Part shown: piece after piece, positions 1 to 64,000 of the stretch
Position numbering within the stretch: position 1 is the first letter of the stretch
Layout: each line of letters opens with the position of its first letter
Virus record (IMG/VR): IMGVR_UViG_3300032313_001465
Location: 84,582-148,581 of that record
Direction: 5' to 3' (one strand)
Length of the DNA: 64,000 nucleotides
Source: a virus
Notes under the pieces: model-generated
Told to the model about the DNA's origin: nothing
Seen by the model: the letters and a program-made list of their open reading frames with translations, nothing else
Databases searched by the model: none
Program-made: the position numbers and the translations under genes

Positions 1-3000
1 TTATATGAGCCCCTACCTGCAGAATTTGATATTAAAAGTGAATGTTGGGTAGTAGAAAAAATATCGGATACTATAGCTTATTCTATTAATTCTTTTGAAA
101 CGTTTGAATTTACAGACAATAATATTTATTTATCTGGACCTAATACAAATATAGGAATAAAAGACCAAATAAATAATTCTACAGGGTATAGTAATTATAA
201 TTCATTAACTTCTAATACTTCAGTGTTAGGAACGGGAAGTTTATTTTATCAAGCAAAAAGTATTTTAGCCGAAAAAGGAATTGAAATTAATATAGATTAC
301 TCAGATTATTCTCAATTTGTAAACTTCTCATCAGCATATACTAGATTAGAAAACTTCTACTATAAACTTTCACTATTAGAACAATATCAAGTAAGTTCTA
401 GTTTTGGAGGATCTTCGGGTTATTATTTATCTTCTAGTAATGATTTATGGTTAAATAAAATAAATGACATCATAACTAATTTTGATGGTTATGAATATTA
501 TTTATATTTTGAGTCATCAAGTACCGCTTGGCCTAAAAGTAATAGTGTATTTCCATACAGAAATGTTATATCAACTTCAGCAGCCGGATTAACCTGGTTA
601 TCAGGACAATTAAGTACAGCATCACTATATGATGAAGAAAATTCAAACTATTTAATAAATACAATACCTGAATATTTAAGAGAAGATTCAAATAACGATA
701 AGTATAAATTATTTGTTGAGATGATAGGACAACACTTTGATAGTGTTTGGGTTTATCTTAAGGATGTAACTAATAAATCTAATGCTGATAATCGTTTAGA
801 TTATGGAGTATCAAAAGATATAGTAGCTGATATTTTAAGAGATTTAGGTGTAAAAATATACCAAAATAATTTTTCAACAAACGATCTATATTCAGCTTTA
901 ATAGGTATAACACCAACCGGAAATTTATATAACTTACCATATACAACAGGTTCGTTACCTACTCCAAGTGAATATGAATATATAAATTCTTATGTAACTT
1001 CTAACGCAACTGGATCTCTTGTTCCTGTTGATGATATTAATAAAGAAATTTATAAAAGAATTTATCATAATTTACCATATCTTCTTAAGAAAAAAGGCAC
1101 AGTAGAAGGATTAAGAGCATTAATTACAACTTATGGAATACCTGATACTATTTTAAGAATAAATGAATTTGGAGGAAAAGACAAAAATAGTAATACTTGG
1201 GATAGTTGGCAAGATGTATATGATTATGCTCTTAGATTTACTACATATGGAAGTGTATATGGTTCTTTTATTTTAAATAGTTTATGGCCTACTACGTTTG
1301 GAAATACACCTAACACAATACAATTTAGATTTAAAACTGACGGAGCCCCAACAGGTTCATATATTACATCGTCTTTAAACCAAAGTTTATTTTATGGAGA
1401 TATGGGTATATATCTCTCATTAAGATATAATGGGTCTGGTTCAACTACAGGCTCATACTCTGGAGCTCCTATTGACCCATATAACAAATATGGATATCTA
1501 GATCTTTCAATAGATGGATTTACATCTCAAAGTTTATATTTACCATTCTTTAATGGTGATTGGTGGTCAGTTCAAGTTACTAAAACCGATATTAATAACC
1601 TTACTGGAAGTTTTGTTTTATATTCTGCCAACAAACAGTATATCGGAGAGGATGGAAATATAATAGGTTTTAATAGTTCATCTTCTATGAACTCAGACCC
1701 ATCAGGGTGGAATACAAGTACATCTTGGCAAATGGGATATACTGGAGGTCCTGTATTTAAAGGAAATATACAAGAACTAAGATTTTATAGTCAAATTTTA
1801 AATAAAGATTCATTCTTTAAATATACTATGAATCCTAATTCTATTGAAGTTAATGAAATAAATGGTGCTGGAAATCATCTAGCTTTTAGAGCTTCTTTAG
1901 GTGGTGAATTATATACTGGTTCAAAATCCATTCATCCAAAAGTAACTGGTTCATGGGTTTCTACTTCATCTTTTGCATCTAATAGTAATTTTACAATAGA
2001 TAGTTGTTCATTTGAATCTAATACTGAAGTAATATTTTATGATCAAGTAACATCTGGTATTAGGAACGCAATATCAAACAAGATAAAACAAAAATCAAAC
2101 ATTTTACCATATAGTGGTAGCGACTCCAATACCTTCAATTCAGATGTATTATCACCGTTTAAATCGCTTCAACAATCGTTTTCAATAAGTGAAAGTTATA
2201 CTAGAGATATAGATTATGTTGAAATAGCATTTTCCCCTCAAAATGAAATAAATGAAGATATTAATTCTTCAATTGGGTATTTTAATATTGGAGAATATAT
2301 AGGAGATCCAAGAAATCAAAGTACAGATTTAACTTATTATCCGGATTTAAATGTTTTAAGAGATGAATATTTTAAAAAATATACTCATAACTATGATATA
2401 TGGGATTATACAAGATTAATCAAATATCTTGATAATTCATTATTTAAAATGTTACAAGATTGGGTTCCAGCTCACACAGACTTAGCATCCGGCATTGTTA
2501 TTAAACAACATTTACTTGAAAGAAATAAATATCCAGTACCTCAATTAACTCAATCTCAATATTACTATACAGCATCTATAGGAAGTTCGGGTTCAATGTT
2601 AAATGATCAAAAAATATATATTTCATCAACAGATCAACAATCATTTCCATTAGAAACTTTTGGTGGTGGTACAGCAGGTGTTATGCCGGATTTACCAGGA
2701 ACTTCTTCTATTAATTTATTTGTAAATATAAACCAAAACTGGTCAGGTTCTAATAATACAGTTTTAGGTATAGTTCCATTTATTCATAAAACACAAGACG
2801 AATTTTATAATGGAGAATTTAGTGGTTCTATTCTTCAAGTATCTCATCAAAGTCTTGTTGATATTGATTGTTTAGAATTATTACATGCCTCATCAACAGC
2901 TACTAGTTATAAAACAATATATTATAGAACTACTGATTTTGAAATACCATCTGGTTCTGCTTGGTATTCAGCATCTTTCCCTTTATTAAATAGTGTTAAT

Positions 3001-4995
3001 GCCGTTAATAATCAAATTAATTCATTCCTTAACTCTAATACCTCACCAAATAGTGGTGAAATATATATCTTTCAAAGAAATCCAACTGGCTATTTCTCTG
3101 GATTACCATCAGCAACTGATATAACGAGATATCCTCAATTTCAACCATATGGAGTTAATTATATTAAAATAAGCAAAACAGATTCAACAGGATTAGATAA
3201 TACTATTCCTTTAGGATTAGTAGATAATATAAGGATAAAATTTACAGATATTTTAGCAGGTGTAGATCATGCTGTTTTAAGCATAACTGAATATCCTACT
3301 TATTACTTATATAATATTTCTCCAGCACAAGATATTATTTCAACAAACACTGAAATATTAAATTATAGATCATCTGCTTCTTTTTCAGGTACAAAAGTAA
3401 TAAATTCCCCTTTTAAAACAATAATAGATAATTATAATTCAATAAGCGGAAATACACTTAGTTATTTTAACACTAGTTCGGGTTTATATACATTAAATAA
3501 TACTCCAAATATCCCAACAATATTTTCAGCATCAATAACCACAGACGTTAATAACCCAGGTACTCCTGGGGATGTAGGATATGTTTATATAGTAAAAAAA
3601 GACTCAAGTGGATTAGAAACTATTCTTAAAACTGAAATTTTTAATATAGTATCTGTAACTTCAATAAATACTAATATTTCTGCTTCTTATTTTGGAATCA
3701 AAGGAGACACTATAGGTTTATATTCTGCCGCCGGAATAGGCTTGTCATTCAATATGCGTAATGCTAGTTTTTTAATAACTCAATCTATAACCCCAATATC
3801 TGGCACAGTTAATCCTTTAATAATACCTGAACCATATATTGTAGAAGCAGGATACTATAATAGTGATTGTAATCCACTAATTAATAATGTTTTAGAAGCA
3901 AGTTCTAATAATGGTTTATATATGGATGTCGATTATTCTGATAATAATATAATAGCATTAAATCAATCTGGAATTTTAGCGGGTACAGCAACTTTAGCAA
4001 ATATAAACTTATGGAATTATTCATATGATTCACATATTAATGCTCGATATGTAGGAACAAAACAATTCCAAACTGCAAGTAATAAATATACTGCTGGAGA
4101 TACAGCCTTTGGTAAAGAACCACTTATTCAATCTTTAGATTCTTGTATATATGAAAAACTATGGGGAGGTAGTGGTTATCCTGAAAATACATCTGGAGGT
4201 AATATTCAATTATCAAATATTTTATTAGTAGGAGATAATAAAGATAGTATAACTGTAATCTCACCTTCTGACCCAGCATATAATGATACTATAGGAAGAG
4301 GCTTTAAACAATCTGTAGGACAAGCAGCATCAATGCAAAATTTCCAATATAATAATACAACTAATTTAATTTCACCACTACCTATTTTACACACAAATTT
4401 AGCAATGCAAGATGCAGCATATTGGGTTCCAACAAATTATGATAAACCAGTAGGTAGTCCTGTAGCTAATGTAGTAGTTTCTGAAAATAAAATGTATCTT
4501 ACAGCATCAAGTAATATCCAACTTGCTACAAGAAATTCTTCCAATCAACAAGTTTCATCTTCTACTACAGTTACAATGGGTGCAGCTTCAATGGTTATTA
4601 CTAGTTCATTTTATAATGGTGATAGGTGGTTTGTAAGTTTTTATAATAATTTAGGAGGCATAGCTACAGGAAATTTATATGCGGGCGGAGTATTTTATGG
4701 TCCACCTTGGGAAATAACATACGCTGGAACTCCTGGTTCATACAATACTTATAATATAATAAATCCTCCAGGATATAACATTGCTGATTATTTAAGTGAT
4801 TTCCAAATAGGAGTTGGTACTGGTATATTATTATTTAAAGGAATCCCATCTCCAGGTACTATGGTAATTTACGGCCCAGGTGGTGATAGATTCAGTAATT
4901 CAGGTCCGGGATACATGTTAGATTTATATCCGAAAAAAATAATTACTGATAATGTTCAATACATTACTAAAACTTATGGTTCAAACCCTAATTAA
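1..4995 (+). CDS. Giant tail/baseplate structural protein, 5' end outside window
   Basis: The frame is open from base 1 with no start codon, so the N-terminus lies upstream; at least 1,664 residues are visible (a GTG at 223 is internal). Numbering from base 1, residues about 240-290 and 353-393 (motif GTVEGLRALITTYGIP) look like the helical segment of baseplate and tail proteins of the P2 gpI kind. Residues about 417-600 alternate in a beta pattern (WWSVQV, then GNIQELRFY) typical of laminin-G/concanavalin-like domains. The rest is rich in Ser, Asn, Tyr and Gly, as in fibres. Three more fibre-like genes follow. A baseplate wedge-fibre hybrid is the best guess; the exact role is inferred. Confidence 0.6.
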   Translation, partial: LYEPLPAEFDIKSECWVVEKISDTIAYSINSFETFEFTDNNIYLSGPNTNIGIKDQINNSTGYSNYNSLTSNTSVLGTGSLFYQAKSILAEKGIEINIDYSDYSQFVNFSSAYTRLENFYYKLSLLEQYQVSSSFGGSSGYYLSSSNDLWLNKINDIITNFDGYEYYLYFESSSTAWPKSNSVFPYRNVISTSAAGLTWLSGQLSTASLYDEENSNYLINTIPEYLREDSNNDKYKLFVEMIGQHFDSVWVYLKDVTNKSNADNRLDYGVSKDIVADILRDLGVKIYQNNFSTNDLYSALIGITPTGNLYNLPYTTGSLPTPSEYEYINSYVTSNATGSLVPVDDINKEIYKRIYHNLPYLLKKKGTVEGLRALITTYGIPDTILRINEFGGKDKNSNTWDSWQDVYDYALRFTTYGSVYGSFILNSLWPTTFGNTPNTIQFRFKTDGAPTGSYITSSLNQSLFYGDMGIYLSLRYNGSGSTTGSYSGAPIDPYNKYGYLDLSIDGFTSQSLYLPFFNGDWWSVQVTKTDINNLTGSFVLYSANKQYIGEDGNIIGFNSSSSMNSDPSGWNTSTSWQMGYTGGPVFKGNIQELRFYSQILNKDSFFKYTMNPNSIEVNEINGAGNHLAFRASLGGELYTGSKSIHPKVTGSWVSTSSFASNSNFTIDSCSFESNTEVIFYDQVTSGIRNAISNKIKQKSNILPYSGSDSNTFNSDVLSPFKSLQQSFSISESYTRDIDYVEIAFSPQNEINEDINSSIGYFNIGEYIGDPRNQSTDLTYYPDLNVLRDEYFKKYTHNYDIWDYTRLIKYLDNSLFKMLQDWVPAHTDLASGIVIKQHLLERNKYPVPQLTQSQYYYTASIGSSGSMLNDQKIYISSTDQQSFPLETFGGGTAGVMPDLPGTSSINLFVNINQNWSGSNNTVLGIVPFIHKTQDEFYNGEFSGSILQVSHQSLVDIDCLELLHASSTATSYKTIYYRTTDFEIPSGSAWYSASFPLLNSVNAVNNQINSFLNSNTSPNSGEIYIFQRNPTGYFSGLPSATDITRYPQFQPYGVNYIKISKTDSTGLDNTIPLGLVDNIRIKFTDILAGVDHAVLSITEYPTYYLYNISPAQDIISTNTEILNYRSSASFSGTKVINSPFKTIIDNYNSISGNTLSYFNTSSGLYTLNNTPNIPTIFSASITTDVNNPGTPGDVGYVYIVKKDSSGLETILKTEIFNIVSVTSINTNISASYFGIKGDTIGLYSAAGIGLSFNMRNASFLITQSITPISGTVNPLIIPEPYIVEAGYYNSDCNPLINNVLEASSNNGLYMDVDYSDNNIIALNQSGILAGTATLANINLWNYSYDSHINARYVGTKQFQTASNKYTAGDTAFGKEPLIQSLDSCIYEKLWGGSGYPENTSGGNIQLSNILLVGDNKDSITVISPSDPAYNDTIGRGFKQSVGQAASMQNFQYNNTTNLISPLPILHTNLAMQDAAYWVPTNYDKPVGSPVANVVVSENKMYLTASSNIQLATRNSSNQQVSSSTTVTMGAASMVITSSFYNGDRWFVSFYNNLGGIATGNLYAGGVFYGPPWEITYAGTPGSYNTYNIINPPGYNIADYLSDFQIGVGTGILLFKGIPSPGTMVIYGPGGDRFSNSGPGYMLDLYPKKIITDNVQYITKTYGSNPN

Positions 4996-5012
4996 AAAAC
5001 ATAAAATTTATA

Positions 5013-5020
5013 TATTTATA
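5013..5020 (+). promoter_or_regulatory. TATTTATA motif, candidate late promoter
   Basis: TATTTATAA lies 17 bases before the ATG at 5038, in the short gap after the giant tail gene. Confidence 0.4.
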
Positions 5021-5037
5021 ACAAAAACATAAAATAA

Positions 5038-5691
5038 ATGGGATATCTTAACTCTTCTATTGTAACAATAGATGCAATTCTTACAACAAAAGGTAGACAG
5101 CTTTTAGCTAAAGGAGACGGCACTTTTAAAATAACTCAATTTGCATTAGCAGATGATGAAATTGATTATACATTATATAATCCGTCTCATCCATCTGGAT
5201 CAGCATATTACGGTGAAGCTATTGAAAACATGCCTATTCTAGAAGCATTTCCCCAAGAAACACAAGTTATGAAATATAAACTTATAACTTTACCAAGAGG
5301 AACAGCAAAATTACCAATTCTAGATTTAGGTTATACTTCGATTGTTATTAAACAAGGAGCATCATTAGCAATTACTCCACAAACATTAAATTATTTAGGA
5401 GGAAACACATTTGAATCTAGTGGATATACGGCAACAATATCTGATGTTAGATTGATGCAAACATTTGAAGGTGTTGGTATTAATACACCTCAGGCAACAT
5501 CTTTAAATTCGACAACAACATTGGGAACAAATGTATCTAAAACAGTTGTAGGTACTACAATCAACATTAGAGCAACAACCGTAAATACATTGTTTGGTTC
5601 TAATACCTCATTATATGCAACTTTAACAGTTGAAGGACGTGATTCAGGGAGCCGTTTAACAATTCCAATTACTGTAACTCGAGTATCTTAA
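5038..5691 (+). CDS. Probable virion structural protein, 217 aa
   Basis: The N-terminal half carries the segment ILTTKGRQLLAKGDG followed by a beta-rich stretch, loosely like the N-terminal attachment domain of tail-fibre proteins. The C-terminal half (about residues 150-217) is Thr-rich and beta-like (TTLGTNVSKTVVGTT), as in an immunoglobulin-like or fibre tip domain. There is no signal peptide or membrane segment. It lies between the giant tail gene and two fibre paralogues, so a baseplate or fibre role is likely. I do not recognise a named family. Confidence 0.5.
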   Translation: MGYLNSSIVTIDAILTTKGRQLLAKGDGTFKITQFALADDEIDYTLYNPSHPSGSAYYGEAIENMPILEAFPQETQVMKYKLITLPRGTAKLPILDLGYTSIVIKQGASLAITPQTLNYLGGNTFESSGYTATISDVRLMQTFEGVGINTPQATSLNSTTTLGTNVSKTVVGTTINIRATTVNTLFGSNTSLYATLTVEGRDSGSRLTIPITVTRVS

Positions 5692-5723
5692 TAAAAATAA
5701 TTAAATCAAAAATATATTAAAAA

Positions 5724-6764
5724 ATGAGCTTTAAAAGATTAGATGCAGAAGATTTTGTAGTTAGTTCGGATACTATTTCCGCTACTTTATGGTCATCAGC
5801 TTCCCCAACATTATCAACTTTCTTTACTTCATCCACCCAAGAAGCAGGATCCTCAGGTAATTATTATTTAAACATATACCAAACTTCATCATCAGATACT
5901 AGCGCAGCCATCCAATTTGCTTTAGCTTATGGAAATAACAATGGTAGTGGTAGTTTAAATTATAATAATGCGGTGAATGGAAGATCACCAACGTCAACTA
6001 TATATGGTCAATATCAAAACCTAGTGATAGGAGATGAAAACACAAATTTTGCTTTTGGTTCTGTAGTTTCAGATGAATTTTATGTTTTATCAATTGATAG
6101 AACAAGATATAAAGAGAAATTATTATTAGGATCTTTAGCATTAACAATATCTGGTTCATCCGGTTCTATAACATTAACAGATAATAGCGCATATGTCCCT
6201 TCAATTTCATTTAATGAAGCAGGTAGAGTATTTCAATTAATTACAGGGTCTCAAGGATTAATAGGCCCTACTTCCGCAGGAAACACAGCAGATGGATATT
6301 CTAAGAACTCAGGATCTTACGGTTGGTTCTTACCGGATATTGGAACTATAATTTTAAACTCTAAAGCATTAGCCGACTATGCTGTGAGTGGGGGCATAGG
6401 ACTACAATATAGTGGTTCATCAACAGGTTCAGTAACACCTAATAGAACTCCAAATGCAAGTTTATACACAGCCATAAGTGGAGGAGCCAATTTTAAATTA
6501 AATAGTCAAGAAACAATAACTTCAGATTATATATTTATTAGAGCTAGAAATGCAGAATTTAATTATTCAGAAAATCCAAGTTACATCTCGGGTTCAACTG
6601 GAGAAATAGTATATAGTTCATTTATTAATGCACCACAAACCTATATAACTACAGTTGGTCTTTATAATGATACTAATGAATTATTGGCTGTTGCAAAGAT
6701 ATCTAGACCTTTATTAAAAGACTTTACGAAAGAAGCACTTTTGAGGCTGAAGTTAGATTTTTAG
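5724..6764 (+). CDS. Fibre-like structural protein (paralogue A), 346 aa
   Basis: The protein is rich in Ser, Gly, Thr and Tyr with no catalytic motif. Its C-terminal 80 residues contain ARNAEFNYSENPSYISGSTG and then YITTVGLYNDTNELLAVAKI, which recur in order in the next gene (ESEFNFTLNPSVTSGST, YITTIGLYNDNKELLAIAKL). The two are therefore paralogues with diverged N-terminal regions, as expected for virion proteins sharing an attachment domain. The intergenic gap of 32 bases is A-rich without a Shine-Dalgarno motif. Role inferred from composition and place. Confidence 0.5.
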   Translation: MSFKRLDAEDFVVSSDTISATLWSSASPTLSTFFTSSTQEAGSSGNYYLNIYQTSSSDTSAAIQFALAYGNNNGSGSLNYNNAVNGRSPTSTIYGQYQNLVIGDENTNFAFGSVVSDEFYVLSIDRTRYKEKLLLGSLALTISGSSGSITLTDNSAYVPSISFNEAGRVFQLITGSQGLIGPTSAGNTADGYSKNSGSYGWFLPDIGTIILNSKALADYAVSGGIGLQYSGSSTGSVTPNRTPNASLYTAISGGANFKLNSQETITSDYIFIRARNAEFNYSENPSYISGSTGEIVYSSFINAPQTYITTVGLYNDTNELLAVAKISRPLLKDFTKEALLRLKLDF

Positions 6765-6788
6765 TATATACTTATATAAAAATAATAT

Positions 6789-7739
6789 ATGAGTGCCTAT
6801 AAACCATTTTTAGCATCTAACATAATTGTTACTCCCTTTGAGGTAAATAAAAATTTTACATTCACTGGAAGTTTAACATCATCTATAGGTAGATATTTAG
6901 GTACAAATATTACAACATCCCTTTTTTCTCCAACAACTGACCCAACATCTAATGGTCAATATCAAAGATTAATTTATAATTCTATAAAAGAATTATATTA
7001 TTCAAATTATTTGAGTTCAAGTTATGGAGATCCTGTTAATAGAGCTACTTTAATTCCTGGGAGAGATTCTGAAGGAGATAGATACGTAGGAAGTCCTCAA
7101 GCTCCAGGAATGTATGAAAACTATCAACCCACAACATTAACATTCCCTAAAAATTTTCCAACGGCATCTAATAGTGAAATAGCTGTTATTTCAATTCCTT
7201 CCACTTATTACGGGAACTACGTCAAGCCGTCTACATTCGTTTTTAAATGTCAGAGTGGTTCATTTTATGATGATGGAGAAGGAAATATAAAATCAGGTAG
7301 TATAAGCTTACCTTATTCTAAATCCTTATCTTATGGTAATATATTTTATGAACATGGGATAGCAATTATATATGGATTACCTTCACCATCATTATATAAT
7401 ATTACAAGCTCAGTTCAAAGTACAACTTGTTCATTCCAATCCTCTCTTACTATTTACGAAACTCAATATAAATGTACTATAAGAGAAAGTGAATTTAATT
7501 TTACATTAAATCCATCAGTAACTTCTGGAAGTACACCTATAACCGGGTCATTTTATAATTATTACCCTCCCTCAGAAAACTTAAATGATTTTGCTACAGG
7601 TTCAGTATTTCAACCTTATATAACTACTATTGGATTATATAATGATAATAAAGAATTATTAGCAATAGCTAAACTTGCTCAACCCTTACCCCTATCCAAA
7701 ACAACGGATACGAATATCGTCGTATCATTGGATCGTTAA
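6789..7739 (+). CDS. Fibre-like structural protein (paralogue B), 316 aa
   Basis: It shares the C-terminal signature (YITTIGLYNDNKELLAIAKL, about residues 277-297) with the upstream gene but differs over the first 200 residues. The N-terminal part has repeated Tyr/Ser/Pro-rich beta segments. No enzymatic motif, signal peptide or membrane segment is visible. As the last gene of the fibre group, it precedes a switch to DNA-metabolism genes. Structural function is inferred from paralogy and location. Confidence 0.5.
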   Translation: MSAYKPFLASNIIVTPFEVNKNFTFTGSLTSSIGRYLGTNITTSLFSPTTDPTSNGQYQRLIYNSIKELYYSNYLSSSYGDPVNRATLIPGRDSEGDRYVGSPQAPGMYENYQPTTLTFPKNFPTASNSEIAVISIPSTYYGNYVKPSTFVFKCQSGSFYDDGEGNIKSGSISLPYSKSLSYGNIFYEHGIAIIYGLPSPSLYNITSSVQSTTCSFQSSLTIYETQYKCTIRESEFNFTLNPSVTSGSTPITGSFYNYYPPSENLNDFATGSVFQPYITTIGLYNDNKELLAIAKLAQPLPLSKTTDTNIVVSLDR

Positions 7740-7752
7740 AAATAAATAAAAA

Positions 7753-8193
7753 ATGTGGTTATATAAAGAAAAAGAGGTTACATCTATATCAGATATGCCG
7801 GACAACACTTTTGGATTCATATATCAAATAGTTCACTTAGAAACCGGTCAATTTTACATTGGACGTAAAAATCTCCAACTAAAAAAGACTAAAAAGATAG
7901 GAAAAAAAGCCCAAGCATTGCAAGAAGGAAAAGGACGTAAAAAAACTAAAGAAGTAAAATACGAAGAAAGTGACTGGATAACATATTGGTCATCTTCTAA
8001 AATAATACATAAAATGGTAGAGGAACAAGGCCCACAAGTATTTAGAAGAGAAATATTAGAATACGCATATCATCCTAAACAATTAAGTTTCTTAGAAGCT
8101 GAATATCAATTTAAAGCAGATGTGTTACGCAACCCAAAAGCACTTAATGAAAATATACAAGCTAGATATTTTAGAAAAGATTTGGAGAACTAA
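7753..8193 (+). CDS. GIY-YIG-like endonuclease, 146 aa
   Basis: Residues 22-39 contain FIYQI, ten residues, then YIGRK, the spacing of a GIY-YIG core with the first Gly replaced by Phe (F22-I23-Y24, Y35-I36-G37). A downstream helix with LEAEYQFK near residue 117 could supply the catalytic Glu. A Lys-rich stretch (residues 43-70) could bind DNA. Unlike the longer GIY-YIG genes elsewhere in the window it has no NUMOD-type DNA-binding tail. It sits directly before the primase gene, so a resident phage nuclease is as likely as a homing enzyme. Confidence 0.6.
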   Translation: MWLYKEKEVTSISDMPDNTFGFIYQIVHLETGQFYIGRKNLQLKKTKKIGKKAQALQEGKGRKKTKEVKYEESDWITYWSSSKIIHKMVEEQGPQVFRREILEYAYHPKQLSFLEAEYQFKADVLRNPKALNENIQARYFRKDLEN

Positions 8194-8217
8194 AATATTA
8201 TCATTATATTAATAAGC

Positions 8218-9150
8218 ATGACTAATCAGTTATTAATAAATCTAGTAAACTCAGTTTTGGGTGTTGGTAAAGCTACATCACGTAATAATTATGCTTATCA
8301 TTGTCCGTTTTGCCATCATAGTAAGAAGAAATTAGAAATTAACTTTACTGAAAATCAGGAGGGATTAAACCCATGGAATTGTTGGACTTGTCTTACTAAA
8401 GGTAAAAAAATATATAGTTTATTTAAAAAAATAGGGGTAGCTCCTGAGAAATATGATGAACTAAGAAAATTAGTTACGTCTACTTCTTCATTTAACCCCA
8501 CCACTCAACCTATCCATAAATTAGTATTACCTACTGAATTTAAATCATTGATTAATGTTCCTAAAAGTAATATAATTGCTAAACACGCTCTTTTATACCT
8601 TAAAAAACGAGGAGTAAATGAACACGATATTATGAAACATAATATAGGATTTTGCGAATCCGGAGAATATAACAATATGATAATTATCCCATCATACGAT
8701 GCAGATGGTAAAATTAATTATTTTACAGCCCGTTCCTTTAATAAAGATTCATTTATAAAATTTAAAAATCCTGAAGTATCAAGAGATATAATAGCTAATG
8801 AATTATTTATAAATTGGGATTTACCCATAATAATATGTGAGGGGATGTTTGATGCACTAGCAATTAAACGTAATGTTATTCCACTATTAGGAAAAAACAT
8901 CCAAAATAGTTTAATGAAAAAATTAATCACTTCTAAAGTAAAAAAAATATATATAGCACTTGACAAAGATGCTATTAAACAATCTGTTAAGTTTTGTGAA
9001 AATCTAATTAATGAAGGAAAGGAAGTATATTTAGTAAAAATAGACGGAAAAGATCCAAGTGAATTAGGCTTCAATAGATTTACAGAATTAATTCAACATA
9101 CAAACCCGTTAAGTTATTTTGATTTAATGGAAGCAAAATTATCATTATAA
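8218..9150 (+). CDS. DnaG-type DNA primase (T4 gp61-like)
   Basis: This enzyme would make RNA primers for lagging-strand synthesis. A zinc-binding domain is visible at the N-terminus, with C29/C32 (HCPFC) and C55/C58 (NCWTC). A TOPRIM domain follows: ICEGMFDALA near residues 205-214 supplies the Glu, ALDKDA near 246-251 the DxD, and DGKDPSE near 275-281 the last acidic element. At 310 residues it is compact, like phage primases. Its stop codon overlaps the next start (TAATG), so it is translationally coupled to a RecB-like nuclease. The helicase partner is not in this window. Confidence 0.88.
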   Translation: MTNQLLINLVNSVLGVGKATSRNNYAYHCPFCHHSKKKLEINFTENQEGLNPWNCWTCLTKGKKIYSLFKKIGVAPEKYDELRKLVTSTSSFNPTTQPIHKLVLPTEFKSLINVPKSNIIAKHALLYLKKRGVNEHDIMKHNIGFCESGEYNNMIIIPSYDADGKINYFTARSFNKDSFIKFKNPEVSRDIIANELFINWDLPIIICEGMFDALAIKRNVIPLLGKNIQNSLMKKLITSKVKKIYIALDKDAIKQSVKFCENLINEGKEVYLVKIDGKDPSELGFNRFTELIQHTNPLSYFDLMEAKLSL

Positions 9151-9941
9151 TGTTAATAGAAAAAGATACACATGTTTATAAAAAAACAATCACAAGAATT
9201 CTAGAAATAGATCAAAAGGCAAAACAAGTTAATTTTTTAGACTCTCGTTTCTACAAAAGAAATAACTCATACTATCCTTCTATCACATCAGTATTACAAT
9301 ATTTTCCAAAAGGTAAATTTTTTGAAGACTGGATTAAGCAAGTAGGTTCTAATGCTGAACATATAGCATATAAATCAGCCAAAGAGGGTACTCATACACA
9401 TGATGCTATTGAAAGATATCTTAAAGGAGAAGAAATATTGTGGGTAAATGAATATGGTAATGCTAATTATTCCTTAGAAGTATGGAAAATGATATTAAGA
9501 TTTGCTGATTTTTGGGAAACATATAAACCAAAACTAATACATTCAGAAATACATCTCTTTTCAGACGTCCATAAAATAGCAGGTACCTGTGATTTAGTAT
9601 TAGAAATAAATGGAAAAATTTGGTTATTAGATATAAAAACATCAAACAATCTTCATACATCATATGATTTACAAACCGCGGCATATGCCGTATGTTGGAA
9701 TGAAACATTTGAAGAAAAAATAGAAAACACAGGCATAATATGGTTAAAATCAGGTAAAAGAGGACCTGATAAAAATCAGAAAATAATGTGTGGAAAGGGA
9801 TGGGAAATCTATGAATCTCCTCGTTCTATTCAAGAAAATTGGAATTTCTTTTCAAGTATATTAGATATATATAGAATGGAAAACAAAAACAATAAACCCG
9901 CTTTTGAGTCATTTCCTACCAGTGTAAAACTTAAAAATTAG
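9150..9941 (+). CDS. RecB/Cas4-like PD-(D/E)xK nuclease
   Basis: The core motifs of the RecB-type nuclease family appear in order: His in HTHDAIERYL (about residue 75), the metal-binding Asp in GTCDLV (D148), DIKTS (D161-I162-K163), and QTAAYA (Q175, Y179). No helicase domain or iron-sulfur Cys cluster is present, so it is a stand-alone nuclease of 263 residues. It probably processes DNA ends during recombination or replication; the target is unknown. Coupling to the primase gene (shared base 9150) supports a DNA-metabolism role. Confidence 0.82.
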   Translation: MLIEKDTHVYKKTITRILEIDQKAKQVNFLDSRFYKRNNSYYPSITSVLQYFPKGKFFEDWIKQVGSNAEHIAYKSAKEGTHTHDAIERYLKGEEILWVNEYGNANYSLEVWKMILRFADFWETYKPKLIHSEIHLFSDVHKIAGTCDLVLEINGKIWLLDIKTSNNLHTSYDLQTAAYAVCWNETFEEKIENTGIIWLKSGKRGPDKNQKIMCGKGWEIYESPRSIQENWNFFSSILDIYRMENKNNKPAFESFPTSVKLKN

Positions 9942-9976
9942 ATTTAACTATTATATTATCTGTCATATTTATGGGT

Positions 9977-10735
9977 ATGATTAAATTACTAAGTCTTTTA
10001 AAAGAAATAAAAGGTAAACCTAAAGCTATCTTTTTATCGGGTCCTGCAGGATCTGGGAAAACATTTATTTCTAAAAAATTAATCTCTTTAGACAAATTTC
10101 AAGTAATTAATATAGATGATACTTATGAGGAACTATTAAAATCTTCGGGTATGGGGATGAATCAAAAGAATTTTAGTCCTGAAGAGTTATCTCAAGCTAC
10201 TAAATTAATGGGTCGTGCTCAAGCAGTAACTAAAGAAAAATATGCTAAAGCACTTGAAGGATTAAACAATGTTATTATAGATGGTACAGGTGCTGCTTCA
10301 AAACCACTAATAAAGAAAAAATCAGAATTAGAAGCACTAGGATATGATACATTCATGTTAATAATTTGGACATCCCCTATAACTTCTTTATCTAGAAATG
10401 CAGAACGTGAACGTTCATTAATGCCAAGTATTGTGTTACGTACTTGGAGAGACATTAATAAAAATATAGATTTATATAAACAAGCATTTGGAGATAATAT
10501 AGCTATAATCAATAATGATCCTGAAGGTTTAGAAACCAAATTTGATGTTGAAGATATTAAGAAAAAATATTTTACAAAACAAATGGGAAAACCAAAAACA
10601 CCTGCAGAGCAAGAAAAATCTAAAAAAGAAACAGAACAGTTGAATAAAGATATAGAACAATTTATTAAAGAAAAACCACAATTCAACACCTTATCAGACG
10701 CTCAATCCAAAATAAATAAATTCATAAACAGCTAA
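9977..10735 (+). CDS. P-loop kinase (zeta-toxin/polynucleotide-kinase-like) with class B leader
   Basis: A Walker A motif SGPAGSGKT lies at residues 21-29, followed by NIDDTYEELL and a later basic RNAERERS segment that may form the lid. This is the fold of zeta-toxin and polynucleotide kinases; the phosphoryl acceptor cannot be told. The start is set at 9977, not 9971, because MIKLLSLLKE then matches the class B leader of many genes here, with LKE as a possible prohead-protease site. The last 60 residues form a charged helix. The gene is coupled to the LRR gene by TAATG. Packaging into the head is inferred. Confidence 0.72.
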   Translation: MIKLLSLLKEIKGKPKAIFLSGPAGSGKTFISKKLISLDKFQVINIDDTYEELLKSSGMGMNQKNFSPEELSQATKLMGRAQAVTKEKYAKALEGLNNVIIDGTGAASKPLIKKKSELEALGYDTFMLIIWTSPITSLSRNAERERSLMPSIVLRTWRDINKNIDLYKQAFGDNIAIINNDPEGLETKFDVEDIKKKYFTKQMGKPKTPAEQEKSKKETEQLNKDIEQFIKEKPQFNTLSDAQSKINKFINS

Positions 10736-11271
10736 TGATAAAACTTTTAGACCTCTTACGCGAAGAAAAACTAAATATTCTTAAACCTAGACGTTCCCCG
10801 GAAGAACGCCAATCTAACTTTCTTATTATAACCAATAAGAAAATTGAACAGTACATGAAGGATGGAGGCAAAGGTGATCTTGATTTAGCTAATACTAAAA
10901 TTACCTCACTACCAAATGGTCTAAAGGTTGGCGGTTTTCTGGATTTAAGAAATTCTTCCATCACTACATTACCAAATGGTTTAACGGTTGGAGATTATCT
11001 TTATTTAAGAGATACTAAAATTACATCATTACCCAATGATTTAACGGTTGGGGGTGAACTTGATTTAGCTAATATTAAAATTACTTCATTACCAAATGAT
11101 CTAACGGTTAGGGGTGATCTTAATTTAAGAGATACTAAAATTACATCATTACCAAATGGTCTAACAGTTGGAGGTAATCTTGATTTAGAAAATACTCCAA
11201 TAAGTAAAAAACATTCCGAAGAAGAAATTAAAAAAATGGTTCCGGGAGTAAAAGGCAATATTTATATATAA
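10735..11271 (+). CDS. Leucine-rich-repeat protein with class B leader (5 repeats)
   Basis: The leader MIKLLDLLREEK (possible cleavage after LRE) precedes a basic segment and five 20-residue repeats of the form DLxLxxTKITSLPNGLTVGG (about residues 47-146), then EEEIKKMVPGVKG. The repeats match a short bacterial LRR and would build a small solenoid for protein binding. A paralogue with fewer repeats lies at 21079 and shares the same leader, connector and tail. The target is unknown; a packaged effector that binds a host protein is one possibility. Confidence 0.72.
   Translation: MIKLLDLLREEKLNILKPRRSPEERQSNFLIITNKKIEQYMKDGGKGDLDLANTKITSLPNGLKVGGFLDLRNSSITTLPNGLTVGDYLYLRDTKITSLPNDLTVGGELDLANIKITSLPNDLTVRGDLNLRDTKITSLPNGLTVGGNLDLENTPISKKHSEEEIKKMVPGVKGNIYI
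10872..11171 (+). repeat. Five tandem 60-bp LRR-coding repeats
   Basis: Imperfect 60-base direct repeats, each containing TTACCAAATG or a variant followed by GTTGG, encode the 20-residue LRR units. Sequence similarity between units would allow gain or loss by slippage or recombination. Confidence 0.8.
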
Positions 11272-11282
11272 ACATAAAACAA

Positions 11283-11606
11283 ATGAAAAAATCAGAATTA
11301 AGACAAATTATTAAAGAGGAAATTAGTAAGGTGTTGAGTGAGATACAAACACCAATAGCTAATAAAACAGACAAATTTTTATTATATAGAAAGCCATCAT
11401 CTTCCCCTAGTCCGGGTCATGGTGCATATCTATTTTCATCTGGAAATACCCTAGATGAGTTATTTGATAATTGGATATTAACTATGCAATCCGGAGGATA
11501 TGGGTATAAAGGTCAATATTTAGATAATGAGCGCAAACGATTTGATATTGAACAAGAAAAATATTGGTCATCTCCTAGTTCATTTTACACACTCAAAATA
11601 AAATAA
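11283..11606 (+). CDS. Small protein of unknown function with class A leader, 107 aa
   Basis: The N-terminus MKKSELRQIIKEE then ISKVLSE is the archetype of the class A amphipathic leader, with IKE and LSE as (I/L)xE sites. The remaining 85 residues contain GHGAYLFSSGNTLDELFDNW and a Tyr/Gly-rich segment but no motif I can name. The gene starts 11 bases after the LRR gene and the next gene repeats the same 5' coding sequence. Probable packaged cargo. Confidence 0.6.
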   Translation: MKKSELRQIIKEEISKVLSEIQTPIANKTDKFLLYRKPSSSPSPGHGAYLFSSGNTLDELFDNWILTMQSGGYGYKGQYLDNERKRFDIEQEKYWSSPSSFYTLKIK

Positions 11607-11611
11607 ATATA

Positions 11612-12004
11612 ATGAAAAAATCAGAATTAAGACAACTTATTAAAGAAGAAGTTGAATCTATAGTAAATGAGACACGTACTAAAGATTTTGAAGTAAAAGA
11701 TGAAATTGGTAAATTTTTTGTAGTTACATCCCCATATAAAGATAGTACTAAAGAAGATATATTATTTGATTCTGATGTTTTTCATTTTGCAAATCAAGTT
11801 AAAGAAGGACTATCATTACATGATGTTATAGGATTATACAAAAACAAATCAGATGCCAATAGAATAGCAACTGAAGCCTTAAAAGAACGTGATACCCATT
11901 TAGATGAATTAAAATCATCAATGGAAGAATTCAGAAACCATAAAAAAGAAACAGAAGATAAAAAATCAAAAGCTAAGGAATTAATTCAAAAATTAAAAAA
12001 ATAA
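11612..12004 (+). CDS. Helical protein of unknown function with class A leader, 130 aa
   Basis: The leader MKKSELRQLIKEE then VESIVNE is nearly identical in DNA and protein to that of the gene before it. The body has a small alpha/beta segment (about residues 25-85) and ends in a highly charged Lys/Glu coiled-coil-like helix. It overlaps the next start by one base (TAATG). No family recognised. Confidence 0.58.
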   Translation: MKKSELRQLIKEEVESIVNETRTKDFEVKDEIGKFFVVTSPYKDSTKEDILFDSDVFHFANQVKEGLSLHDVIGLYKNKSDANRIATEALKERDTHLDELKSSMEEFRNHKKETEDKKSKAKELIQKLKK

Positions 12005-13056
12005 TGAATTCTTTAGTAGAATATTTAATTATGCCTATTATAGGAGAATCTACCTATAAACCGGGAGTAGTATTACTTCCAGGAGCATTCAAACCCCCAA
12101 CCGAAGGACATTTTAATTTAGTTAAGGAATTGGCTATGGATCCTAGAACAAAAGAACTAATAATTATTATATCCTCAGGTCAGAGAGAAAATATAGGTTC
12201 TGAAGAATCTGAAAAAATATGGAAAATATATCTTAAACATCTTCCAAGTAATGTTAAAGTAATGATATCTCCTGAAAGTTCTCCAGTTAAAGCAGCATAT
12301 AGTATTATAAAAGATAATCCCGATACTCATTATTTAGTAGCAGTAGGATATAGAAATGAAAAAGATAAAAAGGATATCGATAGAATCAAATCCTCAGAAA
12401 AATATCCAAATGCTGAAGGATTAGTATATAAAACAGATTCATCCACAAGAGCTATAGACGCCCGAAAAGAACTAGAGTCAAATAATCAAGAAGGATTTAA
12501 TGAATATTTACCATCTCAACTTACCCCATCTGAAAAAAATAAAGTGTGGAATATATTAACTAAACCCCCAATCCAAGAGTCGGATCGAAAAGGAATTAAA
12601 GCATTTTCCCGTGAAATTATAACAACCAATGAATCACAATCTAAAGATTTTTCATTTTCATTAGAGGGGGGTTGGCTTCTTAAAGATGGGTTATTATCTT
12701 TATCAAATTCCATGATTGAAAGTGGAATAAATATTAAGCCGCTTCCTAAAGTTATATTAATAGAAGATGATAAAAGCAATGCATCTAATATTTTAGGTAA
12801 AACCGCTTATTATGATCCACAGAATAAAACAATAGTGCTTTATACTTTAAATCGTCATCCTATTGATGTGATGAAGAGCTTTTGTCATGAAATGTGGCAT
12901 CATCATCAAAACCTAGAAGGTAGATTAAACAATATAAATACTACTAATACTAATGAAGATGATTATTTAAATGAAATAGAAAAAGAAACATACTTAAATA
13001 GTCAGATTATATATAGGAATTGGGCTGATAAAATGAGAAAATTAAATAATGATTAA
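12004..13056 (+). CDS. Nucleotidyltransferase-like domain fused to an HExxH metallopeptidase-like domain
   Basis: Residues 27-36 (GAFKPPTEGH) are the nucleotide-binding signature of the HxGH nucleotidyltransferase superfamily (NMNAT, PPAT, cytidylyltransferases), with T33-E34-G35-H36 in place of HxGH. SSTRAIDARKEL near residue 147 resembles the second (ISSTxIR) motif. The C-terminal part carries HEMWH (H295, E296, H299) with a later EIEKE helix that could give a third zinc ligand. The N-terminus has IIGE at residues 12-15, a possible prohead-protease site. The substrate of each domain is unknown. It overlaps the HAD gene by 8 bases. Confidence 0.68.
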   Translation: MNSLVEYLIMPIIGESTYKPGVVLLPGAFKPPTEGHFNLVKELAMDPRTKELIIIISSGQRENIGSEESEKIWKIYLKHLPSNVKVMISPESSPVKAAYSIIKDNPDTHYLVAVGYRNEKDKKDIDRIKSSEKYPNAEGLVYKTDSSTRAIDARKELESNNQEGFNEYLPSQLTPSEKNKVWNILTKPPIQESDRKGIKAFSREIITTNESQSKDFSFSLEGGWLLKDGLLSLSNSMIESGINIKPLPKVILIEDDKSNASNILGKTAYYDPQNKTIVLYTLNRHPIDVMKSFCHEMWHHHQNLEGRLNNINTTNTNEDDYLNEIEKETYLNSQIIYRNWADKMRKLNND

Positions 13057-13567
13057 ATTGAAAGACATATTCGAAAACGAAGTAATAGATCAGGTATTTC
13101 AAATATATTGTGATCTTGATGGGGTGTTAGCAGATTTTGATAAACGATTCGAATATTTTGCAGGGATGTCTCCTTCTGAATATGAAAAAGCATTCGGAAC
13201 TAAAAAGTTTTGGGAACTGATAGACGAAAAAGTAGGTGTAAAATTTTGGACAGGAATACCGTGGATGTCGGATGGTAAAACACTTTGGGAATTTCTTCAA
13301 CCACACAATCCTATACTTTTATCCGCTCCCTCTAGAAATGAATCAAGTAAAATGGGTAAAAGAATTTGGGTTAAACGAAACATGCCTGGAACTAAACTTA
13401 TTTTAGCAAGTAGAAGTAATAAACAAAACTATTCTGATAAGTCTAACATACTTATCGACGATAGATTAGACACAATTGAAGAATGGAGAGCAAGAGGAGG
13501 AATAGGGATCCATCATACTTCAGCCGCATCAACAATAGCACAATTAAAAAAATTAGGATTTAAATAA
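13049..13567 (+). CDS. HAD-family 5'(3')-deoxyribonucleotidase-like protein with class B leader
   Basis: After MIKLKDIFENE comes the HAD motif I DLDGVLADFD (D22 nucleophile, D24 acid/base). A conserved Ser region (LLSAPSRNE), a Lys-containing segment and motif IV-like ILIDDRLDTIEEW near residues 135-147 complete the fold. The order and the 172-residue length fit the NT5C-type 5'-nucleotidase group, which dephosphorylates deoxynucleotides. The leader suggests it is carried in the capsid, where IFE could be cut; that is inference. Confidence 0.78.
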   Translation: MIKLKDIFENEVIDQVFQIYCDLDGVLADFDKRFEYFAGMSPSEYEKAFGTKKFWELIDEKVGVKFWTGIPWMSDGKTLWEFLQPHNPILLSAPSRNESSKMGKRIWVKRNMPGTKLILASRSNKQNYSDKSNILIDDRLDTIEEWRARGGIGIHHTSAASTIAQLKKLGFK

Positions 13568-13573
13568 ATAAAT

Positions 13574-13969
13574 ATGAATATAAGATTAGTAGGTGATACC
13601 AAAGAAGATTTACAAGCCATTGTTAAAGACATTAAAGATTACTTTAAAAATGTTAACAAAGATTTTACAAGTAAATTTACAACCGAAAAACGTAAATTTG
13701 CAGAAGATGGAAAAATTGTTGAAAAATCAATAGATTTTATTACCGCTAAAGATAATGTTAATGGTAAAGAAACAACCATAAAACTTATTCCTATGTTAAA
13801 CCCAACTGAAATGAAAATTGAATTGGGAAATGAAGGAGAATCTGTTATTAAAGGTAAAATCAAAAATCAACTTAAGGGTCGTGGTAAGATTAAATCGTAT
13901 ACTAAGGATGCTAAAAAACCAATGAATGAAACACATTTATTGACTATAATCAAATCTATAATGAAATAA
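13574..13969 (+). CDS. Unknown protein, 131 aa
   Basis: It is an alpha/beta protein rich in Lys and Glu, with no leader at its N-terminus (MNIRLVGDTKEDLQAIVKD). The C-terminal 20 residues (NETHLLTIIKSIMK) form an amphipathic helix that resembles a displaced leader-like peptide. It overlaps the next gene by one base (TAATG). No catalytic motif or family is recognised. Confidence 0.5.
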   Translation: MNIRLVGDTKEDLQAIVKDIKDYFKNVNKDFTSKFTTEKRKFAEDGKIVEKSIDFITAKDNVNGKETTIKLIPMLNPTEMKIELGNEGESVIKGKIKNQLKGRGKIKSYTKDAKKPMNETHLLTIIKSIMK

Positions 13970-14541
13970 TGAGTGAAAATGTTTTAAAAAAGGAATTTAA
14001 TCCTAAAGATGTAAGTAGATTACGAAACCTTATCCAAGGTAAATATGGAGATAACACAATCACAGGAGTAGGTTATGCTAAGCCATTTATTTATAGAGAA
14101 GAAAATGATGTGTGGGAAGAAGATGGTAGAAGATGGACTATAAAAAACGGAATTAAACAAAATGTTACTAAATTAGACGAGGCTAAAAAAACACATCTTT
14201 TACCTTTATTATGTCCTTCTTGTAAATCACCAATGTCACCTCATAGAGATAGATCATTTTATAATATTCATAAGATGTGTTTAAATTGTGTTTCTGTAAT
14301 GGAAACTAAAATACGTCGTGAAGGAAAGTGGGAAGAATACGAAAGAAATATCCACAACAATGAAATAGATAATCTTATAAGAGAATTTAAGTTATGGGTA
14401 GAAGATGATTCAAAAGATAAAAACCAATCATATATCACGGAAGCTGGTGATCTTGAGAAATGGGTTGGGGGTTCTAGTACTGAACAAAAAGAACAACAAA
14501 TTCAAGAAACCCTCAAATATTTAGAAAATTTAAAGAAATGA
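13969..14541 (+). CDS. Zinc-finger protein of unknown function, 190 aa
   Basis: CPSC and CLNC pairs about 24 residues apart (near residues 82-109) make a likely zinc knuckle. The flanking part is charged and helical (VMETKIRREGKWEEYERN), and the last 30 residues contain YITEAGDLEKWVG and a helical end. The N-terminus FNPKDVSRLRNLIQGKYGD has no standard leader. The stop overlaps the next start by four bases (ATGA). Nucleic-acid binding is plausible but not shown. Confidence 0.58.
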   Translation: MSENVLKKEFNPKDVSRLRNLIQGKYGDNTITGVGYAKPFIYREENDVWEEDGRRWTIKNGIKQNVTKLDEAKKTHLLPLLCPSCKSPMSPHRDRSFYNIHKMCLNCVSVMETKIRREGKWEEYERNIHNNEIDNLIREFKLWVEDDSKDKNQSYITEAGDLEKWVGGSSTEQKEQQIQETLKYLENLKK

Positions 14542-15161
14542 ACATAACTTCTATTACATTATTATCTTCAATTTTAGTAGCACTAATTACTTCAGTATTA
14601 GGTCCCGTATTATTAGTATGGGTTCGAAGTAAATTTGATAATACTAAGAAAATCGATACATTAGGTGAAGCGTTTAAAGTCAATGAAGAAGTAGACCATC
14701 AATTAGATATTATGATGGACAAACTAAAATGTGATAGAATATGGATAGCTCAATTTCATAATGGAGGGCATTTTTACCCTACAGGAAAATCTATTCAAAA
14801 ATTCTCTATTTTCTACGAAAAAATATCACCACTAATAGTTCCAGTTAGAAACATATTCCAAAATATCCCGACCTCATTATTTCCTAAAACATTAGTTAAA
14901 CTACACAATGATGGGGAACTCATAATTCATGATAATGAAATAAGTAATTATCAAGATATATCCTATTTATTTGATAATTGTAAAGCTAAATCATTATATA
15001 TGATAGCCATAGAAGACTTAGAAGGACATTTTATAGGAATGATTTCAGTATCATATGAAAATAGTAAACATGTTCTGAATCAAGAAGAATGGATATTCTT
15101 ACGTCAAAAAATAGGAGCAATTGGAAGTATATTAACTAATTATTTAAACCCACAAAAATAA
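14538..15161 (+). CDS. Membrane-anchored GAF-like protein, 207 aa
   Basis: One N-terminal hydrophobic segment (residues about 6-30, ending LLVWVRSKF) would anchor it in the inner membrane with the rest in the cytoplasm. The soluble part (DRIWIAQFHNGGHF, then SLYMIAIEDLEGHFIGMISV) has the strand and helix order of GAF-type sensor domains. No effector domain follows. In a phage it could sense or signal at the host membrane during infection; no partner is visible. It is one of few predicted membrane proteins in the window. Confidence 0.55.
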   Translation: MNITSITLLSSILVALITSVLGPVLLVWVRSKFDNTKKIDTLGEAFKVNEEVDHQLDIMMDKLKCDRIWIAQFHNGGHFYPTGKSIQKFSIFYEKISPLIVPVRNIFQNIPTSLFPKTLVKLHNDGELIIHDNEISNYQDISYLFDNCKAKSLYMIAIEDLEGHFIGMISVSYENSKHVLNQEEWIFLRQKIGAIGSILTNYLNPQK

Positions 15162-15168
15162 AACAAAA

Positions 15169-15366
15169 ATGGATAATTTTAGCGTAACTAAATGGAATAG
15201 AGAAAGATATATTGATGAAAACAAAGATGTTAAATCAACTAAAAAAATACAAGAAGCATATAATTCATTAATTTCTATGATTGAGAAAAAATCAAAACAA
15301 TTAAATGATGATGAATTATATGAATTACATGAAAAAATGAAATCGTTTTTTACAAAATCAATTTAA
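15169..15366 (+). CDS. Small helical protein, 65 aa
   Basis: A short, charged, mostly helical protein without leader, cysteine or membrane segment (contains KKIQEAYNSLISMIEKKS). It begins 8 bases after the GAF-like gene with an A-rich start context. No family recognised. Confidence 0.5.
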   Translation: MDNFSVTKWNRERYIDENKDVKSTKKIQEAYNSLISMIEKKSKQLNDDELYELHEKMKSFFTKSI

Positions 15367-15384
15367 CTTTTATACTATTTTACA

Positions 15385-15392
15385 TATTTATT
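15385..15392 (+). promoter_or_regulatory. TATTTATT motif, candidate late promoter
   Basis: Variant of the recurring motif, 16 bases before the ATG at 15409 and within a 42-base gap. Confidence 0.35.
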
Positions 15393-15408
15393 AATAAACA
15401 ATAACATA

Positions 15409-15936
15409 ATGAACAACGAATTTGATTTCAAAGGGTATTTAAAAAATAACCCACTATTAAAAGAAACTAATATTAATATCAATATTAACGAATCTAAACT
15501 TAGAGAAAGAGTAAAAGCCGAAATTTTATCTGCATTAAAAGAAAATGATGCATATGAAGGAATTGGGGAATTTGATAGTAATAAATCCGCTCGTATTAAA
15601 GAATTTATTATAGCACTTAATAGGCTTGTAGATGAATATCACGCAGAATTATACTTAAATGATAGTGTATTTGATGCTATTTCAATGGTGATAAAATATG
15701 CTCAAGAAGAAGCAATGAATATGAATGAAGCTGAAGAAAAAGACCAACCAGAAGAAGAAGAAACTCCAGAAGTAGCAGACGTAGAACCTGAAATTACGGG
15801 TGATGAAAAAATAGTACAAGACGCTTTAACAAAGGCATATGAAACTGCTAGTAAAATGGGTGATAAAAAATTATTAGACCAAATAGGAAACACTATTACA
15901 TTTTTTACCCGTACTCACATTGTAAGTAACAAATAA
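15409..15936 (+). CDS. Acidic internal-type protein, 175 aa
   Basis: The N-terminus FDFKGYLKNNPLLKE carries an LKE site, and residues 27-46 (INESKLRERVKAEILSALKE) resemble a class A leader placed slightly inside the protein. The middle (about residues 103-130) is very acidic (EEKDQPEEEETPEV), and the C-terminus is helical. This acidic composition resembles phage core and scaffold-associated proteins. It is followed by a small basic Hc1-like gene, so the pair may be packaged together; this is inference. Confidence 0.55.
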   Translation: MNNEFDFKGYLKNNPLLKETNINININESKLRERVKAEILSALKENDAYEGIGEFDSNKSARIKEFIIALNRLVDEYHAELYLNDSVFDAISMVIKYAQEEAMNMNEAEEKDQPEEEETPEVADVEPEITGDEKIVQDALTKAYETASKMGDKKLLDQIGNTITFFTRTHIVSNK

Positions 15937-15964
15937 AATTTTTATAAACCAAAACCAATCATTT

Positions 15965-16141
15965 ATGAACACACAGGACTTAATTACCAGAATGCAAGAA
16001 GTATTTGAAACTCTAATTCATGAGGGCTCAAGTAAATTCAAATCAGGAAAAGCTAAAGCTAGAAAAGCAGCAAGTGAATTAAAAAAATTAGCAGGTGAAT
16101 ACAAAAGAGCATCTTTAGAAGAAAGCAAAACCACAATCTAA
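15965..16141 (+). CDS. Hc1-like histone-type basic protein, 58 aa
   Basis: A short ORF starting ATG at 15965 and ending TAA at 16139-16141 fills the gap between two genes and overlaps the next start by one base. Its second half, [20 protein letters not shown] then KRASLEE, follows the conserved pattern of the bacterial/chlamydial histone H1-like Hc1 family (RARKA, then KLxKEFRKxS). The first half, [20 protein letters not shown], is a leader-like helix ending in IHE. It probably binds DNA and could be packaged with the genome. The family call rests on motif recognition by eye. Confidence 0.65.
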
Positions 16142-17769
16142 TGACCCAAACATCAGGCCTCATCGTAAAAGGTGTAAATCCTATAGATAATCATGAAATA
16201 AGTAATGTTGTCCAAAGTGGTACATTTTACGGTGAGTGGTTTCCTGATAAAAATTATTGGTTTTTTCCTTTTGATGAGCAAAATTATGCATCATTAAGAG
16301 ATGATTTAGAACAAAAATTTATTGATACTGGAATTCATGCAGTATATACTGAAGTTAATGTTGATGTAGAATTAAACGAGTCTCTATCTAAAAAAGTAAT
16401 GGATGCTAGAGAGAAAATTCTTAAAAACATGAAATCAAATAAAAGAGAATTAGTAAAGCGATATGGTGCTGATGCTGAAAAAGTTATGTATGGTAGAGCA
16501 ACAAATTTAGCAAAAAAACAAATAAATAAAATGAATACAGAAAAATTAAGAGAACTTATAAAAAGTAAACTTCTAGAAGCTCCTAAAAAAGATCTAAATA
16601 ACGACGGAGAAATAAACTCAAAAGACTATTTAATGGCTCGTGATAAAGCTATTAAGGCAAATATGGGTACAAACGAAGCTGAAGAAGGTGATTATGTTTC
16701 TGATTTTATTAAAGCATTAGAAGATGTTAAAAGTGTTTTTTTATCTAAAGCCAAAAATAACAAAATAAAAGGCCCAATTTTAAAAGCATTTAATGAATTT
16801 ATTGACGAAATTGATAGACTTGCCCCTCAAAAATTAAAAGAAGACGAAAATGAATATCCAGAATTAACTGAAGCATATGTTCCAGATAATATTAAAGAAT
16901 TTTCCAAGAGAAAGGGTATTACTTCTTTAGTTAATAAAGCAGCAGGATGGGCTGAAAAAATAGGCAAAAGAATTACTGGAGGTACTGCTATTGGTAAAAA
17001 CTATGGTACATTAGTATTAGATATGGGTTATCAAAAGGGAGAAATTAGAATTAATATTGAAGATGAAATAATTGAATTATATGGTGAAGAAGTTAATAGC
17101 TTTCCTGAATTCAAACAAGTATATATGGATGAAAACGATAGTAAAGAATCGGAATCATTAAATGAAGATGATTATTTACAATCAGATGACGAATCAGATA
17201 TGGCTAAGTCGCAATTAATATCAATTCAATCTAGCGTTTCTAAATTAATGAATATGATTAAAGATAATGATCAACTAGACGCTTGGGTACAAGCTAAATT
17301 AACTAAAGCAGAAGATTATCTTGATTCAGTATCAGGATATTTAGAGGGTGAAAGTAGTTTAACTGAAAATGAAAAAGGATGGGATGTTAAAAAAGATACT
17401 CCAGAAATTAAAGCGTTAATGGTTACTGCAGATGATACATCAAAAACCCCATCAGAAAGAGATAAAGCAAGACAAAAAGCATACGATTTACGTAATAAAA
17501 TGTCTAAAGGTAAAATGGAAGAGAATGTAAGCTTAAGAAAAAATGATATTGTTATTTATAAAGGTAAAAAATTTAAAATAGGCATGATTGAAAATACTGG
17601 TGATTTTGATTTAGTTTATCTAAATACTATGGATGGTCAACCTGCCGAAGGTCCTAATGGAGGTTATTTAAGAGTACACGCTGATGGGTTACAAAAACAA
17701 TTGAAAGAGAATGATTTTGCTAAAACATTAGCTGAAAAATTAGCTAAACAAATTAAAGGAAATGACTAA
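16141..17769 (+). CDS. Modular internal-type protein with an EF-hand-like loop, 542 aa
   Basis: The N-terminal 70 residues form a small alpha/beta domain ([16 protein letters not shown]). A leader-like helix [20 protein letters not shown] lies near residues 130-150, directly followed by D151-x-N153-x-D155-G156-x-I158 to D162, which fits a 12-residue calcium-binding EF-hand/dockerin loop. Several acidic helical blocks follow, then a beta segment ([16 protein letters not shown], about residues 464-480). Multiple LNE, LLE and LKE sites suggest the prohead protease could cut it into pieces. It overlaps the next gene by 8 bases. Confidence 0.55.
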
Positions 17770-18199
17770 AACTGATCTTCGAAATTTAATTAGAAGTATA
17801 GCTCAACCTATTCTAAAGACTCCACCATCTACAGAAATACCAAATGTAGAATATGAGGAATTAGAAAAATTTCCTGAATTAAAAAAAACAATCGTCGATT
17901 TACTTACTCAAGACTATGCTCGTTTTTTAGATGGAATTGATTGGGTTGCTCCTCGCCCTACTACATTTAGAGTAAATTTATTAAATGGTCAAAATTTTTA
18001 TTTAATTTATGGAAAACGTAGCTGGATAGCTCAAGTTGAAGGTAAAAAATATTATCTTCTAAATTTAAACGAAGAAGAATCAGCATGCCAAGCAATTGCA
18101 AGGATATTAAGGTTTGGTGCTAAAAATGAACCAGTAGCAGAAGGAGAAGAAGAACCACCAAAAGAAGAAAAACCACCAAAAGAAGAAACCCCCGAATAA
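17762..18199 (+). CDS. Unknown protein with leader-like helix, 145 aa
   Basis: [18 protein letters not shown] resembles the class A leader but lacks the Glu needed for (I/L)xE cleavage. A beta-rich domain follows ([33 protein letters not shown]). The last 25 residues are a Pro/Glu/Lys repeat ([12 protein letters not shown]), likely disordered. It overlaps the modular gene before it. Function unknown. Confidence 0.52.
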
Positions 18200-18202
18200 A
18201 AT

Positions 18203-19414
18203 ATGGACGTATTTGATAAATTTTTTAAAAGATATTCATATAAATTTCCAAAAGGATATCCTGACATGAAAAATGAGCAGGATGTTTTACTATTAGAGAA
18301 TATACTTTATAATTTACTAGAAGAAAGAATTGTACTTAATGAGGCTTCTGCTAATAAATTTGCTAAAAATACATTATTATCTAAGAATCCTAAAGTATTT
18401 AGTGATACTGCTACTAATGATAGAATAGCAAATAAAGCTAACATATCAAATGATGAATTTGTTAAGCTAATTAAAAATACTTTTAAAGTAAAAAACGTTA
18501 AAGTTACACCTCCTAAACAAAAACCAAACCCTTCAAGTAAGTTTTCACTTTTCTCATTTGATACAAGTGAAGGTCCTGCTAATATTATTTTAGCGCTTCC
18601 TGCTACAGCAAATAAAGGAGTTGATTTTGAAAAAGGATTAACAAAAAGTCTACAAGATTATGCGGGTTATCCATTAGATGAAATTGATAATGAAATAGTA
18701 AAAAAAATATATAAAGATCTAAAAATAAACCCCGAATTATTATCTCCTGAAGACATAATAAATGCAGGAGAAACTGATACTAAACGTCCTATTAGTTTTA
18801 ATGGACCTCAATCTAGAGGAAAACAAATTGCTGATATTGTAATCACATATCAAAATAAACCATATTATTTATCCATTAAAGATCCTAAAGGCTCAGGAAT
18901 ATATAATGGTGGAACTTTAAAATCCATTAAATATAATAAGGATGAAACCAAAGTTATATTTGATGAAGGTGAATATAATTCTGATAAATTTAAAAAAGAA
19001 GTATTGGATGCATTTGGTGTTAATCCTAAAAGAATAGTAAAAGGCCTGAATGAATATTTAAACACTCAAGCTGGAATTAAATCAGGTAAACCTACCAATT
19101 TCGAAAGCACAAATGCTGATTTAGATAAAATATCAAAGTTCTTAGGCTCAGCACTAGATTATGGATATTATTATATAAGAAAAATTAATGATAATGACGT
19201 AAAAATATACAATATAAATTCAGCTAAAACAGCAAATCAATTAATGGGTACTCCAACAAGTGTTGAGGTAAAATATCCAGGTCCTACCACAAAAATAACA
19301 GCAGTAAAAGTAAACTTATCAGATTCAATATTTGGATTGAAAAATGCTACTCTAAACATTAGAAATGATCATGGTGGAGTAACAACCCCCGCTTTTAAAG
19401 TAACTATTAATTAA
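18203..19414 (+). CDS. Possible restriction-endonuclease-fold protein, 403 aa
   Basis: Near residues 213-232 the sequence KQIADIVITYQNKPYYLSIK has the order of a PD-(D/E)xK core (Asp, beta hairpin, then SIK in place of ExK), followed by DPKGSG. The Glu-to-Ser change occurs in some nuclease families but could mean an inactive enzyme. The N-terminal 50 residues (ENILYNLLEERIVLNEAS) are leader-like with an LNE site. The C-terminal 90 residues are beta-rich. A packaged nuclease-like protein is a working hypothesis only. Confidence 0.42.
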   Translation: MDVFDKFFKRYSYKFPKGYPDMKNEQDVLLLENILYNLLEERIVLNEASANKFAKNTLLSKNPKVFSDTATNDRIANKANISNDEFVKLIKNTFKVKNVKVTPPKQKPNPSSKFSLFSFDTSEGPANIILALPATANKGVDFEKGLTKSLQDYAGYPLDEIDNEIVKKIYKDLKINPELLSPEDIINAGETDTKRPISFNGPQSRGKQIADIVITYQNKPYYLSIKDPKGSGIYNGGTLKSIKYNKDETKVIFDEGEYNSDKFKKEVLDAFGVNPKRIVKGLNEYLNTQAGIKSGKPTNFESTNADLDKISKFLGSALDYGYYYIRKINDNDVKIYNINSAKTANQLMGTPTSVEVKYPGPTTKITAVKVNLSDSIFGLKNATLNIRNDHGGVTTPAFKVTIN

Positions 19415-19419
19415 ATAAG

Positions 19420-20232
19420 ATGAACAATAGACTCACTCGACTAATTAAAGAAGTATTATCATCCCCACCTAAAAAAGATTGTGGATGTGGTTGTCATGGA
19501 AAATGTACCAAATCCCCTACATTAAACGAAAATTTAGGAGTTAAAGTAATTATGACTGAAAATATGAAGTATCATATTGATAACAAAAAACCACTAATCG
19601 AAAATACATTCCGCTATGGTTCAAAAGCATTTTTAGATTTATGGGCTGAAGCTAGATACTTATATTCACGTGATGCTATTGATTTAAGTGAATCTGATAA
19701 ACAAATTATTTTAGAAACACATTTAGGAGAACGTGGTTTATTTAATGGTGAATTAGTTCCATTAGATTTACCTATGGAAGAATTAGACGAAAATACAGAT
19801 GATGTAGTGGCAGTATTGAATAATCCTAACATAGCTGACGACGTAAAGTCAATGTTATTCAACGCATATAAAAACGGACAATTAACATCTACCCAAGTAA
19901 TCAATATAATTAAAAAAACCGTTAAAGAGCATTTAAACGAAGCAGAATTTAAAGGTAAAGAAGTACAATTAGGTAAACCTAAACGTGGCGGTTCTAAAAA
20001 ATTCTTTGTATATGTAAAAGATCCTAAAACCAAGAAAGTTAAAAAAGTATCATTTGGAGATACAACTGGATTGTCAACTAAAATAAATAACCCCAAAGCA
20101 AGACAAGCTTTTGCCGCTCGTCATAAGTGTGGTACTGGGGAACCTAAAACAAGTGCTAAATATTGGTCATGTCGTTTACCTCGTTACAGCAAGCTTTTAG
20201 GATTAAAGAATTCATTTTCAGGATTTTGGTAG
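19420..20232 (+). CDS. Cys-rich conserved phage protein with class A-like leader, 270 aa
   Basis: MNNRLTRLIKEVLSS provides a leader with IKE, followed by a Cys cluster (CGCGCHGKC, residues 22-30) that could bind metal. An internal second leader-like helix (TVKEHLNEAEF, LNE site, about residues 167-177) precedes a basic C-terminal domain of about 90 residues with RHKCGTG and YWSCRLPRYSKLLGL. This C-terminal domain recalls small Cys/His-containing modules on phage proteins, here separable by proteolysis. Function unknown; processing is inferred. Confidence 0.58.
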   Translation: MNNRLTRLIKEVLSSPPKKDCGCGCHGKCTKSPTLNENLGVKVIMTENMKYHIDNKKPLIENTFRYGSKAFLDLWAEARYLYSRDAIDLSESDKQIILETHLGERGLFNGELVPLDLPMEELDENTDDVVAVLNNPNIADDVKSMLFNAYKNGQLTSTQVINIIKKTVKEHLNEAEFKGKEVQLGKPKRGGSKKFFVYVKDPKTKKVKKVSFGDTTGLSTKINNPKARQAFAARHKCGTGEPKTSAKYWSCRLPRYSKLLGLKNSFSGFW

Positions 20233-20289
20233 ACTCATATATTCCAGTAAACTGCCTTAATCCTGTCATATGTATGATAAATACATAAT

Positions 20290-21075
20290 ATGACAAAAAT
20301 ATATTATTTACATAGAGGAAACAACATTCCATTTTATATTGGGAAAACTATAAATGAAAAGGATAGAAAACACCAACATAAAAACAAGTTAGGGAAAGAT
20401 GTAACTTTAGAAATTATAGATGAAATTCCCACAAAGGAATGGAGATATTGGGAAGAATTTTATATTTCACTTTTTAAACATTGGGGATTTAAATTAGAAA
20501 ATAAAAATAATGGTGGTTGTGGTAGTATAGGAGGTTATAAAAACCCCTTAACCTCAGAAGCCCATAAAGGGAGAATTAGCCCAAATAAAAATAAAGGGAA
20601 AAAAATAATCCAATATGACTTAACAGGAAAATTTATTAATGAATGGGATAACATAAATGAGGCCATACTCACCTTAAATCTTACAATAACTAATGAAAGT
20701 ATTCGTCAATGTTTAATTGGTAAAAGTAAAAAATCAGCTAATTTTATCTGGAGAAATTTAACCCAAGATTACCCAATCCATTTATCTAGTAACGAAGTAG
20801 AATATATATTAAAAAAAACAAATGGTCCTAAAGGTCAAAAACTTAATACCGGAGAAAAAATCAGCCAATCTTTAAAAGGAAAACGAAAATCCCCTCAATT
20901 CATAAAAAATATAAGTAAACCTGTAGCTCAATATGATAAACAAGGAAACTATCTTACACAATATAAAAGTATCACAGAAGCCGCTTTGGCTGTTAATGGA
21001 TGGAACGAAAACATATGTCAGTGTTGTAAAGGAAACAAAAAATCATCAGCTGGATATTTTTGGCAATATTTATAA
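20290..21075 (+). CDS. GIY-YIG homing endonuclease with NUMOD1-like tail
   Basis: The nuclease core is at the N-terminus (IYYLHRGNNIPFYIGKT, residues 4-20), with R26 in the DRKHQH segment and WRYWEEFYISLF (about residues 52-63) giving the catalytic Glu region. Two NUMOD1/IENR1-type DNA-binding repeats follow (IIQYDLTGKFINEWDNINEA; VAQYDKQGNYLTQYKSITEA). The gene is free-standing: both neighbours look intact and no intron was seen. It lies just before the second LRR gene. A GATAAATA sequence 6 bases before the start could serve its expression. Confidence 0.85.
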   Translation: MTKIYYLHRGNNIPFYIGKTINEKDRKHQHKNKLGKDVTLEIIDEIPTKEWRYWEEFYISLFKHWGFKLENKNNGGCGSIGGYKNPLTSEAHKGRISPNKNKGKKIIQYDLTGKFINEWDNINEAILTLNLTITNESIRQCLIGKSKKSANFIWRNLTQDYPIHLSSNEVEYILKKTNGPKGQKLNTGEKISQSLKGKRKSPQFIKNISKPVAQYDKQGNYLTQYKSITEAALAVNGWNENICQCCKGNKKSSAGYFWQYL

Positions 21076-21078
21076 TAA

Positions 21079-21495
21079 ATGATAAAACTTTTAGATCTTT
21101 TACGCGAAGAAAAGCTTGATATCCTTAAACCTAGACGCTCTGAGGAAGAACGCCAAGCTAACTTTCTCATTGCAACCAATAAAAAAATTGAACAATACAT
21201 AAAGGATGGAGGCAAAGGTGATCTTAATCTACAAAATACCCCAATTACTACATTACCAAATGATTTAACAGTTGGAGGTAATCTTTATTTAGATGGTAGT
21301 AAAATTACTACATTACCAAATGGTCTAAAGGTTGGTGGTTATCTTGATTTAGATAATACTAAAATTTCCACATTACCAAATGATCTAAAAGTTGGTAGTG
21401 ATCTTGATTTAAGAAATACTCCAATAAGTGAAAAATATTCCGAAGAAGAAATTAAAAAAATGGTTCCCGGAGTAAAAGGCGATATTTATACATAA
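21079..21495 (+). CDS. Leucine-rich-repeat protein with class B leader (3 repeats)
   Basis: Paralogue of the protein at 10735: the same leader MIKLLDLLREEKL, the same connector (NKKIEQYIKDGGKGDL) and tail (EEEIKKMVPGVKG) flank three full 20-residue LRR units plus partial ends. At 138 residues it is two repeats shorter. High DNA similarity at both ends points to a fairly recent duplication with change in repeat number. Role unknown; likely a binding protein delivered with the head. Confidence 0.72.
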   Translation: MIKLLDLLREEKLDILKPRRSEEERQANFLIATNKKIEQYIKDGGKGDLNLQNTPITTLPNDLTVGGNLYLDGSKITTLPNGLKVGGYLDLDNTKISTLPNDLKVGSDLDLRNTPISEKYSEEEIKKMVPGVKGDIYT

Positions 21496-21505
21496 ACATA
21501 AAATA

Positions 21506-22051
21506 ATGAACAAACTAAACAACTTAAACGAAATTACATCAGCTAACCAAGCTGATATCAAAATCCCAAATACTCTATCCCCAGATGTAACTAAAATGTT
21601 AATCGAAAGAATAGGAGATGAATATACTGCTCATTATTTTTATAGAAATGCATCTAACTGGTGTGATGATAAAGCATATAAAAAAGCAGCCGCATTTTTT
21701 AAAGCCGAAGCTGAAAGCGAATTAACACATGCCGAAAAATTACAAACATATTTAACAGGATGGAATATAATGCCTATCATTCCTCCAGTAAAAATGATCC
21801 CTTCATTCACTAATCTTATTGATATAGTAAACAAAGCATATGAAATGGAATACAATTTATTCTTATCATACAATTCAAATTCATCATCTGTTTTTCCTAC
21901 TGACTTAGCAACTTTTGATTTTTTACAAGAATTAAGACAAATCCAAAACCAGGCAATAGCTGAATATTCTGATTTATTAAATGCAGCTCAATTAGTTAAT
22001 GTGTCTAATAATTTTGAATTATTATACTTCGAAGGAAAATATTTTAAATAA
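21506..22051 (+). CDS. Ferritin-like diiron protein
   Basis: A four-helix ferritin pattern is visible: DEYTAHYFYRNAS supplies E39, ESELTHAEKL supplies E72 and H75, a central helix (AYEMEYNLFLSY, near residue 113) supplies another Glu, and FLQELRQIQNQAIAEYSDLL the last Glu/Gln. Such enzymes oxidise Fe(II) and store iron in a shell. At 181 residues it is near the family length (about 165-175) plus an N-terminal extension MNKLNNLNE with an LNE site. The extension and its leader-gene neighbours suggest capsid packaging, which would be unusual for a ferritin. Confidence 0.82.
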   Translation: MNKLNNLNEITSANQADIKIPNTLSPDVTKMLIERIGDEYTAHYFYRNASNWCDDKAYKKAAAFFKAEAESELTHAEKLQTYLTGWNIMPIIPPVKMIPSFTNLIDIVNKAYEMEYNLFLSYNSNSSSVFPTDLATFDFLQELRQIQNQAIAEYSDLLNAAQLVNVSNNFELLYFEGKYFK

Positions 22052-22426
22052 GTGATTAAGCTTATAGACATATTCAATCAACTTCTTCAAGAAGAAAAAG
22101 AAAAACGTGATAGATGTTTACGTATTGCTGATCGCAAATACGATAAACCATCTGCTTATAAATCAGGAGCCGTTGTAAGGTGTCGTAAAGGAGAGATTTG
22201 GAAAGACTTAAAAGAAGAAGAATCACTCCATAAATGGTTTAAACGTTCTGGTCCTAAAGGTAAAGAAGGTGGATGGGTAGATTGCAACGCACCTGATGGT
22301 AGTGGAGGATATAAAGCATGTGGTAGAAAAAAAGGTGAAAAACGTTCTAAATACCCATCTTGTCGTCCTACACCTGCACAATGTAAATCACCTGGAAAAG
22401 GTAAAAAATGGGGAAAAACAAAATGA
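22052..22426 (+). CDS. Basic Cys-containing protein with class B leader, GTG start
   Basis: The GTG at 22052 is chosen because MIKLIDIFNQLLQEE then matches the class B leader (LQE site). The body is basic and Gly-rich: LHKWFKRSGPKGKEGGWVDC, then repeated K/G with single cysteines (KACGRK, PSCRPTPAQC). This LHKWF-type module recurs in large phages as a small conserved domain of unknown function. The stop overlaps the next start (ATGA at 22423-22426). Nucleic-acid binding is plausible from charge. Confidence 0.6.
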   Translation: MIKLIDIFNQLLQEEKEKRDRCLRIADRKYDKPSAYKSGAVVRCRKGEIWKDLKEEESLHKWFKRSGPKGKEGGWVDCNAPDGSGGYKACGRKKGEKRSKYPSCRPTPAQCKSPGKGKKWGKTK

Positions 22427-23121
22427 TCAAACTATCAGATATCTTAAAAGAAATTATTGAGGGAACTTGTGGATATAATACAGATGTTAAAACAGGTAAA
22501 AAATTAGATACACCTGGTGGATTAAAAGAAGTAGATCCTAAAAAAGGAACAGGTAAAAAACCTAAGGGATCAGGTCGTCGTTTATACACAGATGAAAATC
22601 CAAAAGATACTGTATCTATTAAATTCAAAACTAAAGAAGATATAGTTGATACATTAAATAAAGATTCATTTAAAGCTAAATCCCACGCTCGCCAATCCCA
22701 AATTATTAATTTAATACACCAACGCGTTAGAGCTGCATATGGTAAAGCAAAAGATCCTGAAGTAAAATCTAGATTAAAACGCGCTCTAGACTATATTGAA
22801 TCTCGTAAAGAATCATCTAAAAAGAAAACAGAACGTTTAAATAAGCTAAAAGAAACATCAGACCCACAATCAGGTAAAGCAGCACCTTATGGTTCAGGAT
22901 ATGCTCCTGTTAAAGAATTAGTAACAGATACAGAAGTTATCTGTGATAACTGTGGATGGGAATGGGATATTGAAGATGGAGGGGAAGATTTATATATTTG
23001 TCATAAATGTGGTCATGATAATACTCCAGAACAATTAAATGAAAAATGTTGGAAAGGATATACTCAAAAAGGTATGAAAACAATGTTTGGTAAAAAATAT
23101 CCAAATTGTGTAAAAAAATAA
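22423..23121 (+). CDS. Zinc-ribbon protein with class B leader, 232 aa
   Basis: Start placed at 22423 (MIKLSDILKEIIEG) and not 22408, since it restores the leader and an ATGA overlap. A basic helical domain follows (about residues 75-140), then a zinc ribbon CDNCGWEW plus ICHKCGHDN (near residues 170-195) and a C-terminal CWKGYTQKGMK module with KKYPNC. The parts look like beads on a string, with LNE between ribbon and tail. DNA or RNA binding is plausible; no enzyme motif seen. Confidence 0.6.
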   Translation: MIKLSDILKEIIEGTCGYNTDVKTGKKLDTPGGLKEVDPKKGTGKKPKGSGRRLYTDENPKDTVSIKFKTKEDIVDTLNKDSFKAKSHARQSQIINLIHQRVRAAYGKAKDPEVKSRLKRALDYIESRKESSKKKTERLNKLKETSDPQSGKAAPYGSGYAPVKELVTDTEVICDNCGWEWDIEDGGEDLYICHKCGHDNTPEQLNEKCWKGYTQKGMKTMFGKKYPNCVKK

Positions 23122-23123
23122 CA

Positions 23124-23131
23124 TATTTATA
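23124..23131 (+). promoter_or_regulatory. TATTTATA motif, candidate late promoter
   Basis: TATTTATAA ends within 8 bases of the ATG at 23140; it starts right after the stop codon of the zinc-ribbon gene. Confidence 0.4.
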
Positions 23132-23139
23132 ATTAAACA

Positions 23140-23457
23140 ATGGTAAAACTACTTCAATTACTAACTGAAGCTAAAGAAAGCTTTGAACAATTTGCTACAA
23201 ATCGTTTAGCAGGTGCTGAAAAAATTATAGCTAATGCCAAAGAAAAGGGTGGTGATGCTTTATTAACATACACCCACTTTAAAATAAAACCATCTTACTA
23301 TAAAAAAGCTATAGATGGGAAATTTGATAAAGAATCCGCTAAAAAAGAATTTGAGCAAACATACAAAAAAATATCATTAGATATGACTCAAACTGAATTT
23401 CAAAGAGAGGTTGGTCGTTTAGAAGTATTAGGTGAACTATTAATAAGAGAAAAATAA
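23140..23457 (+). CDS. Small helical protein with class B leader, 105 aa
   Basis: MVKLLQLLTEAKE is a class B leader variant with an LTE site. The remainder is helical and charged (NRLAGAEKIIANAKEKGGDA, FEQTYKKISLDMTQTEF) with no cysteines or catalytic motif. The next gene begins directly after its stop. No family recognised. Confidence 0.55.
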   Translation: MVKLLQLLTEAKESFEQFATNRLAGAEKIIANAKEKGGDALLTYTHFKIKPSYYKKAIDGKFDKESAKKEFEQTYKKISLDMTQTEFQREVGRLEVLGELLIREK

Positions 23458-23458
23458 T

Positions 23459-23878
23459 ATGATTAAATTAACAGATATATTAAACGAAGCAGAGATAAAT
23501 AAATGTCCGTCTCCAACTCAAAGTATTGAGTTAAACCTTCAAAATAGACAGAAGGCAATTAATGAATATGGATATGGTCCCTTAAATCCTAATGAACCTA
23601 ATGAAAAGTTTTGGCAAGCTAAAGCAGATATGTGGAAACTTGATTCTGTAAAAGAGGCTAAAACATCACGTTGTGGTAATTGTGCGGCATTTGATGTTAC
23701 AGAAAAAACACTAAATTGTATAGCTAAAGGAATAGGAAACGATGAAGGATCAGAAGATCCATTTGACGTAATTAAAGCAGGACAATTAGGATATTGTAGG
23801 TTTTTAAAATTCAAATGTGCTGCTGCTCGAACTTGCGATGCTTGGGTTGTTGGTGGTCCAATTAAAGATCCAATGTAA
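23459..23878 (+). CDS. Cys-cluster (metal-binding) protein with class B leader, 139 aa
   Basis: The leader MIKLTDILNEAE (LNE site) precedes a compact Cys-rich domain: CGNCAAF, NCIAKG, GYCRF, FKCAAARTCDAW. The six or so spaced cysteines with aromatic neighbours fit an iron-sulfur (high-potential-type) or zinc cluster. It is coupled to the cupin gene by TAATG. Redox or structural role cannot be settled from sequence alone. Confidence 0.6.
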   Translation: MIKLTDILNEAEINKCPSPTQSIELNLQNRQKAINEYGYGPLNPNEPNEKFWQAKADMWKLDSVKEAKTSRCGNCAAFDVTEKTLNCIAKGIGNDEGSEDPFDVIKAGQLGYCRFLKFKCAAARTCDAWVVGGPIKDPM

Positions 23879-24141
23879 TGAAACCATATACTGACGTTTT
23901 AACAACGGAAAATACAATTATTAGGGAGTTTGGTGATAACATAGACCCCGTTGAATTAAAATGGCATATGGACTCTTCTTCCCGCCACGTTACCATTTTA
24001 GAGGGTAAAGGATGGAAATATCAAGAAGATAATAAATTACCTTTGGAACTTAACGAAGGGGATTGTATATTTATACCAAAACAAACATTTCACCGTATTT
24101 ATAAAGGAACAACCCCATTAAAAATAAAAATTAAACAATGA
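23878..24141 (+). CDS. Small cupin-fold protein, 87 aa
   Basis: A single cupin domain: ELKWHMDSSSRHVTILEGKG contains H30 and H37 near the first metal motif, and LNEGDCIFIPKQTFHRIY carries the second motif with PxxxxH. It has no leader peptide, unlike both neighbours, so it may act in the cytoplasm. Metal and substrate are unknown. It overlaps the next gene by four bases. Confidence 0.68.
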   Translation: MKPYTDVLTTENTIIREFGDNIDPVELKWHMDSSSRHVTILEGKGWKYQEDNKLPLELNEGDCIFIPKQTFHRIYKGTTPLKIKIKQ

Positions 24142-24428
24142 AAAAACCAGAATTAAAGCAAATTATTAAAGAAGAAATACAAAAGATATTAAGTGAACAG
24201 CAAAAACGTATGCAAAAGCTTGCAGGTATTAACGAAGATAACACATTTAGTGACAATTACACAGTTAGTAATGAACAATATAAATTGATGGATAGTTATG
24301 TAAATCAACGTGCACTCCGTGATTTTCTAAATGCCGCTGAAAACATGATGGAAGATTTTCATGAAGCAGGATTTCCGGCAAGAGATGCATTTTATTGGTT
24401 TTATACTAAGCTAACTGCAAATATTTAG
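24138..24428 (+). CDS. Small protein with a composite class A plus class C leader, 96 aa
   Basis: MKKPELKQIIKEEIQKILSE is a class A leader and is followed directly by QQKRMQKLAGINE, the class C sequence, so both types occur in one protein. Sites LSE and INE could be cut in turn. The last 60 residues are helical (LRDFLNAAENMMEDFHEAGF). This gene links the two leader classes and supports a shared function. Body function unknown. Confidence 0.6.
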   Translation: MKKPELKQIIKEEIQKILSEQQKRMQKLAGINEDNTFSDNYTVSNEQYKLMDSYVNQRALRDFLNAAENMMEDFHEAGFPARDAFYWFYTKLTANI

Positions 24429-24463
24429 GTAGATTATATAACAGATAAAATAAGAAATGCATA

Positions 24464-24745
24464 ATGGCAAAATTAAACAAACAATTCCGACGTATGCAAA
24501 AGCTTGCAGGAATTCTTAACGAAAACGAGGAAATAGATAATTTTATTGATGTATTAACAGATATGGCTATTAAAGCTAACATCATTAAAGACAAAGATAT
24601 AAATAAAGACGAAGTAATAGATGCATTATATGATACATGGGAAGATATGGGATTTGATGATTATGAAGAAACAGGACAGGGGATTAGTACATCAGATTAT
24701 AATAGATCTTTAGAAATATTTACCAATTATATTAAAGATAAATAA
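24464..24745 (+). CDS. Small acidic protein with class C leader, 93 aa
   Basis: MAKLNKQFRRMQKLAGILNE is a class C leader with LNE at its end; FQKLAGII at the scaffold C-terminus is the closest match. The body is acidic and helical (DVLTDMAIKANIIKDKDINK). No catalytic residues are evident. It is the last gene before a GC-rich structured region. Confidence 0.58.
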   Translation: MAKLNKQFRRMQKLAGILNENEEIDNFIDVLTDMAIKANIIKDKDINKDEVIDALYDTWEDMGFDDYEETGQGISTSDYNRSLEIFTNYIKDK

Positions 24746-24756
24746 TAAAACATTTA

Positions 24757-24838
24757 AACCGATTTCATAGCCGGTTGCTCTAACAAGAGATAAAAATATG
24801 GAAGCTGTGGCTCCGATCGAAAGATTGGCGCCACTTTT
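24757..24838 (+). ncRNA. Candidate structured RNA with three hairpins
   Basis: Three adjacent inverted repeats occur in an intergenic region far richer in GC than its surroundings: AACCG/CGGTT (24757-24761 with 24772-24776), CTCT-AACA-AGAG (24778-24789), and GTGGC-t-CCGATC-GAAA-GATTGG-c-GCCAC (24807-24834) with a GNRA-type tetraloop. TTTT follows, so the last hairpin could also end transcription. Flanking TTTAAA copies could close the whole element. I could not match it to a known riboswitch, ribozyme or tRNA. Confidence 0.5.
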
Positions 24839-24895
24839 ACTTGGAAATTTAAACAAAATTTATTACATTAAAATATAAGTTAAAATAAAGAAATA

Positions 24896-26239
24896 ATGAA
24901 AAGAGACAAAATTGTAATTGTAGGTGGAGGAGTTGCAGGTATTAGTGCTGCTACTAAACTTGTAGATAATGGTTATCCTGGAGAACTTATCACAATAATT
25001 GATATGGGTAAGGATCCATATAAAAGATTACCTGAAGAAGTAATGACAGGTTTCCTAGGTGCTGGAGGTTGGAGTGATGGTAAATTGACTTACCACACAG
25101 CAATTGGAGGTCAATTATCAAAATATACAGGCGAGGATAAAGCAATGGAATTAATGGATCAAGTGATTACCAATTTTAAACGTTTTCATCCTAAACCTGA
25201 AGAAGTACAATGTTCAAATCCTGTTGAGGAACCTGAATTTATAAAACCATATTTTGGTTTACGATTGTTCCCTGTATGGCACGTTGGCACAGATTATCTA
25301 TCTGAAATTGCTAAAAATTGGTACGATTATTTAGTAGAGAAAGGTGTACAATTTCACTGGGAAACTAAGGTAAATTATATTGATTTTAATGATAATTATG
25401 TTGTTGGAGAAGTTCAAGAAAAAAATATAGATTGGCATTATGATGAACTTATTTTTGCTGTAGGTAAATCAGGTATTGATTTTGCTCAAGAATTAGCTAA
25501 TCAATATCAACTACCAGACGAACCTAAATCAGTACAAATTGGTGTTCGATTTGAAGCACCACAACACCATTTCCAAAAACTAATCGATATTTCATATGAT
25601 TTTAAACTTTATAGAAAATTTGAAGATAAAGGCGTTTCGCTTCGCTCTTTTTGTACAAACAACAATGCTGCTTATGTTGCTGTAGAAGAAACATATGGAG
25701 ACCATTCATATAATGGACATGCTAAGAAAGACGAAGCATATAGAAACAATATGACTAACTTTGGTATTTTGATGGAAATTAAAGGTATTGAAGACCCATT
25801 TACTTGGTCACGTGAGGTAGTAAATAAATTACAATCAAACAACACAGGTTTATATTACAGCCCGTCTCGTACTCCTTCAATTACATCTGAAGGCAATAAT
25901 GTAAGCGTAACTCAAATTAGTACTGAGGAATATTATGAGATGAAGAAAAATTTTGGAAAATATTTCAAATATGTTGAAGATTTTATAGTAGATATGAAAA
26001 AAGTATTCCCAACATTAGGTGATGATTGGGGTATTTATATTCCTGAGGTAAAATATTTATCACCTGAAGTAAAAGTAGATTACTCTAGTTTATCTCTAAT
26101 AGATTACCCAAATGTACACTTTGTTGGAGATGCTTTATCAGCTCGTGGTATAACAGTAGCAGGTTCTCAAGGTGTTTACGTAGCAGAACATATCCTTCAA
26201 AATACAGATTTCCCTGATTTTATAGAAAATTTTAATTAA
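24896..26239 (+). CDS. FAD-dependent oxidoreductase, 447 aa
   Basis: The N-terminal IVIVGGGVAGISAATKL (residues 6-22) is the GxGxxG dinucleotide-binding fold, with an acidic residue at the end of strand 2 (IIDMGKD). A C-terminal segment FVGDALSARGITVAGSQGVYVAEHIL (split here as VGDALSARGI and AGSQGVYVAEHIL) is the usual FAD-binding GD motif and closing helix. The full length suggests an active enzyme; the substrate is unknown. It has no capsid leader. It follows the structured RNA, so post-transcriptional control is possible. Uncommon in phage genomes. Confidence 0.78.
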   Translation: MKRDKIVIVGGGVAGISAATKLVDNGYPGELITIIDMGKDPYKRLPEEVMTGFLGAGGWSDGKLTYHTAIGGQLSKYTGEDKAMELMDQVITNFKRFHPKPEEVQCSNPVEEPEFIKPYFGLRLFPVWHVGTDYLSEIAKNWYDYLVEKGVQFHWETKVNYIDFNDNYVVGEVQEKNIDWHYDELIFAVGKSGIDFAQELANQYQLPDEPKSVQIGVRFEAPQHHFQKLIDISYDFKLYRKFEDKGVSLRSFCTNNNAAYVAVEETYGDHSYNGHAKKDEAYRNNMTNFGILMEIKGIEDPFTWSREVVNKLQSNNTGLYYSPSRTPSITSEGNNVSVTQISTEEYYEMKKNFGKYFKYVEDFIVDMKKVFPTLGDDWGIYIPEVKYLSPEVKVDYSSLSLIDYPNVHFVGDALSARGITVAGSQGVYVAEHILQNTDFPDFIENFN

Positions 26240-26244
26240 AATAT

Positions 26245-26520
26245 ATGTCTAAAAAAGAAAAATACTTCGAAACCAAAACCATGAAGATAGGAGGAGCACT
26301 CCATCATTTCTTTAGAACTGAGGAATCACCAAATTGGAAATACCATAATTTCTCAGGTCCTGCTATTGAACCTGTAGAAAGTGGAAGTACATTTAAGAAA
26401 TCATATTACTTATATGGTATTCAATATACATCTGAACAATTTAAAGAAGCAGTTAGAGATAGAGAAGGTCTTCCATTCCACAAAACGGCAGCATTTAAAC
26501 AAGGATCTAACAGAACTTAG
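26245..26520 (+). CDS. Small conserved-type protein, 91 aa
   Basis: The motif HNFSGPAIEP and the later YYLYGIQYTSEQFKEAV make a short repeat-like beta unit followed by a helix, a pattern seen in small phage proteins that read as W-x-N-GPA then YxxxG. It follows the oxidoreductase by 5 bases and probably shares its transcript. No function can be assigned. Confidence 0.5.
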   Translation: MSKKEKYFETKTMKIGGALHHFFRTEESPNWKYHNFSGPAIEPVESGSTFKKSYYLYGIQYTSEQFKEAVRDREGLPFHKTAAFKQGSNRT

Positions 26521-26564
26521 TTGGGAGTATAAATAAAATTTATTATCTTATAAAAAAATAAGTT

Positions 26565-27095
26565 ATGAAAATAGGATTTGTAGGAAGCATCAGTGTTGGG
26601 AAAACCACTTTAGTAAATGAATTAGCTAAATTAGAGCAATTTAAAGAATATTATATAGCAACTGAACGTTCTAAATATTTGAGAGATTTAGGCATTCCAT
26701 TAAATACAGACTCTACTTTATTAGGTCAAACTATATTCTTATCAGAACGTTGTTCTGAATTATTAAGGGATAAGGTATTAACAGATAGAAGTATAATTGA
26801 TGTAATGGCATTTACTTCTTTATCTAAATCAATGTCAAGAATAGAAATATTATCATTTTGTGATTATGCATCAAATTTTATATCTTTATACGATCATATA
26901 TTTTATGTGTCTCCGGAAGGTGTAAAGTTAGAGGACAATGGAGTGAGAGCGGTTGATGCAGAATATAGAGATCAAATTGATGAAGAAATTAAATATTTAT
27001 TAGGAATTTACAAATCTAAAATTAAAAACTTTCACGTAATATCAGGTACTGTTGAAGAACGTATAAAACAAGTTAAACAAGCACTTTCTTTATAA
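26565..27095 (+). CDS. P-loop kinase/ATPase of the NadR-kinase (AAA_28) type
   Basis: Walker A is GSISVGKTTL (residues 7-16) followed by a charged helix; LTDRSIIDVMAF (about residue 73) looks like the Walker B/DR region, and a basic lid-like segment follows. The 176-residue length and motif order fit the AAA_28/NadR ribosylnicotinamide-kinase-like group. Together with the HxGH nucleotidyltransferase at 12004 it could serve NAD salvage, but the substrate is not proven. No leader peptide, so probably cytoplasmic. Confidence 0.68.
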   Translation: MKIGFVGSISVGKTTLVNELAKLEQFKEYYIATERSKYLRDLGIPLNTDSTLLGQTIFLSERCSELLRDKVLTDRSIIDVMAFTSLSKSMSRIEILSFCDYASNFISLYDHIFYVSPEGVKLEDNGVRAVDAEYRDQIDEEIKYLLGIYKSKIKNFHVISGTVEERIKQVKQALSL

Positions 27096-27103
27096 TATTT
27101 ATC
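27096..27103 (+). promoter_or_regulatory. TATTTATC motif, candidate late promoter
   Basis: Variant motif 13 bases before the ATG at 27117, just after the kinase stop codon. Confidence 0.35.
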
Positions 27104-27116
27104 ATAAAAACATATA

Positions 27117-28016
27117 ATGAAGAAATCTGATCTTAAAAAACATATTAAAGAAGAAATACTTTCGATCCTAAAAGAAGCATCAACAGCATTAGTAACTACT
27201 AAAGGAGGAACAAAACCTGTATCATTCTCATCCCCTTCAGAATTAAGCGCTCTTAAAACGGATGCTAACGTATCATCAATCACAACAACAGCAGGGCAAA
27301 AGATTAAAGAAACTAAAAAAGAAATGAAAGAAGATAAATTCGATGATAAAATAACAAATCTTGAAAAATATACTTATACTGTAAATGGGAAAAAAGTAAC
27401 TCCGGAAATTGGTTATTTTGATCATTCATTAAAAGCTATGATATCCACTCCAAGAAGTGGTGATGAGTATTTTGATTATGAATTTTATAGAATTGGCGAA
27501 CCTGATGAAAGTGGTAATATTGAATTATCTCCTGAAAAAGGTAAAAAAGGAATGTATACTGAAGAAATGGATACTTCAGGATTTAAATCTGGTAGAGAAT
27601 TTATTAATATAAAATTACAAAAATATCCTAAAGCTGTAGCTAAAATTAATCAATTAATTAATATGATTGGTGAAGATAAATTCACAATGGAAATGGCTAA
27701 ATGGTTGTTTGATTTCTTTAATAATGCTTCATACGAAAGTCCAGTTAACGAAGCAAAAATTGAATCTGATTTTTTTGAACGAGAACCTAAATCTAAAGAT
27801 ATTGAGAAAGGAGAAGGCATAATAGCTAAAACTACAAAGCTTTTAAAATTTCAAAAAGAATTAAAAACATTATCTAAAGATATGCAAGATTTAGCTGCTG
27901 AATATAGAGAAGCTGAAGGATCTGATAAAGATGAAATTTTACGAACATTAAAAGTTAAAACTGCTGCTAAAAAGGAATTAGAGAAAAAAATAGAACAACT
28001 TGAAAGATATGTATAG
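27117..28016 (+). CDS. Internal-type protein with class A leader, 299 aa
   Basis: MKKSDLKKHIKEEILSILKE is a class A leader ending in LKE. A Thr/Ser-rich linker and an alpha/beta domain follow (YTYTVNGKKVTPEIGYFDHS, about residues 84-104). Residues 200-299 include another NEAK-type site and a long charged coiled coil (KKELEKKIEQLERY at the end). It immediately precedes the head module and overlaps the next start. Probably a capsid-internal protein; function unknown. Confidence 0.55.
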   Translation: MKKSDLKKHIKEEILSILKEASTALVTTKGGTKPVSFSSPSELSALKTDANVSSITTTAGQKIKETKKEMKEDKFDDKITNLEKYTYTVNGKKVTPEIGYFDHSLKAMISTPRSGDEYFDYEFYRIGEPDESGNIELSPEKGKKGMYTEEMDTSGFKSGREFINIKLQKYPKAVAKINQLINMIGEDKFTMEMAKWLFDFFNNASYESPVNEAKIESDFFEREPKSKDIEKGEGIIAKTTKLLKFQKELKTLSKDMQDLAAEYREAEGSDKDEILRTLKVKTAAKKELEKKIEQLERYV

Positions 28017-28671
28017 TATAGTATTAGGTGTATTAAAAAATATTTTAGTATTTCTAAAAAAATTAGATTTTAAATCTTTATTAATCATAGCACTAATCTT
28101 AATAATTTTATTTATTAAAGGATGTGGAGGTAATCACCCACCAACACCTACAAAAATTATTAAAATTGATGGAAAAAAATATAGCGTACTTAAACATACT
28201 ATTGATACTACATATATTCCAAAAAATACAGTTATATATCGTAAAGGTAAAGACATTGTTATTGAAAAAGAAATCCCAATCTATATTCCTCTAAACATAG
28301 ATACTTCAGCAATAATTAAAGATTATTATACAAGTAGATTATATAAAGATACACTTACATTAGATTCATTGTCGTTTGTTGTTATTAATGATACTATAGC
28401 AAAAAATAGAATAGAATCGAGAAAATTCACTTCACATATAGTATATCCTATTATTAAGGAAACTACAATAGTAAAAGAATTACCAAAAAATCAATTCTTC
28501 TTAGGCGCAACTCTTGGATTTGATAAAACAAACATAGTAAATTTCGCAGGTCCTTCATTTATATTTAAAAGTAAAAAAGATTATTTATACTCTTTTGGAA
28601 TAGGTTATAGTAATGCTAAAACCGTTAGTATACAGGGAGGAATGCTTTTTAAAATTAAATTAAAGAAATAA
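28009..28671 (+). CDS. Membrane-anchored protein before terminase, 220 aa
   Basis: The ATG at 28009 is preferred over the upstream TTG because it gives a short 8-base overlap with the previous gene. A hydrophobic segment (LLIIALILIILFIKGC, about residues 27-42) anchors the protein, with the Cys-Gly-Gly just after it. The rest is beta-rich with a C-terminal strand set (FFLGATLGFDKTNIVNFAG) that could form a small barrel or sandwich. A spanin, lipoprotein or envelope-modifying role is possible; nothing decides. Confidence 0.5.
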   Translation: MYSIVLGVLKNILVFLKKLDFKSLLIIALILIILFIKGCGGNHPPTPTKIIKIDGKKYSVLKHTIDTTYIPKNTVIYRKGKDIVIEKEIPIYIPLNIDTSAIIKDYYTSRLYKDTLTLDSLSFVVINDTIAKNRIESRKFTSHIVYPIIKETTIVKELPKNQFFLGATLGFDKTNIVNFAGPSFIFKSKKDYLYSFGIGYSNAKTVSIQGGMLFKIKLKK

Positions 28672-28674
28672 GTT

Positions 28675-30255
28675 TTGGAATCTCAAATAAAAGACATAAT
28701 GAGACAGGAATATATAAAATGTCTCCAAGATCCTGCCCATTTCATGAAAAAATATTGTTACATTAGTCATCCTCAAAGAGGAAGAATTATGTTTCACTTA
28801 TATCCATTTCAAGAAAAGGTATTAGGTTTATTTCAAAAAAATCCATACTCCATAATACTTAAATCTCGTCAGTTAGGTATATCTACATTAGCTGGTGGGT
28901 ATGCTTTATGGTTAATGTTATTCCATAAAGACAAGAATATTTTATGTATTGCAACTAAACAGGATACAGCTAAAAATATGGTTACTAAGGTAAAATTTAT
29001 GTACGATAATTTACCTTCATGGTTAAAAGAAAAAGGTAAACCCTTAGAAGACAATAAACTAACTCTCAAACTAAATAACGGCTCTCAAATTAAAGCAACG
29101 TCTGCCTCGAGTGATGCAGGTAGATCAGAAGCTGTGTCCTTACTATTAGTAGATGAGGCCGCTTTTATTGAGAATATAGGAGAGATTTGGGCATCCGCTC
29201 AACAAACATTAGCAACAGGAGGAGGAGCAATTGTTCTTAGTACTCCATATGGAACTGGAAACTGGTTCCATCAAACTTGGGTTAAAGCAGAATCATCTGA
29301 AAATGATTTCTTACCTATCAGACTTCCATGGTATGTTCATCCTGAAAGAGATCAAACATGGAGAGATAAACAAAATGACTTATTAGGAGATCCAAGATTA
29401 GCAGCCCAAGAGTGTGATTGCGACTTTTCAAATTCAGGAGATACTGTATTACATCCTGAATATATAAAATACTATGAAGAAACTTATATTAAGGAACCGT
29501 TGGAGAGGCGAGGAGTTGATCGTAACTTATGGGTATGGGAATCTCCAGATTATACTCGTCAGTATTTATTAGTAGCGGATGTAGCTCGAGGTGATGGAAA
29601 AGATTTCTCAGCATTTCACGTTATTGATGTAGAAACTAATACACAAGTAGCTGAATATAAAGGGCAAATTGGAACTAGAGAGTTTGGGTATTTATTAGTG
29701 GGAGTAGCTACTGAATATAATAATGCTTTATTAGTAGTAGAAAATGCAAATATAGGATGGAGTACATTACAAACCATTCAAGAAAGAAACTATGCTAATC
29801 TATATTATTCTCCAAAAAATGGAGAAATTACCGCAGATTCGTATTTTGATCAATTTATGGATTCAAGTAAAACAGTAGCTGGATTTACAATGTCTTTAAG
29901 AACAAGACCTATGGTAATAGGTAAATTCCAAGAATATGTTGGTGATAGATCAGTAGTTATTCAATCTAAAAGATTATTAGAAGAAATGAAAGTATTTGTT
30001 TGGAAAAATGGTAGAGCTGAAGCTCAACAAGGATATAATGATGATTTAATTACATCATTTTCTATTGCTATGTTTTTAAGAGATACAGCATTTAAGTTTA
30101 AACAACAAGGTCTAGATTTAACTAGAACCGCATTAAATAATTTTTCAACCGGAAAAAGTCAATACCAAGGAGCATATTTCGCAAGAGGAACAGATAACCC
30201 ATATTCTATGAATATAAAGGGCCAAAGCGAAGATTTAACATGGTTAACAAGATAA
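28675..30255 (+). CDS. Terminase large subunit (T4 gp17-like)
   Basis: The packaging motor ATPase-nuclease. The ATPase domain has a variant Walker A KSRQLGIST (about residues 63-71), in which the P-loop Lys is shifted, as in many T4-type terminases, and Walker B LLLVDEAAF (about 156-164). The nuclease domain shows VADVARGDGKDFS (about 300-312), VVENAN and YNDDLITSFS near the C-terminus. 526 residues is somewhat short of T4 gp17 (610). The start is TTG at 28675 or ATG at 28699; I cannot decide. No small terminase is recognised beside it. Confidence 0.9.
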   Translation: MESQIKDIMRQEYIKCLQDPAHFMKKYCYISHPQRGRIMFHLYPFQEKVLGLFQKNPYSIILKSRQLGISTLAGGYALWLMLFHKDKNILCIATKQDTAKNMVTKVKFMYDNLPSWLKEKGKPLEDNKLTLKLNNGSQIKATSASSDAGRSEAVSLLLVDEAAFIENIGEIWASAQQTLATGGGAIVLSTPYGTGNWFHQTWVKAESSENDFLPIRLPWYVHPERDQTWRDKQNDLLGDPRLAAQECDCDFSNSGDTVLHPEYIKYYEETYIKEPLERRGVDRNLWVWESPDYTRQYLLVADVARGDGKDFSAFHVIDVETNTQVAEYKGQIGTREFGYLLVGVATEYNNALLVVENANIGWSTLQTIQERNYANLYYSPKNGEITADSYFDQFMDSSKTVAGFTMSLRTRPMVIGKFQEYVGDRSVVIQSKRLLEEMKVFVWKNGRAEAQQGYNDDLITSFSIAMFLRDTAFKFKQQGLDLTRTALNNFSTGKSQYQGAYFARGTDNPYSMNIKGQSEDLTWLTR

Positions 30256-30266
30256 AATAAACAAAA

Positions 30267-32168
30267 ATGGCAGATAAAAGTGTATTTACAAGACTAAAAA
30301 GGTTATTTTCTACGGATGTAATCATCAGAAACCAAGGTGGGAATAACATTCGTGTAATAGATGTTAATCACATCCAAACTACTGGAGAAATTGAAACTAA
30401 TTCACTTCAAGATAGATTTAATCGAATATATAGTAGCACAAACCCATCATCTTTATATGGAGCTCAATTTAATCTTAACTATCAATATTTAAGAACACAA
30501 ATGTATTCTGAATATGATGTTATGGATACTGATGCTATTATAGCCTCTGCTCTAGATATTATTGCAGATGAAAGCACATTAAAAAATGAACAAGGAGAAG
30601 TATTACAAATTGTAAGTAGTGATGAAGATGTTCAAAAAATATTATATAACTTATTTTATGATGTATTAAATATAGAATTTAATATGTGGTCATGGGTAAG
30701 ACAAATGTGTAAATATGGTGACTTTTTCTTAAAATTAGAGATAGCTGATAAATTTGGAGTATATAATGTTATCCCATATACTGCATATCATATTGAAAGA
30801 CAAGAAGGATACGATAAAGCAAATCCTGCTTCTATAAGATATGCATTTTCACCTGATGGTTTTGCTGGGGGTAGTTATGGTTACTATAACTTACCAAATC
30901 AACCTACTAATTCAAATCGAATTTATTTTGATAACTATGAGATGGCTCATTTCAGACTAATCTCAGATGTAAATTATTTACCTTACGGAAGAGCATATAT
31001 TGAACCAGCGCGTAAATTATATAAACAATACTCTTTAATGGAAGATAGCATGCTTATCCATAGAATAGTTAGAGCGCCGGAAAAACGTGTATTTTATATT
31101 AATATTGGAGGCATTCCACCTAATGAAGTAGAAGCATTTATGCAAAAAACAATTTCTGCTATGAAACGTACTCCATATATTGATCCTGAAACTGGAGAAT
31201 ATAATTTGAAGTATAATATGCAGAATATGATGGAAGATTTCTATATTCCAGTTCGTGGGAATGATGCAACTACTAAAATTGATACTACAAAAGGTTTAGA
31301 GTATGATGGTATTAAGGATGTTGAGTATTTAAGAGATAAAATGTTTGCTGCCTTAAAAGTTCCAAAAGCTTTTATGGGTTATGAGAAAGATTTAACTGGA
31401 AAAGCTACATTAGCAGCCGAAGATATTAGATTTGCTCGTACAATTGATAGAATACAGAGAATAATATTATCTGAACTTGAAAAAATTGCTTTAATCCATT
31501 TATATACACAAGGATATGATGGTGAACAGTTAACTAATTTTAAATTATCTCTTACTACTCCTTCAATTATATACGATCAAGAACGTTTAGCTCTTTTAAA
31601 AGAAAAAGTAGATTTAGCTGTAACTATTTTCGAAAACGATGTTTTACCATCTGATTGGGTTTACACTAACGTATTCCATTTAAGTGAAAGTGAATTTGGT
31701 GAAATGAGAGATCTAAATGTGGAAGACGCAAAACGTAGATTTAGACTAAAACAAATATCAGAAGAAGGAAATGATCCATTAGAAACAGGTAAATCATATG
31801 GTACACCTCATGATTTAGCAACACTATATGGCACAGGAAGATATGATAATACAGCTGATGTTCCTGCTGGATATAATGAAAAAGCTACTTTAGGTCGTCC
31901 TGTAGAAAAAAGTTCAAATATAAATACTCAAGGCAATGCTTTTGGTAGAGATAGATTGGGGGTTGCTGCTATGAAAAAAGATGATCAACCATCATTTGGT
32001 AAAACCAATTATAAAGGAGGTTCACCTCTAGCATTAGAAGGAACCAAAAAATCTTATTTTCAAAATAGAAAATTATTAGAGAATATGAAAGTAGAACGCA
32101 AAGTAATGATTTTTGAATCAGACAAAAACAAAGAGTCATTACTAGATGATTCTCAGTTACTACCTTAA
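30267..32168 (+). CDS. Portal protein (T4 gp20-like)
   Basis: It forms the dodecameric portal at the special head vertex. The core starts with YSEYDVMDTDAIIASALDII (about residues 77-96), typical of T4-type portals, followed by WSWVRQMCKYGDFFLKLEI and a crown-like C-terminal region rich in Lys and Gly. Length 633 is longer than T4 gp20 (524), with an extended low-complexity tail (about residues 520-633). It lies between terminase and the protease/core genes, the canonical order. Confidence 0.9.
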   Translation: MADKSVFTRLKRLFSTDVIIRNQGGNNIRVIDVNHIQTTGEIETNSLQDRFNRIYSSTNPSSLYGAQFNLNYQYLRTQMYSEYDVMDTDAIIASALDIIADESTLKNEQGEVLQIVSSDEDVQKILYNLFYDVLNIEFNMWSWVRQMCKYGDFFLKLEIADKFGVYNVIPYTAYHIERQEGYDKANPASIRYAFSPDGFAGGSYGYYNLPNQPTNSNRIYFDNYEMAHFRLISDVNYLPYGRAYIEPARKLYKQYSLMEDSMLIHRIVRAPEKRVFYINIGGIPPNEVEAFMQKTISAMKRTPYIDPETGEYNLKYNMQNMMEDFYIPVRGNDATTKIDTTKGLEYDGIKDVEYLRDKMFAALKVPKAFMGYEKDLTGKATLAAEDIRFARTIDRIQRIILSELEKIALIHLYTQGYDGEQLTNFKLSLTTPSIIYDQERLALLKEKVDLAVTIFENDVLPSDWVYTNVFHLSESEFGEMRDLNVEDAKRRFRLKQISEEGNDPLETGKSYGTPHDLATLYGTGRYDNTADVPAGYNEKATLGRPVEKSSNINTQGNAFGRDRLGVAAMKKDDQPSFGKTNYKGGSPLALEGTKKSYFQNRKLLENMKVERKVMIFESDKNKESLLDDSQLLP

Positions 32169-32178
32169 TATTTATATA

Positions 32179-32186
32179 TATTTATA
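32179..32186 (+). promoter_or_regulatory. TATTTATA motif (second of two), candidate late promoter
   Basis: Two copies (32169-32176 and 32179-32186) follow the portal stop codon; the second is 12 bases before the ATG at 32199. Confidence 0.4.
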
Positions 32187-32198
32187 AAAAACACATTG

Positions 32199-33047
32199 AT
32201 GAAACATAATAGGACAAAAAATACAGGTATACTATTTGAATTATTAACAAGACAGATTACTTCAGATATTCTATCAGGTAAAGATTCACCTGCATCAAAA
32301 ATAATCAAATCTCATTTTGTTAATACTGAATTAGGGAAAGAATACAAGTTATATGAGTCTATTTTTAAAAATAACTTTGTTAGCGAAGCTAAAGCTAATA
32401 TGGTTATAAACACGGTATTAGAATCTTCTAAAAAGTTAAATCGTACAACTTTAAGAAAACAAAAATACAATTTAATTAAGGAAATAAAAGACCACTATAA
32501 CTTAGACGAATTTTTTAAAACTAAAGTTTCAAACTACAAAGAATTAGCATCTATATATGTTTTATTTGAAGTACATAGTGATCCAACATATTCAAATCCA
32601 CAAATTACTATAAATAATAAAACTACTCTTTTAGAATATTTAACAAAACCCAAAAGGGAAAAAGAACACACCCAAACCATTATTGAGGAGTTTCAAACAT
32701 ACGACAAAGATTTACGTATTTTAACTTACAAGATTTTACTTGATAAATTTAATACAAAACATGCTCATTTAAATGAGAACCAAAAATTAGTACTCAAAGA
32801 ATTTATCAACTCAATAGATTCAGCTCCAAAATTGATGAGATTTTATAATGATAAGATAAACGAAATCAAATCTGAAATAAAAACTCAAATCAACAAAACA
32901 GAAGATGCTGTTGTTAAAATTAAATTAAAGGAAGTAAGTAAACTACTAACTGAAGTTGATAAGAATCAAAAAGTTAAAACAAATAATTTAGTTGACTTAC
33001 TTCAATATTTTGAACTTTTAGAAGAATTAAAACATACTAATGGATAA
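32199..33047 (+). CDS. Head-module protein of unknown function, 282 aa
   Basis: The ATG at 32199 is preferred over the TTG at 32196. The protein is mostly helical: an N-terminal block (GILFELLTRQITSDILSG), a Lys-rich middle and a coiled C-terminal half (INEIKSEIKTQINKTEDAVV). Located between portal and protease, it sits where T4-type phages keep prohead core and head-assembly proteins. It overlaps the next gene by 8 bases. An assembly role is inferred from place. Confidence 0.55.
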   Translation: MKHNRTKNTGILFELLTRQITSDILSGKDSPASKIIKSHFVNTELGKEYKLYESIFKNNFVSEAKANMVINTVLESSKKLNRTTLRKQKYNLIKEIKDHYNLDEFFKTKVSNYKELASIYVLFEVHSDPTYSNPQITINNKTTLLEYLTKPKREKEHTQTIIEEFQTYDKDLRILTYKILLDKFNTKHAHLNENQKLVLKEFINSIDSAPKLMRFYNDKINEIKSEIKTQINKTEDAVVKIKLKEVSKLLTEVDKNQKVKTNNLVDLLQYFELLEELKHTNG

Positions 33048-33453
33048 TTTAAAAGGGAAAATTAAAAAGATATGTCAAGAATATCTTAAAAAACTAAAAG
33101 AAGAATCTACAACAGGTGGTGGAACAGCTAGTAGTGCCGGAATGACTACAGGTACTGGAGAACAATATGCTACACCATTTGCCTTTAATCCAAATAAAAA
33201 AGCTAAAGGTACAGCCAGTAATTACTACTATAAGTTAGGATATAAATTGGCACCTAACCAAGTAACTGAAATAGATAAATCTACATATGGAACCGGAAAT
33301 TTAGGACCGGGTCCAAAAGCAACTGAACGTGGAGTAGAAGATAATTATTATGTAAAGGCGTTTGGTTACAAAGTAGTTGATCGTAAAAAACAAGCAGACG
33401 CTTCTAAAGCTGTAGATTATAAAGATTTATGGGGAAAAACATATAAATATTAA
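33040..33453 (+). CDS. Small head protein with MCP-like segment after a cleavage site
   Basis: A leader-like basic helix (GKIKKICQEYLKKLKEE) ends in LKE at residues 19-21. The next residues contain TGGGT at 25-29 and GEQY at 40-43. The major capsid protein shows TGGGT (64-68) and GEQW (79-82) at the same spacing after its own probable cleavage site. The remainder is basic with NYYYKLGYKL. It may be a processed head protein that mimics or binds the capsid N-arm. Function unproven. Confidence 0.55.
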   Translation: MDNLKGKIKKICQEYLKKLKEESTTGGGTASSAGMTTGTGEQYATPFAFNPNKKAKGTASNYYYKLGYKLAPNQVTEIDKSTYGTGNLGPGPKATERGVEDNYYVKAFGYKVVDRKKQADASKAVDYKDLWGKTYKY

Positions 33454-33454
33454 T

Positions 33455-33694
33455 ATGTATAGATATAAATTAAAAGAAGAAACACCACAAACTCCTAAAC
33501 AATATCAACAAACCCGCTTAAACGGATTTGATGAAGTTATAGATTTAATAGGACAAATACAACCTCTTTTAAAAGAAGCTAGACAAAAAACGATAGAATA
33601 TTATAATGATAATCCTGAGTCGTATGATGTAGTATATGGTACTGATTTAATAAAAGATTACTTATTAGATATAACAAAAATATTAAAAAAATAA
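33455..33694 (+). CDS. Small helical head-module protein, 79 aa
   Basis: The N-terminus YRYKLKEETPQTP holds an LKE site within the first ten residues, followed by a helical domain (FDEVIDLIGQIQPLLKEARQ). Size and location resemble small prohead core proteins of T4-type phages (gp67/gp68 position), but sequence similarity cannot be judged here. It starts one base after the previous stop codon. Confidence 0.5.
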   Translation: MYRYKLKEETPQTPKQYQQTRLNGFDEVIDLIGQIQPLLKEARQKTIEYYNDNPESYDVVYGTDLIKDYLLDITKILKK

Positions 33695-33701
33695 AACAAA
33701 C

Positions 33702-33980
33702 ATGGTAAATATCCCAGTAAATTTAGGAGGAACATTTTTAACAGCCAGTCAATCAGCCACTGGAGCATTCTCAGGAATGATATGTTTAGGAACAGGATCA
33801 GCAACAGCAATAACAGGTTCAATTATTTCAGGTATTAAATATGGATATGCGTTTGCTAACAACAAAGTTTCAGAAGCTGTAGGGGTACCATTTACAATGG
33901 CTCCAGGAACTACATTTCCTATGGTTATAACTTCTTGTAGTTTAGCAGCAGGTAGCGCTCCAGTATTTTTATATTCATAA
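33702..33980 (+). CDS. Possible small head decoration/structural protein, 92 aa
   Basis: The sequence is Gly, Ala, Ser and Thr rich with hydrophobic strands (GTFLTASQSATGAFSGMICL; TTFPMVITSCSLAAGS), typical of a small beta-barrel virion protein. No leader, membrane anchor or enzyme motif. It lies within the head operon. Decoration or accessory capsid role is inferred from composition and place. Confidence 0.45.
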   Translation: MVNIPVNLGGTFLTASQSATGAFSGMICLGTGSATAITGSIISGIKYGYAFANNKVSEAVGVPFTMAPGTTFPMVITSCSLAAGSAPVFLYS

Positions 33981-33993
33981 TTTTAAATAAACA

Positions 33994-35205
33994 ATGAAAA
34001 CATTACAAACACAATATAATCTTATTAAAGAAGGAAAAGGAAGTAAACATGTATTTTTAAAGGAAGCAAAAAGCTTATATCCTGACATGATTACTAATTT
34101 TTCAACTTTTGAACAAACTGAAAAAATTCTTAAAAATAGAGGAGTAATTAACGAAAATTTTGTTGGATTACAACCTATTAACGATTGGGAACCATCTCCA
34201 AAACAAGACTATGAAATAGCATTTAAAAAATTCTTATCTGAAGTAGAAGAAGAAAAAGTTAAAGCTGATACTAAAAAAGTGTCTAAATATGTAGAAGATA
34301 CTGATGCTCATAGTTTTGATAATAAAGATCGTAAAAATATTGATAATTTAAGTGGTCAAGAAGTACTTAATGGGTTTTATACCGAATTAAAAGCGCCTAA
34401 AAACGCAGATAAAACGAAAGACGAATTAATGGATATCGTTACTAAAAATCTATCAAAAGATCCGTTATACTACATTAAAAACGGCCAATTTGGAACTGAA
34501 GGAGTGGGATATACTGAAGACGCTCCAGGTTTAGGTAAGCCTAAAGAAGCAAAAGGTAAATATAAATCAAGTGGATATGGCGATTTAGATAATAAACAAA
34601 CAGCTCCAAAATCAAACGTTAAGGATTCAGGAAAAAGTGAATACAAAACTGGTATGCCTAAGAAAGTAAAAGAAATGGATATGAAAGCTCAATCTTCTAA
34701 AGGTGTACAAAAAATGGCTACTCCTGGTAAACCAAAAACTATAAAACTAAATGAAATAGGAATGTTTCATGATCCTATGGGATATAATAAAGGAGCAAAA
34801 TCTCAAAAGGAAGTAGCTCGTGATATATTAATGAATGCTGGATTGTCTGATGAAGAAATAAAAAAGTTCATTAGTGATAATATGTTTAAAAAAGGAAGAT
34901 TAGATGATTTAGCTAAAGAATATATTAAATCCCTTAAAGGACTAAATGAAAATCAAGAATCAAATACAGATGTATTAAAAGATTTAATATCAAGACATGA
35001 TTGGTACTTTGAAATGAGTGATGATAATAGAAAATATAAAGATGGTCAAGCATCTGAAAAGAAAATTATGGATTTAGTAAATAGAATGGGAGATGAAGGC
35101 AAAAAAATCTATAATTCAATGGCACCAAAAGATAGACAATTAAAAGAATCCGTAGTTGATAGAATAATAGAATCTATTCTTGAAAGACTTAAGAAAATTA
35201 AATAA
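33994..35205 (+). CDS. Prohead core-like protein with multiple cleavage sites, 403 aa
   Basis: The leader MKTLQTQYNLIKEGKG has IKE, and HVFLKEAK adds LKE. MKTLQ and the charged composition resemble T4 internal proteins, which begin MKTYQ. Residues 90-240 are very hydrophilic and Lys-rich, probably disordered (KPKEAKGKYKSSGYGD). The C-terminal 120 residues are helical with further LNE and LKE sites. It immediately precedes the protease. A core component or internal protein that is chopped during maturation is the best reading. Confidence 0.6.
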   Translation: MKTLQTQYNLIKEGKGSKHVFLKEAKSLYPDMITNFSTFEQTEKILKNRGVINENFVGLQPINDWEPSPKQDYEIAFKKFLSEVEEEKVKADTKKVSKYVEDTDAHSFDNKDRKNIDNLSGQEVLNGFYTELKAPKNADKTKDELMDIVTKNLSKDPLYYIKNGQFGTEGVGYTEDAPGLGKPKEAKGKYKSSGYGDLDNKQTAPKSNVKDSGKSEYKTGMPKKVKEMDMKAQSSKGVQKMATPGKPKTIKLNEIGMFHDPMGYNKGAKSQKEVARDILMNAGLSDEEIKKFISDNMFKKGRLDDLAKEYIKSLKGLNENQESNTDVLKDLISRHDWYFEMSDDNRKYKDGQASEKKIMDLVNRMGDEGKKIYNSMAPKDRQLKESVVDRIIESILERLKKIK

Positions 35206-35206
35206 A

Positions 35207-35827
35207 ATGAGTAAACAACTTCTAATAGAAACTAGACCATTCCAAGTTAATCCAATGCAACTTGTTGAAGGAACCAAAGGATCTTCAGGAAATCCATTAG
35301 TAGAAGGTATTTTAGCTACAGTAGAAGTAAAAAATGGAAATGGAAGATACTACAAGAGAGAGTTATGGGAAAGGGAATTAGAAACATACATGCAAAGTAT
35401 TAAAGAAAATCGTGCAACTGGAGAATTAGATCACCCCAGCACTGAAGTTATTAACTTAAAAAATGTATCTCATGCTATCAAAGATATTTGGTGGGATGGG
35501 GACAACATAATGGGTAAAATCGAAATTCTACCTACCCCATCAGGTAATATCCTAAAAGCACTTATAGAAAGCAATATCTCAGTAGGAGTATCTTCAAGAG
35601 GAATGGGTACTTTAAAACAAGAAGGCGATTTAATGGAAGTACAAGATGATTTTACATTAACATGTTGGGATTTTGTATCTACTCCTTCTAATCCAGGTAG
35701 CTGGATGCATCCAATAAATGGAATGATGAACGAAGGTTTACAATCAATTAAAACAAATAAGTATTCTAAAGTAAATTCTATTCTTTTTGAAATATTATGC
35801 GCTCACGGCACTTGCCCAATAATTTAA
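35207..35827 (+). CDS. Prohead core protease (T4 gp21-like, peptidase S77 family)
   Basis: The start at 35207 (MSKQLLIE) is chosen over an in-frame upstream codon that would overlap the previous gene by 26 bases. Catalytic motifs are GELDHPS (H76) and GVSSRGMG (S129 or S130, nucleophile), as in T4 gp21, with length 206 against 212. Its own N-terminus has LIE and LVE sites that fit self-processing. It should cut scaffold, capsid and leader peptides after (I/L)xE. A strong terminator follows. Confidence 0.88.
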   Translation: MSKQLLIETRPFQVNPMQLVEGTKGSSGNPLVEGILATVEVKNGNGRYYKRELWERELETYMQSIKENRATGELDHPSTEVINLKNVSHAIKDIWWDGDNIMGKIEILPTPSGNILKALIESNISVGVSSRGMGTLKQEGDLMEVQDDFTLTCWDFVSTPSNPGSWMHPINGMMNEGLQSIKTNKYSKVNSILFEILCAHGTCPII

Positions 35828-35857
35828 AATCTATCATAAAATAATATTTTAGAACTG

Positions 35858-35889
35858 ATGTCTCCCCTAAAAAGGAGACATTTTTTTTT
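35858..35889 (+). terminator. Rho-independent terminator after protease gene
   Basis: ATGTCTCC pairs with GGAGACAT around the loop CCTAAAAA, followed by nine T. It separates the upstream head genes from the scaffold/capsid unit. Confidence 0.85.
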
Positions 35890-35904
35890 CTTCAAAACGC
35901 GACT

Positions 35905-35937
35905 TTGACAAAAATGCGACATACGTATAGCTATAAT
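35905..35937 (+). promoter_or_regulatory. Candidate promoter for scaffold and capsid genes
   Basis: TTGACA (35905-35910) and TATAAT (35932-35937) are perfect sigma-70 hexamers but are 21 bases apart, which is longer than the usual 17. TTTG before ACA also fits the upstream element of Bacteroidota promoters. It lies between a terminator and the scaffold gene, in a 200-base gap with no other feature apart from an AT-rich leader. Confidence 0.5.
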
Positions 35938-36028
35938 GTACTATTCTCATTCTACTATATAGTACCAAACAATCATAACCCCAATTACAATTACTAATAA
36001 TTGTATTTCCAAAACAAATTTAAGGAAA

Positions 36029-37096
36029 ATGTCAACAAACAGAGATTTATTAAAAGAAGCGATCGCTGACGCTAAAGCAGTAAAAGATACAGCAATTGCA
36101 AACGCAAAAATGGCTCTTGAAGAAGCATTTACTCCACATTTAAAATCTATGTTCTCCGCTAAAATCAACGAGATGGAAGAGGAAGATATGGATGAAGATA
36201 TGGATTACAATGACGAAAACATAGAGCAAAACGAAGCCAAAAAAAGAGGTGGAAAAAATGAAAAGGTTGTTAAAGAATTCTATTTAGAAGAAGACGAAAT
36301 CAATCTAGAAGAACTTATGTCTGAATTAGAAAAAGATGAAATGGAAGAAGTAATTAATGATCCTAGAGGTCCTAGAGCTCACGGTAATATAGCTTCTGGA
36401 GGAATGTCAGATGATGCTTTAATGGAAGCCGAAGAAGAAACTGAGGAAGAAATGAGTATTGAAGACATGTCTGAAGAAGATTTAAAAGATTTCATTGAAA
36501 GTGTAATTAAAGACATGGTTGAAGCTGGAGAAATTGAAGCTGGTTCTGAAGAAGAAGAAGAAGAAGAAGAAGAAGGTGAAAGTATTGATGAGTTCTTAAA
36601 CGAAATGGAAGGTGATGACCTTAAAGAATATGGTCAAGAACAACCTATATCAGTTGAAGACGCTTTATCAATTGTATGTAAATCATATCCAAACAATGCA
36701 TTATGTAAAGGAATGAAAGAAGGCAAAGGTGCAAAAGAAAAATCAAACAAAGAATTAGAAGAAGCATACAGAGTTATTAGATCAATGAAAAAAGACATTA
36801 ACGAAGTTAACTTACTAAACGCAAAATTACTTTACACCAATAAAATCTTCAGAGGTAAGAGCTTAACTGAATCTCAAAAGATTAATGTATTAGGTGCTTT
36901 TGACAGAGCAACAACCGCTAAAGAAGCTAAACTGGTATATGAATCATTGTTGAGTAATTTAAAAACACCAACAAGAAACATTCAAGAAAATTTAGGTAGA
37001 GCTTCCAAGTCAGTAACTGTTCCTCAAACAAAACAACCTATTATTGAATCAAATGATATGGTAGCAAGGTTCCAAAAATTAGCAGGTATTATTTAA
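36029..37096 (+). CDS. Prohead scaffold/core protein (T4 gp22-like)
   Basis: It is highly acidic, helical and just upstream of the capsid gene, as expected for the scaffold. Residues 1-50 contain DLLKEAIADAKAVKD, a heptad pattern; Glu runs lie near residues 150-190 (EEEEEEEEGESIDEF). The extreme C-terminus VARFQKLAGII matches the class C cargo leader (FRRMQKLAGII). This suggests that the cargo leader mimics a scaffold assembly element. Many LKE, INE and LME-type sites fit destruction by the protease. T4 gp22 is 269 residues; this one is 355. Confidence 0.82.
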   Translation: MSTNRDLLKEAIADAKAVKDTAIANAKMALEEAFTPHLKSMFSAKINEMEEEDMDEDMDYNDENIEQNEAKKRGGKNEKVVKEFYLEEDEINLEELMSELEKDEMEEVINDPRGPRAHGNIASGGMSDDALMEAEEETEEEMSIEDMSEEDLKDFIESVIKDMVEAGEIEAGSEEEEEEEEEGESIDEFLNEMEGDDLKEYGQEQPISVEDALSIVCKSYPNNALCKGMKEGKGAKEKSNKELEEAYRVIRSMKKDINEVNLLNAKLLYTNKIFRGKSLTESQKINVLGAFDRATTAKEAKLVYESLLSNLKTPTRNIQENLGRASKSVTVPQTKQPIIESNDMVARFQKLAGII

Positions 37097-37136
37097 AATT
37101 AACAAACAAACAAACAAAAACAAAACAACAGAAAAA

Positions 37137-38780
37137 ATGGCAAACATTCAAAACTTACTCGAATCAGCTAACCCGTATAAATCACTACAAGGTGATGCGG
37201 CTAGATTAGCAAACAAATGGAGTAGAACAGGATTGTTAGAAGGTATCAAAAATGAAACCGAGAAAAACAATATGTCTATGATCCTTGAAAACCAAGCAAA
37301 ACAATTGGTAATTGAAGCCTCTCAAACAGGAGGTGGTACTTCTTCAACAGCTACTTTTACAGCAGGTGTTGGTGAACAATGGGCAGGTGTAGCTCTTCCG
37401 TTAGTTCGTAAGATCTTCGGTCAAATTGCATCAAAAGAATTCGTTAGTGTTCAACCAATGAACTTACCTTCAGGTCTAGTGTTTTTCTTAGATTTCCAAT
37501 ATGGTACATCTAAAAATCCATTTACAGCAGGTAAATCAATGTATGGTGATACTGGTTCTAACTTTGGTAATACAAACACTGGTGGTCTATATGGTGCTGG
37601 TAGATTTGGTTACTCAGTTAACAACACTTCATCTATTCAGGCAGCAACAACTGGTTCAGCTACTTGGTCTACTTTTGATCTAGATAGTGATTATTCAGCT
37701 TCAGCAGCCGCTGGTTCTTGGAAAACATTAACTGTAACTTTATCATCTACAACTGATTTCTTAGCAGCTAGATCATTTACTCTTACTTCTGCTTCTAACA
37801 TCGCAGTAACAGATAACTTACCTGCATTTACTACTTTTAATACAGCAAATAACACTGTAACTTTCGTTATTACTGGTTCAAAAATAACTGATGCTTTTGC
37901 TCCAGCTGGTTCATTACCAAACGTTACTTGTTCATATTCATTACAACCAACTGATAAATACAGAGGTGATTTTGAAGATGCTAACACTGCTTTGAACGCA
38001 AACAACAGTTCAATTACAATTCCTCAAATCAACGTTCAAATGAGATCTGAAGCAATTGTTGCTAAAACAAGAAAATTAAAAGCAGCATGGACTCCGGAAT
38101 TCGCTCAAGATTTAAATGCCTACCATGCATTAGATGCTGAAGCTGAATTAACTAGCATTATGAGTGAATACATCAGTTTAGAAATTGACTTAGAAATTTT
38201 GGATATGTTGATCGAAACAGCAGCCGCAGGTACTGAATATTGGTCAGCAGTAAATAACCAAAGTTTAAGTGTAAGTGGTACTACTGTAACTAACAACCCA
38301 TCTTTAGGTTTCTTTAACACACAAGGACAATGGTTCCAAACTTTAGGAACTAAAATCCAAAAATTATCAAACGCAATTCACCAAAGAACATTAAGAGGTG
38401 GTGCAAACTTCATCGTTTGTTCTCCAACAGTAGCAACTATCTTGGAATCAATCCCAGGTTTTGCAAGTACTTCTGATGGTGAAGCTTCAAAAATGACTTA
38501 TGCATTTGGTGTACAAAAAATGGGTCAATTGAATGGTAGATATCAAGTATACAAAAATCCATACATGACAGAAAACACTATATTGATGGGTTACAGAGGT
38601 CAACAATTCTTGGAAACAGGTGCAGTTTTTGCTCCATATATTCCATTGATCATGACTCCGTTAGTGTACGATCCAAACACATTTACTCCTAACAAAGGTC
38701 TATTAACTAGATATGCAAAGAAAATGGTAAGACCTGAGTTTTATGCAAAGATCTTCGTTTCAGGTTTAAATACTCTATAG
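37137..38780 (+). CDS. Major capsid protein (T4 gp23-like, HK97 fold)
   Basis: MANIQNLLESANPYKSL starts an N-terminal delta domain of about 60 residues; the probable cleavage is after VIE60, just before ASQTGGGT, similar to T4 gp23 cut after residue 65. Recognisable core parts include RKIFGQIASKEFVSVQPMN, the E-loop region, and the C-terminal RYAKKMVRPEFYAKI. Length 547 is close to T4 gp23 (521). An A-rich leader and codon choice unlike neighbours (more GGT, GCT) fit very high expression. A terminator follows. Confidence 0.93.
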   Translation: MANIQNLLESANPYKSLQGDAARLANKWSRTGLLEGIKNETEKNNMSMILENQAKQLVIEASQTGGGTSSTATFTAGVGEQWAGVALPLVRKIFGQIASKEFVSVQPMNLPSGLVFFLDFQYGTSKNPFTAGKSMYGDTGSNFGNTNTGGLYGAGRFGYSVNNTSSIQAATTGSATWSTFDLDSDYSASAAAGSWKTLTVTLSSTTDFLAARSFTLTSASNIAVTDNLPAFTTFNTANNTVTFVITGSKITDAFAPAGSLPNVTCSYSLQPTDKYRGDFEDANTALNANNSSITIPQINVQMRSEAIVAKTRKLKAAWTPEFAQDLNAYHALDAEAELTSIMSEYISLEIDLEILDMLIETAAAGTEYWSAVNNQSLSVSGTTVTNNPSLGFFNTQGQWFQTLGTKIQKLSNAIHQRTLRGGANFIVCSPTVATILESIPGFASTSDGEASKMTYAFGVQKMGQLNGRYQVYKNPYMTENTILMGYRGQQFLETGAVFAPYIPLIMTPLVYDPNTFTPNKGLLTRYAKKMVRPEFYAKIFVSGLNTL

Positions 38781-38802
38781 TAATAACCTTACTTTTTAAA
38801 TT

Positions 38803-38830
38803 AAGCCGAACTTTTAGTTCGGCTTTTTTT
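38803..38830 (+). terminator. Rho-independent terminator after major capsid gene
   Basis: AAGCCGAACT pairs with AGTTCGGCTT around TTT, followed by a T-run. It ends the capsid transcript before the homing endonuclease gene. Confidence 0.88.
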
Positions 38831-38850
38831 ATCCTAAAAAATATTTTGTA

Positions 38851-38858
38851 TATTTATA
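38851..38858 (+). promoter_or_regulatory. TATTTATA motif, candidate late promoter
   Basis: TATTTATAA lies 30 bases before the ATG at 38889, just past the capsid terminator. Confidence 0.4.
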
Positions 38859-38888
38859 AACGACAAGATGTGTTAAATAAATAGTAGG

Positions 38889-40388
38889 ATGAAAAAACAA
38901 TATAATTCAAAAATTATACAATATTCAATATCTGGGGATGTTATAAATATATTTAATTCACCACATGATGCTGTACATATTGTTAATTATGATTCTATAA
39001 TTAGTTGTTGCAAGGGAAAATATAAAACAGCAGGTGGATTTATATGGGAATTTGAAGATAATAAAATTCCAAATATATCTAAGGACGGAGACATACAATG
39101 TAAAATATGCAAATCCAAAGAATCAGTACGTTCTATGGCTATGCATTTAAGGTGGGTACATAACATAAAAACAAATGAATATGTAAAGGAGTTTGGAGAA
39201 TTTAGACCTAAAGAACTAAAATCAAATACAAAAAAACAAGAATCTGGGTTTGAATGTAAGGAATGTGGTGAAAAATTAAAAAGTAATCAAAATTTAATGT
39301 ATCATATTACAAAGTCTCACCCTGAAATAACTAAACATGACTATATAATTAAACATTTATATAAGGAAATCCATCCAACTTGTAAATGTGGATGTGGGGA
39401 GGAGGTAACAATATTAGAAAACGGTAAAAATTGTGATTTAGGTAAAGAAACGTATTCTAGAGACTATATAAAAGGACACTGGGATTGGGAAGTATTTTCA
39501 AACATAGGGAAACAATCTAAAGAAGAAATAAAATTAGTAGATTTCATAAAAACAATATATTCAGGTGAAATCCAAACCAGTGTTAGGGGGATAATCCCTA
39601 AATCAGAAATAGATATATATTTACCTGAATTAAATATTGGAATTGAATATAATGGATTATATTGGCACTCTGAAAAAGGAGGGAGATTTAAAGAATATCA
39701 TTTAGAAAAATTAAAAAAAGCTAATGAAGTAAATATTAGATTAATACAAATATTTTCAGATGAGTGGTTAAATAAAAATGAGATTACTAAAAATAAACTA
39801 ATATCAATCATTCAGCCTAAATCAAATAGAGTATATGCTCGAAAGTGTAATATAAAAGAAATATCATCAACTGATAAAAATATTTTTTTAAATAAATATC
39901 ATATTCAAGGTGAAGATAGAAGTACATATAAGTTAGGAATTTTTAATTTAGATGAATTGATAGGAGTTATGACTTTTTCCAAACCTAGAATATCATTAGG
40001 AGGTAATATAAAATTAGAAGATACTTATGAATTATCAAGGTACGCCTCTTCAACATATATTGTTGGTGGAGCTGCTAAATTAATAAAATATTTTAAAAAA
40101 CTCATCAACCCAAAATTAATATATTCATATTCAGATAATAGATGGACTAATCCTAACAATAATATGTACCTGAAATTAGGGTTTAAACATGTTAAAACTT
40201 CCTCCCCTAATTATTTTTATACAAAAAATTATCTAACACGAATTCATAGATATAATTTTAATAAATTTAATCTTAAAAAAATGGGAGCAGATGTACAAAA
40301 TCATACTGAGTTTCAAATTATGGAAGGATTGGGATATACTAAAATATGGGACTGTGGTTCTTCTAGGTATGAGTTAAAATTTAGTTAA
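38889..40388 (+). CDS. EDxHD-type homing endonuclease with NUMOD1-like and zinc-finger domains
   Basis: Domain order: NUMOD1-like repeat at the N-terminus (IIQYSISGDVINIFNSPHDA), two C2H2-like fingers (CKICK, CKECG with HLRWVH and HITKSH), a CKCGCG cluster near residue 160, then a Vsr-like EDxHD nuclease core (EIDIYLPELNIGIEYNGLYW, then H in WHSE and YHLEK, D in FSDEW, about residues 238-300). A C-terminal domain (IYSYSDNRWT, YTKIWDCGSSRYEL) is shared with the minus-strand gene at 49849. Free-standing, after the capsid terminator. Confidence 0.78.
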   Translation: MKKQYNSKIIQYSISGDVINIFNSPHDAVHIVNYDSIISCCKGKYKTAGGFIWEFEDNKIPNISKDGDIQCKICKSKESVRSMAMHLRWVHNIKTNEYVKEFGEFRPKELKSNTKKQESGFECKECGEKLKSNQNLMYHITKSHPEITKHDYIIKHLYKEIHPTCKCGCGEEVTILENGKNCDLGKETYSRDYIKGHWDWEVFSNIGKQSKEEIKLVDFIKTIYSGEIQTSVRGIIPKSEIDIYLPELNIGIEYNGLYWHSEKGGRFKEYHLEKLKKANEVNIRLIQIFSDEWLNKNEITKNKLISIIQPKSNRVYARKCNIKEISSTDKNIFLNKYHIQGEDRSTYKLGIFNLDELIGVMTFSKPRISLGGNIKLEDTYELSRYASSTYIVGGAAKLIKYFKKLINPKLIYSYSDNRWTNPNNNMYLKLGFKHVKTSSPNYFYTKNYLTRIHRYNFNKFNLKKMGADVQNHTEFQIMEGLGYTKIWDCGSSRYELKFS

Positions 40389-40396
40389 TATTTATA
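40389..40396 (+). promoter_or_regulatory. TATTTATA motif, candidate late promoter
   Basis: TATTTATAATAAA begins directly after the homing gene's stop and ends before the ATG at 40409 (12-base gap from the 8-mer). Confidence 0.45.
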
Positions 40397-40408
40397 ATAA
40401 AAATACTT

Positions 40409-41107
40409 ATGTCTGATTATAACAAATCTAAAGAAGCACAAGAAGTTTTTAAAAATAAAACTAAACCAAAAACTCCAATTAAATTCGGAATTTCATTAAA
40501 TGAAGAACAAAAAGAGGGCAAAAAAATTATTCTAGATAATACCATATCTGTACTTAAGGGTAAAGCAGGTTCTGGAAAAACTCTTACAGCAATTCAAATA
40601 GGTTTAGATTTATTATTTCAAAAAGAAATAGACAAAATAATAATAGCTAGACCCTATATTACTGCTGGAGAAGATATAGGATTTTTACCTGGAGGGGTGG
40701 ATGAAAAATTAGCATACTTAACAGCTCCTATATATAATATTATGCATGATCTAATTGGTATCCAGAAAACAGAGAGTTTAGTAGCAGAAGGAAAAATCAT
40801 AATAGCACCATTTGGGTTTCTTAGAGGAAATACATTTTCATCTTGTTATGTTATAATAGATGAGGCCCAAAATGCAACTCACGGTCAAATAGAGTTAATG
40901 TTAGGGAGACTAGGATTAAATAGTAAAATGATATTTTGTGGTGATATGTCTCAATGTGACCTAAAAGACAAAAAATCTTCAGGATTTGATTTCTTTTCAA
41001 GACTAGAAACTAATGTAGATCAAATCAAAATCATAAGTTTAAAACAAAACCATAGACATCCAATAGTAGATAAAATATTAGATGTGTATAATGAATATAG
41101 AAATTAA
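40409..41107 (+). CDS. phoH: PhoH-like ATPase
   Basis: Walker A is LKGKAGSGKTLTA (about residues 49-61) and Walker B IIDEAQNATHGQ (about 149-160), with the PhoH-typical IIIARPYI and NHRHP near the C-terminus. The 232 residues give one helicase-like NTPase domain and no added RNase (PIN) or RNA-binding domain. PhoH-like genes are widespread in T4-type phages; RNA helicase or phosphate-stress roles have been suggested for the family. It begins a new block of neck and fibre genes. Confidence 0.88.
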   Translation: MSDYNKSKEAQEVFKNKTKPKTPIKFGISLNEEQKEGKKIILDNTISVLKGKAGSGKTLTAIQIGLDLLFQKEIDKIIIARPYITAGEDIGFLPGGVDEKLAYLTAPIYNIMHDLIGIQKTESLVAEGKIIIAPFGFLRGNTFSSCYVIIDEAQNATHGQIELMLGRLGLNSKMIFCGDMSQCDLKDKKSSGFDFFSRLETNVDQIKIISLKQNHRHPIVDKILDVYNEYRN

Positions 41108-41116
41108 ATTTTATAA

Positions 41117-41124
41117 TATTTATA
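41117..41124 (+). promoter_or_regulatory. TATTTATA motif, candidate late promoter
   Basis: TATTTATAAC is 19 bases before the ATG at 41144, just after the phoH stop. Confidence 0.4.
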
Positions 41125-41143
41125 ACGAACCAATAAACAAACA

Positions 41144-41530
41144 ATGGGCGCAGGTAGGTATTCATTCACAATTGAACAAGGTTCAACATTAAATTTTGAA
41201 TTACAGTATAAAAACGCAACAGGTAGTGCCATAAACTTATCAGGATATAGTGGTAAAATGCAAATTAAATCAAATTATGCCGATAATTCTCCTACAATAT
41301 ATCTTACATTAAGTAGTTCCCTTCAAGCAGATGGAACAGGACTAAATTTCAGCGGATCTAACGGCTCTACTCCAACGGCTTCAGGTTCTATTGGGGTATT
41401 TATATCAGCTGCTACTTCGTCGTTACTTATGTTTGATACCGCTTTATACGATTTAGAAATTACATCAGGTAGTATAGTAACAAGAATTTTAGAAGGACAA
41501 GTAAAATTATCAAAAGAAGTAACTAGATAA
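41144..41530 (+). CDS. Virion structural protein (fibre attachment-like), 128 aa
   Basis: An all-beta sequence (GRYSFTIEQGSTLNFELQYK; LYDLEITSGSIVTRILEGQV) with regular strand spacing, like N-terminal attachment or receptor-binding-accessory domains of tail proteins. It overlaps the collagen-like fibre gene by one base (TAATG), so the two are made together. No enzymatic motif. Probable partner of the downstream fibre. Confidence 0.55.
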   Translation: MGAGRYSFTIEQGSTLNFELQYKNATGSAINLSGYSGKMQIKSNYADNSPTIYLTLSSSLQADGTGLNFSGSNGSTPTASGSIGVFISAATSSLLMFDTALYDLEITSGSIVTRILEGQVKLSKEVTR

Positions 41531-43587
41531 TGGCAGATTGTGCAAAACCAATAAATATTATTCCAAATAATAATACTGTTAAGATAGTAAATACTAATAA
41601 TACTATCAAGATAATAGATAATGATTGCTGTAAAACGGTTAGTGTTGAACAGCCCATTACTAGCGTCGTTCAGGTATTAACTGGTCCATTAGGTTTACCA
41701 GGAAACACGGGACCTTCAGGATCGCAAGGTCCTTCTGGTTCACAGGGACCTTCCGGTTCACAAGGACCTTCAGGATCGCAAGGTCCTTCCGGTTCACAAG
41801 GACCTTCAGGATCGCAAGGACCTTCTGGTTCACAGGGGCCTTCCGGTTCACAAGGTATCCAAGGTCCTTCCGGTTCACAGGGACCTTCCGGTTCACAAGG
41901 ACCTTCCGGTTCACAAGGTATCCAAGGTCCTTCCGGTTCATCTGCTCCATTTATATTTGTTGGGGGAAATGTTTGGAACACAACAAGTAGTATTGAAATT
42001 ACAGGCTCATTTACAGTTTCAGGATCTTCTACTTTTACAAATATAGGACCTGCTATTTTTAGTGGTAGCGTAACATCAACACAAGGATTTACAGGTTCAT
42101 TGCTTGGAACTTCTAGCTATGCATTAACAGCTTCATACGTTGAAAATGCACAAAGTGCATCTTATGTTTTAAATGCAGTATCAAGTTCTTTTGCAATTAC
42201 CGCATCATATGCTTTAAATGGAGGAGTAACACAATTACTAGCAGGACCAAATGTATTATTATCACCAACCAATGGTTTAGGACAAGTTACAATCTCATCA
42301 ACTAGTGGCGGAGGTGGATTTAACACAGCGACAGGATCATATGGGTCATTTTACTCTACTCAAACTCAAACCAATGTTGCTGGTACTGCTCGTTCAATGT
42401 CTCTTAATACAACAGACATTACAAACGGAGTATCTATCTCAGGATCAACAAATCCATATAACACATATATTAAAGTAGAAAATGCCGGTGTATATGATAT
42501 ACAATTTTCTGCTCAAGTAGATAAAAGCGATGCTGGAGCAGACGAGATATGGATATGGCTTAGAAAAAATGGAACAAATTTAACAGATACTGCAACCTCG
42601 ATAAAATTAACTGGTAATGCGGATCATCAAGTAGCAGCATGGAATTTCTTTGCTAATGCAGCTGCAAATGATTACTTTCAATTAATGTGGTATTCACCAG
42701 ACGCAAATGTTCGTTTACATGCAGAACCTGCATTCGGAGTAGTACCAGGTATTCCTTCTTTAATAGTAACAGTAAATAGAGTAGATCAATTTTTAAGTAA
42801 TACCGGATCATTTAGTGGATCGTTTGTTGGGATTGCAACTACTGCATCATTTGCTCAAACCGCTTCATACGTCCAAAATGCACAAAGTGCATCTTATGTT
42901 TTAAATGCAGTATCAAGTTCTTTTGCAATTACCGCATCATATATTCAGTTTGAAGGAAAACCTTTATCTCCTGGGTATCCCAATAACTACATACTTCCAG
43001 TTCGAACTTCAACTGGAATAATAAGCTTAGCAGCAGGTAATTTATTAGATTCTCCCGCTAACATAAGATACTATCCTATCCAACTATCAAGAGATACTTT
43101 GGTATCATCTATTGGAGCACTTGTAAGAGGAACTTTATCAACTACCACAGGTTCATATAGATTAGGAATTTACAATAGTACTGAAGCATCTTCATCATTA
43201 TTACAAGGAGCTACTGCACTTCCCGGAACGTTATTAGGAGATTATGGTGTAGTCCGTCAAATAGGAGTAGCACAAGCATTTGTTGAAATATTATTTGCAC
43301 CTGCAAATAGACCAACCTTAAAAAAAGGAGAAATATACTGGTTAGCAATCTCACCTTCAGGAAGCACAACAACCGCAGTAAATCCAACTAATGGTACTGT
43401 ATGGAATGATTATTTTGGCGCAACACCATCTGCTACTACTATAGCATCATACCTAGGGCTAGGTGTTACAGCGGATGCAGGGGCTGGATTTCCCAACCCT
43501 GCTAATATTACTTCATCCTTAACTTTAATAACCACTACCAATAGTAGACCTTTCCCAATGTTGAAGGTAACAGGTTCAATAGCATAA
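41530..43587 (+). CDS. Collagen-like tail/head fibre protein, 685 aa
   Basis: A beta N-terminus is followed by a collagen-like rod of Gly-x-y triplets, mainly GPSGSQ units with GIQ interruptions (about residues 53-138). The C-terminal part holds Thr/Ser/Ala-rich strands, a duplicated segment (ASYVLNAVSSSFAITASY occurs twice), a TNF/C1q-like beta region (VYDIQFSAQVDKSDAGADEI, about 318-340) and a final jelly-roll-like region. Such rods trimerise and often present receptor-binding or Ig-binding heads. Host surface adhesion is likely. Confidence 0.75.
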   Translation: MADCAKPINIIPNNNTVKIVNTNNTIKIIDNDCCKTVSVEQPITSVVQVLTGPLGLPGNTGPSGSQGPSGSQGPSGSQGPSGSQGPSGSQGPSGSQGPSGSQGPSGSQGIQGPSGSQGPSGSQGPSGSQGIQGPSGSSAPFIFVGGNVWNTTSSIEITGSFTVSGSSTFTNIGPAIFSGSVTSTQGFTGSLLGTSSYALTASYVENAQSASYVLNAVSSSFAITASYALNGGVTQLLAGPNVLLSPTNGLGQVTISSTSGGGGFNTATGSYGSFYSTQTQTNVAGTARSMSLNTTDITNGVSISGSTNPYNTYIKVENAGVYDIQFSAQVDKSDAGADEIWIWLRKNGTNLTDTATSIKLTGNADHQVAAWNFFANAAANDYFQLMWYSPDANVRLHAEPAFGVVPGIPSLIVTVNRVDQFLSNTGSFSGSFVGIATTASFAQTASYVQNAQSASYVLNAVSSSFAITASYIQFEGKPLSPGYPNNYILPVRTSTGIISLAAGNLLDSPANIRYYPIQLSRDTLVSSIGALVRGTLSTTTGSYRLGIYNSTEASSSLLQGATALPGTLLGDYGVVRQIGVAQAFVEILFAPANRPTLKKGEIYWLAISPSGSTTTAVNPTNGTVWNDYFGATPSATTIASYLGLGVTADAGAGFPNPANITSSLTLITTTNSRPFPMLKVTGSIA
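41710..41943 (+). repeat. 18-bp tandem repeats coding GPSGSQ collagen-like rod
   Basis: Eight 18-base units, a 9-base GIQ spacer, three units, another spacer and a final GPSGSS unit. Two synonymous versions (TCAGGATCG and TCCGGTTCA) alternate in part, which suggests higher-order duplication. Confidence 0.9.
42143..42210 (+). repeat. 68-bp direct repeat, copy 1
   Basis: Identical over 68 bases to 42875-42942 in the same gene and frame. Confidence 0.9.
42875..42942 (+). repeat. 68-bp direct repeat, copy 2
   Basis: Second copy; the identity includes third codon positions, so the duplication is recent or maintained by gene conversion. Confidence 0.9.
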
Positions 43588-43598
43588 AATAATTAATA

Positions 43599-43802
43599 AT
43601 GGCAATACATAGAGTAATACAAAGAGTAGAAAATGAACAAGGCCAACCTATTTTAGATAAAGATGGTAGAGAGCAATATATAACTTTAAGTGAAACTATA
43701 ACTGAAGATATTCCTGAAGTTCAACCTACAATTGATATTAATAACTTAACTACCGATCAATTAATAGAACTAAAAAAGAAATTAGACAGTTTATCTTTAT
43801 AA
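43599..43802 (+). CDS. Small protein, 67 aa
   Basis: A short beta start (HRVIQRVENEQGQPI) and a C-terminal helix (TTDQLIELKKKLDSLSL) that could be a coiled-coil or docking element. It follows the collagen-like fibre by 11 bases and may be a chaperone or accessory of it. No known family recognised. Confidence 0.5.
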   Translation: MAIHRVIQRVENEQGQPILDKDGREQYITLSETITEDIPEVQPTIDINNLTTDQLIELKKKLDSLSL

Positions 43803-43810
43803 TATTTATA
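43803..43810 (+). promoter_or_regulatory. TATTTATA motif, candidate late promoter
   Basis: TATTTATAATAAA starts immediately after the preceding stop and is 16 bases before the ATG at 43827. Confidence 0.45.
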
Positions 43811-43826
43811 ATAAACATACAAATTC

Positions 43827-44972
43827 ATGAACATTCCAATATATCCTGGTTCCTCATCATTTTTTCCTGGTAATACTCCATTTGGATTTTATGATTTAGA
43901 CTACCAATTCCAGGTAGATGCTGATAAAGTAACATTATTCTGTGCTAGAAGATTAGGATACCCAATTATAGATATTGAGTTACAAGATATAAACTTTTAT
44001 GCTGCATTCGAAGAAGCAGTTACTACTTATGGTAATGAATTATATGCATTTAGAGTTAGAGATAATTACTTAACTTTAGAAGGAGCATCTACAAGTACTA
44101 CTATTAATGATGCTATTATAACTCCAAATTTAGGAAATCTAATTAAAATATCTGAAATGTATGCTGCAGAAGCAGGAGCAGGTGGTAATGTTCCTTGGTA
44201 CAAATCAGCAATATCAGCATCATCTGGAGTTCAAGATTATGACTTAAATGAATGGGCAATTTCTCAAAGTTATAGTAATAACGATATTGAGATTAAAAGA
44301 ATATTTTGGGAACAATCTCCAGCAATTGTTAGATTCTTTGACCCATATGCAGGTACAGGTACTGGTATGATTAACTTAATGGATTCATTTGGATGGGGAG
44401 GATACAGTCCAGCTATTAACTTCCTAATAATGCCTTTAAGTTATGACTTACAAAAAATACAGGCTATTGAAATGAACGATATGGTCCGTAAATCTAACTT
44501 CTCATTTGAAATGCATAATAATGTGTTAAGAATATTCCCCATTCCTAGAAATGATGGTAAAATTTGGTTTGAATATATTCTTAAATCCGAAAGAACAGCA
44601 GGTTCAATTGATGCGAATAGTGGAGGTAATGTAAGTAATGTATCAAACGTTCCTTATACTAACCCAACATACTCAGAAATAAACTCAATAGGAAGGCAAT
44701 GGATATTTGAATATACTTTAGCATTAGTTAAAGAAATATTAGGATATGTTAGAGGAAAATACACTAATATTCCTATACCAAATGATAATTTAACTTTAAA
44801 TTATGGAGATTTAGTAACAGCAGCAACATCAGAAAAAATAGCGTTGATTGAAAAATTAAGATTATTTTTTGATGATACATCAAGACAAAAACTCTTGGAA
44901 AGAAGAGGAGCCGAAAGTGATGCTATGCAAACTGAATTAAATAAGATTCCATTCGTAATTTATATAGCTTAA
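43827..44972 (+). CDS. Neck protein (T4 gp13-like)
   Basis: The protein begins with a Pro-rich segment, then FQVDADKVTLFCARRLGYP and EAVTTYGNELYAFRVRDNYL, a helix-plus-beta pattern common to gp13-type neck proteins of T4-like phages. The C-terminal third is helical (WIFEYTLALVKEILGYVRGK). Length 381 compares with 309 in T4. It is followed by a gp14-like gene, matching T4 order. It would help close the packaged head for tail attachment. Confidence 0.68.
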   Translation: MNIPIYPGSSSFFPGNTPFGFYDLDYQFQVDADKVTLFCARRLGYPIIDIELQDINFYAAFEEAVTTYGNELYAFRVRDNYLTLEGASTSTTINDAIITPNLGNLIKISEMYAAEAGAGGNVPWYKSAISASSGVQDYDLNEWAISQSYSNNDIEIKRIFWEQSPAIVRFFDPYAGTGTGMINLMDSFGWGGYSPAINFLIMPLSYDLQKIQAIEMNDMVRKSNFSFEMHNNVLRIFPIPRNDGKIWFEYILKSERTAGSIDANSGGNVSNVSNVPYTNPTYSEINSIGRQWIFEYTLALVKEILGYVRGKYTNIPIPNDNLTLNYGDLVTAATSEKIALIEKLRLFFDDTSRQKLLERRGAESDAMQTELNKIPFVIYIA

Positions 44973-44982
44973 TAAATAAATC

Positions 44983-45492
44983 ATGGCATTATTTGGATCT
45001 AGTCGAGACGTGTCTTTAGTAAGGCATTTAAATAAAGAATTATTACATAATGTAATAAATCAACAGTGTGCCTTTTATAAGTACGAACTTGAAAAAACAA
45101 ATACTAATATATATGGAGAATCAGCAGGCGGGAAGTATTATTCTGGACCTATATTATTTAACTCATTAATTAACATTGGAGACAATACAAGTCCAACAAA
45201 TGATTTTGGAGTAGATTTTGATTGGAGTATTACAGTAGCATTATTAAGAGATGATTTAGTAGAAGCGAATGTCCATCCTGAAGTAGGGGATATTATATTA
45301 TATCAAGAAAGTTATTTTGAAATAGATAATACAGTTTTTACGCAATTTTGGGCTGGTAAAGATCCTGATTATCCTTATGAAAACAATCCTTTAAATCCCG
45401 GATTATCCGAATTTGGATATAATGTTTCAGTAGTATGTTTTTGTCATTATGTTCCCGAAGACAGAATTGGGATTTCTAGAACCAGATTATAA
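44983..45492 (+). CDS. Neck protein (T4 gp14-like)
   Basis: MALFGSSRDVSLVRHLNKEL starts a helix, followed by a beta domain (FDWSITVALLRDDLVEANVH; GDIILYQESYFEIDN). Position directly after the gp13-like gene and before a gp15-like gene supports a neck role, although at 169 residues it is shorter than T4 gp14 (256). A GIY-YIG gene is inserted directly after its stop codon. Confidence 0.62.
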   Translation: MALFGSSRDVSLVRHLNKELLHNVINQQCAFYKYELEKTNTNIYGESAGGKYYSGPILFNSLINIGDNTSPTNDFGVDFDWSITVALLRDDLVEANVHPEVGDIILYQESYFEIDNTVFTQFWAGKDPDYPYENNPLNPGLSEFGYNVSVVCFCHYVPEDRIGISRTRL

Positions 45493-45500
45493 TATTTATA
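45493..45500 (+). promoter_or_regulatory. TATTTATA motif abutting a start codon
   Basis: TATTTATAATAAA is immediately followed by the ATG at 45506. If it is a promoter, the message would be leaderless or nearly so. Confidence 0.42.
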
Positions 45501-45505
45501 ATAAA

Positions 45506-46129
45506 ATGAAAATAACTTATATTTATTATCTATGTAAGGGAGATGGAATACCTATATATGTTGGGAAAACTAAAAATTCACCAAACCTAAGATTAAATGA
45601 TCATCATTTTAAAAAAGAAAAAGAATTAAAAATAGAAATTATAGATGAAGTTCCCACTTCTGAATGGGAATTTTGGGAAAAACACTATATAAGTTTATTT
45701 AAAAGTTGGGGGTTTGAGTTAATTAATAAAAATATAGGAGGAGGTGGTCCTCAAGGAGGATATTTTTTAACTCAAGATATTAAAGATAAAATAGGCAAAT
45801 CTAATTCTAAACTTAAACCTAAAGGATTCGGGGATAAACTAAGTAAAATAAAAATGGGCACTCCTCTACCATTAGGGACTGGAGATAAAATAGGAAAAAG
45901 TAAAACAAACCATAAGTGTTATAGTGATCCTAAACGAGGAGAAAAAATTAGAGAGTCTAAAAATAAACCTGTCCTTCAATATGATTTAAATGATAATTTT
46001 ATTAAAGAATTTGAAAGTGGACAACAGGCATCTAAACATACACTAATAGATGCTAGAGGTATATCATTATGTTGTAGAAATAAAGGAAAAAAAGCAGGTG
46101 GATTTAAATGGAAATTTAAATATTTATAA
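45506..46129 (+). CDS. GIY-YIG homing endonuclease with NUMOD-type tail
   Basis: The ATG at 45506 is chosen; a longer in-frame ORF from 45449 would overlap the neck gene. Core: YIYYLCKGDGIPIYVGKT (residues 4-21), then WEFWEKHYISLFKSWG with the catalytic Glu region. NUMOD3-like Gly/Lys segments (KGFGDKLSKIKMG) and a NUMOD1-like unit (VLQYDLNDNFIKEFESGQQA) follow. Its closest relative in the window is the gene at 20290. Free-standing between gp14-like and gp15-like genes, both intact. Confidence 0.85.
   Translation: MKITYIYYLCKGDGIPIYVGKTKNSPNLRLNDHHFKKEKELKIEIIDEVPTSEWEFWEKHYISLFKSWGFELINKNIGGGGPQGGYFLTQDIKDKIGKSNSKLKPKGFGDKLSKIKMGTPLPLGTGDKIGKSKTNHKCYSDPKRGEKIRESKNKPVLQYDLNDNFIKEFESGQQASKHTLIDARGISLCCRNKGKKAGGFKWKFKYL
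46121..46128 (+). promoter_or_regulatory. TATTTATA motif, candidate late promoter
   Basis: TATTTATAATAAA encodes the last codons and stop of the GIY-YIG gene and lies 7 bases before the ATG at 46136. Confidence 0.42.
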
Positions 46130-46135
46130 TAAAAA

Positions 46136-46996
46136 ATGGCTAGAAAAAATAACCCAACACCTAAAACACAAAAAGAAATATCTATTTCTTTACAGACTCC
46201 TACTGAACAAAGAGGAGTGGGTTTTCAGCCTGTGGGAAATCCAAATGATGTAGTTGTTCCTAATAGAGCACAACAAACTTCATTTGATGGAGATGATGTA
46301 AAACCATTTAGTATTGGTATTCAAGATATTGATGAAGCGGTAATGTATTATTTTAAAAATGTTATTCAACCATTTGTAATTCAAAATGGAGAAAGATTAG
46401 CAGTTCCCATAATTTATGGTTCTCCTGAAAAATGGAAATCATTTCAAAAAGATGGATATTATAGAGATGTTCAAGGTAGGATAATGGCACCTATGATAAT
46501 GTTTAAATTAGATTCAATTTCTAAGAATAGAACTATAGCAAATAAATTAGATGCTAATATGCCTAACAATTTTGGAGTATTTACTAAAAAGTATTCTCAA
46601 AAAAACACGTACGACCAATTCTCAGTTCTAAATAATGTTGTTCCTGAACAAACATTTTATGCTACAGTTATGCCCGATTATTTAACAGTAACTTATTCAT
46701 GCGCTGTAATGACTTATTATGTAGAACAGTTAAATAAAATTATAGAAGCAGTAGAATACGCTTCTGATTCATATTGGGGAGATCCTGAAAAATTCAAATT
46801 CCAAGCAAGAATAGATTCATTTGATAGAATACATGAATTATCAGATGATAAAGAAAGAGTAGTAAAAACCACATTTAGTATTAAATTAAATGGACATATA
46901 GTTCCGGATGTTCCTCAGAAAGATATAAATGCAATAAAAAAGTTTACTAATAAATCAAAATTAGTATTCACAACCGAAGTAGTAAATAAAATCTAA
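46136..46996 (+). CDS. Tail completion/sheath stabiliser (T4 gp15-like)
   Basis: The strand and helix order matches T4 gp15: AVPIIYGSPEKW (T4 has RVPITYASKEHF), then PMIMFKLDSISKNRT, then VTYSCAVMTYYVEQLNKII, and near the end TTFSIKLNGHIVPDVP (T4 has LTFEVNGWMYPPV). Length 286 against 272. gp15 caps the contracted or mature tail and joins it to the head. Its place before the sheath gene agrees. Confidence 0.78.
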   Translation: MARKNNPTPKTQKEISISLQTPTEQRGVGFQPVGNPNDVVVPNRAQQTSFDGDDVKPFSIGIQDIDEAVMYYFKNVIQPFVIQNGERLAVPIIYGSPEKWKSFQKDGYYRDVQGRIMAPMIMFKLDSISKNRTIANKLDANMPNNFGVFTKKYSQKNTYDQFSVLNNVVPEQTFYATVMPDYLTVTYSCAVMTYYVEQLNKIIEAVEYASDSYWGDPEKFKFQARIDSFDRIHELSDDKERVVKTTFSIKLNGHIVPDVPQKDINAIKKFTNKSKLVFTTEVVNKI

Positions 46997-47009
46997 ATAA
47001 ATAATAGTT

Positions 47010-47261
47010 ATGGAAACTAAACAATTAACACCCGAAGAAATACAAACCATTAAAACCATTAGACAAGAAAGATCAAAAATAACTGATGAATTTGGTGATA
47101 TTGAAATTCTTATTCAAGAATATGAAATAATTAAGCAAGACTTAATAGAACAATTATCATCTCTTAAAAAAAGAGAAGTAAAAGTAGGCCAAGAATTGCA
47201 AGAAAAATACGGAGATGGAGTTATAAATATAGAAAAGGGAGAATTTGTTAGTAATATTTAA
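47010..47261 (+). CDS. Small coiled-coil protein, 83 aa
   Basis: Almost entirely one charged helix with heptads (FGDIEILIQEYEIIKQDLIE), ending in a short beta hairpin (GDGVINIEKGEF). It resembles prefoldin-like small chaperones found near tail genes in T4-type marine phages. A tail assembly accessory is plausible, not shown. Confidence 0.5.
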   Translation: METKQLTPEEIQTIKTIRQERSKITDEFGDIEILIQEYEIIKQDLIEQLSSLKKREVKVGQELQEKYGDGVINIEKGEFVSNI

Positions 47262-47280
47262 CTTTAACAAAAACTTGTCA

Positions 47281-47288
47281 TATTTATA
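47281..47288 (+). promoter_or_regulatory. TATTTATA motif, candidate late promoter
   Basis: TATTTATATTAAA is 19 bases before the sheath ATG at 47308 and follows TTGTCA by one base. Confidence 0.42.
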
Positions 47289-47307
47289 TTAAAACATAAT
47301 ATAAAAC

Positions 47308-49035
47308 ATGGCAACAACCCTAATTTCTCCAGGTGTACTTTCTATTGAGAATGATGCATCACAAATAAGTCAACAACCAGTTACTGTAGGTGCCGCTATT
47401 ATAGGTCCAACAGTAAAAGGTCCTTTAGAAATCCCTACAGTAGTAACATCATATAGTGACTACCAAAATAAATTTGGTACCACATTTGTAAGTGGTAGTG
47501 ATGTTTATACTTATTTTACATCAATTGCAGCTTATAATTATTTTAACAATGGTGGTGAATCATTATTAGTAGCAAGAGTAGCAAGTGCAAGTAGCGCTTG
47601 GACCTTTGCAACTACAGCAACTGCTTCAGCAGGTAATAGTGCTATTAAGAGCATTATTGGAAACAATGAAGTATTTGTTCTTGAAACATTATCTAAAGGT
47701 ACTATTATGAATTCTTCAAGTAGTATAGATGCTTCAGGAGCACTTGATAGTGGATCTACTGATAACGTTAGATGGGAAATTGTAAATTCTAATACAAGTT
47801 CAGGTACATTTAATTTATTAGTTAGAAGAGGAAATGATAATACATTAACTCCAACAATTTTAGAAACATGGACTAACTTATCATTAGATCCATTTTCTCC
47901 AAATTATATTTCAAGTGTAATTGGTGATTACACATATGCATATAATTCAACTAAAAACCAGATTGAATTAACAGGTTCATATCCAAATGCATCAAGATAC
48001 GTAAGAGTAAAATCAGTTCTTTTAACAACACCAAACTATTTTGACAACTCAGGAGCTCCAAAGGCAGCATTTACAGGTTCAATCCCAGCAATAGCTAGTG
48101 GTTCATTTAGTGGAGGAGTAGGAGCATTATTTGGGGCAGCAGCCGCTAAATATTATGATACTATATCAAATCAAACTCAAGGTTTAACAGGAAGTGATTA
48201 TAATAACATGATTAATTTATTATCTAATACTGATGATTATAAATTTAACTTATTATTAACTCCTGGTTTATGTGATTCTCTTCATACCACACAATGTACT
48301 TCAATTATTAGTAATACAGCAAATAGAGGTGATAACTTATTTGTTCTAGATTTAGTTCCATATAATTCAACAACAACAGCAGTTACTGGACAAGCAGCAA
48401 CAAGAAACAACTCATATGCAGCTTCATATTGGCCTTGGGTTCAAACACAAGATCCTGATTCAGGTAGAAATGTTTGGGTCCCAGCTTCAACTTTAATGGC
48501 TGGTGTATTCGCATATAATGATAAAGTAGCAGAACCTTGGTTCGCACCTGCCGGCATTAATAGAGGAGGTTTGACAAGTGTAATTAGAGCAGAACAAAAA
48601 TTAACTCAATCAGATAGAGATACATTATACCAAGGTAAAGTAAACCCAATAGCAACTTTCCCAGGTCAAGGAGTAGTAGCATATGGTCAGAAAACATTAC
48701 AAACTCAAGCATCTGCTTTAGATAGAGTAAATGTTAGAAGATTATTAATTTCACTAAAATCATATATTGGTCAAACAGCAAACGCTTTAGTATTTGAACA
48801 AAACACATTAGCAACAAGAAACCAATTCTTAGCCCAAGTAAATCCATATTTACAGTCAGTACAACAAAGACAAGGTTTATATGCATTTAAAGTGGTAATG
48901 GATGAAAGTAATAATACCGCTGATGTGATCGATAGAAACCAATTAGTCGGAGCAATTTATATTCAACCTACTAGAACAGCTGAATTTATATATTTGAACT
49001 TTAACATTATGCCTACAGGAACTTCTTTCTCTTAA
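47308..49035 (+). CDS. Tail sheath protein (T4 gp18-like)
   Basis: The N-terminus TTLISPGVLSIENDAS and VTVGAAIIGPTVKGPLEIP is the standard start of contractile sheath subunits. The conserved C-terminal region includes VVMDESNNTADVIDRNQLVG and IYIQPTRTAEFIYLNFNI, which form the interlocking handshake strands. The middle (residues about 100-280) is variable. Length 575 against 659 in T4. It polymerises around the tube and contracts on infection. Confidence 0.93.
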   Translation: MATTLISPGVLSIENDASQISQQPVTVGAAIIGPTVKGPLEIPTVVTSYSDYQNKFGTTFVSGSDVYTYFTSIAAYNYFNNGGESLLVARVASASSAWTFATTATASAGNSAIKSIIGNNEVFVLETLSKGTIMNSSSSIDASGALDSGSTDNVRWEIVNSNTSSGTFNLLVRRGNDNTLTPTILETWTNLSLDPFSPNYISSVIGDYTYAYNSTKNQIELTGSYPNASRYVRVKSVLLTTPNYFDNSGAPKAAFTGSIPAIASGSFSGGVGALFGAAAAKYYDTISNQTQGLTGSDYNNMINLLSNTDDYKFNLLLTPGLCDSLHTTQCTSIISNTANRGDNLFVLDLVPYNSTTTAVTGQAATRNNSYAASYWPWVQTQDPDSGRNVWVPASTLMAGVFAYNDKVAEPWFAPAGINRGGLTSVIRAEQKLTQSDRDTLYQGKVNPIATFPGQGVVAYGQKTLQTQASALDRVNVRRLLISLKSYIGQTANALVFEQNTLATRNQFLAQVNPYLQSVQQRQGLYAFKVVMDESNNTADVIDRNQLVGAIYIQPTRTAEFIYLNFNIMPTGTSFS

Positions 49036-49073
49036 AGGCTTTAAGTAAAATATTAAAATATTAAAATATTTAT

Positions 49074-49111
49074 CCTCTTCGTATATGTATAATAAACGAA
49101 GGGGATTTTTT
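49074..49111 (+). terminator. Rho-independent terminator after sheath gene
   Basis: CCTCTTCGT pairs with ACGAAGGGG (one G-U pair) around a 13-base loop, then six T. The T-run abuts the ATG of the GIY-YIG gene, so the terminator sits where that gene's leader would be. Confidence 0.8.
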
Positions 49112-49819
49112 ATGGTAATATATATTACAACAAATGCAATTAATGGTAAAAAATATATAGGTAAGGATTCAAATAATAATCCTAAATATCTAGGCTCTGG
49201 TACTTTATTAAAAGATGATATAATTAAGTATGGTAGAGATAATTTCAAAAAAGAAATATTAGAGCACTGTAATACTGATGAAGAATTAATGATAAGAGAA
49301 AGTTATTGGATTAAATACTATAATGCTATATTATCTGATAAATACTATAATTTAGTAGATTTTAGTGCTGGGTGGAATTTGAATAAACTTGGGGAAGAAA
49401 AATATAATTTTATTAGAGAAAAATTATCTAAGTCTAAAATAGGCATAAAACCCAATATAAAAGATAGGGATGCTAAAAATAAAAAAATTCAAAAATCATC
49501 AAAAGGGAAAGCAAAACCTGAAGGATTTGGTGATAAAATATCTAAAACTAAACAAACCCAAAACCTTAAATATTCTCAAGAACACTGTGATAAAATATCT
49601 AAAGCCAAAACCGGAAAAAAACAACCCCAATCATTTTTAGATAAAAAATATAAACCTATATTGCAACTAGATAAAGAAAATAACATAATATGTACATTTA
49701 AAAGTATAAATGATGCGGCTAATAGTAATTTATTATTTAAAAGATCTAATATAAGCTGTTGTTTAACAGGACTTTCAAAATCTGCATATGGTTTTAAATG
49801 GATATATAAAAATAGTTAA
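49112..49819 (+). CDS. GIY-YIG homing endonuclease, 235 aa
   Basis: The ATG at 49112 is used because the upstream ATG at 49085 lies in a terminator loop. VIYITTNAINGKKYIGKDS (residues 2-20) is the catalytic core, followed by YLGSGTLLKDDIIKYGRDNF and RESYWIKYYNA with the Glu. NUMOD3-like (KPEGFGDKISKTK, EHCDKISKAKTGKKQP) and NUMOD1-like (ILQLDKENNIICTFKSINDA) elements bind DNA. This subfamily differs from those at 20290 and 45506. How it is transcribed past the terminator is unclear. Confidence 0.85.
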   Translation: MVIYITTNAINGKKYIGKDSNNNPKYLGSGTLLKDDIIKYGRDNFKKEILEHCNTDEELMIRESYWIKYYNAILSDKYYNLVDFSAGWNLNKLGEEKYNFIREKLSKSKIGIKPNIKDRDAKNKKIQKSSKGKAKPEGFGDKISKTKQTQNLKYSQEHCDKISKAKTGKKQPQSFLDKKYKPILQLDKENNIICTFKSINDAANSNLLFKRSNISCCLTGLSKSAYGFKWIYKNS

Positions 49820-49842
49820 TAAAAATACTTAATAAATAAAGA

Positions 49843-49869
49843 GGGAACCTATTTAGGTTCCCTTTTTTT
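49843..49869 (+). terminator. Terminator between convergent homing genes
   Basis: GGGAACCT pairs with AGGTTCCC around ATTT, followed by seven T. A shorter A-run on the left would give T on the other strand, so it could also serve the minus-strand gene whose coding end overlaps it. Confidence 0.8.
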
Positions 49870-51333
49870 ATATATAAATTTCATATTACCACAATCCCAA
49901 ACCCTCCTAAATCCATTATCTAACATGTTTTGATATTCCGATTTTTCTGCATCAAATATATCTAATAATTTATTTAATTTGTGTTTTTGACATGACATCC
50001 TATTTAATATATTATTATTTTTCCAATATATGTAAGATGGAGATGTATTAGTATTAAATTCAAAACCTAATGTTTTATACAAATTCCCATCAAAAAACCT
50101 CCTATCAGCAAAACTCACAATATCTAAATTATCATTATTACTAATGAAATATTTAAATAATTTTGAGGCTCCTCCGACAACAGTAGTATTTAATTTATTA
50201 CAAAATCTAATCATTTCAAATTCATTTGAATTTTTCTTAAATCTATTTTTACCAAAAGTCATAATAGAAACTAATTCATTATTATAATACAATCCTAAAG
50301 AAACAGAAGCATGAGTATAACCTTGCATGTGATTTTCATTTAGAAATTTTCTAATTATAGTAGTATCTTCAATTTTATTAACTGTACATTTACGAGCATA
50401 TATTTTATCATCAAATACTCCCAATTTACTTAAAATTATAGATTGTATAATTGGTTTTTTAAAAATCCATTCATAATCTAAAATATGAATTAAATTAATC
50501 CCCACTTCATTACATTTTTCTGTTTTATATAAATGGTAATTTTTATATTTCCCCATAGATTCTGAATGCCAGTATACTCCATTTATTTCAATAGCTAAAT
50601 TATGTGACTTTATAAAAACATCAATTTCCTGTCTATTAGGTAATATATCTCTTCTATTTAAACATATATCTGAAGATAAAAGATGATTAGATAAGAAAAC
50701 TACCAATTCATCTTCAATTAAAGAGTATCCTTTATAATCAGAACACTTACATGATGGAAGATAACCATTACTTAAAAATACTTCAGTAACCTCAGAACAT
50801 TTATTACATTGAAATTTAAATTTATTCCTAAATAAATGATTTACTTTATTTTGCTCTAAATATTCTTTATCAAATAAAGGAACCATTCCGGATGTATTTT
50901 GATAGTTTATTAATTTTTCCCACTTTAAATTAACAAAATTTTTTCTATCATGTATTTGCCCTTTTAATTTTACAGATATCTTATCTGAAATATCTTTATT
51001 TTGAGATGCAAATACACACCCATATCTTTCAAAAACAGTATTGTTAGATTTATCTTTAAACTCTTTAACTAAAAATGGATTATTAACACCATATTTTTCA
51101 ATTAAATTATTTTTATATTTATCTTGTACTTCTTTAGATTTAAAGGCTATTTCATTCCCATATTTTTCTAAACATGTTTTTTTTCTTTTTTCCATCCACT
51201 CTCTATCAACTCCCTTATGTTGTTGAGCACATTTTTTAGTACAAAAATCTCTAGCAGATGAGGGTCGAGTTTCAAACATAACGGAACAATGTTTACATGT
51301 ATTTTGAATTGGTGGTTTTTTTGGACGTGCCAT
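49849..51333 (-). CDS. EDxHD-type homing endonuclease on the minus strand
   Basis: The only minus-strand gene in the window. N-terminal zinc knuckle (CKHCSVMFETRPSSARDFC, then KKCAQQH), repeated YG-x-x-N/F units (TCLEKYGNEIAFKSKEVQ, then IEKYGVNNPFLVKEF) that look like NUMOD-type DNA-binding modules, then a second Cys cluster (CNKCSE, CKCSD). The nuclease core is EIDVFIKSHNLAIEINGVYW, WHSES, YHLYK and HILDYEW. The C-terminal domain (IVSFADRRFF, RVWDCGNMKFIY) is shared with the gene at 38889. It lies between sheath and tube. Confidence 0.78.
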   Translation of the reverse strand: MARPKKPPIQNTCKHCSVMFETRPSSARDFCTKKCAQQHKGVDREWMEKRKKTCLEKYGNEIAFKSKEVQDKYKNNLIEKYGVNNPFLVKEFKDKSNNTVFERYGCVFASQNKDISDKISVKLKGQIHDRKNFVNLKWEKLINYQNTSGMVPLFDKEYLEQNKVNHLFRNKFKFQCNKCSEVTEVFLSNGYLPSCKCSDYKGYSLIEDELVVFLSNHLLSSDICLNRRDILPNRQEIDVFIKSHNLAIEINGVYWHSESMGKYKNYHLYKTEKCNEVGINLIHILDYEWIFKKPIIQSIILSKLGVFDDKIYARKCTVNKIEDTTIIRKFLNENHMQGYTHASVSLGLYYNNELVSIMTFGKNRFKKNSNEFEMIRFCNKLNTTVVGGASKLFKYFISNNDNLDIVSFADRRFFDGNLYKTLGFEFNTNTSPSYIYWKNNNILNRMSCQKHKLNKLLDIFDAEKSEYQNMLDNGFRRVWDCGNMKFIYKKREPK

Positions 51334-51361
51334 ATGGTTTAGGTTTAAATGATGTTACGTT

Positions 51362-51369
51362 GATAAATA
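51362..51369 (-). promoter_or_regulatory. TATTTATC motif on the minus strand
   Basis: Read on the minus strand, TATTTATC lies 28 bases before the ATG of the minus-strand homing gene. The motif thus turns with the gene, which supports a directional signal. Confidence 0.4.
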
Positions 51370-51402
51370 TACGAAAAATTCCTTAGAAATCAAAACTAAT
51401 TA

Positions 51403-51410
51403 TATTTATA
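51403..51410 (+). promoter_or_regulatory. TATTTATA motif, candidate late promoter
   Basis: TATTTATAATAAA is 16 bases before the tube ATG at 51427. Confidence 0.45.
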
Positions 51411-51426
51411 ATAAAAACACAAAACT

Positions 51427-51915
51427 ATGGCAGTATTAAACCCAAATGAAATATTCTTTACGGCATTCGAGCCTAAACAGCAAAATAGGTTTATTATGTA
51501 TGTTGATGGTATTCCATCATATACTATTAAAGGAATAAGCGCAATTACTTTAACTCAAGACGAAGTAGTATTAAATCACATTAACATTTTACGTAAAGTA
51601 AAAGGAAAATCAAAATGGAGTAACATCACAATGACTCTTTTTGATCCAATCACACCTTCCGGAGCTCAAGCAGTAATGGAATGGGTACGTTTACATCACG
51701 AATCAGTAACTGGTAGAGATGGTTATTCTGACTTTTATAAGAAAGATTTAACTATGAACGTATTAGGTCCAGTAGGTGATATCGTAAGTGAATGGATTAT
51801 TAAAGGCGCTTTAATTGTAAATGCCAACTTTGGTGAGTATAGCTGGGATAATGAATCTGCAGCACAAAACTTAACACTGGAAGTCGCAATGGATTATTGT
51901 GTGCTCAATTATTGA
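51427..51915 (+). CDS. Tail tube protein (T4 gp19-like)
   Basis: At 162 residues it equals T4 gp19 (163). It begins NPNEIFFTAFEPKQQNRF and has the tube-family beta core, including ITMTLFDPITPSGAQAVMEW and the C-terminal LTLEVAMDYCVLNY. Hexameric rings stack to form the DNA conduit inside the sheath. A strong terminator follows. Confidence 0.92.
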   Translation: MAVLNPNEIFFTAFEPKQQNRFIMYVDGIPSYTIKGISAITLTQDEVVLNHINILRKVKGKSKWSNITMTLFDPITPSGAQAVMEWVRLHHESVTGRDGYSDFYKKDLTMNVLGPVGDIVSEWIIKGALIVNANFGEYSWDNESAAQNLTLEVAMDYCVLNY

Positions 51916-51946
51916 TATATATTTATATACAAATCTACAATTATTA

Positions 51947-51978
51947 TCCTCCTTTCTGAAAAGATAGGAGGATTTTTT
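51947..51978 (+). terminator. Rho-independent terminator after tube gene
   Basis: TCCTCCT pairs with AGGAGGA across a 12-base loop, then a run of six T. Confidence 0.85.
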
Positions 51979-51999
51979 ATCAAAAGTAATATCTGTATA

Positions 52000-52007
52000 T
52001 ATTTATA
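52000..52007 (+). promoter_or_regulatory. TATTTATA motif, candidate late promoter
   Basis: TATTTATAATAAA is 14 bases before the chaperone ATG at 52022, just past the tube terminator. Confidence 0.45.
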
Positions 52008-52021
52008 ATAAAATAAAATCT

Positions 52022-52780
52022 ATGTCAAACGAAGTTACAAACAAATCCCCATTCCCAACTGAAATAGTTGAATTACCTTCTAAAGGTTTAGTCTATCCAT
52101 CAACAAATCCGCTTTCAAGTGGAAAAATTGAAATGAGATACATGACTGCAGCCCATGAAGATATTTTAACAAATCAAAGTTACATTCAAAATGGTACAGT
52201 TTTGGATAAATTAATTGAATCCCTTATAGTATCAAAGATTAATTATGGGGATATTATAGTTGGTGATAAAAATGCATTATTAATAGCAGCCCGTGTTTTA
52301 GGATATGGAAAAGATTATGAATTTACTTACAAAGGAGAAAATGTAACTGTAGATTTAAGTACATTAGAACCTAAACCTATTGATGAAAGTTTATTCACTC
52401 CTGGTAAAAATGAATTTGAATATGAATTACCATCATCAGGTACTAAAATTACTTTTAAGTTATTAACACATAGTGATGAAAATAAAATAAATCAAGAACT
52501 TCAGGGATTAAAGAAAATCAATAAAAATGCTTCACCAGAATCATCTACTAGGTTTAAATACATGATTACCTCAGTTAATGGAGATAGTACAACAAAAACA
52601 ATTAGAGAATTTGTTGATAATTATTTTTTAGCTAAAGATACTAGATCACTTCGAGAATATATTAAGTTAATTCAACCAGATATCGATATGAAATTTGATT
52701 TTGAAGGTCCAAATGGCTTAGAGGAGGGCTTAACGATCCCTATGGGGATTAGCTTTTTTTGGCCTGACGCAAGAATATAG
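52022..52780 (+). CDS. Tail assembly chaperone, short (zero-frame) product
   Basis: A cytoplasmic assembly factor is inferred from its place between tube and tape measure genes, where contractile phages encode the G-type chaperone. The start FPTEIVELPSKGLVYPSTNP and MRYMTAAHEDILTNQSYI match T4-type proteins of this position (some are annotated gp26- or hub-like). A run of seven T at 52754-52760 near the 3' end and an open downstream frame suggest a frameshifted longer product. Zero-frame reading ends after FFWPDARI. Confidence 0.7.
   Translation: MSNEVTNKSPFPTEIVELPSKGLVYPSTNPLSSGKIEMRYMTAAHEDILTNQSYIQNGTVLDKLIESLIVSKINYGDIIVGDKNALLIAARVLGYGKDYEFTYKGENVTVDLSTLEPKPIDESLFTPGKNEFEYELPSSGTKITFKLLTHSDENKINQELQGLKKINKNASPESSTRFKYMITSVNGDSTTKTIREFVDNYFLAKDTRSLREYIKLIQPDIDMKFDFEGPNGLEEGLTIPMGISFFWPDARI
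52754..52760 (+). other. Probable frameshift site, T7 slippery run
   Basis: The zero frame reads AGC TTT TTT TGG. A +1 or -2 shift enters the frame GGC CTG ACG CAA, which is open to 53054. The -2 mode is known for Mu-type chaperones; -1 would not reach this frame. Confidence 0.6.
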
Positions 52781-53054
52781 ACTTCATTTATTTTCTCAAA
52801 TTCATGAAATAGTATTTCATGGAAATGGTGGCTATGATTGGGATACTATTTATAATATGCCTATTTGGTTACGAAAGTTTACATTTAATAAAATTAAAGA
52901 ATACTACGATAAACAAAATAAAAACCACCAAAACGAAGATTCATGGACTAATAAATCAGGAGCAGCTGCTCAAAACGCATCAAAAAATGTAAAAATACCT
53001 GATTTTATCAGTAAATCCCCACAAACATACCAAACTAAGGCATCGCGAAAGTGA
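52761..53054 (+). CDS. Tail assembly chaperone, frameshift extension (T-type part)
   Basis: This frame is open from the slippery run but has no ATG until 52857, so independent translation would lose 32 conserved-looking residues. The extension starts GLTQEYRLHLFSQIHEIVFH and includes YDWDTIYNMPIWLRKFTFNK, a pattern (Trp, then MPIxxRK and a basic helix) common in chaperone C-terminal domains. Fused product about 343 residues (+1) or 344 (-2). It would bind the tape measure protein as the tube polymerises. Its stop lies in a terminator-like hairpin. Confidence 0.68.
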   Translation, partial: GLTQEYRLHLFSQIHEIVFHGNGGYDWDTIYNMPIWLRKFTFNKIKEYYDKQNKNHQNEDSWTNKSGAAAQNASKNVKIPDFISKSPQTYQTKASRK

Positions 53055-53062
53055 TGCCTTTT
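53037..53062 (+). terminator. Terminator-like hairpin after chaperone
   Basis: AAGGCATC pairs with GATGCCTT around GCGAAAGT, followed by a short TT. The weak T-run suggests partial attenuation or an RNA-processing site. Confidence 0.55.
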
Positions 53063-53064
53063 AA

Positions 53065-53072
53065 TATTTATT
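53065..53072 (+). promoter_or_regulatory. TATTTATT motif, candidate late promoter
   Basis: Variant motif 17 bases before the tape measure ATG at 53090. Confidence 0.35.
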
Positions 53073-53089
53073 ATAAATACATTTATTAA

Positions 53090-55426
53090 ATGGCAGATCC
53101 TAAAGATAATCAAAATCAAGATACTTCAAAACTTCAAGAAACAATTAAATTTCAAAAAGAAGAAAATGATTTACTACGTAAAAGACTAACCCTTCAGGAA
53201 GAAGGATATTCTTTGTCAAGTTCATATTTAGAATCTTTAAAAGAGGTATTAGGAGTTAAAACTAAATTGACTACTTTTGAAAATGACATATATGGGATTA
53301 GTAAACAAATAAATAAATCTCTTCTTTCTCAAAAGGGAGAATATGACGATATTAAAGATTTAACCAAACAAATTAAATCGAATAAAGACTTAATAGCAAA
53401 ATCAACAATCTTAGAAAGAAATCTATCCAAAATAAGTAATGAAGAAAAAGTAAAAGCAGCTGCTAAAGAATTAAATAATATAAATAATTTTTATCATCAA
53501 AGACAAGAACTAATCCAAGGATTACAGGAAGAAAATGATTTAGAACAATTTCAATTAGATTTAATCCAACAAAGTATTAAAGAATTAAATGAAAAAATAA
53601 ATACTAGTGAAGAAAATTTCAATATATTAAATAAATCCTTAAGCGTTGAAGAACAGCAGCTTCTTTATTTACAGTTACAGACTAAAGAATTAGAAAAACA
53701 AAACGAAGAAAGAAAGGATGAAGAAAAATATCTCGAAGATTTAAATAGAAGAATGGGAGTAATAGGAGCCACCATGGCTGGGATTTCAAAAATTCCAATC
53801 ATCGGAAATCTTCCGGGAATAAGTACTGCTTTCGAAAAAGTCAAAACACAAATTAAAGAATTAGAAAAAGAAGAAAATAGAATTATTGGTAAAACTGAGG
53901 CTATGGGAATGGCCTTTAAGCATATTGGTAAGTCTATAAAAGAAAATCTACTTGATCCTACAGTACTTGTATCAGCGGCAGTAGGATTAATAGTAAAAGG
54001 ATTTTTATCATTAAACGAAGCCCAAACCGATTTTGGAAGAGAAACAGGAAGAACAGCAAGTAGGTGGGATGCTACAAGTACAAGTGTAACTACACTTTCT
54101 GATTATATTAAAACTGCTACTAATTTAACTAAACAATTAGGATTTCAAGCGGATTTAATTTTTACCTCTAAAACTCTACAAGAGGCAACTGAAATGGTTG
54201 AACTTATGGGAATGAGTAGTGAAGAGGCAGGTAAATTAGCTATGCTTTCTAAATTAAATGGAACTGAATTAAAAAAGGCAAATGAAAGTGTAATTAAAAC
54301 AGCGGGTAATTTTAATAAAACTAATAGAACAGCAATATCGCAAAAACAAATATTAAGTGATGTAGCCAATACCTCAAATGTTATTGCAGTTAATTTAGGA
54401 GGAAATGCTTCAAAAATTGCTCAAGCTAATTTAGAAGCAAGAAAGTTTGGTTTATCATTAGAAAAAGCAGATCAAATAGCAAGTTCATTACTAGATTTTG
54501 AATCATCTATCTCAGCAGAAATTGAAGCCGAATTATTAACTGGAAAAGATTTAAATCTTGAAAAGGCTAGATTATTAGCTTTAAATAATGATATGGCTGG
54601 ACTTACTAAAGAAATAGGCCAAAATCAAGATATAATAAATGCATATACATCAGGAAATAGGTTACAACAAGAAGCAATAGCTAAATCTGTTGGTTTACAA
54701 AAAGATGATATTGCTAAAATGATAATCGACCAAAAATCACAATTAGGATTAACAGATGAACAAGTACAAAAAGCATCTGGAATGAATGAAGAAGACTTCA
54801 AACGATTATCAGTTCAAGAAAGTATAAATAAATCAATTAGTAAAATGGGTGAAGCATTAGCGGGCCCATTAGAAATGTTAGCATCTATGGCTGAACATAC
54901 CGGGTTGATGAAAGCATTATTTGTAGGGATTGCAGGAATTATGACAGGAGCTATGTTAGTAGGATTAACAAAAAACATACTACAATTAGGGACAATGCTA
55001 GGTCTTAATTTAGCTAATGCGGCTGCTGCTACTGCAACCGCTGAAGCATCCACCTTAGGTTTAGCTACTCCTTTAATTATAGGAGGAATTGCACTAGTAA
55101 TGGGTGCAGTAATGGGAGCAGTAGGTACAGCAATGGCAATGAAAGATGGTGTTATTGATCCTAAAAAAGGCCCTATAGTTTCAGGAGAATTTGGTACAGT
55201 GCAATTAAATCCTAATGATCAAATAGTAGCAGGAACAGATTTAGCAGGTGATAAAAAGCCAAAAGGTGGTAAATCTCAACCTTCAATGGATATAACTCCT
55301 ATGGTACAAGAACTTCAAGCTGTAAAAGCTGTTTTAAATCAAATCCTAGCAAAAGATACTACAGTTAAAATGGATAGTAATAAAGTAGGACAAGCTCACA
55401 ATGTGGGAGCAGTTAAAGTTCAATAG
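53090..55426 (+). CDS. Tape measure protein (T4 gp29-position)
   Basis: The N-terminal 240 residues are a long coiled coil (QEENDLEQFQLDLIQQSIKE). A hydrophobic stretch (PTVLVSAAVGLIVKGFLS, near 288) and two more near residues 610-690 (LFVGIAGIMTGAMLVGL; IIGGIALVMGAVMGAVG) are typical of tape measure proteins that enter the host membrane. Helical repeats fill the middle. 778 residues exceeds T4 gp29 (590), implying a longer tail. It sits right after the frameshifted chaperone. Confidence 0.85.
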   Translation: MADPKDNQNQDTSKLQETIKFQKEENDLLRKRLTLQEEGYSLSSSYLESLKEVLGVKTKLTTFENDIYGISKQINKSLLSQKGEYDDIKDLTKQIKSNKDLIAKSTILERNLSKISNEEKVKAAAKELNNINNFYHQRQELIQGLQEENDLEQFQLDLIQQSIKELNEKINTSEENFNILNKSLSVEEQQLLYLQLQTKELEKQNEERKDEEKYLEDLNRRMGVIGATMAGISKIPIIGNLPGISTAFEKVKTQIKELEKEENRIIGKTEAMGMAFKHIGKSIKENLLDPTVLVSAAVGLIVKGFLSLNEAQTDFGRETGRTASRWDATSTSVTTLSDYIKTATNLTKQLGFQADLIFTSKTLQEATEMVELMGMSSEEAGKLAMLSKLNGTELKKANESVIKTAGNFNKTNRTAISQKQILSDVANTSNVIAVNLGGNASKIAQANLEARKFGLSLEKADQIASSLLDFESSISAEIEAELLTGKDLNLEKARLLALNNDMAGLTKEIGQNQDIINAYTSGNRLQQEAIAKSVGLQKDDIAKMIIDQKSQLGLTDEQVQKASGMNEEDFKRLSVQESINKSISKMGEALAGPLEMLASMAEHTGLMKALFVGIAGIMTGAMLVGLTKNILQLGTMLGLNLANAAAATATAEASTLGLATPLIIGGIALVMGAVMGAVGTAMAMKDGVIDPKKGPIVSGEFGTVQLNPNDQIVAGTDLAGDKKPKGGKSQPSMDITPMVQELQAVKAVLNQILAKDTTVKMDSNKVGQAHNVGAVKVQ

Positions 55427-55433
55427 TATATAA

Positions 55434-55441
55434 TATTTATA
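55434..55441 (+). promoter_or_regulatory. TATTTATA motif, candidate late promoter
   Basis: TATTTATAACAAA is 21 bases before the ATG at 55463. Confidence 0.42.
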
Positions 55442-55462
55442 ACAAACAAATAAAAACATAAC

Positions 55463-55750
55463 ATGGCACTTTTAGACAGATTAACATCAGGTCCCGGTTC
55501 TGTACTTTCAACAGGTAATGGAACAACACCCCCAACAAACGTAGGAGCAACTACATTATCAAAACTTCATGCTGATAATGATCAACCAGGATATTCATTA
55601 AATGGCGCAAATGCAGTCGACGTAAGAGCGGCATACAACGCTTATAACGACGGAGTTCCTAACTTGATACCAAACCCATCATTATTAGACTTAGACGGAA
55701 GAAGACCCGCTACTTACAGAGATACTGGCCCTATTGATGGACATTATTAA
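55463..55750 (+). CDS. Small baseplate/tail protein, 95 aa
   Basis: A Gly, Pro, Asn and Thr rich, probably extended protein (GSVLSTGNGTTPPTNVG) with PNPSLLDLDGRRPATYRDTG at the end. MALLDRLTSGPGSV resembles the start of the next protein (MPLLDLKTNLKSL). No enzymatic motif. It lies between tape measure and hub genes, so a hub or tube-tip component is inferred. Confidence 0.5.
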   Translation: MALLDRLTSGPGSVLSTGNGTTPPTNVGATTLSKLHADNDQPGYSLNGANAVDVRAAYNAYNDGVPNLIPNPSLLDLDGRRPATYRDTGPIDGHY

Positions 55751-55759
55751 TAATTAAGT

Positions 55760-57676
55760 ATGCCTCTTTTAGATTTAAAAACAAACCTAAAATCCCTAAA
55801 ATATGGGAATGATAGGCCTGGAGGTGGTGATAGTGGGCAACCATATATCAAGAAACCTCTATATGCCGATCCCAACAAAATTCCTGTTGGTAATGGGGTG
55901 GTATTAGCTTCGATTCATACTCTTGAAGATATATCAAGGTTAACAAAAATGTTTTTTGATCTAAAATCTCCAAATGGCTATTTATTTACTTTAAATCAAA
56001 ATCTATTATCAAGAACTGGAGTTAAAACTCAAGCATCTGGTCTTTTAAATGACGGAGTATATTTACCAACAAGTACTTTAGCACAAGCCGGAGTTAGTGC
56101 AGCGGGTTTACATTTTAACAAACAAGGAATAAATCCGGTTCCTGGAACTTTTGGCTCTAGAACAACTTATTCTGATGTAGTTACTAATGATCAAGATAAT
56201 AATAATAATAGACTTTATGCTTTATATGAAACTAAAATGCAAACTGGATCATTGGGTGGATTTTCTAAAGTAACTAATGTAACATCTAAAGATGATCAAG
56301 TTAATCTTATATTATATCCGGGAGGCCCGGGCTCAGTATTAGGAGTAGGACCAACCCATATTAGATTTGCAGATCAAAGAACAGGTATTAATAATCCATA
56401 TTTTAAAGATAAAAAGGAGTTTTTTACTGGAGAATATATACCAGATGCTAGTAGAAACAAAACTTATTTTTCTTTAGGAACAAATATACCTGTTCCTGAA
56501 AATGATTATAATAACTTCCTTAGATTTACTAGATTTAATACACTTAATGCAAGTCCTACTTATGAAGATAATCAAATGTTAATTTATAATAAAATTTCAA
56601 ATGATATTACTAATATAGTAGGTAGAATTAAAAATTTTGATTACAGAAATAGTCCTAGTCCTAATTTCCCAAACAATACTCTAGTTTACACTCAAGAGAA
56701 TATCATATCGGCATCATTATCAATAAATGTAAGTAAAGATGCTCCTAGTTATACCCCAGAAATCCAAGATTTTAGAGTTCCATTAAGAACTAGCCTAAAG
56801 GGAAGATCTACAGTAATGTCAGATGCTCCTAATTATCAAACTCAAAATATTGAAACTCGAGTTAATATAGGAGGAACAAAGTCAAAACAAGGTCCTGGGC
56901 ATAAAGATTCTGATAAAAATTTATATTCATATACAAGCGGATCAGGAATAGGTCCAATAGATAGAATAAATCACTATCCTATATATTACAGTGATGAGGT
57001 CAGAAAAAATTATGAAGCTCCTATAAATGATTTAGTAAAATTTAGAATAGCATCAATTGATGCGGGTAAGCCTAATTATAAAACATTTATGCATTTTAGA
57101 GCATTTTTAAATTCAATTACTGATAATTATAGTGCTGATTGGAATTCATATAATTATGTGGGGAGAGGTGAAAAGTTTTATTCTTATGGTGGGTTTAATA
57201 GAACTTTATCTTTATCATGGACTGTAGCTGCTCAATCAAGAGAGGAATTATCCCCAATGTATAAAAAACTAAATTATCTAGCTTCAACATTAGCTCCTAG
57301 TTATAGTCCAAGTGGATACATGCGTGGGCCTTTAGTACAATTAACAATTGGAGGATATGTTTATGAACAAGTTGGATTCATAACTGGTTTAACATTTGAA
57401 ATTGGTGAGGATTCACCTTGGGAAATAGGAATTACAGATAAAGGAATTGACGAACCACTAAATAAATATGATAAAACTGTTAAAGAATTATGTCATTATA
57501 TTAAAGTAAGTAGTTTTAACTTTACACCAATTCATGATTTTGTACCTAAAACACAAGATATAGAAGATTGGGGTGGTACAAGTAGATTTATATCACTAGA
57601 TGATGGTTTAGGTAATAATCTATATGATATATTCCCCCCTAGTGAAGCTCAAAACATCAATGAAGTAAAGAAGTAA
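55760..57676 (+). CDS. Baseplate/tail-tip protein, tube-initiator-like, 638 aa
   Basis: The last 200 residues hold MHFRAFLNSITDNYSADWNS, then RTLSLSWTVAAQSREEL, SGYMRGPLVQLTIGGYVYEQ and FITGLTFEIGEDSPWEIGI. This strand order resembles tube-like folds in baseplate proteins that start the tail tube (gp48/gp54-type). The N-terminal 400 residues are rich in Asn, Tyr and Gly and are probably an elongated domain. It is followed by a LysM-type baseplate protein, as in T4-type clusters. The assignment is tentative. Confidence 0.5.
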   Translation: MPLLDLKTNLKSLKYGNDRPGGGDSGQPYIKKPLYADPNKIPVGNGVVLASIHTLEDISRLTKMFFDLKSPNGYLFTLNQNLLSRTGVKTQASGLLNDGVYLPTSTLAQAGVSAAGLHFNKQGINPVPGTFGSRTTYSDVVTNDQDNNNNRLYALYETKMQTGSLGGFSKVTNVTSKDDQVNLILYPGGPGSVLGVGPTHIRFADQRTGINNPYFKDKKEFFTGEYIPDASRNKTYFSLGTNIPVPENDYNNFLRFTRFNTLNASPTYEDNQMLIYNKISNDITNIVGRIKNFDYRNSPSPNFPNNTLVYTQENIISASLSINVSKDAPSYTPEIQDFRVPLRTSLKGRSTVMSDAPNYQTQNIETRVNIGGTKSKQGPGHKDSDKNLYSYTSGSGIGPIDRINHYPIYYSDEVRKNYEAPINDLVKFRIASIDAGKPNYKTFMHFRAFLNSITDNYSADWNSYNYVGRGEKFYSYGGFNRTLSLSWTVAAQSREELSPMYKKLNYLASTLAPSYSPSGYMRGPLVQLTIGGYVYEQVGFITGLTFEIGEDSPWEIGITDKGIDEPLNKYDKTVKELCHYIKVSSFNFTPIHDFVPKTQDIEDWGGTSRFISLDDGLGNNLYDIFPPSEAQNINEVKK

Positions 57677-57685
57677 AAGTAAAAA

Positions 57686-57985
57686 ATGAATAGATATCAA
57701 GACATACCCCAAACAAAAATAGATGGTAAAGTAGTTTATAAAACTTCTCGCTATCCTGAAATTCCTTTGTCCCCTGATGATATTTATGTATATACAGTAC
57801 AAGGAGATAGGTTTGATATTTTAGCACAGCAGTTTTTCCAAGATAGTTCATTATGGTGGGTAATATCAATAGCAAATGCTAGTATTTTAAATCAAAGTTC
57901 ATTAGTTATCCCGGGAGGTATACAAATCCGAATTCCTGCCTCTTATATAGATGTTATAAGAAGTTTTAATTCAATAAATCAGTAG
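57686..57985 (+). CDS. LysM-containing baseplate protein (T4 gp53-like)
   Basis: A LysM-like core: YTVQGDRFDILAQQFFQDSS, WWVISIANAS, then LVIPGGIQIRIPA (about residues 32-86). Baseplate wedge gp53 and tail protein X share this fold and bind peptidoglycan or bridge hub and wedge. At 99 residues it is shorter than T4 gp53 (196). Location next to hub genes fits. Confidence 0.7.
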   Translation: MNRYQDIPQTKIDGKVVYKTSRYPEIPLSPDDIYVYTVQGDRFDILAQQFFQDSSLWWVISIANASILNQSSLVIPGGIQIRIPASYIDVIRSFNSINQ

Positions 57986-57987
57986 TT

Positions 57988-59031
57988 ATGAATATTGTAG
58001 GAGAAAATTTTCCAAAAGAAATAGTAGATCAAATAAATCTAAGGCAAACTAAATTAGGTTCATTACATAGAGATAATGAGTTATTAAGTTGGATGAATTC
58101 TAAAACAGGATGGGTAAGATTGGTTTCATCTGTAGATGTTAATCAAGAAATCAACCCCAGAAAAGTTTTAGATGGATTAAGAGGGGACGGAGAATCAGCA
58201 TTAGCTGAACAATATGTTTTATTCGGAGGAGTTACTAAATATACTCCAAATGTAACAGAAGGAGCAACAGTAAAACAAAGATCCGGAATCGCAAGAGAAG
58301 ATGGTTCCGTCCATAATATGGGAGCGTATGGATTAGGAGGTTTAGATTATGGACTAAGTCCAATGCCGGGTATAGTAAGTGCAAATATAAAAACAGAAAA
58401 TAGAGGATCATTAAGAACTTCCACAATTAATATAAAAGCATATAATCGAAAACAATTTGATATTATTGATTTATTATATCTTAGATTAGGATATACAGTT
58501 TTGTTAGAGTGGGGACATAGTATGTTTTACACTAATAGTGGAGAATTTCAAAAAGATGTTGATGGTAAGGCTACTTTAGAAAGTTTATTTTTAACAGGTA
58601 AAGATAAAAATGGAGCCTCTATAAACTATAATTCTTTATTACCCTTAATAGATAAAAGAAGAAAACAACTTTTTGGTAATTATGATGCAGTTTTAGGAAA
58701 AGTTGTGAATTATAGTTGGACTATAAATAAAGATTTAAGCTATGATATAACATTAACTGTTAGAAGTGTTGGAGATGTTATTGAATCACTCAAAATGAAT
58801 ACTTCTTTAGGAGGAACAATAGGTATTAATACAACCAAAGATGATACAACTGAAAGTTCAACTACTCCTAAAACTGATAGAGAAGCAATCGAAGCATTTA
58901 AAAAGAAAACCAAAATAGGAGAATATTTTTATTCTTTAATAGATGGTCAAGATAATGAATATGATATTGATTTTATATCCCCACCTTCTACCCCACCCAA
59001 TAATCAAGTTTCTACTCCAAAAACCAAATAA
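57988..59031 (+). CDS. Baseplate hub-type protein, 347 aa
   Basis: The middle carries SANIKTENRGSLRTSTINIK, then IDLLYLRLGYTVLLEWGHSM (residues about 130-178), a pattern shared by hub proteins of T4-type marine phages near gp27 position. The C-terminal 60 residues are Ser/Thr/Pro rich and probably flexible. It is coupled closely to the next hub gene (2-base gap). Function inferred from position and pattern. Confidence 0.55.
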   Translation: MNIVGENFPKEIVDQINLRQTKLGSLHRDNELLSWMNSKTGWVRLVSSVDVNQEINPRKVLDGLRGDGESALAEQYVLFGGVTKYTPNVTEGATVKQRSGIAREDGSVHNMGAYGLGGLDYGLSPMPGIVSANIKTENRGSLRTSTINIKAYNRKQFDIIDLLYLRLGYTVLLEWGHSMFYTNSGEFQKDVDGKATLESLFLTGKDKNGASINYNSLLPLIDKRRKQLFGNYDAVLGKVVNYSWTINKDLSYDITLTVRSVGDVIESLKMNTSLGGTIGINTTKDDTTESSTTPKTDREAIEAFKKKTKIGEYFYSLIDGQDNEYDIDFISPPSTPPNNQVSTPKTK

Positions 59032-59033
59032 AT

Positions 59034-61097
59034 ATGTCAACAGATATTAATTTTCTATTTTTTACAGATAACGTAAATAAATATCAAGTAAATCAGCATG
59101 ATCAAAAAACATATAAAAATGGAATATTTTATATTCGACTGGGGCACTTATTAGATTGGATACAAGATAATATAATTCCAACTATTAGAGATAAAAATGG
59201 ATCAACATCAAATGGGAAAGTTATAAAAATAAATACAGATACAAAAACGAATATTATTCATTTAGAACAAAGACAAATAATTACGGATCCTAGAATTTGT
59301 GTTTTTAAAACTACTATAGTTAACCCACTGTTTGGTTTAAATATTGATAGTTTTTTAAGTACTTCTCAAACCCCAATAAATCCACTAAACATTGCATCAA
59401 CCTTATCAACTACATACAATAATACTTTAATACAAGCTGCATCTAAACAAGAATTTTCGTCACCTATATGTTCTGACTTTGAAGAAGGAGAATTTTTAGA
59501 AAATAATAATCGTTATCTTTATTTAATGAATACCTACTTTAGTATGAGTTGGATTTTAAATAAAATGAATTCAATAGTAGATAGTGAAGGGAATATAATA
59601 TTACTTGATTTTTTACAATCATTGTGTGATGGATTTGCTGAGGCTACTTGCTATTATAATAAGTTAACTCCAACGATAAATGAAAATAATGAAATAATTT
59701 TTATAGATGAAATAGGCCTTCCTGATAGAGATAACATTTTAAAAAAACCAGATTTCGTTGATAAAGCAGTTCAAACCGTTGGAGATGGCCCAGAATTAGC
59801 TAAATTCAATATGTTTGGATATAAAGAAAGTGGAGGACAGGCTAGTTTTATTAGAGATTTCTCATTCAAAACAGAAATCCCAGCAAGTTTTGCAACTATG
59901 ATAACAGTAGGAGCCCAAGCTCGTGGGTTAGTTGTTGGAGAAGATGCTACATGTTTATCTAAAATGAATTATGGTTTAACAGATAGAATGAAGCCGGAAA
60001 TAATAGACGCAGACATAGACTTAACTGTTAGTGAAAATCAACAATTAATTAATAACTTCTTTGAAAAAACTTTTCCAATTATTTCTGTGGTTTTTGATTT
60101 TTTAAATAAAACATACAAACAAAGAGAATTAGACCCTGAACTAATAGATAGTATGAAGAATATAGGAAAAGATTTAGTAAAATTAAATGCAACCATATCT
60201 TCTATTAATCAAGCAATACAATTAGCCTTAGTAATGACAGCAGGTAAATCGCTCCCTAAATCATCCCCAGGAAGCGGTTTTATTCCATTTAACCTTCAAT
60301 TAACAATGGATGGACTCTCAGGATTTAAAATTTATCAAAAATACACCTCAGAACAAGAATTTCTTCCAACAAATTATCCTGAAAGTTTAGATTTTATTAT
60401 TAAAGGAATAACACATAACATAGAAAATAACCAATGGACTACGATAATAGAATCTTTTGGAATGCCTAGAAATCCTGAAGGAAGTGGGCATATTAAGGCA
60501 TCTGAAGCCGCAATTCAATTAGCTAAAAATATAGTTATCTTAGCCCCAGCAGCTGCTTCAAACCCAAATCTAACAGCATATGACTCAAATAATACTCCAC
60601 GATTAAGAAAAGCCGTTTTAGACCAGTCTTCATTTGTATATAATAAATTTGGTGAAAATACAGGAAATTGTGGAAAATATACATATAGTATAGCAAAATA
60701 TTTAAAAAAATACTTAGATAATAATAGTAATAAAGCAATCCCAGTAGATACCATTGGTGGAAGTGGTGGAAATACAAACCTAGATTCATTTCGAGCAGGA
60801 ATTATTGCTTTAGGCATTTATGATCAAGTTTATCTAGGAAGTTTCACAGCCTCTACTTTAAAAGCCGGATACTTTGGTACATTAAAATGGAATTATGGAG
60901 ATATATTAAATTATTATTCTCCTGGTAATTCACCTGGTCATAACATGCATGCTCAAATATATACTGGAGATATATGGTCCTCTACAAAATGGTCAACAGA
61001 TCGAAAAAATAACTATGGATCTAGTTTTATATACAAATCAGATAATAAAGTATTTAATGTATATGCGTTTAAAGTTAAAAAACAATATTTAGTATAA
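59034..61097 (+). CDS. Baseplate hub protein with C-terminal Cys/His hydrolase-like domain
   Basis: The first 480 residues are a hub-like domain (NKYQVNQHDQKTYKNGIFYI, IKGITHNIENNQWTTIIE). The last 150 residues look like a CHAP/NlpC-P60-type fold: C546 in GNCGKYTYSIAKYL, then GDILNYY and HNMHAQIYTG with H636/H639, followed by strands. The Cys at a helix N-terminus and the later His in a strand are the catalytic geometry of peptidoglycan amidases or peptidases. It would cut the cell wall during penetration, as gp5 lysozyme does in T4. No other tail lysozyme was found. Confidence 0.6.
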   Translation: MSTDINFLFFTDNVNKYQVNQHDQKTYKNGIFYIRLGHLLDWIQDNIIPTIRDKNGSTSNGKVIKINTDTKTNIIHLEQRQIITDPRICVFKTTIVNPLFGLNIDSFLSTSQTPINPLNIASTLSTTYNNTLIQAASKQEFSSPICSDFEEGEFLENNNRYLYLMNTYFSMSWILNKMNSIVDSEGNIILLDFLQSLCDGFAEATCYYNKLTPTINENNEIIFIDEIGLPDRDNILKKPDFVDKAVQTVGDGPELAKFNMFGYKESGGQASFIRDFSFKTEIPASFATMITVGAQARGLVVGEDATCLSKMNYGLTDRMKPEIIDADIDLTVSENQQLINNFFEKTFPIISVVFDFLNKTYKQRELDPELIDSMKNIGKDLVKLNATISSINQAIQLALVMTAGKSLPKSSPGSGFIPFNLQLTMDGLSGFKIYQKYTSEQEFLPTNYPESLDFIIKGITHNIENNQWTTIIESFGMPRNPEGSGHIKASEAAIQLAKNIVILAPAAASNPNLTAYDSNNTPRLRKAVLDQSSFVYNKFGENTGNCGKYTYSIAKYLKKYLDNNSNKAIPVDTIGGSGGNTNLDSFRAGIIALGIYDQVYLGSFTASTLKAGYFGTLKWNYGDILNYYSPGNSPGHNMHAQIYTGDIWSSTKWSTDRKNNYGSSFIYKSDNKVFNVYAFKVKKQYLV

Positions 61098-61098
61098 A

Positions 61099-61725
61099 AT
61101 GCCATATTATCCACTCTCTCAAATAAAAACCAATTTATATACTAATGGGCAAGAATTTACTTTTACCCCATATACTCCAAGTAATTCATATGTCGGATCG
61201 TATTGGAGTACATCTGATGGGAAATTTTTTACAGGTAAAACCCCCCAAGATCTTCCAAATAATGAGATATTTAAAATACCAAATGGTGATCCTACAATAC
61301 CTCAACCATTCTCACAAATTACTTTAGATATAATTTCATCAGTTGAAAGTCAACCTAGTCTTGAAACATATGTAGTGACTAAAAAAATAGATCCTAATTT
61401 TTCAATTTCCGTCCCTTCTCAAAACATAACACTTCCAACAACCCAAGACTATCAAGTAGGTGAATTTAGAAGATATTTTTGTAAAAAAACAAACGAGTTA
61501 ATATATATAGAAATTGATAAATCTACTTACGATAAATTAGTAAGTAAAAATCCACAAATTATATGGCAGTTATATACTCCCATTAATTTAGCATGGCAAA
61601 TATCGGGAAATAAAGAAAAAGTAGCTATAACTAATAAAAACATAGTATCATTAGCTATGCAGAGACAAAAATTATATCAATTTGATGAATATTTAAAATT
61701 TGATTATACAAAATATTTTCAATAA
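61099..61725 (+). CDS. Tail/baseplate structural protein, 208 aa
   Basis: A beta-rich N-terminus (NGQEFTFTPYTPSNSYVGSY; DGKFFTGKTPQDLPNNEIF) is followed by a helical C-terminus (IVSLAMQRQKLYQFDEYLKF). It begins one base after the hub gene stop and is the last gene of the tail cluster. Composition is virion-like, without enzyme motif. Confidence 0.5.
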   Translation: MPYYPLSQIKTNLYTNGQEFTFTPYTPSNSYVGSYWSTSDGKFFTGKTPQDLPNNEIFKIPNGDPTIPQPFSQITLDIISSVESQPSLETYVVTKKIDPNFSISVPSQNITLPTTQDYQVGEFRRYFCKKTNELIYIEIDKSTYDKLVSKNPQIIWQLYTPINLAWQISGNKEKVAITNKNIVSLAMQRQKLYQFDEYLKFDYTKYFQ

Positions 61726-61751
61726 TTTGGTACTTTAACCCCCCTTTAATA

Positions 61752-61759
61752 TATTTATA
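61752..61759 (+). promoter_or_regulatory. TATTTATA motif, candidate late promoter
   Basis: TATTTATATAAAA is 17 bases before the ATG at 61777 and begins the second array of leader genes. Confidence 0.42.
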
Positions 61760-61776
61760 TAAAACAAACAAAAACA

Positions 61777-62205
61777 ATGAAAGTAACAGAATTTAGAAAA
61801 CTAATCCGAGAAGAAATAAGTAAGGTGTTGAAAGAAGAGAAACTTCCTGAAGACACAAAATACGATATTGATGATTTAATTGATAATGTTATTATAACCA
61901 CACTTATTGAAGATATGGGATTAACCCCTATAGGTCTGACTCAAGCTATTCATTATTTGATTCAAAAATTACAAATAAAGTATCAACAAATAAAAGGTGA
62001 AAATAGTTTAGCTGAAAATAGTATTAATACTTATTACAAAGACTTAATAATCCAACAAATTAATAAACGATTGTTTAAAATATTTGATAGAGGTGGAATG
62101 GTAGAATCTGAATACCAAGATCTTCAAAATTATCTTAAAATGTTAGATGATAAAAACAACAAACAATCAAAAACAAACAAAAACAATGAAAACAACAGAA
62201 TTTAG
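61777..62205 (+). CDS. Class A leader protein of unknown function, 142 aa
   Basis: MKVTEFRKLIREEISKVLKEE is a class A leader with IRE and LKE sites. The body is helical (DDLIDNVIITTLIEDMGLTP; HYLIQKLQIKYQQIKGENSL) and ends in a hydrophilic Asn/Lys tail translated from the CAAAAAC repeats that precede the next leader. That tail suggests the stop codon was acquired by read-in to the neighbour's spacer. It overlaps the next gene by 20 bases. Confidence 0.58.
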   Translation: MKVTEFRKLIREEISKVLKEEKLPEDTKYDIDDLIDNVIITTLIEDMGLTPIGLTQAIHYLIQKLQIKYQQIKGENSLAENSINTYYKDLIIQQINKRLFKIFDRGGMVESEYQDLQNYLKMLDDKNNKQSKTNKNNENNRI

Positions 62206-62491
62206 AAAACTAATCCGAGAAGAAGTTCGTAAAGTAGTTAAAGAAAATGAATTTAATGATTTAAATTCAATAGTTCAAAAACTTAAACCAAGATGGGGTG
62301 ATGTATCTATAAAAGATAATAAAATACGGTTGAGAACTTATTATAAGAACGGTAATCTAAAAAATTGGTATACTATTGAAAAAATAGGTGATGATATGTA
62401 TCGTTTTGGTAGAGGAGGAAAACAATTAAGAGATTGGTCTTTAGATGATTTAATGTTTAATCTTGTATATAACAAAAATATTAGTTTATAA
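62186..62491 (+). CDS. Class A leader protein of unknown function, 101 aa
   Basis: The ATG at 62186 gives MKTTEFRKLIREEVRKVVKE, an exact class A leader; an upstream in-frame ATG is inside the previous gene. The body (about residues 25-101) has a beta hairpin (NKIRLRTYYKNGNLKNWYTI) and ends in a helix. No known motif. The leader DNA is nearly the same as at 61777, 62940 and 63845. Confidence 0.58.
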   Translation: MKTTEFRKLIREEVRKVVKENEFNDLNSIVQKLKPRWGDVSIKDNKIRLRTYYKNGNLKNWYTIEKIGDDMYRFGRGGKQLRDWSLDDLMFNLVYNKNISL

Positions 62492-62527
62492 AAACAACAA
62501 ACAATCAAAAACAAAAACAAAAACAAA
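62465..62527 (+). repeat. AACAATCAAAAAC-type spacer repeats
   Basis: CAATCAAAAACAAAAACA-type spacers recur before the leader genes at 62186 (62158-62185), 62528 (62493-62527) and 63493 (63462-63492). They contain no gene and could serve as homology for cassette exchange. Confidence 0.6.
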
Positions 62528-62926
62528 ATGAAAAAACAAATACTAAGCGAACAATTTCGACGTATGCAAAAATTAGCAGGAATTATTAATGAAGGTCAAG
62601 AAAAATATCCAAAAGGTTTTACTCCATATACACCCACCAAAGAAGACGATGAAAATTATGATGGAAAAGTATTAGCTGCCTATACAGCACCTATGGATGG
62701 GTGGGATGAAAATAATTCGGATACTGTAGTAGTTATGAAAGATGAGGAGGGCTTTTGGGTAGATGGATATCTTAGCTTTGGTGATTTTGAAGACGAGGAA
62801 GGTACAGGACCATTCAAAACCCAAAAAGAAGCCGAAGATAAGGCTTATGAAATAATGGAAGACATTGTAGATAATTGGGAAGATGAGGATTATGATGATG
62901 AAGATGATGACGACGATGATTATTAA
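62528..62926 (+). CDS. Acidic protein with class C leader, 132 aa
   Basis: MKKQILSEQFRRMQKLAGII then NE is the purest class C leader and is repeated almost base for base at 63493. The middle contains VVVMKDEEGFWVDGYLSFGD, a small beta domain, and the C-terminus is a run of Asp and Glu. Sites LSE and INE could be cut. The acidic tail resembles DNA-mimic or core proteins. Function unknown. Confidence 0.6.
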   Translation: MKKQILSEQFRRMQKLAGIINEGQEKYPKGFTPYTPTKEDDENYDGKVLAAYTAPMDGWDENNSDTVVVMKDEEGFWVDGYLSFGDFEDEEGTGPFKTQKEAEDKAYEIMEDIVDNWEDEDYDDEDDDDDDY

Positions 62927-62939
62927 TTAAAAATAAACA

Positions 62940-63461
62940 ATGAAAGCAACAGAATTTAGAAAACTAATCCGTGAAGAAGTTAGAAAAATATTAACTGAAG
63001 CAAAATCCGAAAATTATCCTTTTATGTCAACTCCAGAGCAAGAAAAATTATATGATAGACTTGCTACAGACTTAGAAAAATTTATAAATAATATAGCTAC
63101 AAAATTAGAAATTAATCCTTCAAATATTAGAATGATATGTAGTGGATTAGGGGATAAAGGAGAATATAGAAATAAAGGATTAGTAGTTCAAATTAAAGCT
63201 AATGATAGTAAATGGAAAGGGATACATGGTAATAATCTTATTATACAAACTATAAATGACGAAGGTGTATTAATAGATACAAAAGAGGTTGAAATAAAAG
63301 GATCTAAAAATAAAGAATTAAGAGATATTTGGAATAAAGCAATAGATCTAGAAATGGACGATTATGTGTCACAGTTTAATACAAAATTAGCAAGTTCACT
63401 TACCCCAGAAGAAGCAAAATTAATACATCAATATACTCCAGTAATAATAACTGGTAAATAA
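62940..63461 (+). CDS. Class A leader protein of unknown function, 173 aa
   Basis: MKATEFRKLIREEVRKILTE is a class A leader with LTE. The body is alpha/beta (LEINPSNIRMICSGLGDKGE; GLVVQIKANDSKWKGIHGNN) and ends in a helical Pro/Glu segment. No catalytic motif recognised. With the gene before it, it forms one copy of a repeated two-gene cassette. Confidence 0.58.
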   Translation: MKATEFRKLIREEVRKILTEAKSENYPFMSTPEQEKLYDRLATDLEKFINNIATKLEINPSNIRMICSGLGDKGEYRNKGLVVQIKANDSKWKGIHGNNLIIQTINDEGVLIDTKEVEIKGSKNKELRDIWNKAIDLEMDDYVSQFNTKLASSLTPEEAKLIHQYTPVIITGK

Positions 63462-63492
63462 TCAAAAACAATCAAAAACAATCAAAAACAAA

Positions 63493-63831
63493 ATGAAAAA
63501 ACAAATACTAAGCGAACAATTTCGACGTATGCAAAAATTAGCAGGAATTATTAATGAAAGCGAATTTAAAGTGGGGGATACAATAAAAATACCATTTACT
63601 TTATCTACAGGTGATGAAAGTGAAGGAGAAATTTTAGCAATTTCTACATATTTATCTAACAAAAAAGCAATTGATAAGGCTATTAGAGACAGTGGATGGG
63701 AAGGTGGAGAAAAAGAAGAATTAACTTGGTACAAAATAAAAACTCCAGATGGGATCGAATGGATAGATAGTGAGGAATTATCGGTAATGGGTGATGAAGA
63801 TGATGAAGATGATGACGACGATGATTATTAA
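63493..63831 (+). CDS. Acidic protein with class C leader, 112 aa
   Basis: The first 22 residues are the same as those of the protein at 62528 up to MKKQILSEQFRRMQKLAGII, and the last residues again are an Asp run ending in Tyr. The middle differs (FKVGDTIKIPFTLSTGDESE, beta-rich). Ends conserved and centre replaced: a swapped cassette. Function unknown. Confidence 0.6.
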   Translation: MKKQILSEQFRRMQKLAGIINESEFKVGDTIKIPFTLSTGDESEGEILAISTYLSNKKAIDKAIRDSGWEGGEKEELTWYKIKTPDGIEWIDSEELSVMGDEDDEDDDDDDY

Positions 63832-63844
63832 TTAAAAATAAACA

Positions 63845-64000
63845 ATGAAAGCAACAGAATTTAGAAAACTAATCCAAGAAGAAGTTCGTAAAGTATTAAA
63901 CGAGGCTATGTCTTGGGACAAAAACACAATTAACAAATTTTTTGCATATTTGAAACGTCAGCACGGTATGAAAGCAGTCCCTGAATTTAAAACAGATACC
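63845..64000 (+). CDS. Class A leader protein, 3' end outside window
   Basis: The ATG at 63845 starts MKATEFRKLIQEEVRKVLNE (LNE site), then AMSWDKNTINKFFAYLKRQ. The frame stays open to base 64000; 52 residues are visible. It is the second-cassette equivalent of the gene at 62940 with a different body. Confidence 0.6.
   Translation, partial: MKATEFRKLIQEEVRKVLNEAMSWDKNTINKFFAYLKRQHGMKAVPEFKTDT

What the first reader, a model, noticed from the sequence alone, without database searches (positions are those of the whole stretch)
62528..64000. Tandem two-gene cassette with conserved ends and swapped centres
The pair 62528/62940 repeats at 63493/63845. Leader DNA, acidic tail DNA (GATGATGACGACGATGAT) and the spacer ATTAAAAATAAACA are nearly identical in both, whereas the protein bodies differ. 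This suggests leaders and tails are homologous anchors for cassette exchange, giving rapid turnover of cargo.
Basis: seen in the sequence. Interest (0 to 1): 0.82.

Follow-up and report, generated by a model that had tools for sequence, protein, structure and literature searches.

The report
Swappable tags loading phage-head cargo
A virus of bacteria carries a row of small genes whose proteins share one of a few short start tags, one of them apparently copied from the tail of the virus's own scaffold protein, probably so that many different proteins can be packed into the virus head, clipped free and injected into the host.

Summary
Observation confirmed. The two genes 62528 and 63493 share a 76-nt exact leader block ending at the codon of Glu22, and a 77-nt acidic-tail/spacer/next-leader block; the bodies are unrelated. 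The array continues past 64000 (the record's ends overlap by 123 nt). In a close relative the 905-bp unit between the repeats is absent, with the switch inside the 77-nt tract; elsewhere bodies differ behind a kept leader, and the gene-62940 body sits behind leader B here but leader A in a distant phage. So leaders and tails do mark breakpoints. But orthologous genes keep order, and their ends diverge as fast as their bodies, so turnover is episodic.

Best reading: the leaders are head-targeting propeptides. Leader conservation ends at [LIV]-x-E, the cut site of the T4 gp21-type protease, which this phage encodes. Leader A is a copy of the phage scaffold's C-terminal tail: a profile built only from scaffold tails hits 2,524 proteins at N-terminal leaders (31), scaffold C-termini (126), and two others, which look like cargo. 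This is a T4-internal-protein-like packaging and injection system with a scaffold-mimic tag. Packaging, cleavage and injection are inferred, not shown.

The parts
61777..62205 (+). Array gene 1, leader B, body unrelated to that at the same place in L011 and L028
62186..62491 (+). Array gene 2, leader B (the listed ORF start 62147 is upstream of the leader ATG at 62186); orthologues L011:7051, L028:1351
62528..62926 (+). Array gene 3, leader A (62528-62593) and acidic C-terminal tail; orthologues L011:7394, L028:1690
62940..63461 (+). Array gene 4, leader B; body homologous to L016:7374, which has leader A
63493..63831 (+). Array gene 5, leader A identical in DNA to gene 3, same acidic tail, different body
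63845..64000 (+). Array gene 6, leader B; continues past the window to 64207 (orthologue L028:2101-2463); a seventh leader-B gene, leucine-rich body, follows at 64264-64668 (L009:387-791)
62518..62593 (+). 76-nt exact repeat, first copy; ends at the Glu22 codon of leader A
63483..63558 (+). 76-nt exact repeat, second copy
62894..62970 (+). 77-nt exact repeat (acidic tail, spacer, start of leader B), first copy
63799..63875 (+). 77-nt exact repeat, second copy; the switch between L028-like halves lies within this tract
35180..35827 (+). T4 gp21-type prohead protease (Peptidase_S77)
36029..37096 (+). Prohead scaffold (by position, that of T4 gp22; no family match of its own); C-terminal tail carries the leader-A motif
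37067..37093 (+). Scaffold C-terminal motif matching leader A
37137..38780 (+). Major capsid protein, Gp23 family
24138..24428 (+). Leader gene with leader B directly followed by leader A
24464..24745 (+). Leader A gene
11283..12004 (+). Two leader B genes
27117..28016 (+). Leader B gene near terminase
9971..11271 (+). Two genes with leader C (M-I-K-L-type), a P-loop kinase-like protein and a leucine-rich protein
21079..23878 (+). Stretch holding four leader-C genes by the pattern (21079, 22052, 23140, 23459); 22408 starts similarly but was not matched

Best explanation
The array belongs to a head-packaged cargo system of a T4-like phage related to a cultured Flavobacterium phage. Each cargo protein begins with one of several short helical leaders. 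The leader docks the protein into the growing prohead; leader A does so by copying the C-terminal tail of the scaffold protein, that is, by using the contact the scaffold itself uses. The gp21-type protease then cuts after [LIV]-x-E at the end of the leader, leaving the body free in the head, from where it is injected with the DNA to act on the new host, probably against early defences. Because leaders, the intergenic spacers and sometimes acidic tails are near-identical DNA, homologous recombination between them adds, drops or swaps bodies while keeping the tag in frame. Shown by sequence: the repeats, the gain/loss and leader changes, the end of leader conservation at the motif, the scaffold-tail match, and the protease gene. 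Inferred: docking, cleavage, injection, and anti-defence function.
For: (1) Among 31 leader-B proteins with unrelated bodies, conservation is 1.0-5.6 bits per position over residues 1-20 (above 2 at most of them), with Glu at residue 20 in 26/31 and L/V/I at 18 in 27/31, then 0.3-0.9 bits from residue 22 to 45. (2) The genome has a Peptidase_S77 protease (102 bits, cut-off 27) and a Gp23 capsid protein; T4 gp21 cuts after L/I-X-E (PMC9026906, section read). (3) 63 of 64 distinct 24-residue tails (from the gene before the capsid gene in relatives, and the window's own) carry the leader-A motif. A profile of these tails alone, searched in 2,403 proteins, gives 151 hits at 8 bits or more: 125 at C-termini, 26 others at N-termini, none elsewhere, none in shuffled proteins. 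(4) A separate DNA pattern scan of 14 whole records gives 17 sites in 9 records and 0 for the reversed pattern: 12 N-terminal leaders, 3 scaffold C-termini, 1 C-terminus of a 95-aa non-scaffold protein, 1 inside a polyprotein-like ORF. (5) Same body behind different leaders: 62940 (B) and L016:7374 (A), with body similarity resuming next to the predicted cut; L040:6718 (B), L066:8468 (another type) and L016:7931 (A). (6) Leader A is 22/23 residues identical in cultured Flavobacterium phage immuto, whose capsid protein is 58.8% identical. (7) Gain/loss and breakpoint in the repeats. (8) T4 internal proteins share only such a leader, are injected and block restriction (PMC12373910 and PMC9026906, passages).
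Against: No virion proteome or N-terminal sequence for this phage or a relative was found. Residue 18 is V in 10 of 31 leader-B proteins, looser than T4's L/I. T4's own leaders do not resemble stretches of gp22, gp67, gp68, gp21 or gp23 (at most 5 of 12 residues), so scaffold mimicry is not a T4 rule. 1 of 64 scaffold tails lacks the motif. Leader B has no clear head-protein counterpart and leader C was not tested for one. T4 internal proteins are basic (PMC9026906), whereas the tails of 62528 and 63493 are strongly acidic. No body matches a known anti-defence protein convincingly, and the modelled body of 62940 has no significant fold match. Ten source loci (L091-L100) were fetched with a leader-B pattern covering residues 1-16, so only residues 17 onward are an unbiased test there.
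Confidence: 0.78

Rival explanations
1. The conserved ends are chiefly DNA-level recombination anchors for cassette exchange, and their protein sequence is incidental.
For: Exact 76- and 77-nt repeats; 905-bp presence/absence with the switch inside the tract; body change behind a kept leader at the first array position.
Against: Leader A stays 22/23 residues identical in immuto while its DNA is 53/66 identical; conservation stops at a protease motif; the motif recurs at scaffold C-termini; orthologous leaders and bodies diverge alike.
Confidence: 0.15
2. The leaders are a lineage-specific start that helps translation or folding, spread by ordinary gene duplication followed by divergence of the bodies; no packaging.
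For: A-rich shared 5' DNA before each start; many leaders in one genome (18 of 88 ORFs by pattern).
Against: Bodies are at the shuffled baseline while leader DNA is identical; the same body is found with different leader families; translation would not explain the match to scaffold C-termini or a motif at another C-terminus.
Confidence: 0.05
3. The leader proteins are extra scaffold or core parts: they dock in the prohead, help build it, and are destroyed by the protease rather than injected.
For: Leader A equals the scaffold tail; T4 IPIII affects head assembly (PMC9026906, passages).
Against: The site is occupied by 0 to 7 genes with different bodies between fixed flanking genes, empty in 55 of 70 relatives, unlike assembly genes; some leader-C bodies look enzymatic (P-loop kinase-like).
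Confidence: 0.12

Closest known systems
T4 internal proteins IPI, IPII, IPIII with the capsid targeting sequence, cut by gp21
   Same: Unrelated small proteins sharing only an N-terminal leader that ends at an (L/I)-x-E type site, in a phage with a gp21-type protease and Gp23 capsid; variable gene sets
   Different: Leaders here are about 16-22 residues and of several families; leader A matches the scaffold C-terminal tail, which T4 leaders do not; some bodies have acidic tails, T4 proteins are basic
T-even polymorphic ip locus (Repoila et al. 1994, content recalled; seen here only in the reference list of PMC12373910)
   Same: Different bodies exchanged behind a shared leader at a fixed locus
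   Different: Other phage group, other flanking genes; here tandem arrays of up to seven genes between the same two anchors
Ejection proteins of giant phages SPN3US and phiKZ with prohead-protease propeptides (abstracts, figure legend)
   Same: Head proteins with cleaved propeptides, delivered into the host
   Different: Nothing in what I read says that those carry a scaffold-tail copy; not tested
P22 nanocages loaded by fusing cargo to scaffolding protein (PMC9962691, passages)
   Same: Cargo enters the shell as a fusion to the scaffold, whose C-terminal helix-turn-helix is essential for assembly
   Different: P22 loading is engineered; here the phage itself appears to do it with a short N-terminal copy plus a cut site

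Membership tests
T4-type internal (head-packaged, injected) proteins | Common N-terminal leader on otherwise unrelated proteins | tested here: met
T4-type internal (head-packaged, injected) proteins | Leader ends at a gp21-type cleavage motif (L/I-x-E) | tested here: met
   Glu at residue 20 in 26/31; L/I at 18 in 17/31, L/I/V in 27/31, so met only with a looser residue at that place
T4-type internal (head-packaged, injected) proteins | Genome encodes a gp21-type prohead protease and T4-like head | tested here: met
T4-type internal (head-packaged, injected) proteins | Protein present in the virion, cleaved at the leader | not testable with these tools
   no proteome found; paper search
T4-type internal (head-packaged, injected) proteins | Injected into the host and acts there (e.g. 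anti-restriction) | not testable with these tools
   no convincing family match of bodies
T4-type internal (head-packaged, injected) proteins | Basic proteins | tested here: not met
   acidic tails in 62528 and 63493 and in 9 of 65 leader A/B proteins; a departure, though not part of the mechanism
T4-type internal (head-packaged, injected) proteins | Sequence homology of leader or body to T4 ip genes | tested here: inconclusive
   no T4 ip family among PHROG or Pfam matches; leaders too short to judge
Scaffold-tail mimic (leader A) | Leader matches the C-terminus of the same phage group's scaffold and little else | tested here: met
Scaffold-tail mimic (leader A) | Leader binds the scaffold's partner in the prohead | not testable with these tools
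   needs binding or structure work
Recombination cassette with anchoring ends | Breakpoints between close relatives fall in the shared ends | tested here: met
   one mapped crossover and one body change at a leader end; only two close relatives available
Recombination cassette with anchoring ends | Ends evolve more slowly than bodies between orthologues | tested here: not met
   6 of 6 orthologous pairs diverge about alike

The most novel reading that the evidence does not exclude
T4-like phages of this group carry a general, modular head-loading code: several interchangeable leader families, one of them a reused scaffold C-terminal docking tail that works at the N-terminus (with its own cut site), at the C-terminus and inside polyproteins, and that loads a large set of injected proteins, enzymes among them, exchanged through the tag DNA.
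Probability: 0.45. Interest if true: 0.85.

Novelty: new variant of a known kind. Interest (0 to 1): 0.68.

Why it matters
If right, a short readable tag reveals which proteins an uncultured T4-like phage packs and injects, a class that normally needs virion proteomics, and points to untested anti-defence candidates. It would also show a phage loading cargo by copying its own scaffold's docking tail, the trick that engineers use with P22, and would explain how a phage can trade cargo genes without losing the address label.

Tried and rejected
Relatives of the bodies: the 62940 body found no relative in phages or by single-sequence scan of viral contigs, and only the L016 contig again by alignment scan; the 62528 body found only the two known close relatives. 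Fold search of the 62940 body model (mean pLDDT 71.5, two-sequence alignment) gave no match with E at or below 0.001 in the PDB or viral libraries. The 62528 model is low confidence (pLDDT 58.6) and was not searched. PADLOC hits on 62186 and 62940 (E 0.003 and 6e-4, 15-17 bits) were judged chance. Tblastn of leader B in phages gave nothing, probably because the query is short and partly low-complexity. A strict DNA pattern for leader A found nothing in viral contigs. A T4 control for scaffold mimicry was negative. Searches for earlier reports of such tags or of the leader-A letters; none of the listings described it, in a library that lacks most subscription journals. Rows dropped: 5 of 80 capsid loci had no upstream gene; 10 of 80 loci lacked one of the two array anchors. 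In one search one of the 29 counted genes (L056) looks like a broken copy of the downstream anchor, and one L040 gene starts with leader B but was missed by the pattern. The pattern missed 63845 (Gln in the leader), so 19 rather than 18 leader genes lie in that stretch.

Full report
What is there. The window is the last 64 kb of a 148,581-base virus record whose ends overlap by 123 nt, so the sequence past 64000 continues at the record's start. Between a 208-aa gene (61099-61725) and a 419-aa gene (64852-66111) lies a row of seven small genes in the same direction: 61777, 62186, 62528, 62940, 63493, 63845 and 64264. Two (62528, 63493) start with leader A, MKKQILSEQFRRMQKLAGIINE; five start with leader B, of the type MKxTEFRKLIREEVRKVLxE.

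What relatives show. Two close relatives were found (419-aa gene 97.9% and 95.2% identical). L028 has the order: leader-B gene with another body, leader-A gene with a third body, then orthologues of 62186, 62528 and 63845. L011 has a leader-B gene and the orthologues of 62186 and 62528. The unit 62971-63875 is absent from L028; window 62152-62994 and 63793-64228 both match L028, overlapping there by 106 nt, and diagnostic sites switch from the 62528/62940 copy to the 63493/63845 copy inside the 77-nt tract. At the array's first position the 5' DNA and leader are kept while the body differs. In a wider survey, 70 of 80 relatives had both anchor genes; 55 of 70 had nothing between them and 15 had one to seven genes, 29 in all, of which 20 began with leader A (11) or B (9) by pattern. 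In L016 all four array genes bear leader-A-type starts; in L040 most bear leader B.

Leaders move independently of bodies over long distances. The body of 62940 (leader B) is the body of L016:7374 (leader A), 56% identical in the body alignment. L040:6718 (leader B), L066:8468 (a further leader type) and L016:7931 (leader A) share one body. Leucine-rich bodies occur behind leader B (64264) and leader C (10735, 21079), and the body of 22052 (leader C) occurs in immuto gp084 with another start. Over short distances they do not: in 6 of 6 orthologous pairs leader and body diverge about alike. Exchange is therefore real but episodic.

Why the leaders look like head-targeting propeptides. Conservation among 31 leader-B proteins ends at residue 20, a Glu in 26 of 31 preceded two places earlier by L, V or I in 27 of 31 (loci L091-L100 had been fetched with a residues 1-16 pattern, so only later residues are unbiased there). 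T4's gp21 cuts after L/I-X-E (PMC9026906, section 2.5 read), and this phage has a gp21-type protease, a Gp23 capsid protein, a portal and a terminase. T4 internal proteins carry 10-19 residue N-terminal propeptides that target them to the core (PMC9026906, passages); Ip1-3 share only that leader and each inhibits a different GmrSD enzyme (PMC12373910, passages). T4 gains and loses segments by recombination at short homologies (PMC9391042, passages).

The scaffold link. In the window's ORF set the string QKLAG occurs in five ORFs: four leader-A proteins near the N-terminus, and the C-terminus of the gene before the capsid gene, that is, the scaffold. 63 of 64 distinct 24-residue ends of that gene, from relatives and the window, carry the motif. 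A profile of these ends alone, run on 2,403 proteins, hit 151 at 8 bits or more: 125 at the C-terminus, 26 others at the N-terminus (one truncated scaffold counts in both classes in the raw table), none elsewhere, and none in shuffled proteins. On 2,524 proteins the tally was 31 N-terminal, 122 scaffold C-terminal and 6 others: 4 are scaffolds my filter missed, one is a 444-aa ORF holding two leader-A copies inside (L276), and one is a 95-aa protein with the motif at its C-terminus (L268). A DNA-pattern scan of 14 records agreed: 17 sites in 9 records, 12 N-terminal, 3 scaffold ends, plus the same two exceptions; the reversed control pattern had 0. In the leader the motif is usually followed by [IL][IL]xE; in the scaffold it is the end of the protein. 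The simplest reading is a shared docking peptide.

Limits. Nothing here shows packaging, cleavage or injection. T4's leaders do not resemble its head proteins, so this mimicry would be a variant. Leader B has no clear docking partner, and leader C was not tested for one. Functions of the bodies are unknown: no convincing family, defence-library or fold match. Close relatives are few (two contigs), and the repeats are short enough to trouble metagenome assembly.

Verdict. I rate it a new variant of a known kind.

Noticed in passing
L276 (record G011), ORF 703-2037: A 444-aa ORF with a leader-C-like start and two leader-A copies inside, each followed by I-x-E, as if two cargoes were fused into a polyprotein.
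   Followed up: partly
L268 (record G004), ORF 1494-1781, minus strand: A 95-aa non-scaffold protein that ends in the scaffold-tail motif, suggesting the tag can also sit at a C-terminus.
   Followed up: partly
window 24138-24428: Leader B directly followed by a leader-A motif in one protein.
   Followed up: no
window 9971-10735, 13049-13567, 21506-22051: Proteins with enzyme-like or ferritin-like domains in the leader-gene region: P-loop kinase/zeta-toxin-like and a weak nucleotidase match behind leader C, and a ferritin-like protein starting MNKLNNLNE.
   Followed up: partly
window 10735-11271, 21079-21495; L011:9700-10536; L012:3767-4423; L013:8837-10103; L028:4379-4915: A family of leucine-rich proteins with leader C, in several copies per phage and with differing lengths.
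   Followed up: no
window 42143-42210 and 42875-42942: A 68-nt exact direct repeat inside the 685-aa ORF 41530-43587.
   Followed up: no
window 7753-8193, 20290-21075, 45449-46129, 49085-49819, 49849-51333: Several ORFs scattered among structural genes look like homing endonucleases (GIY-YIG-like or zinc-finger starts; recalled motifs, no search run).
   Followed up: no
L101 (immuto) 3807-4355, 17632-18633, 18633-18932; L066:8468-8821: A further leader type resembling NFDLKKFLVENKLTxNSxxLxE on several proteins.
   Followed up: partly
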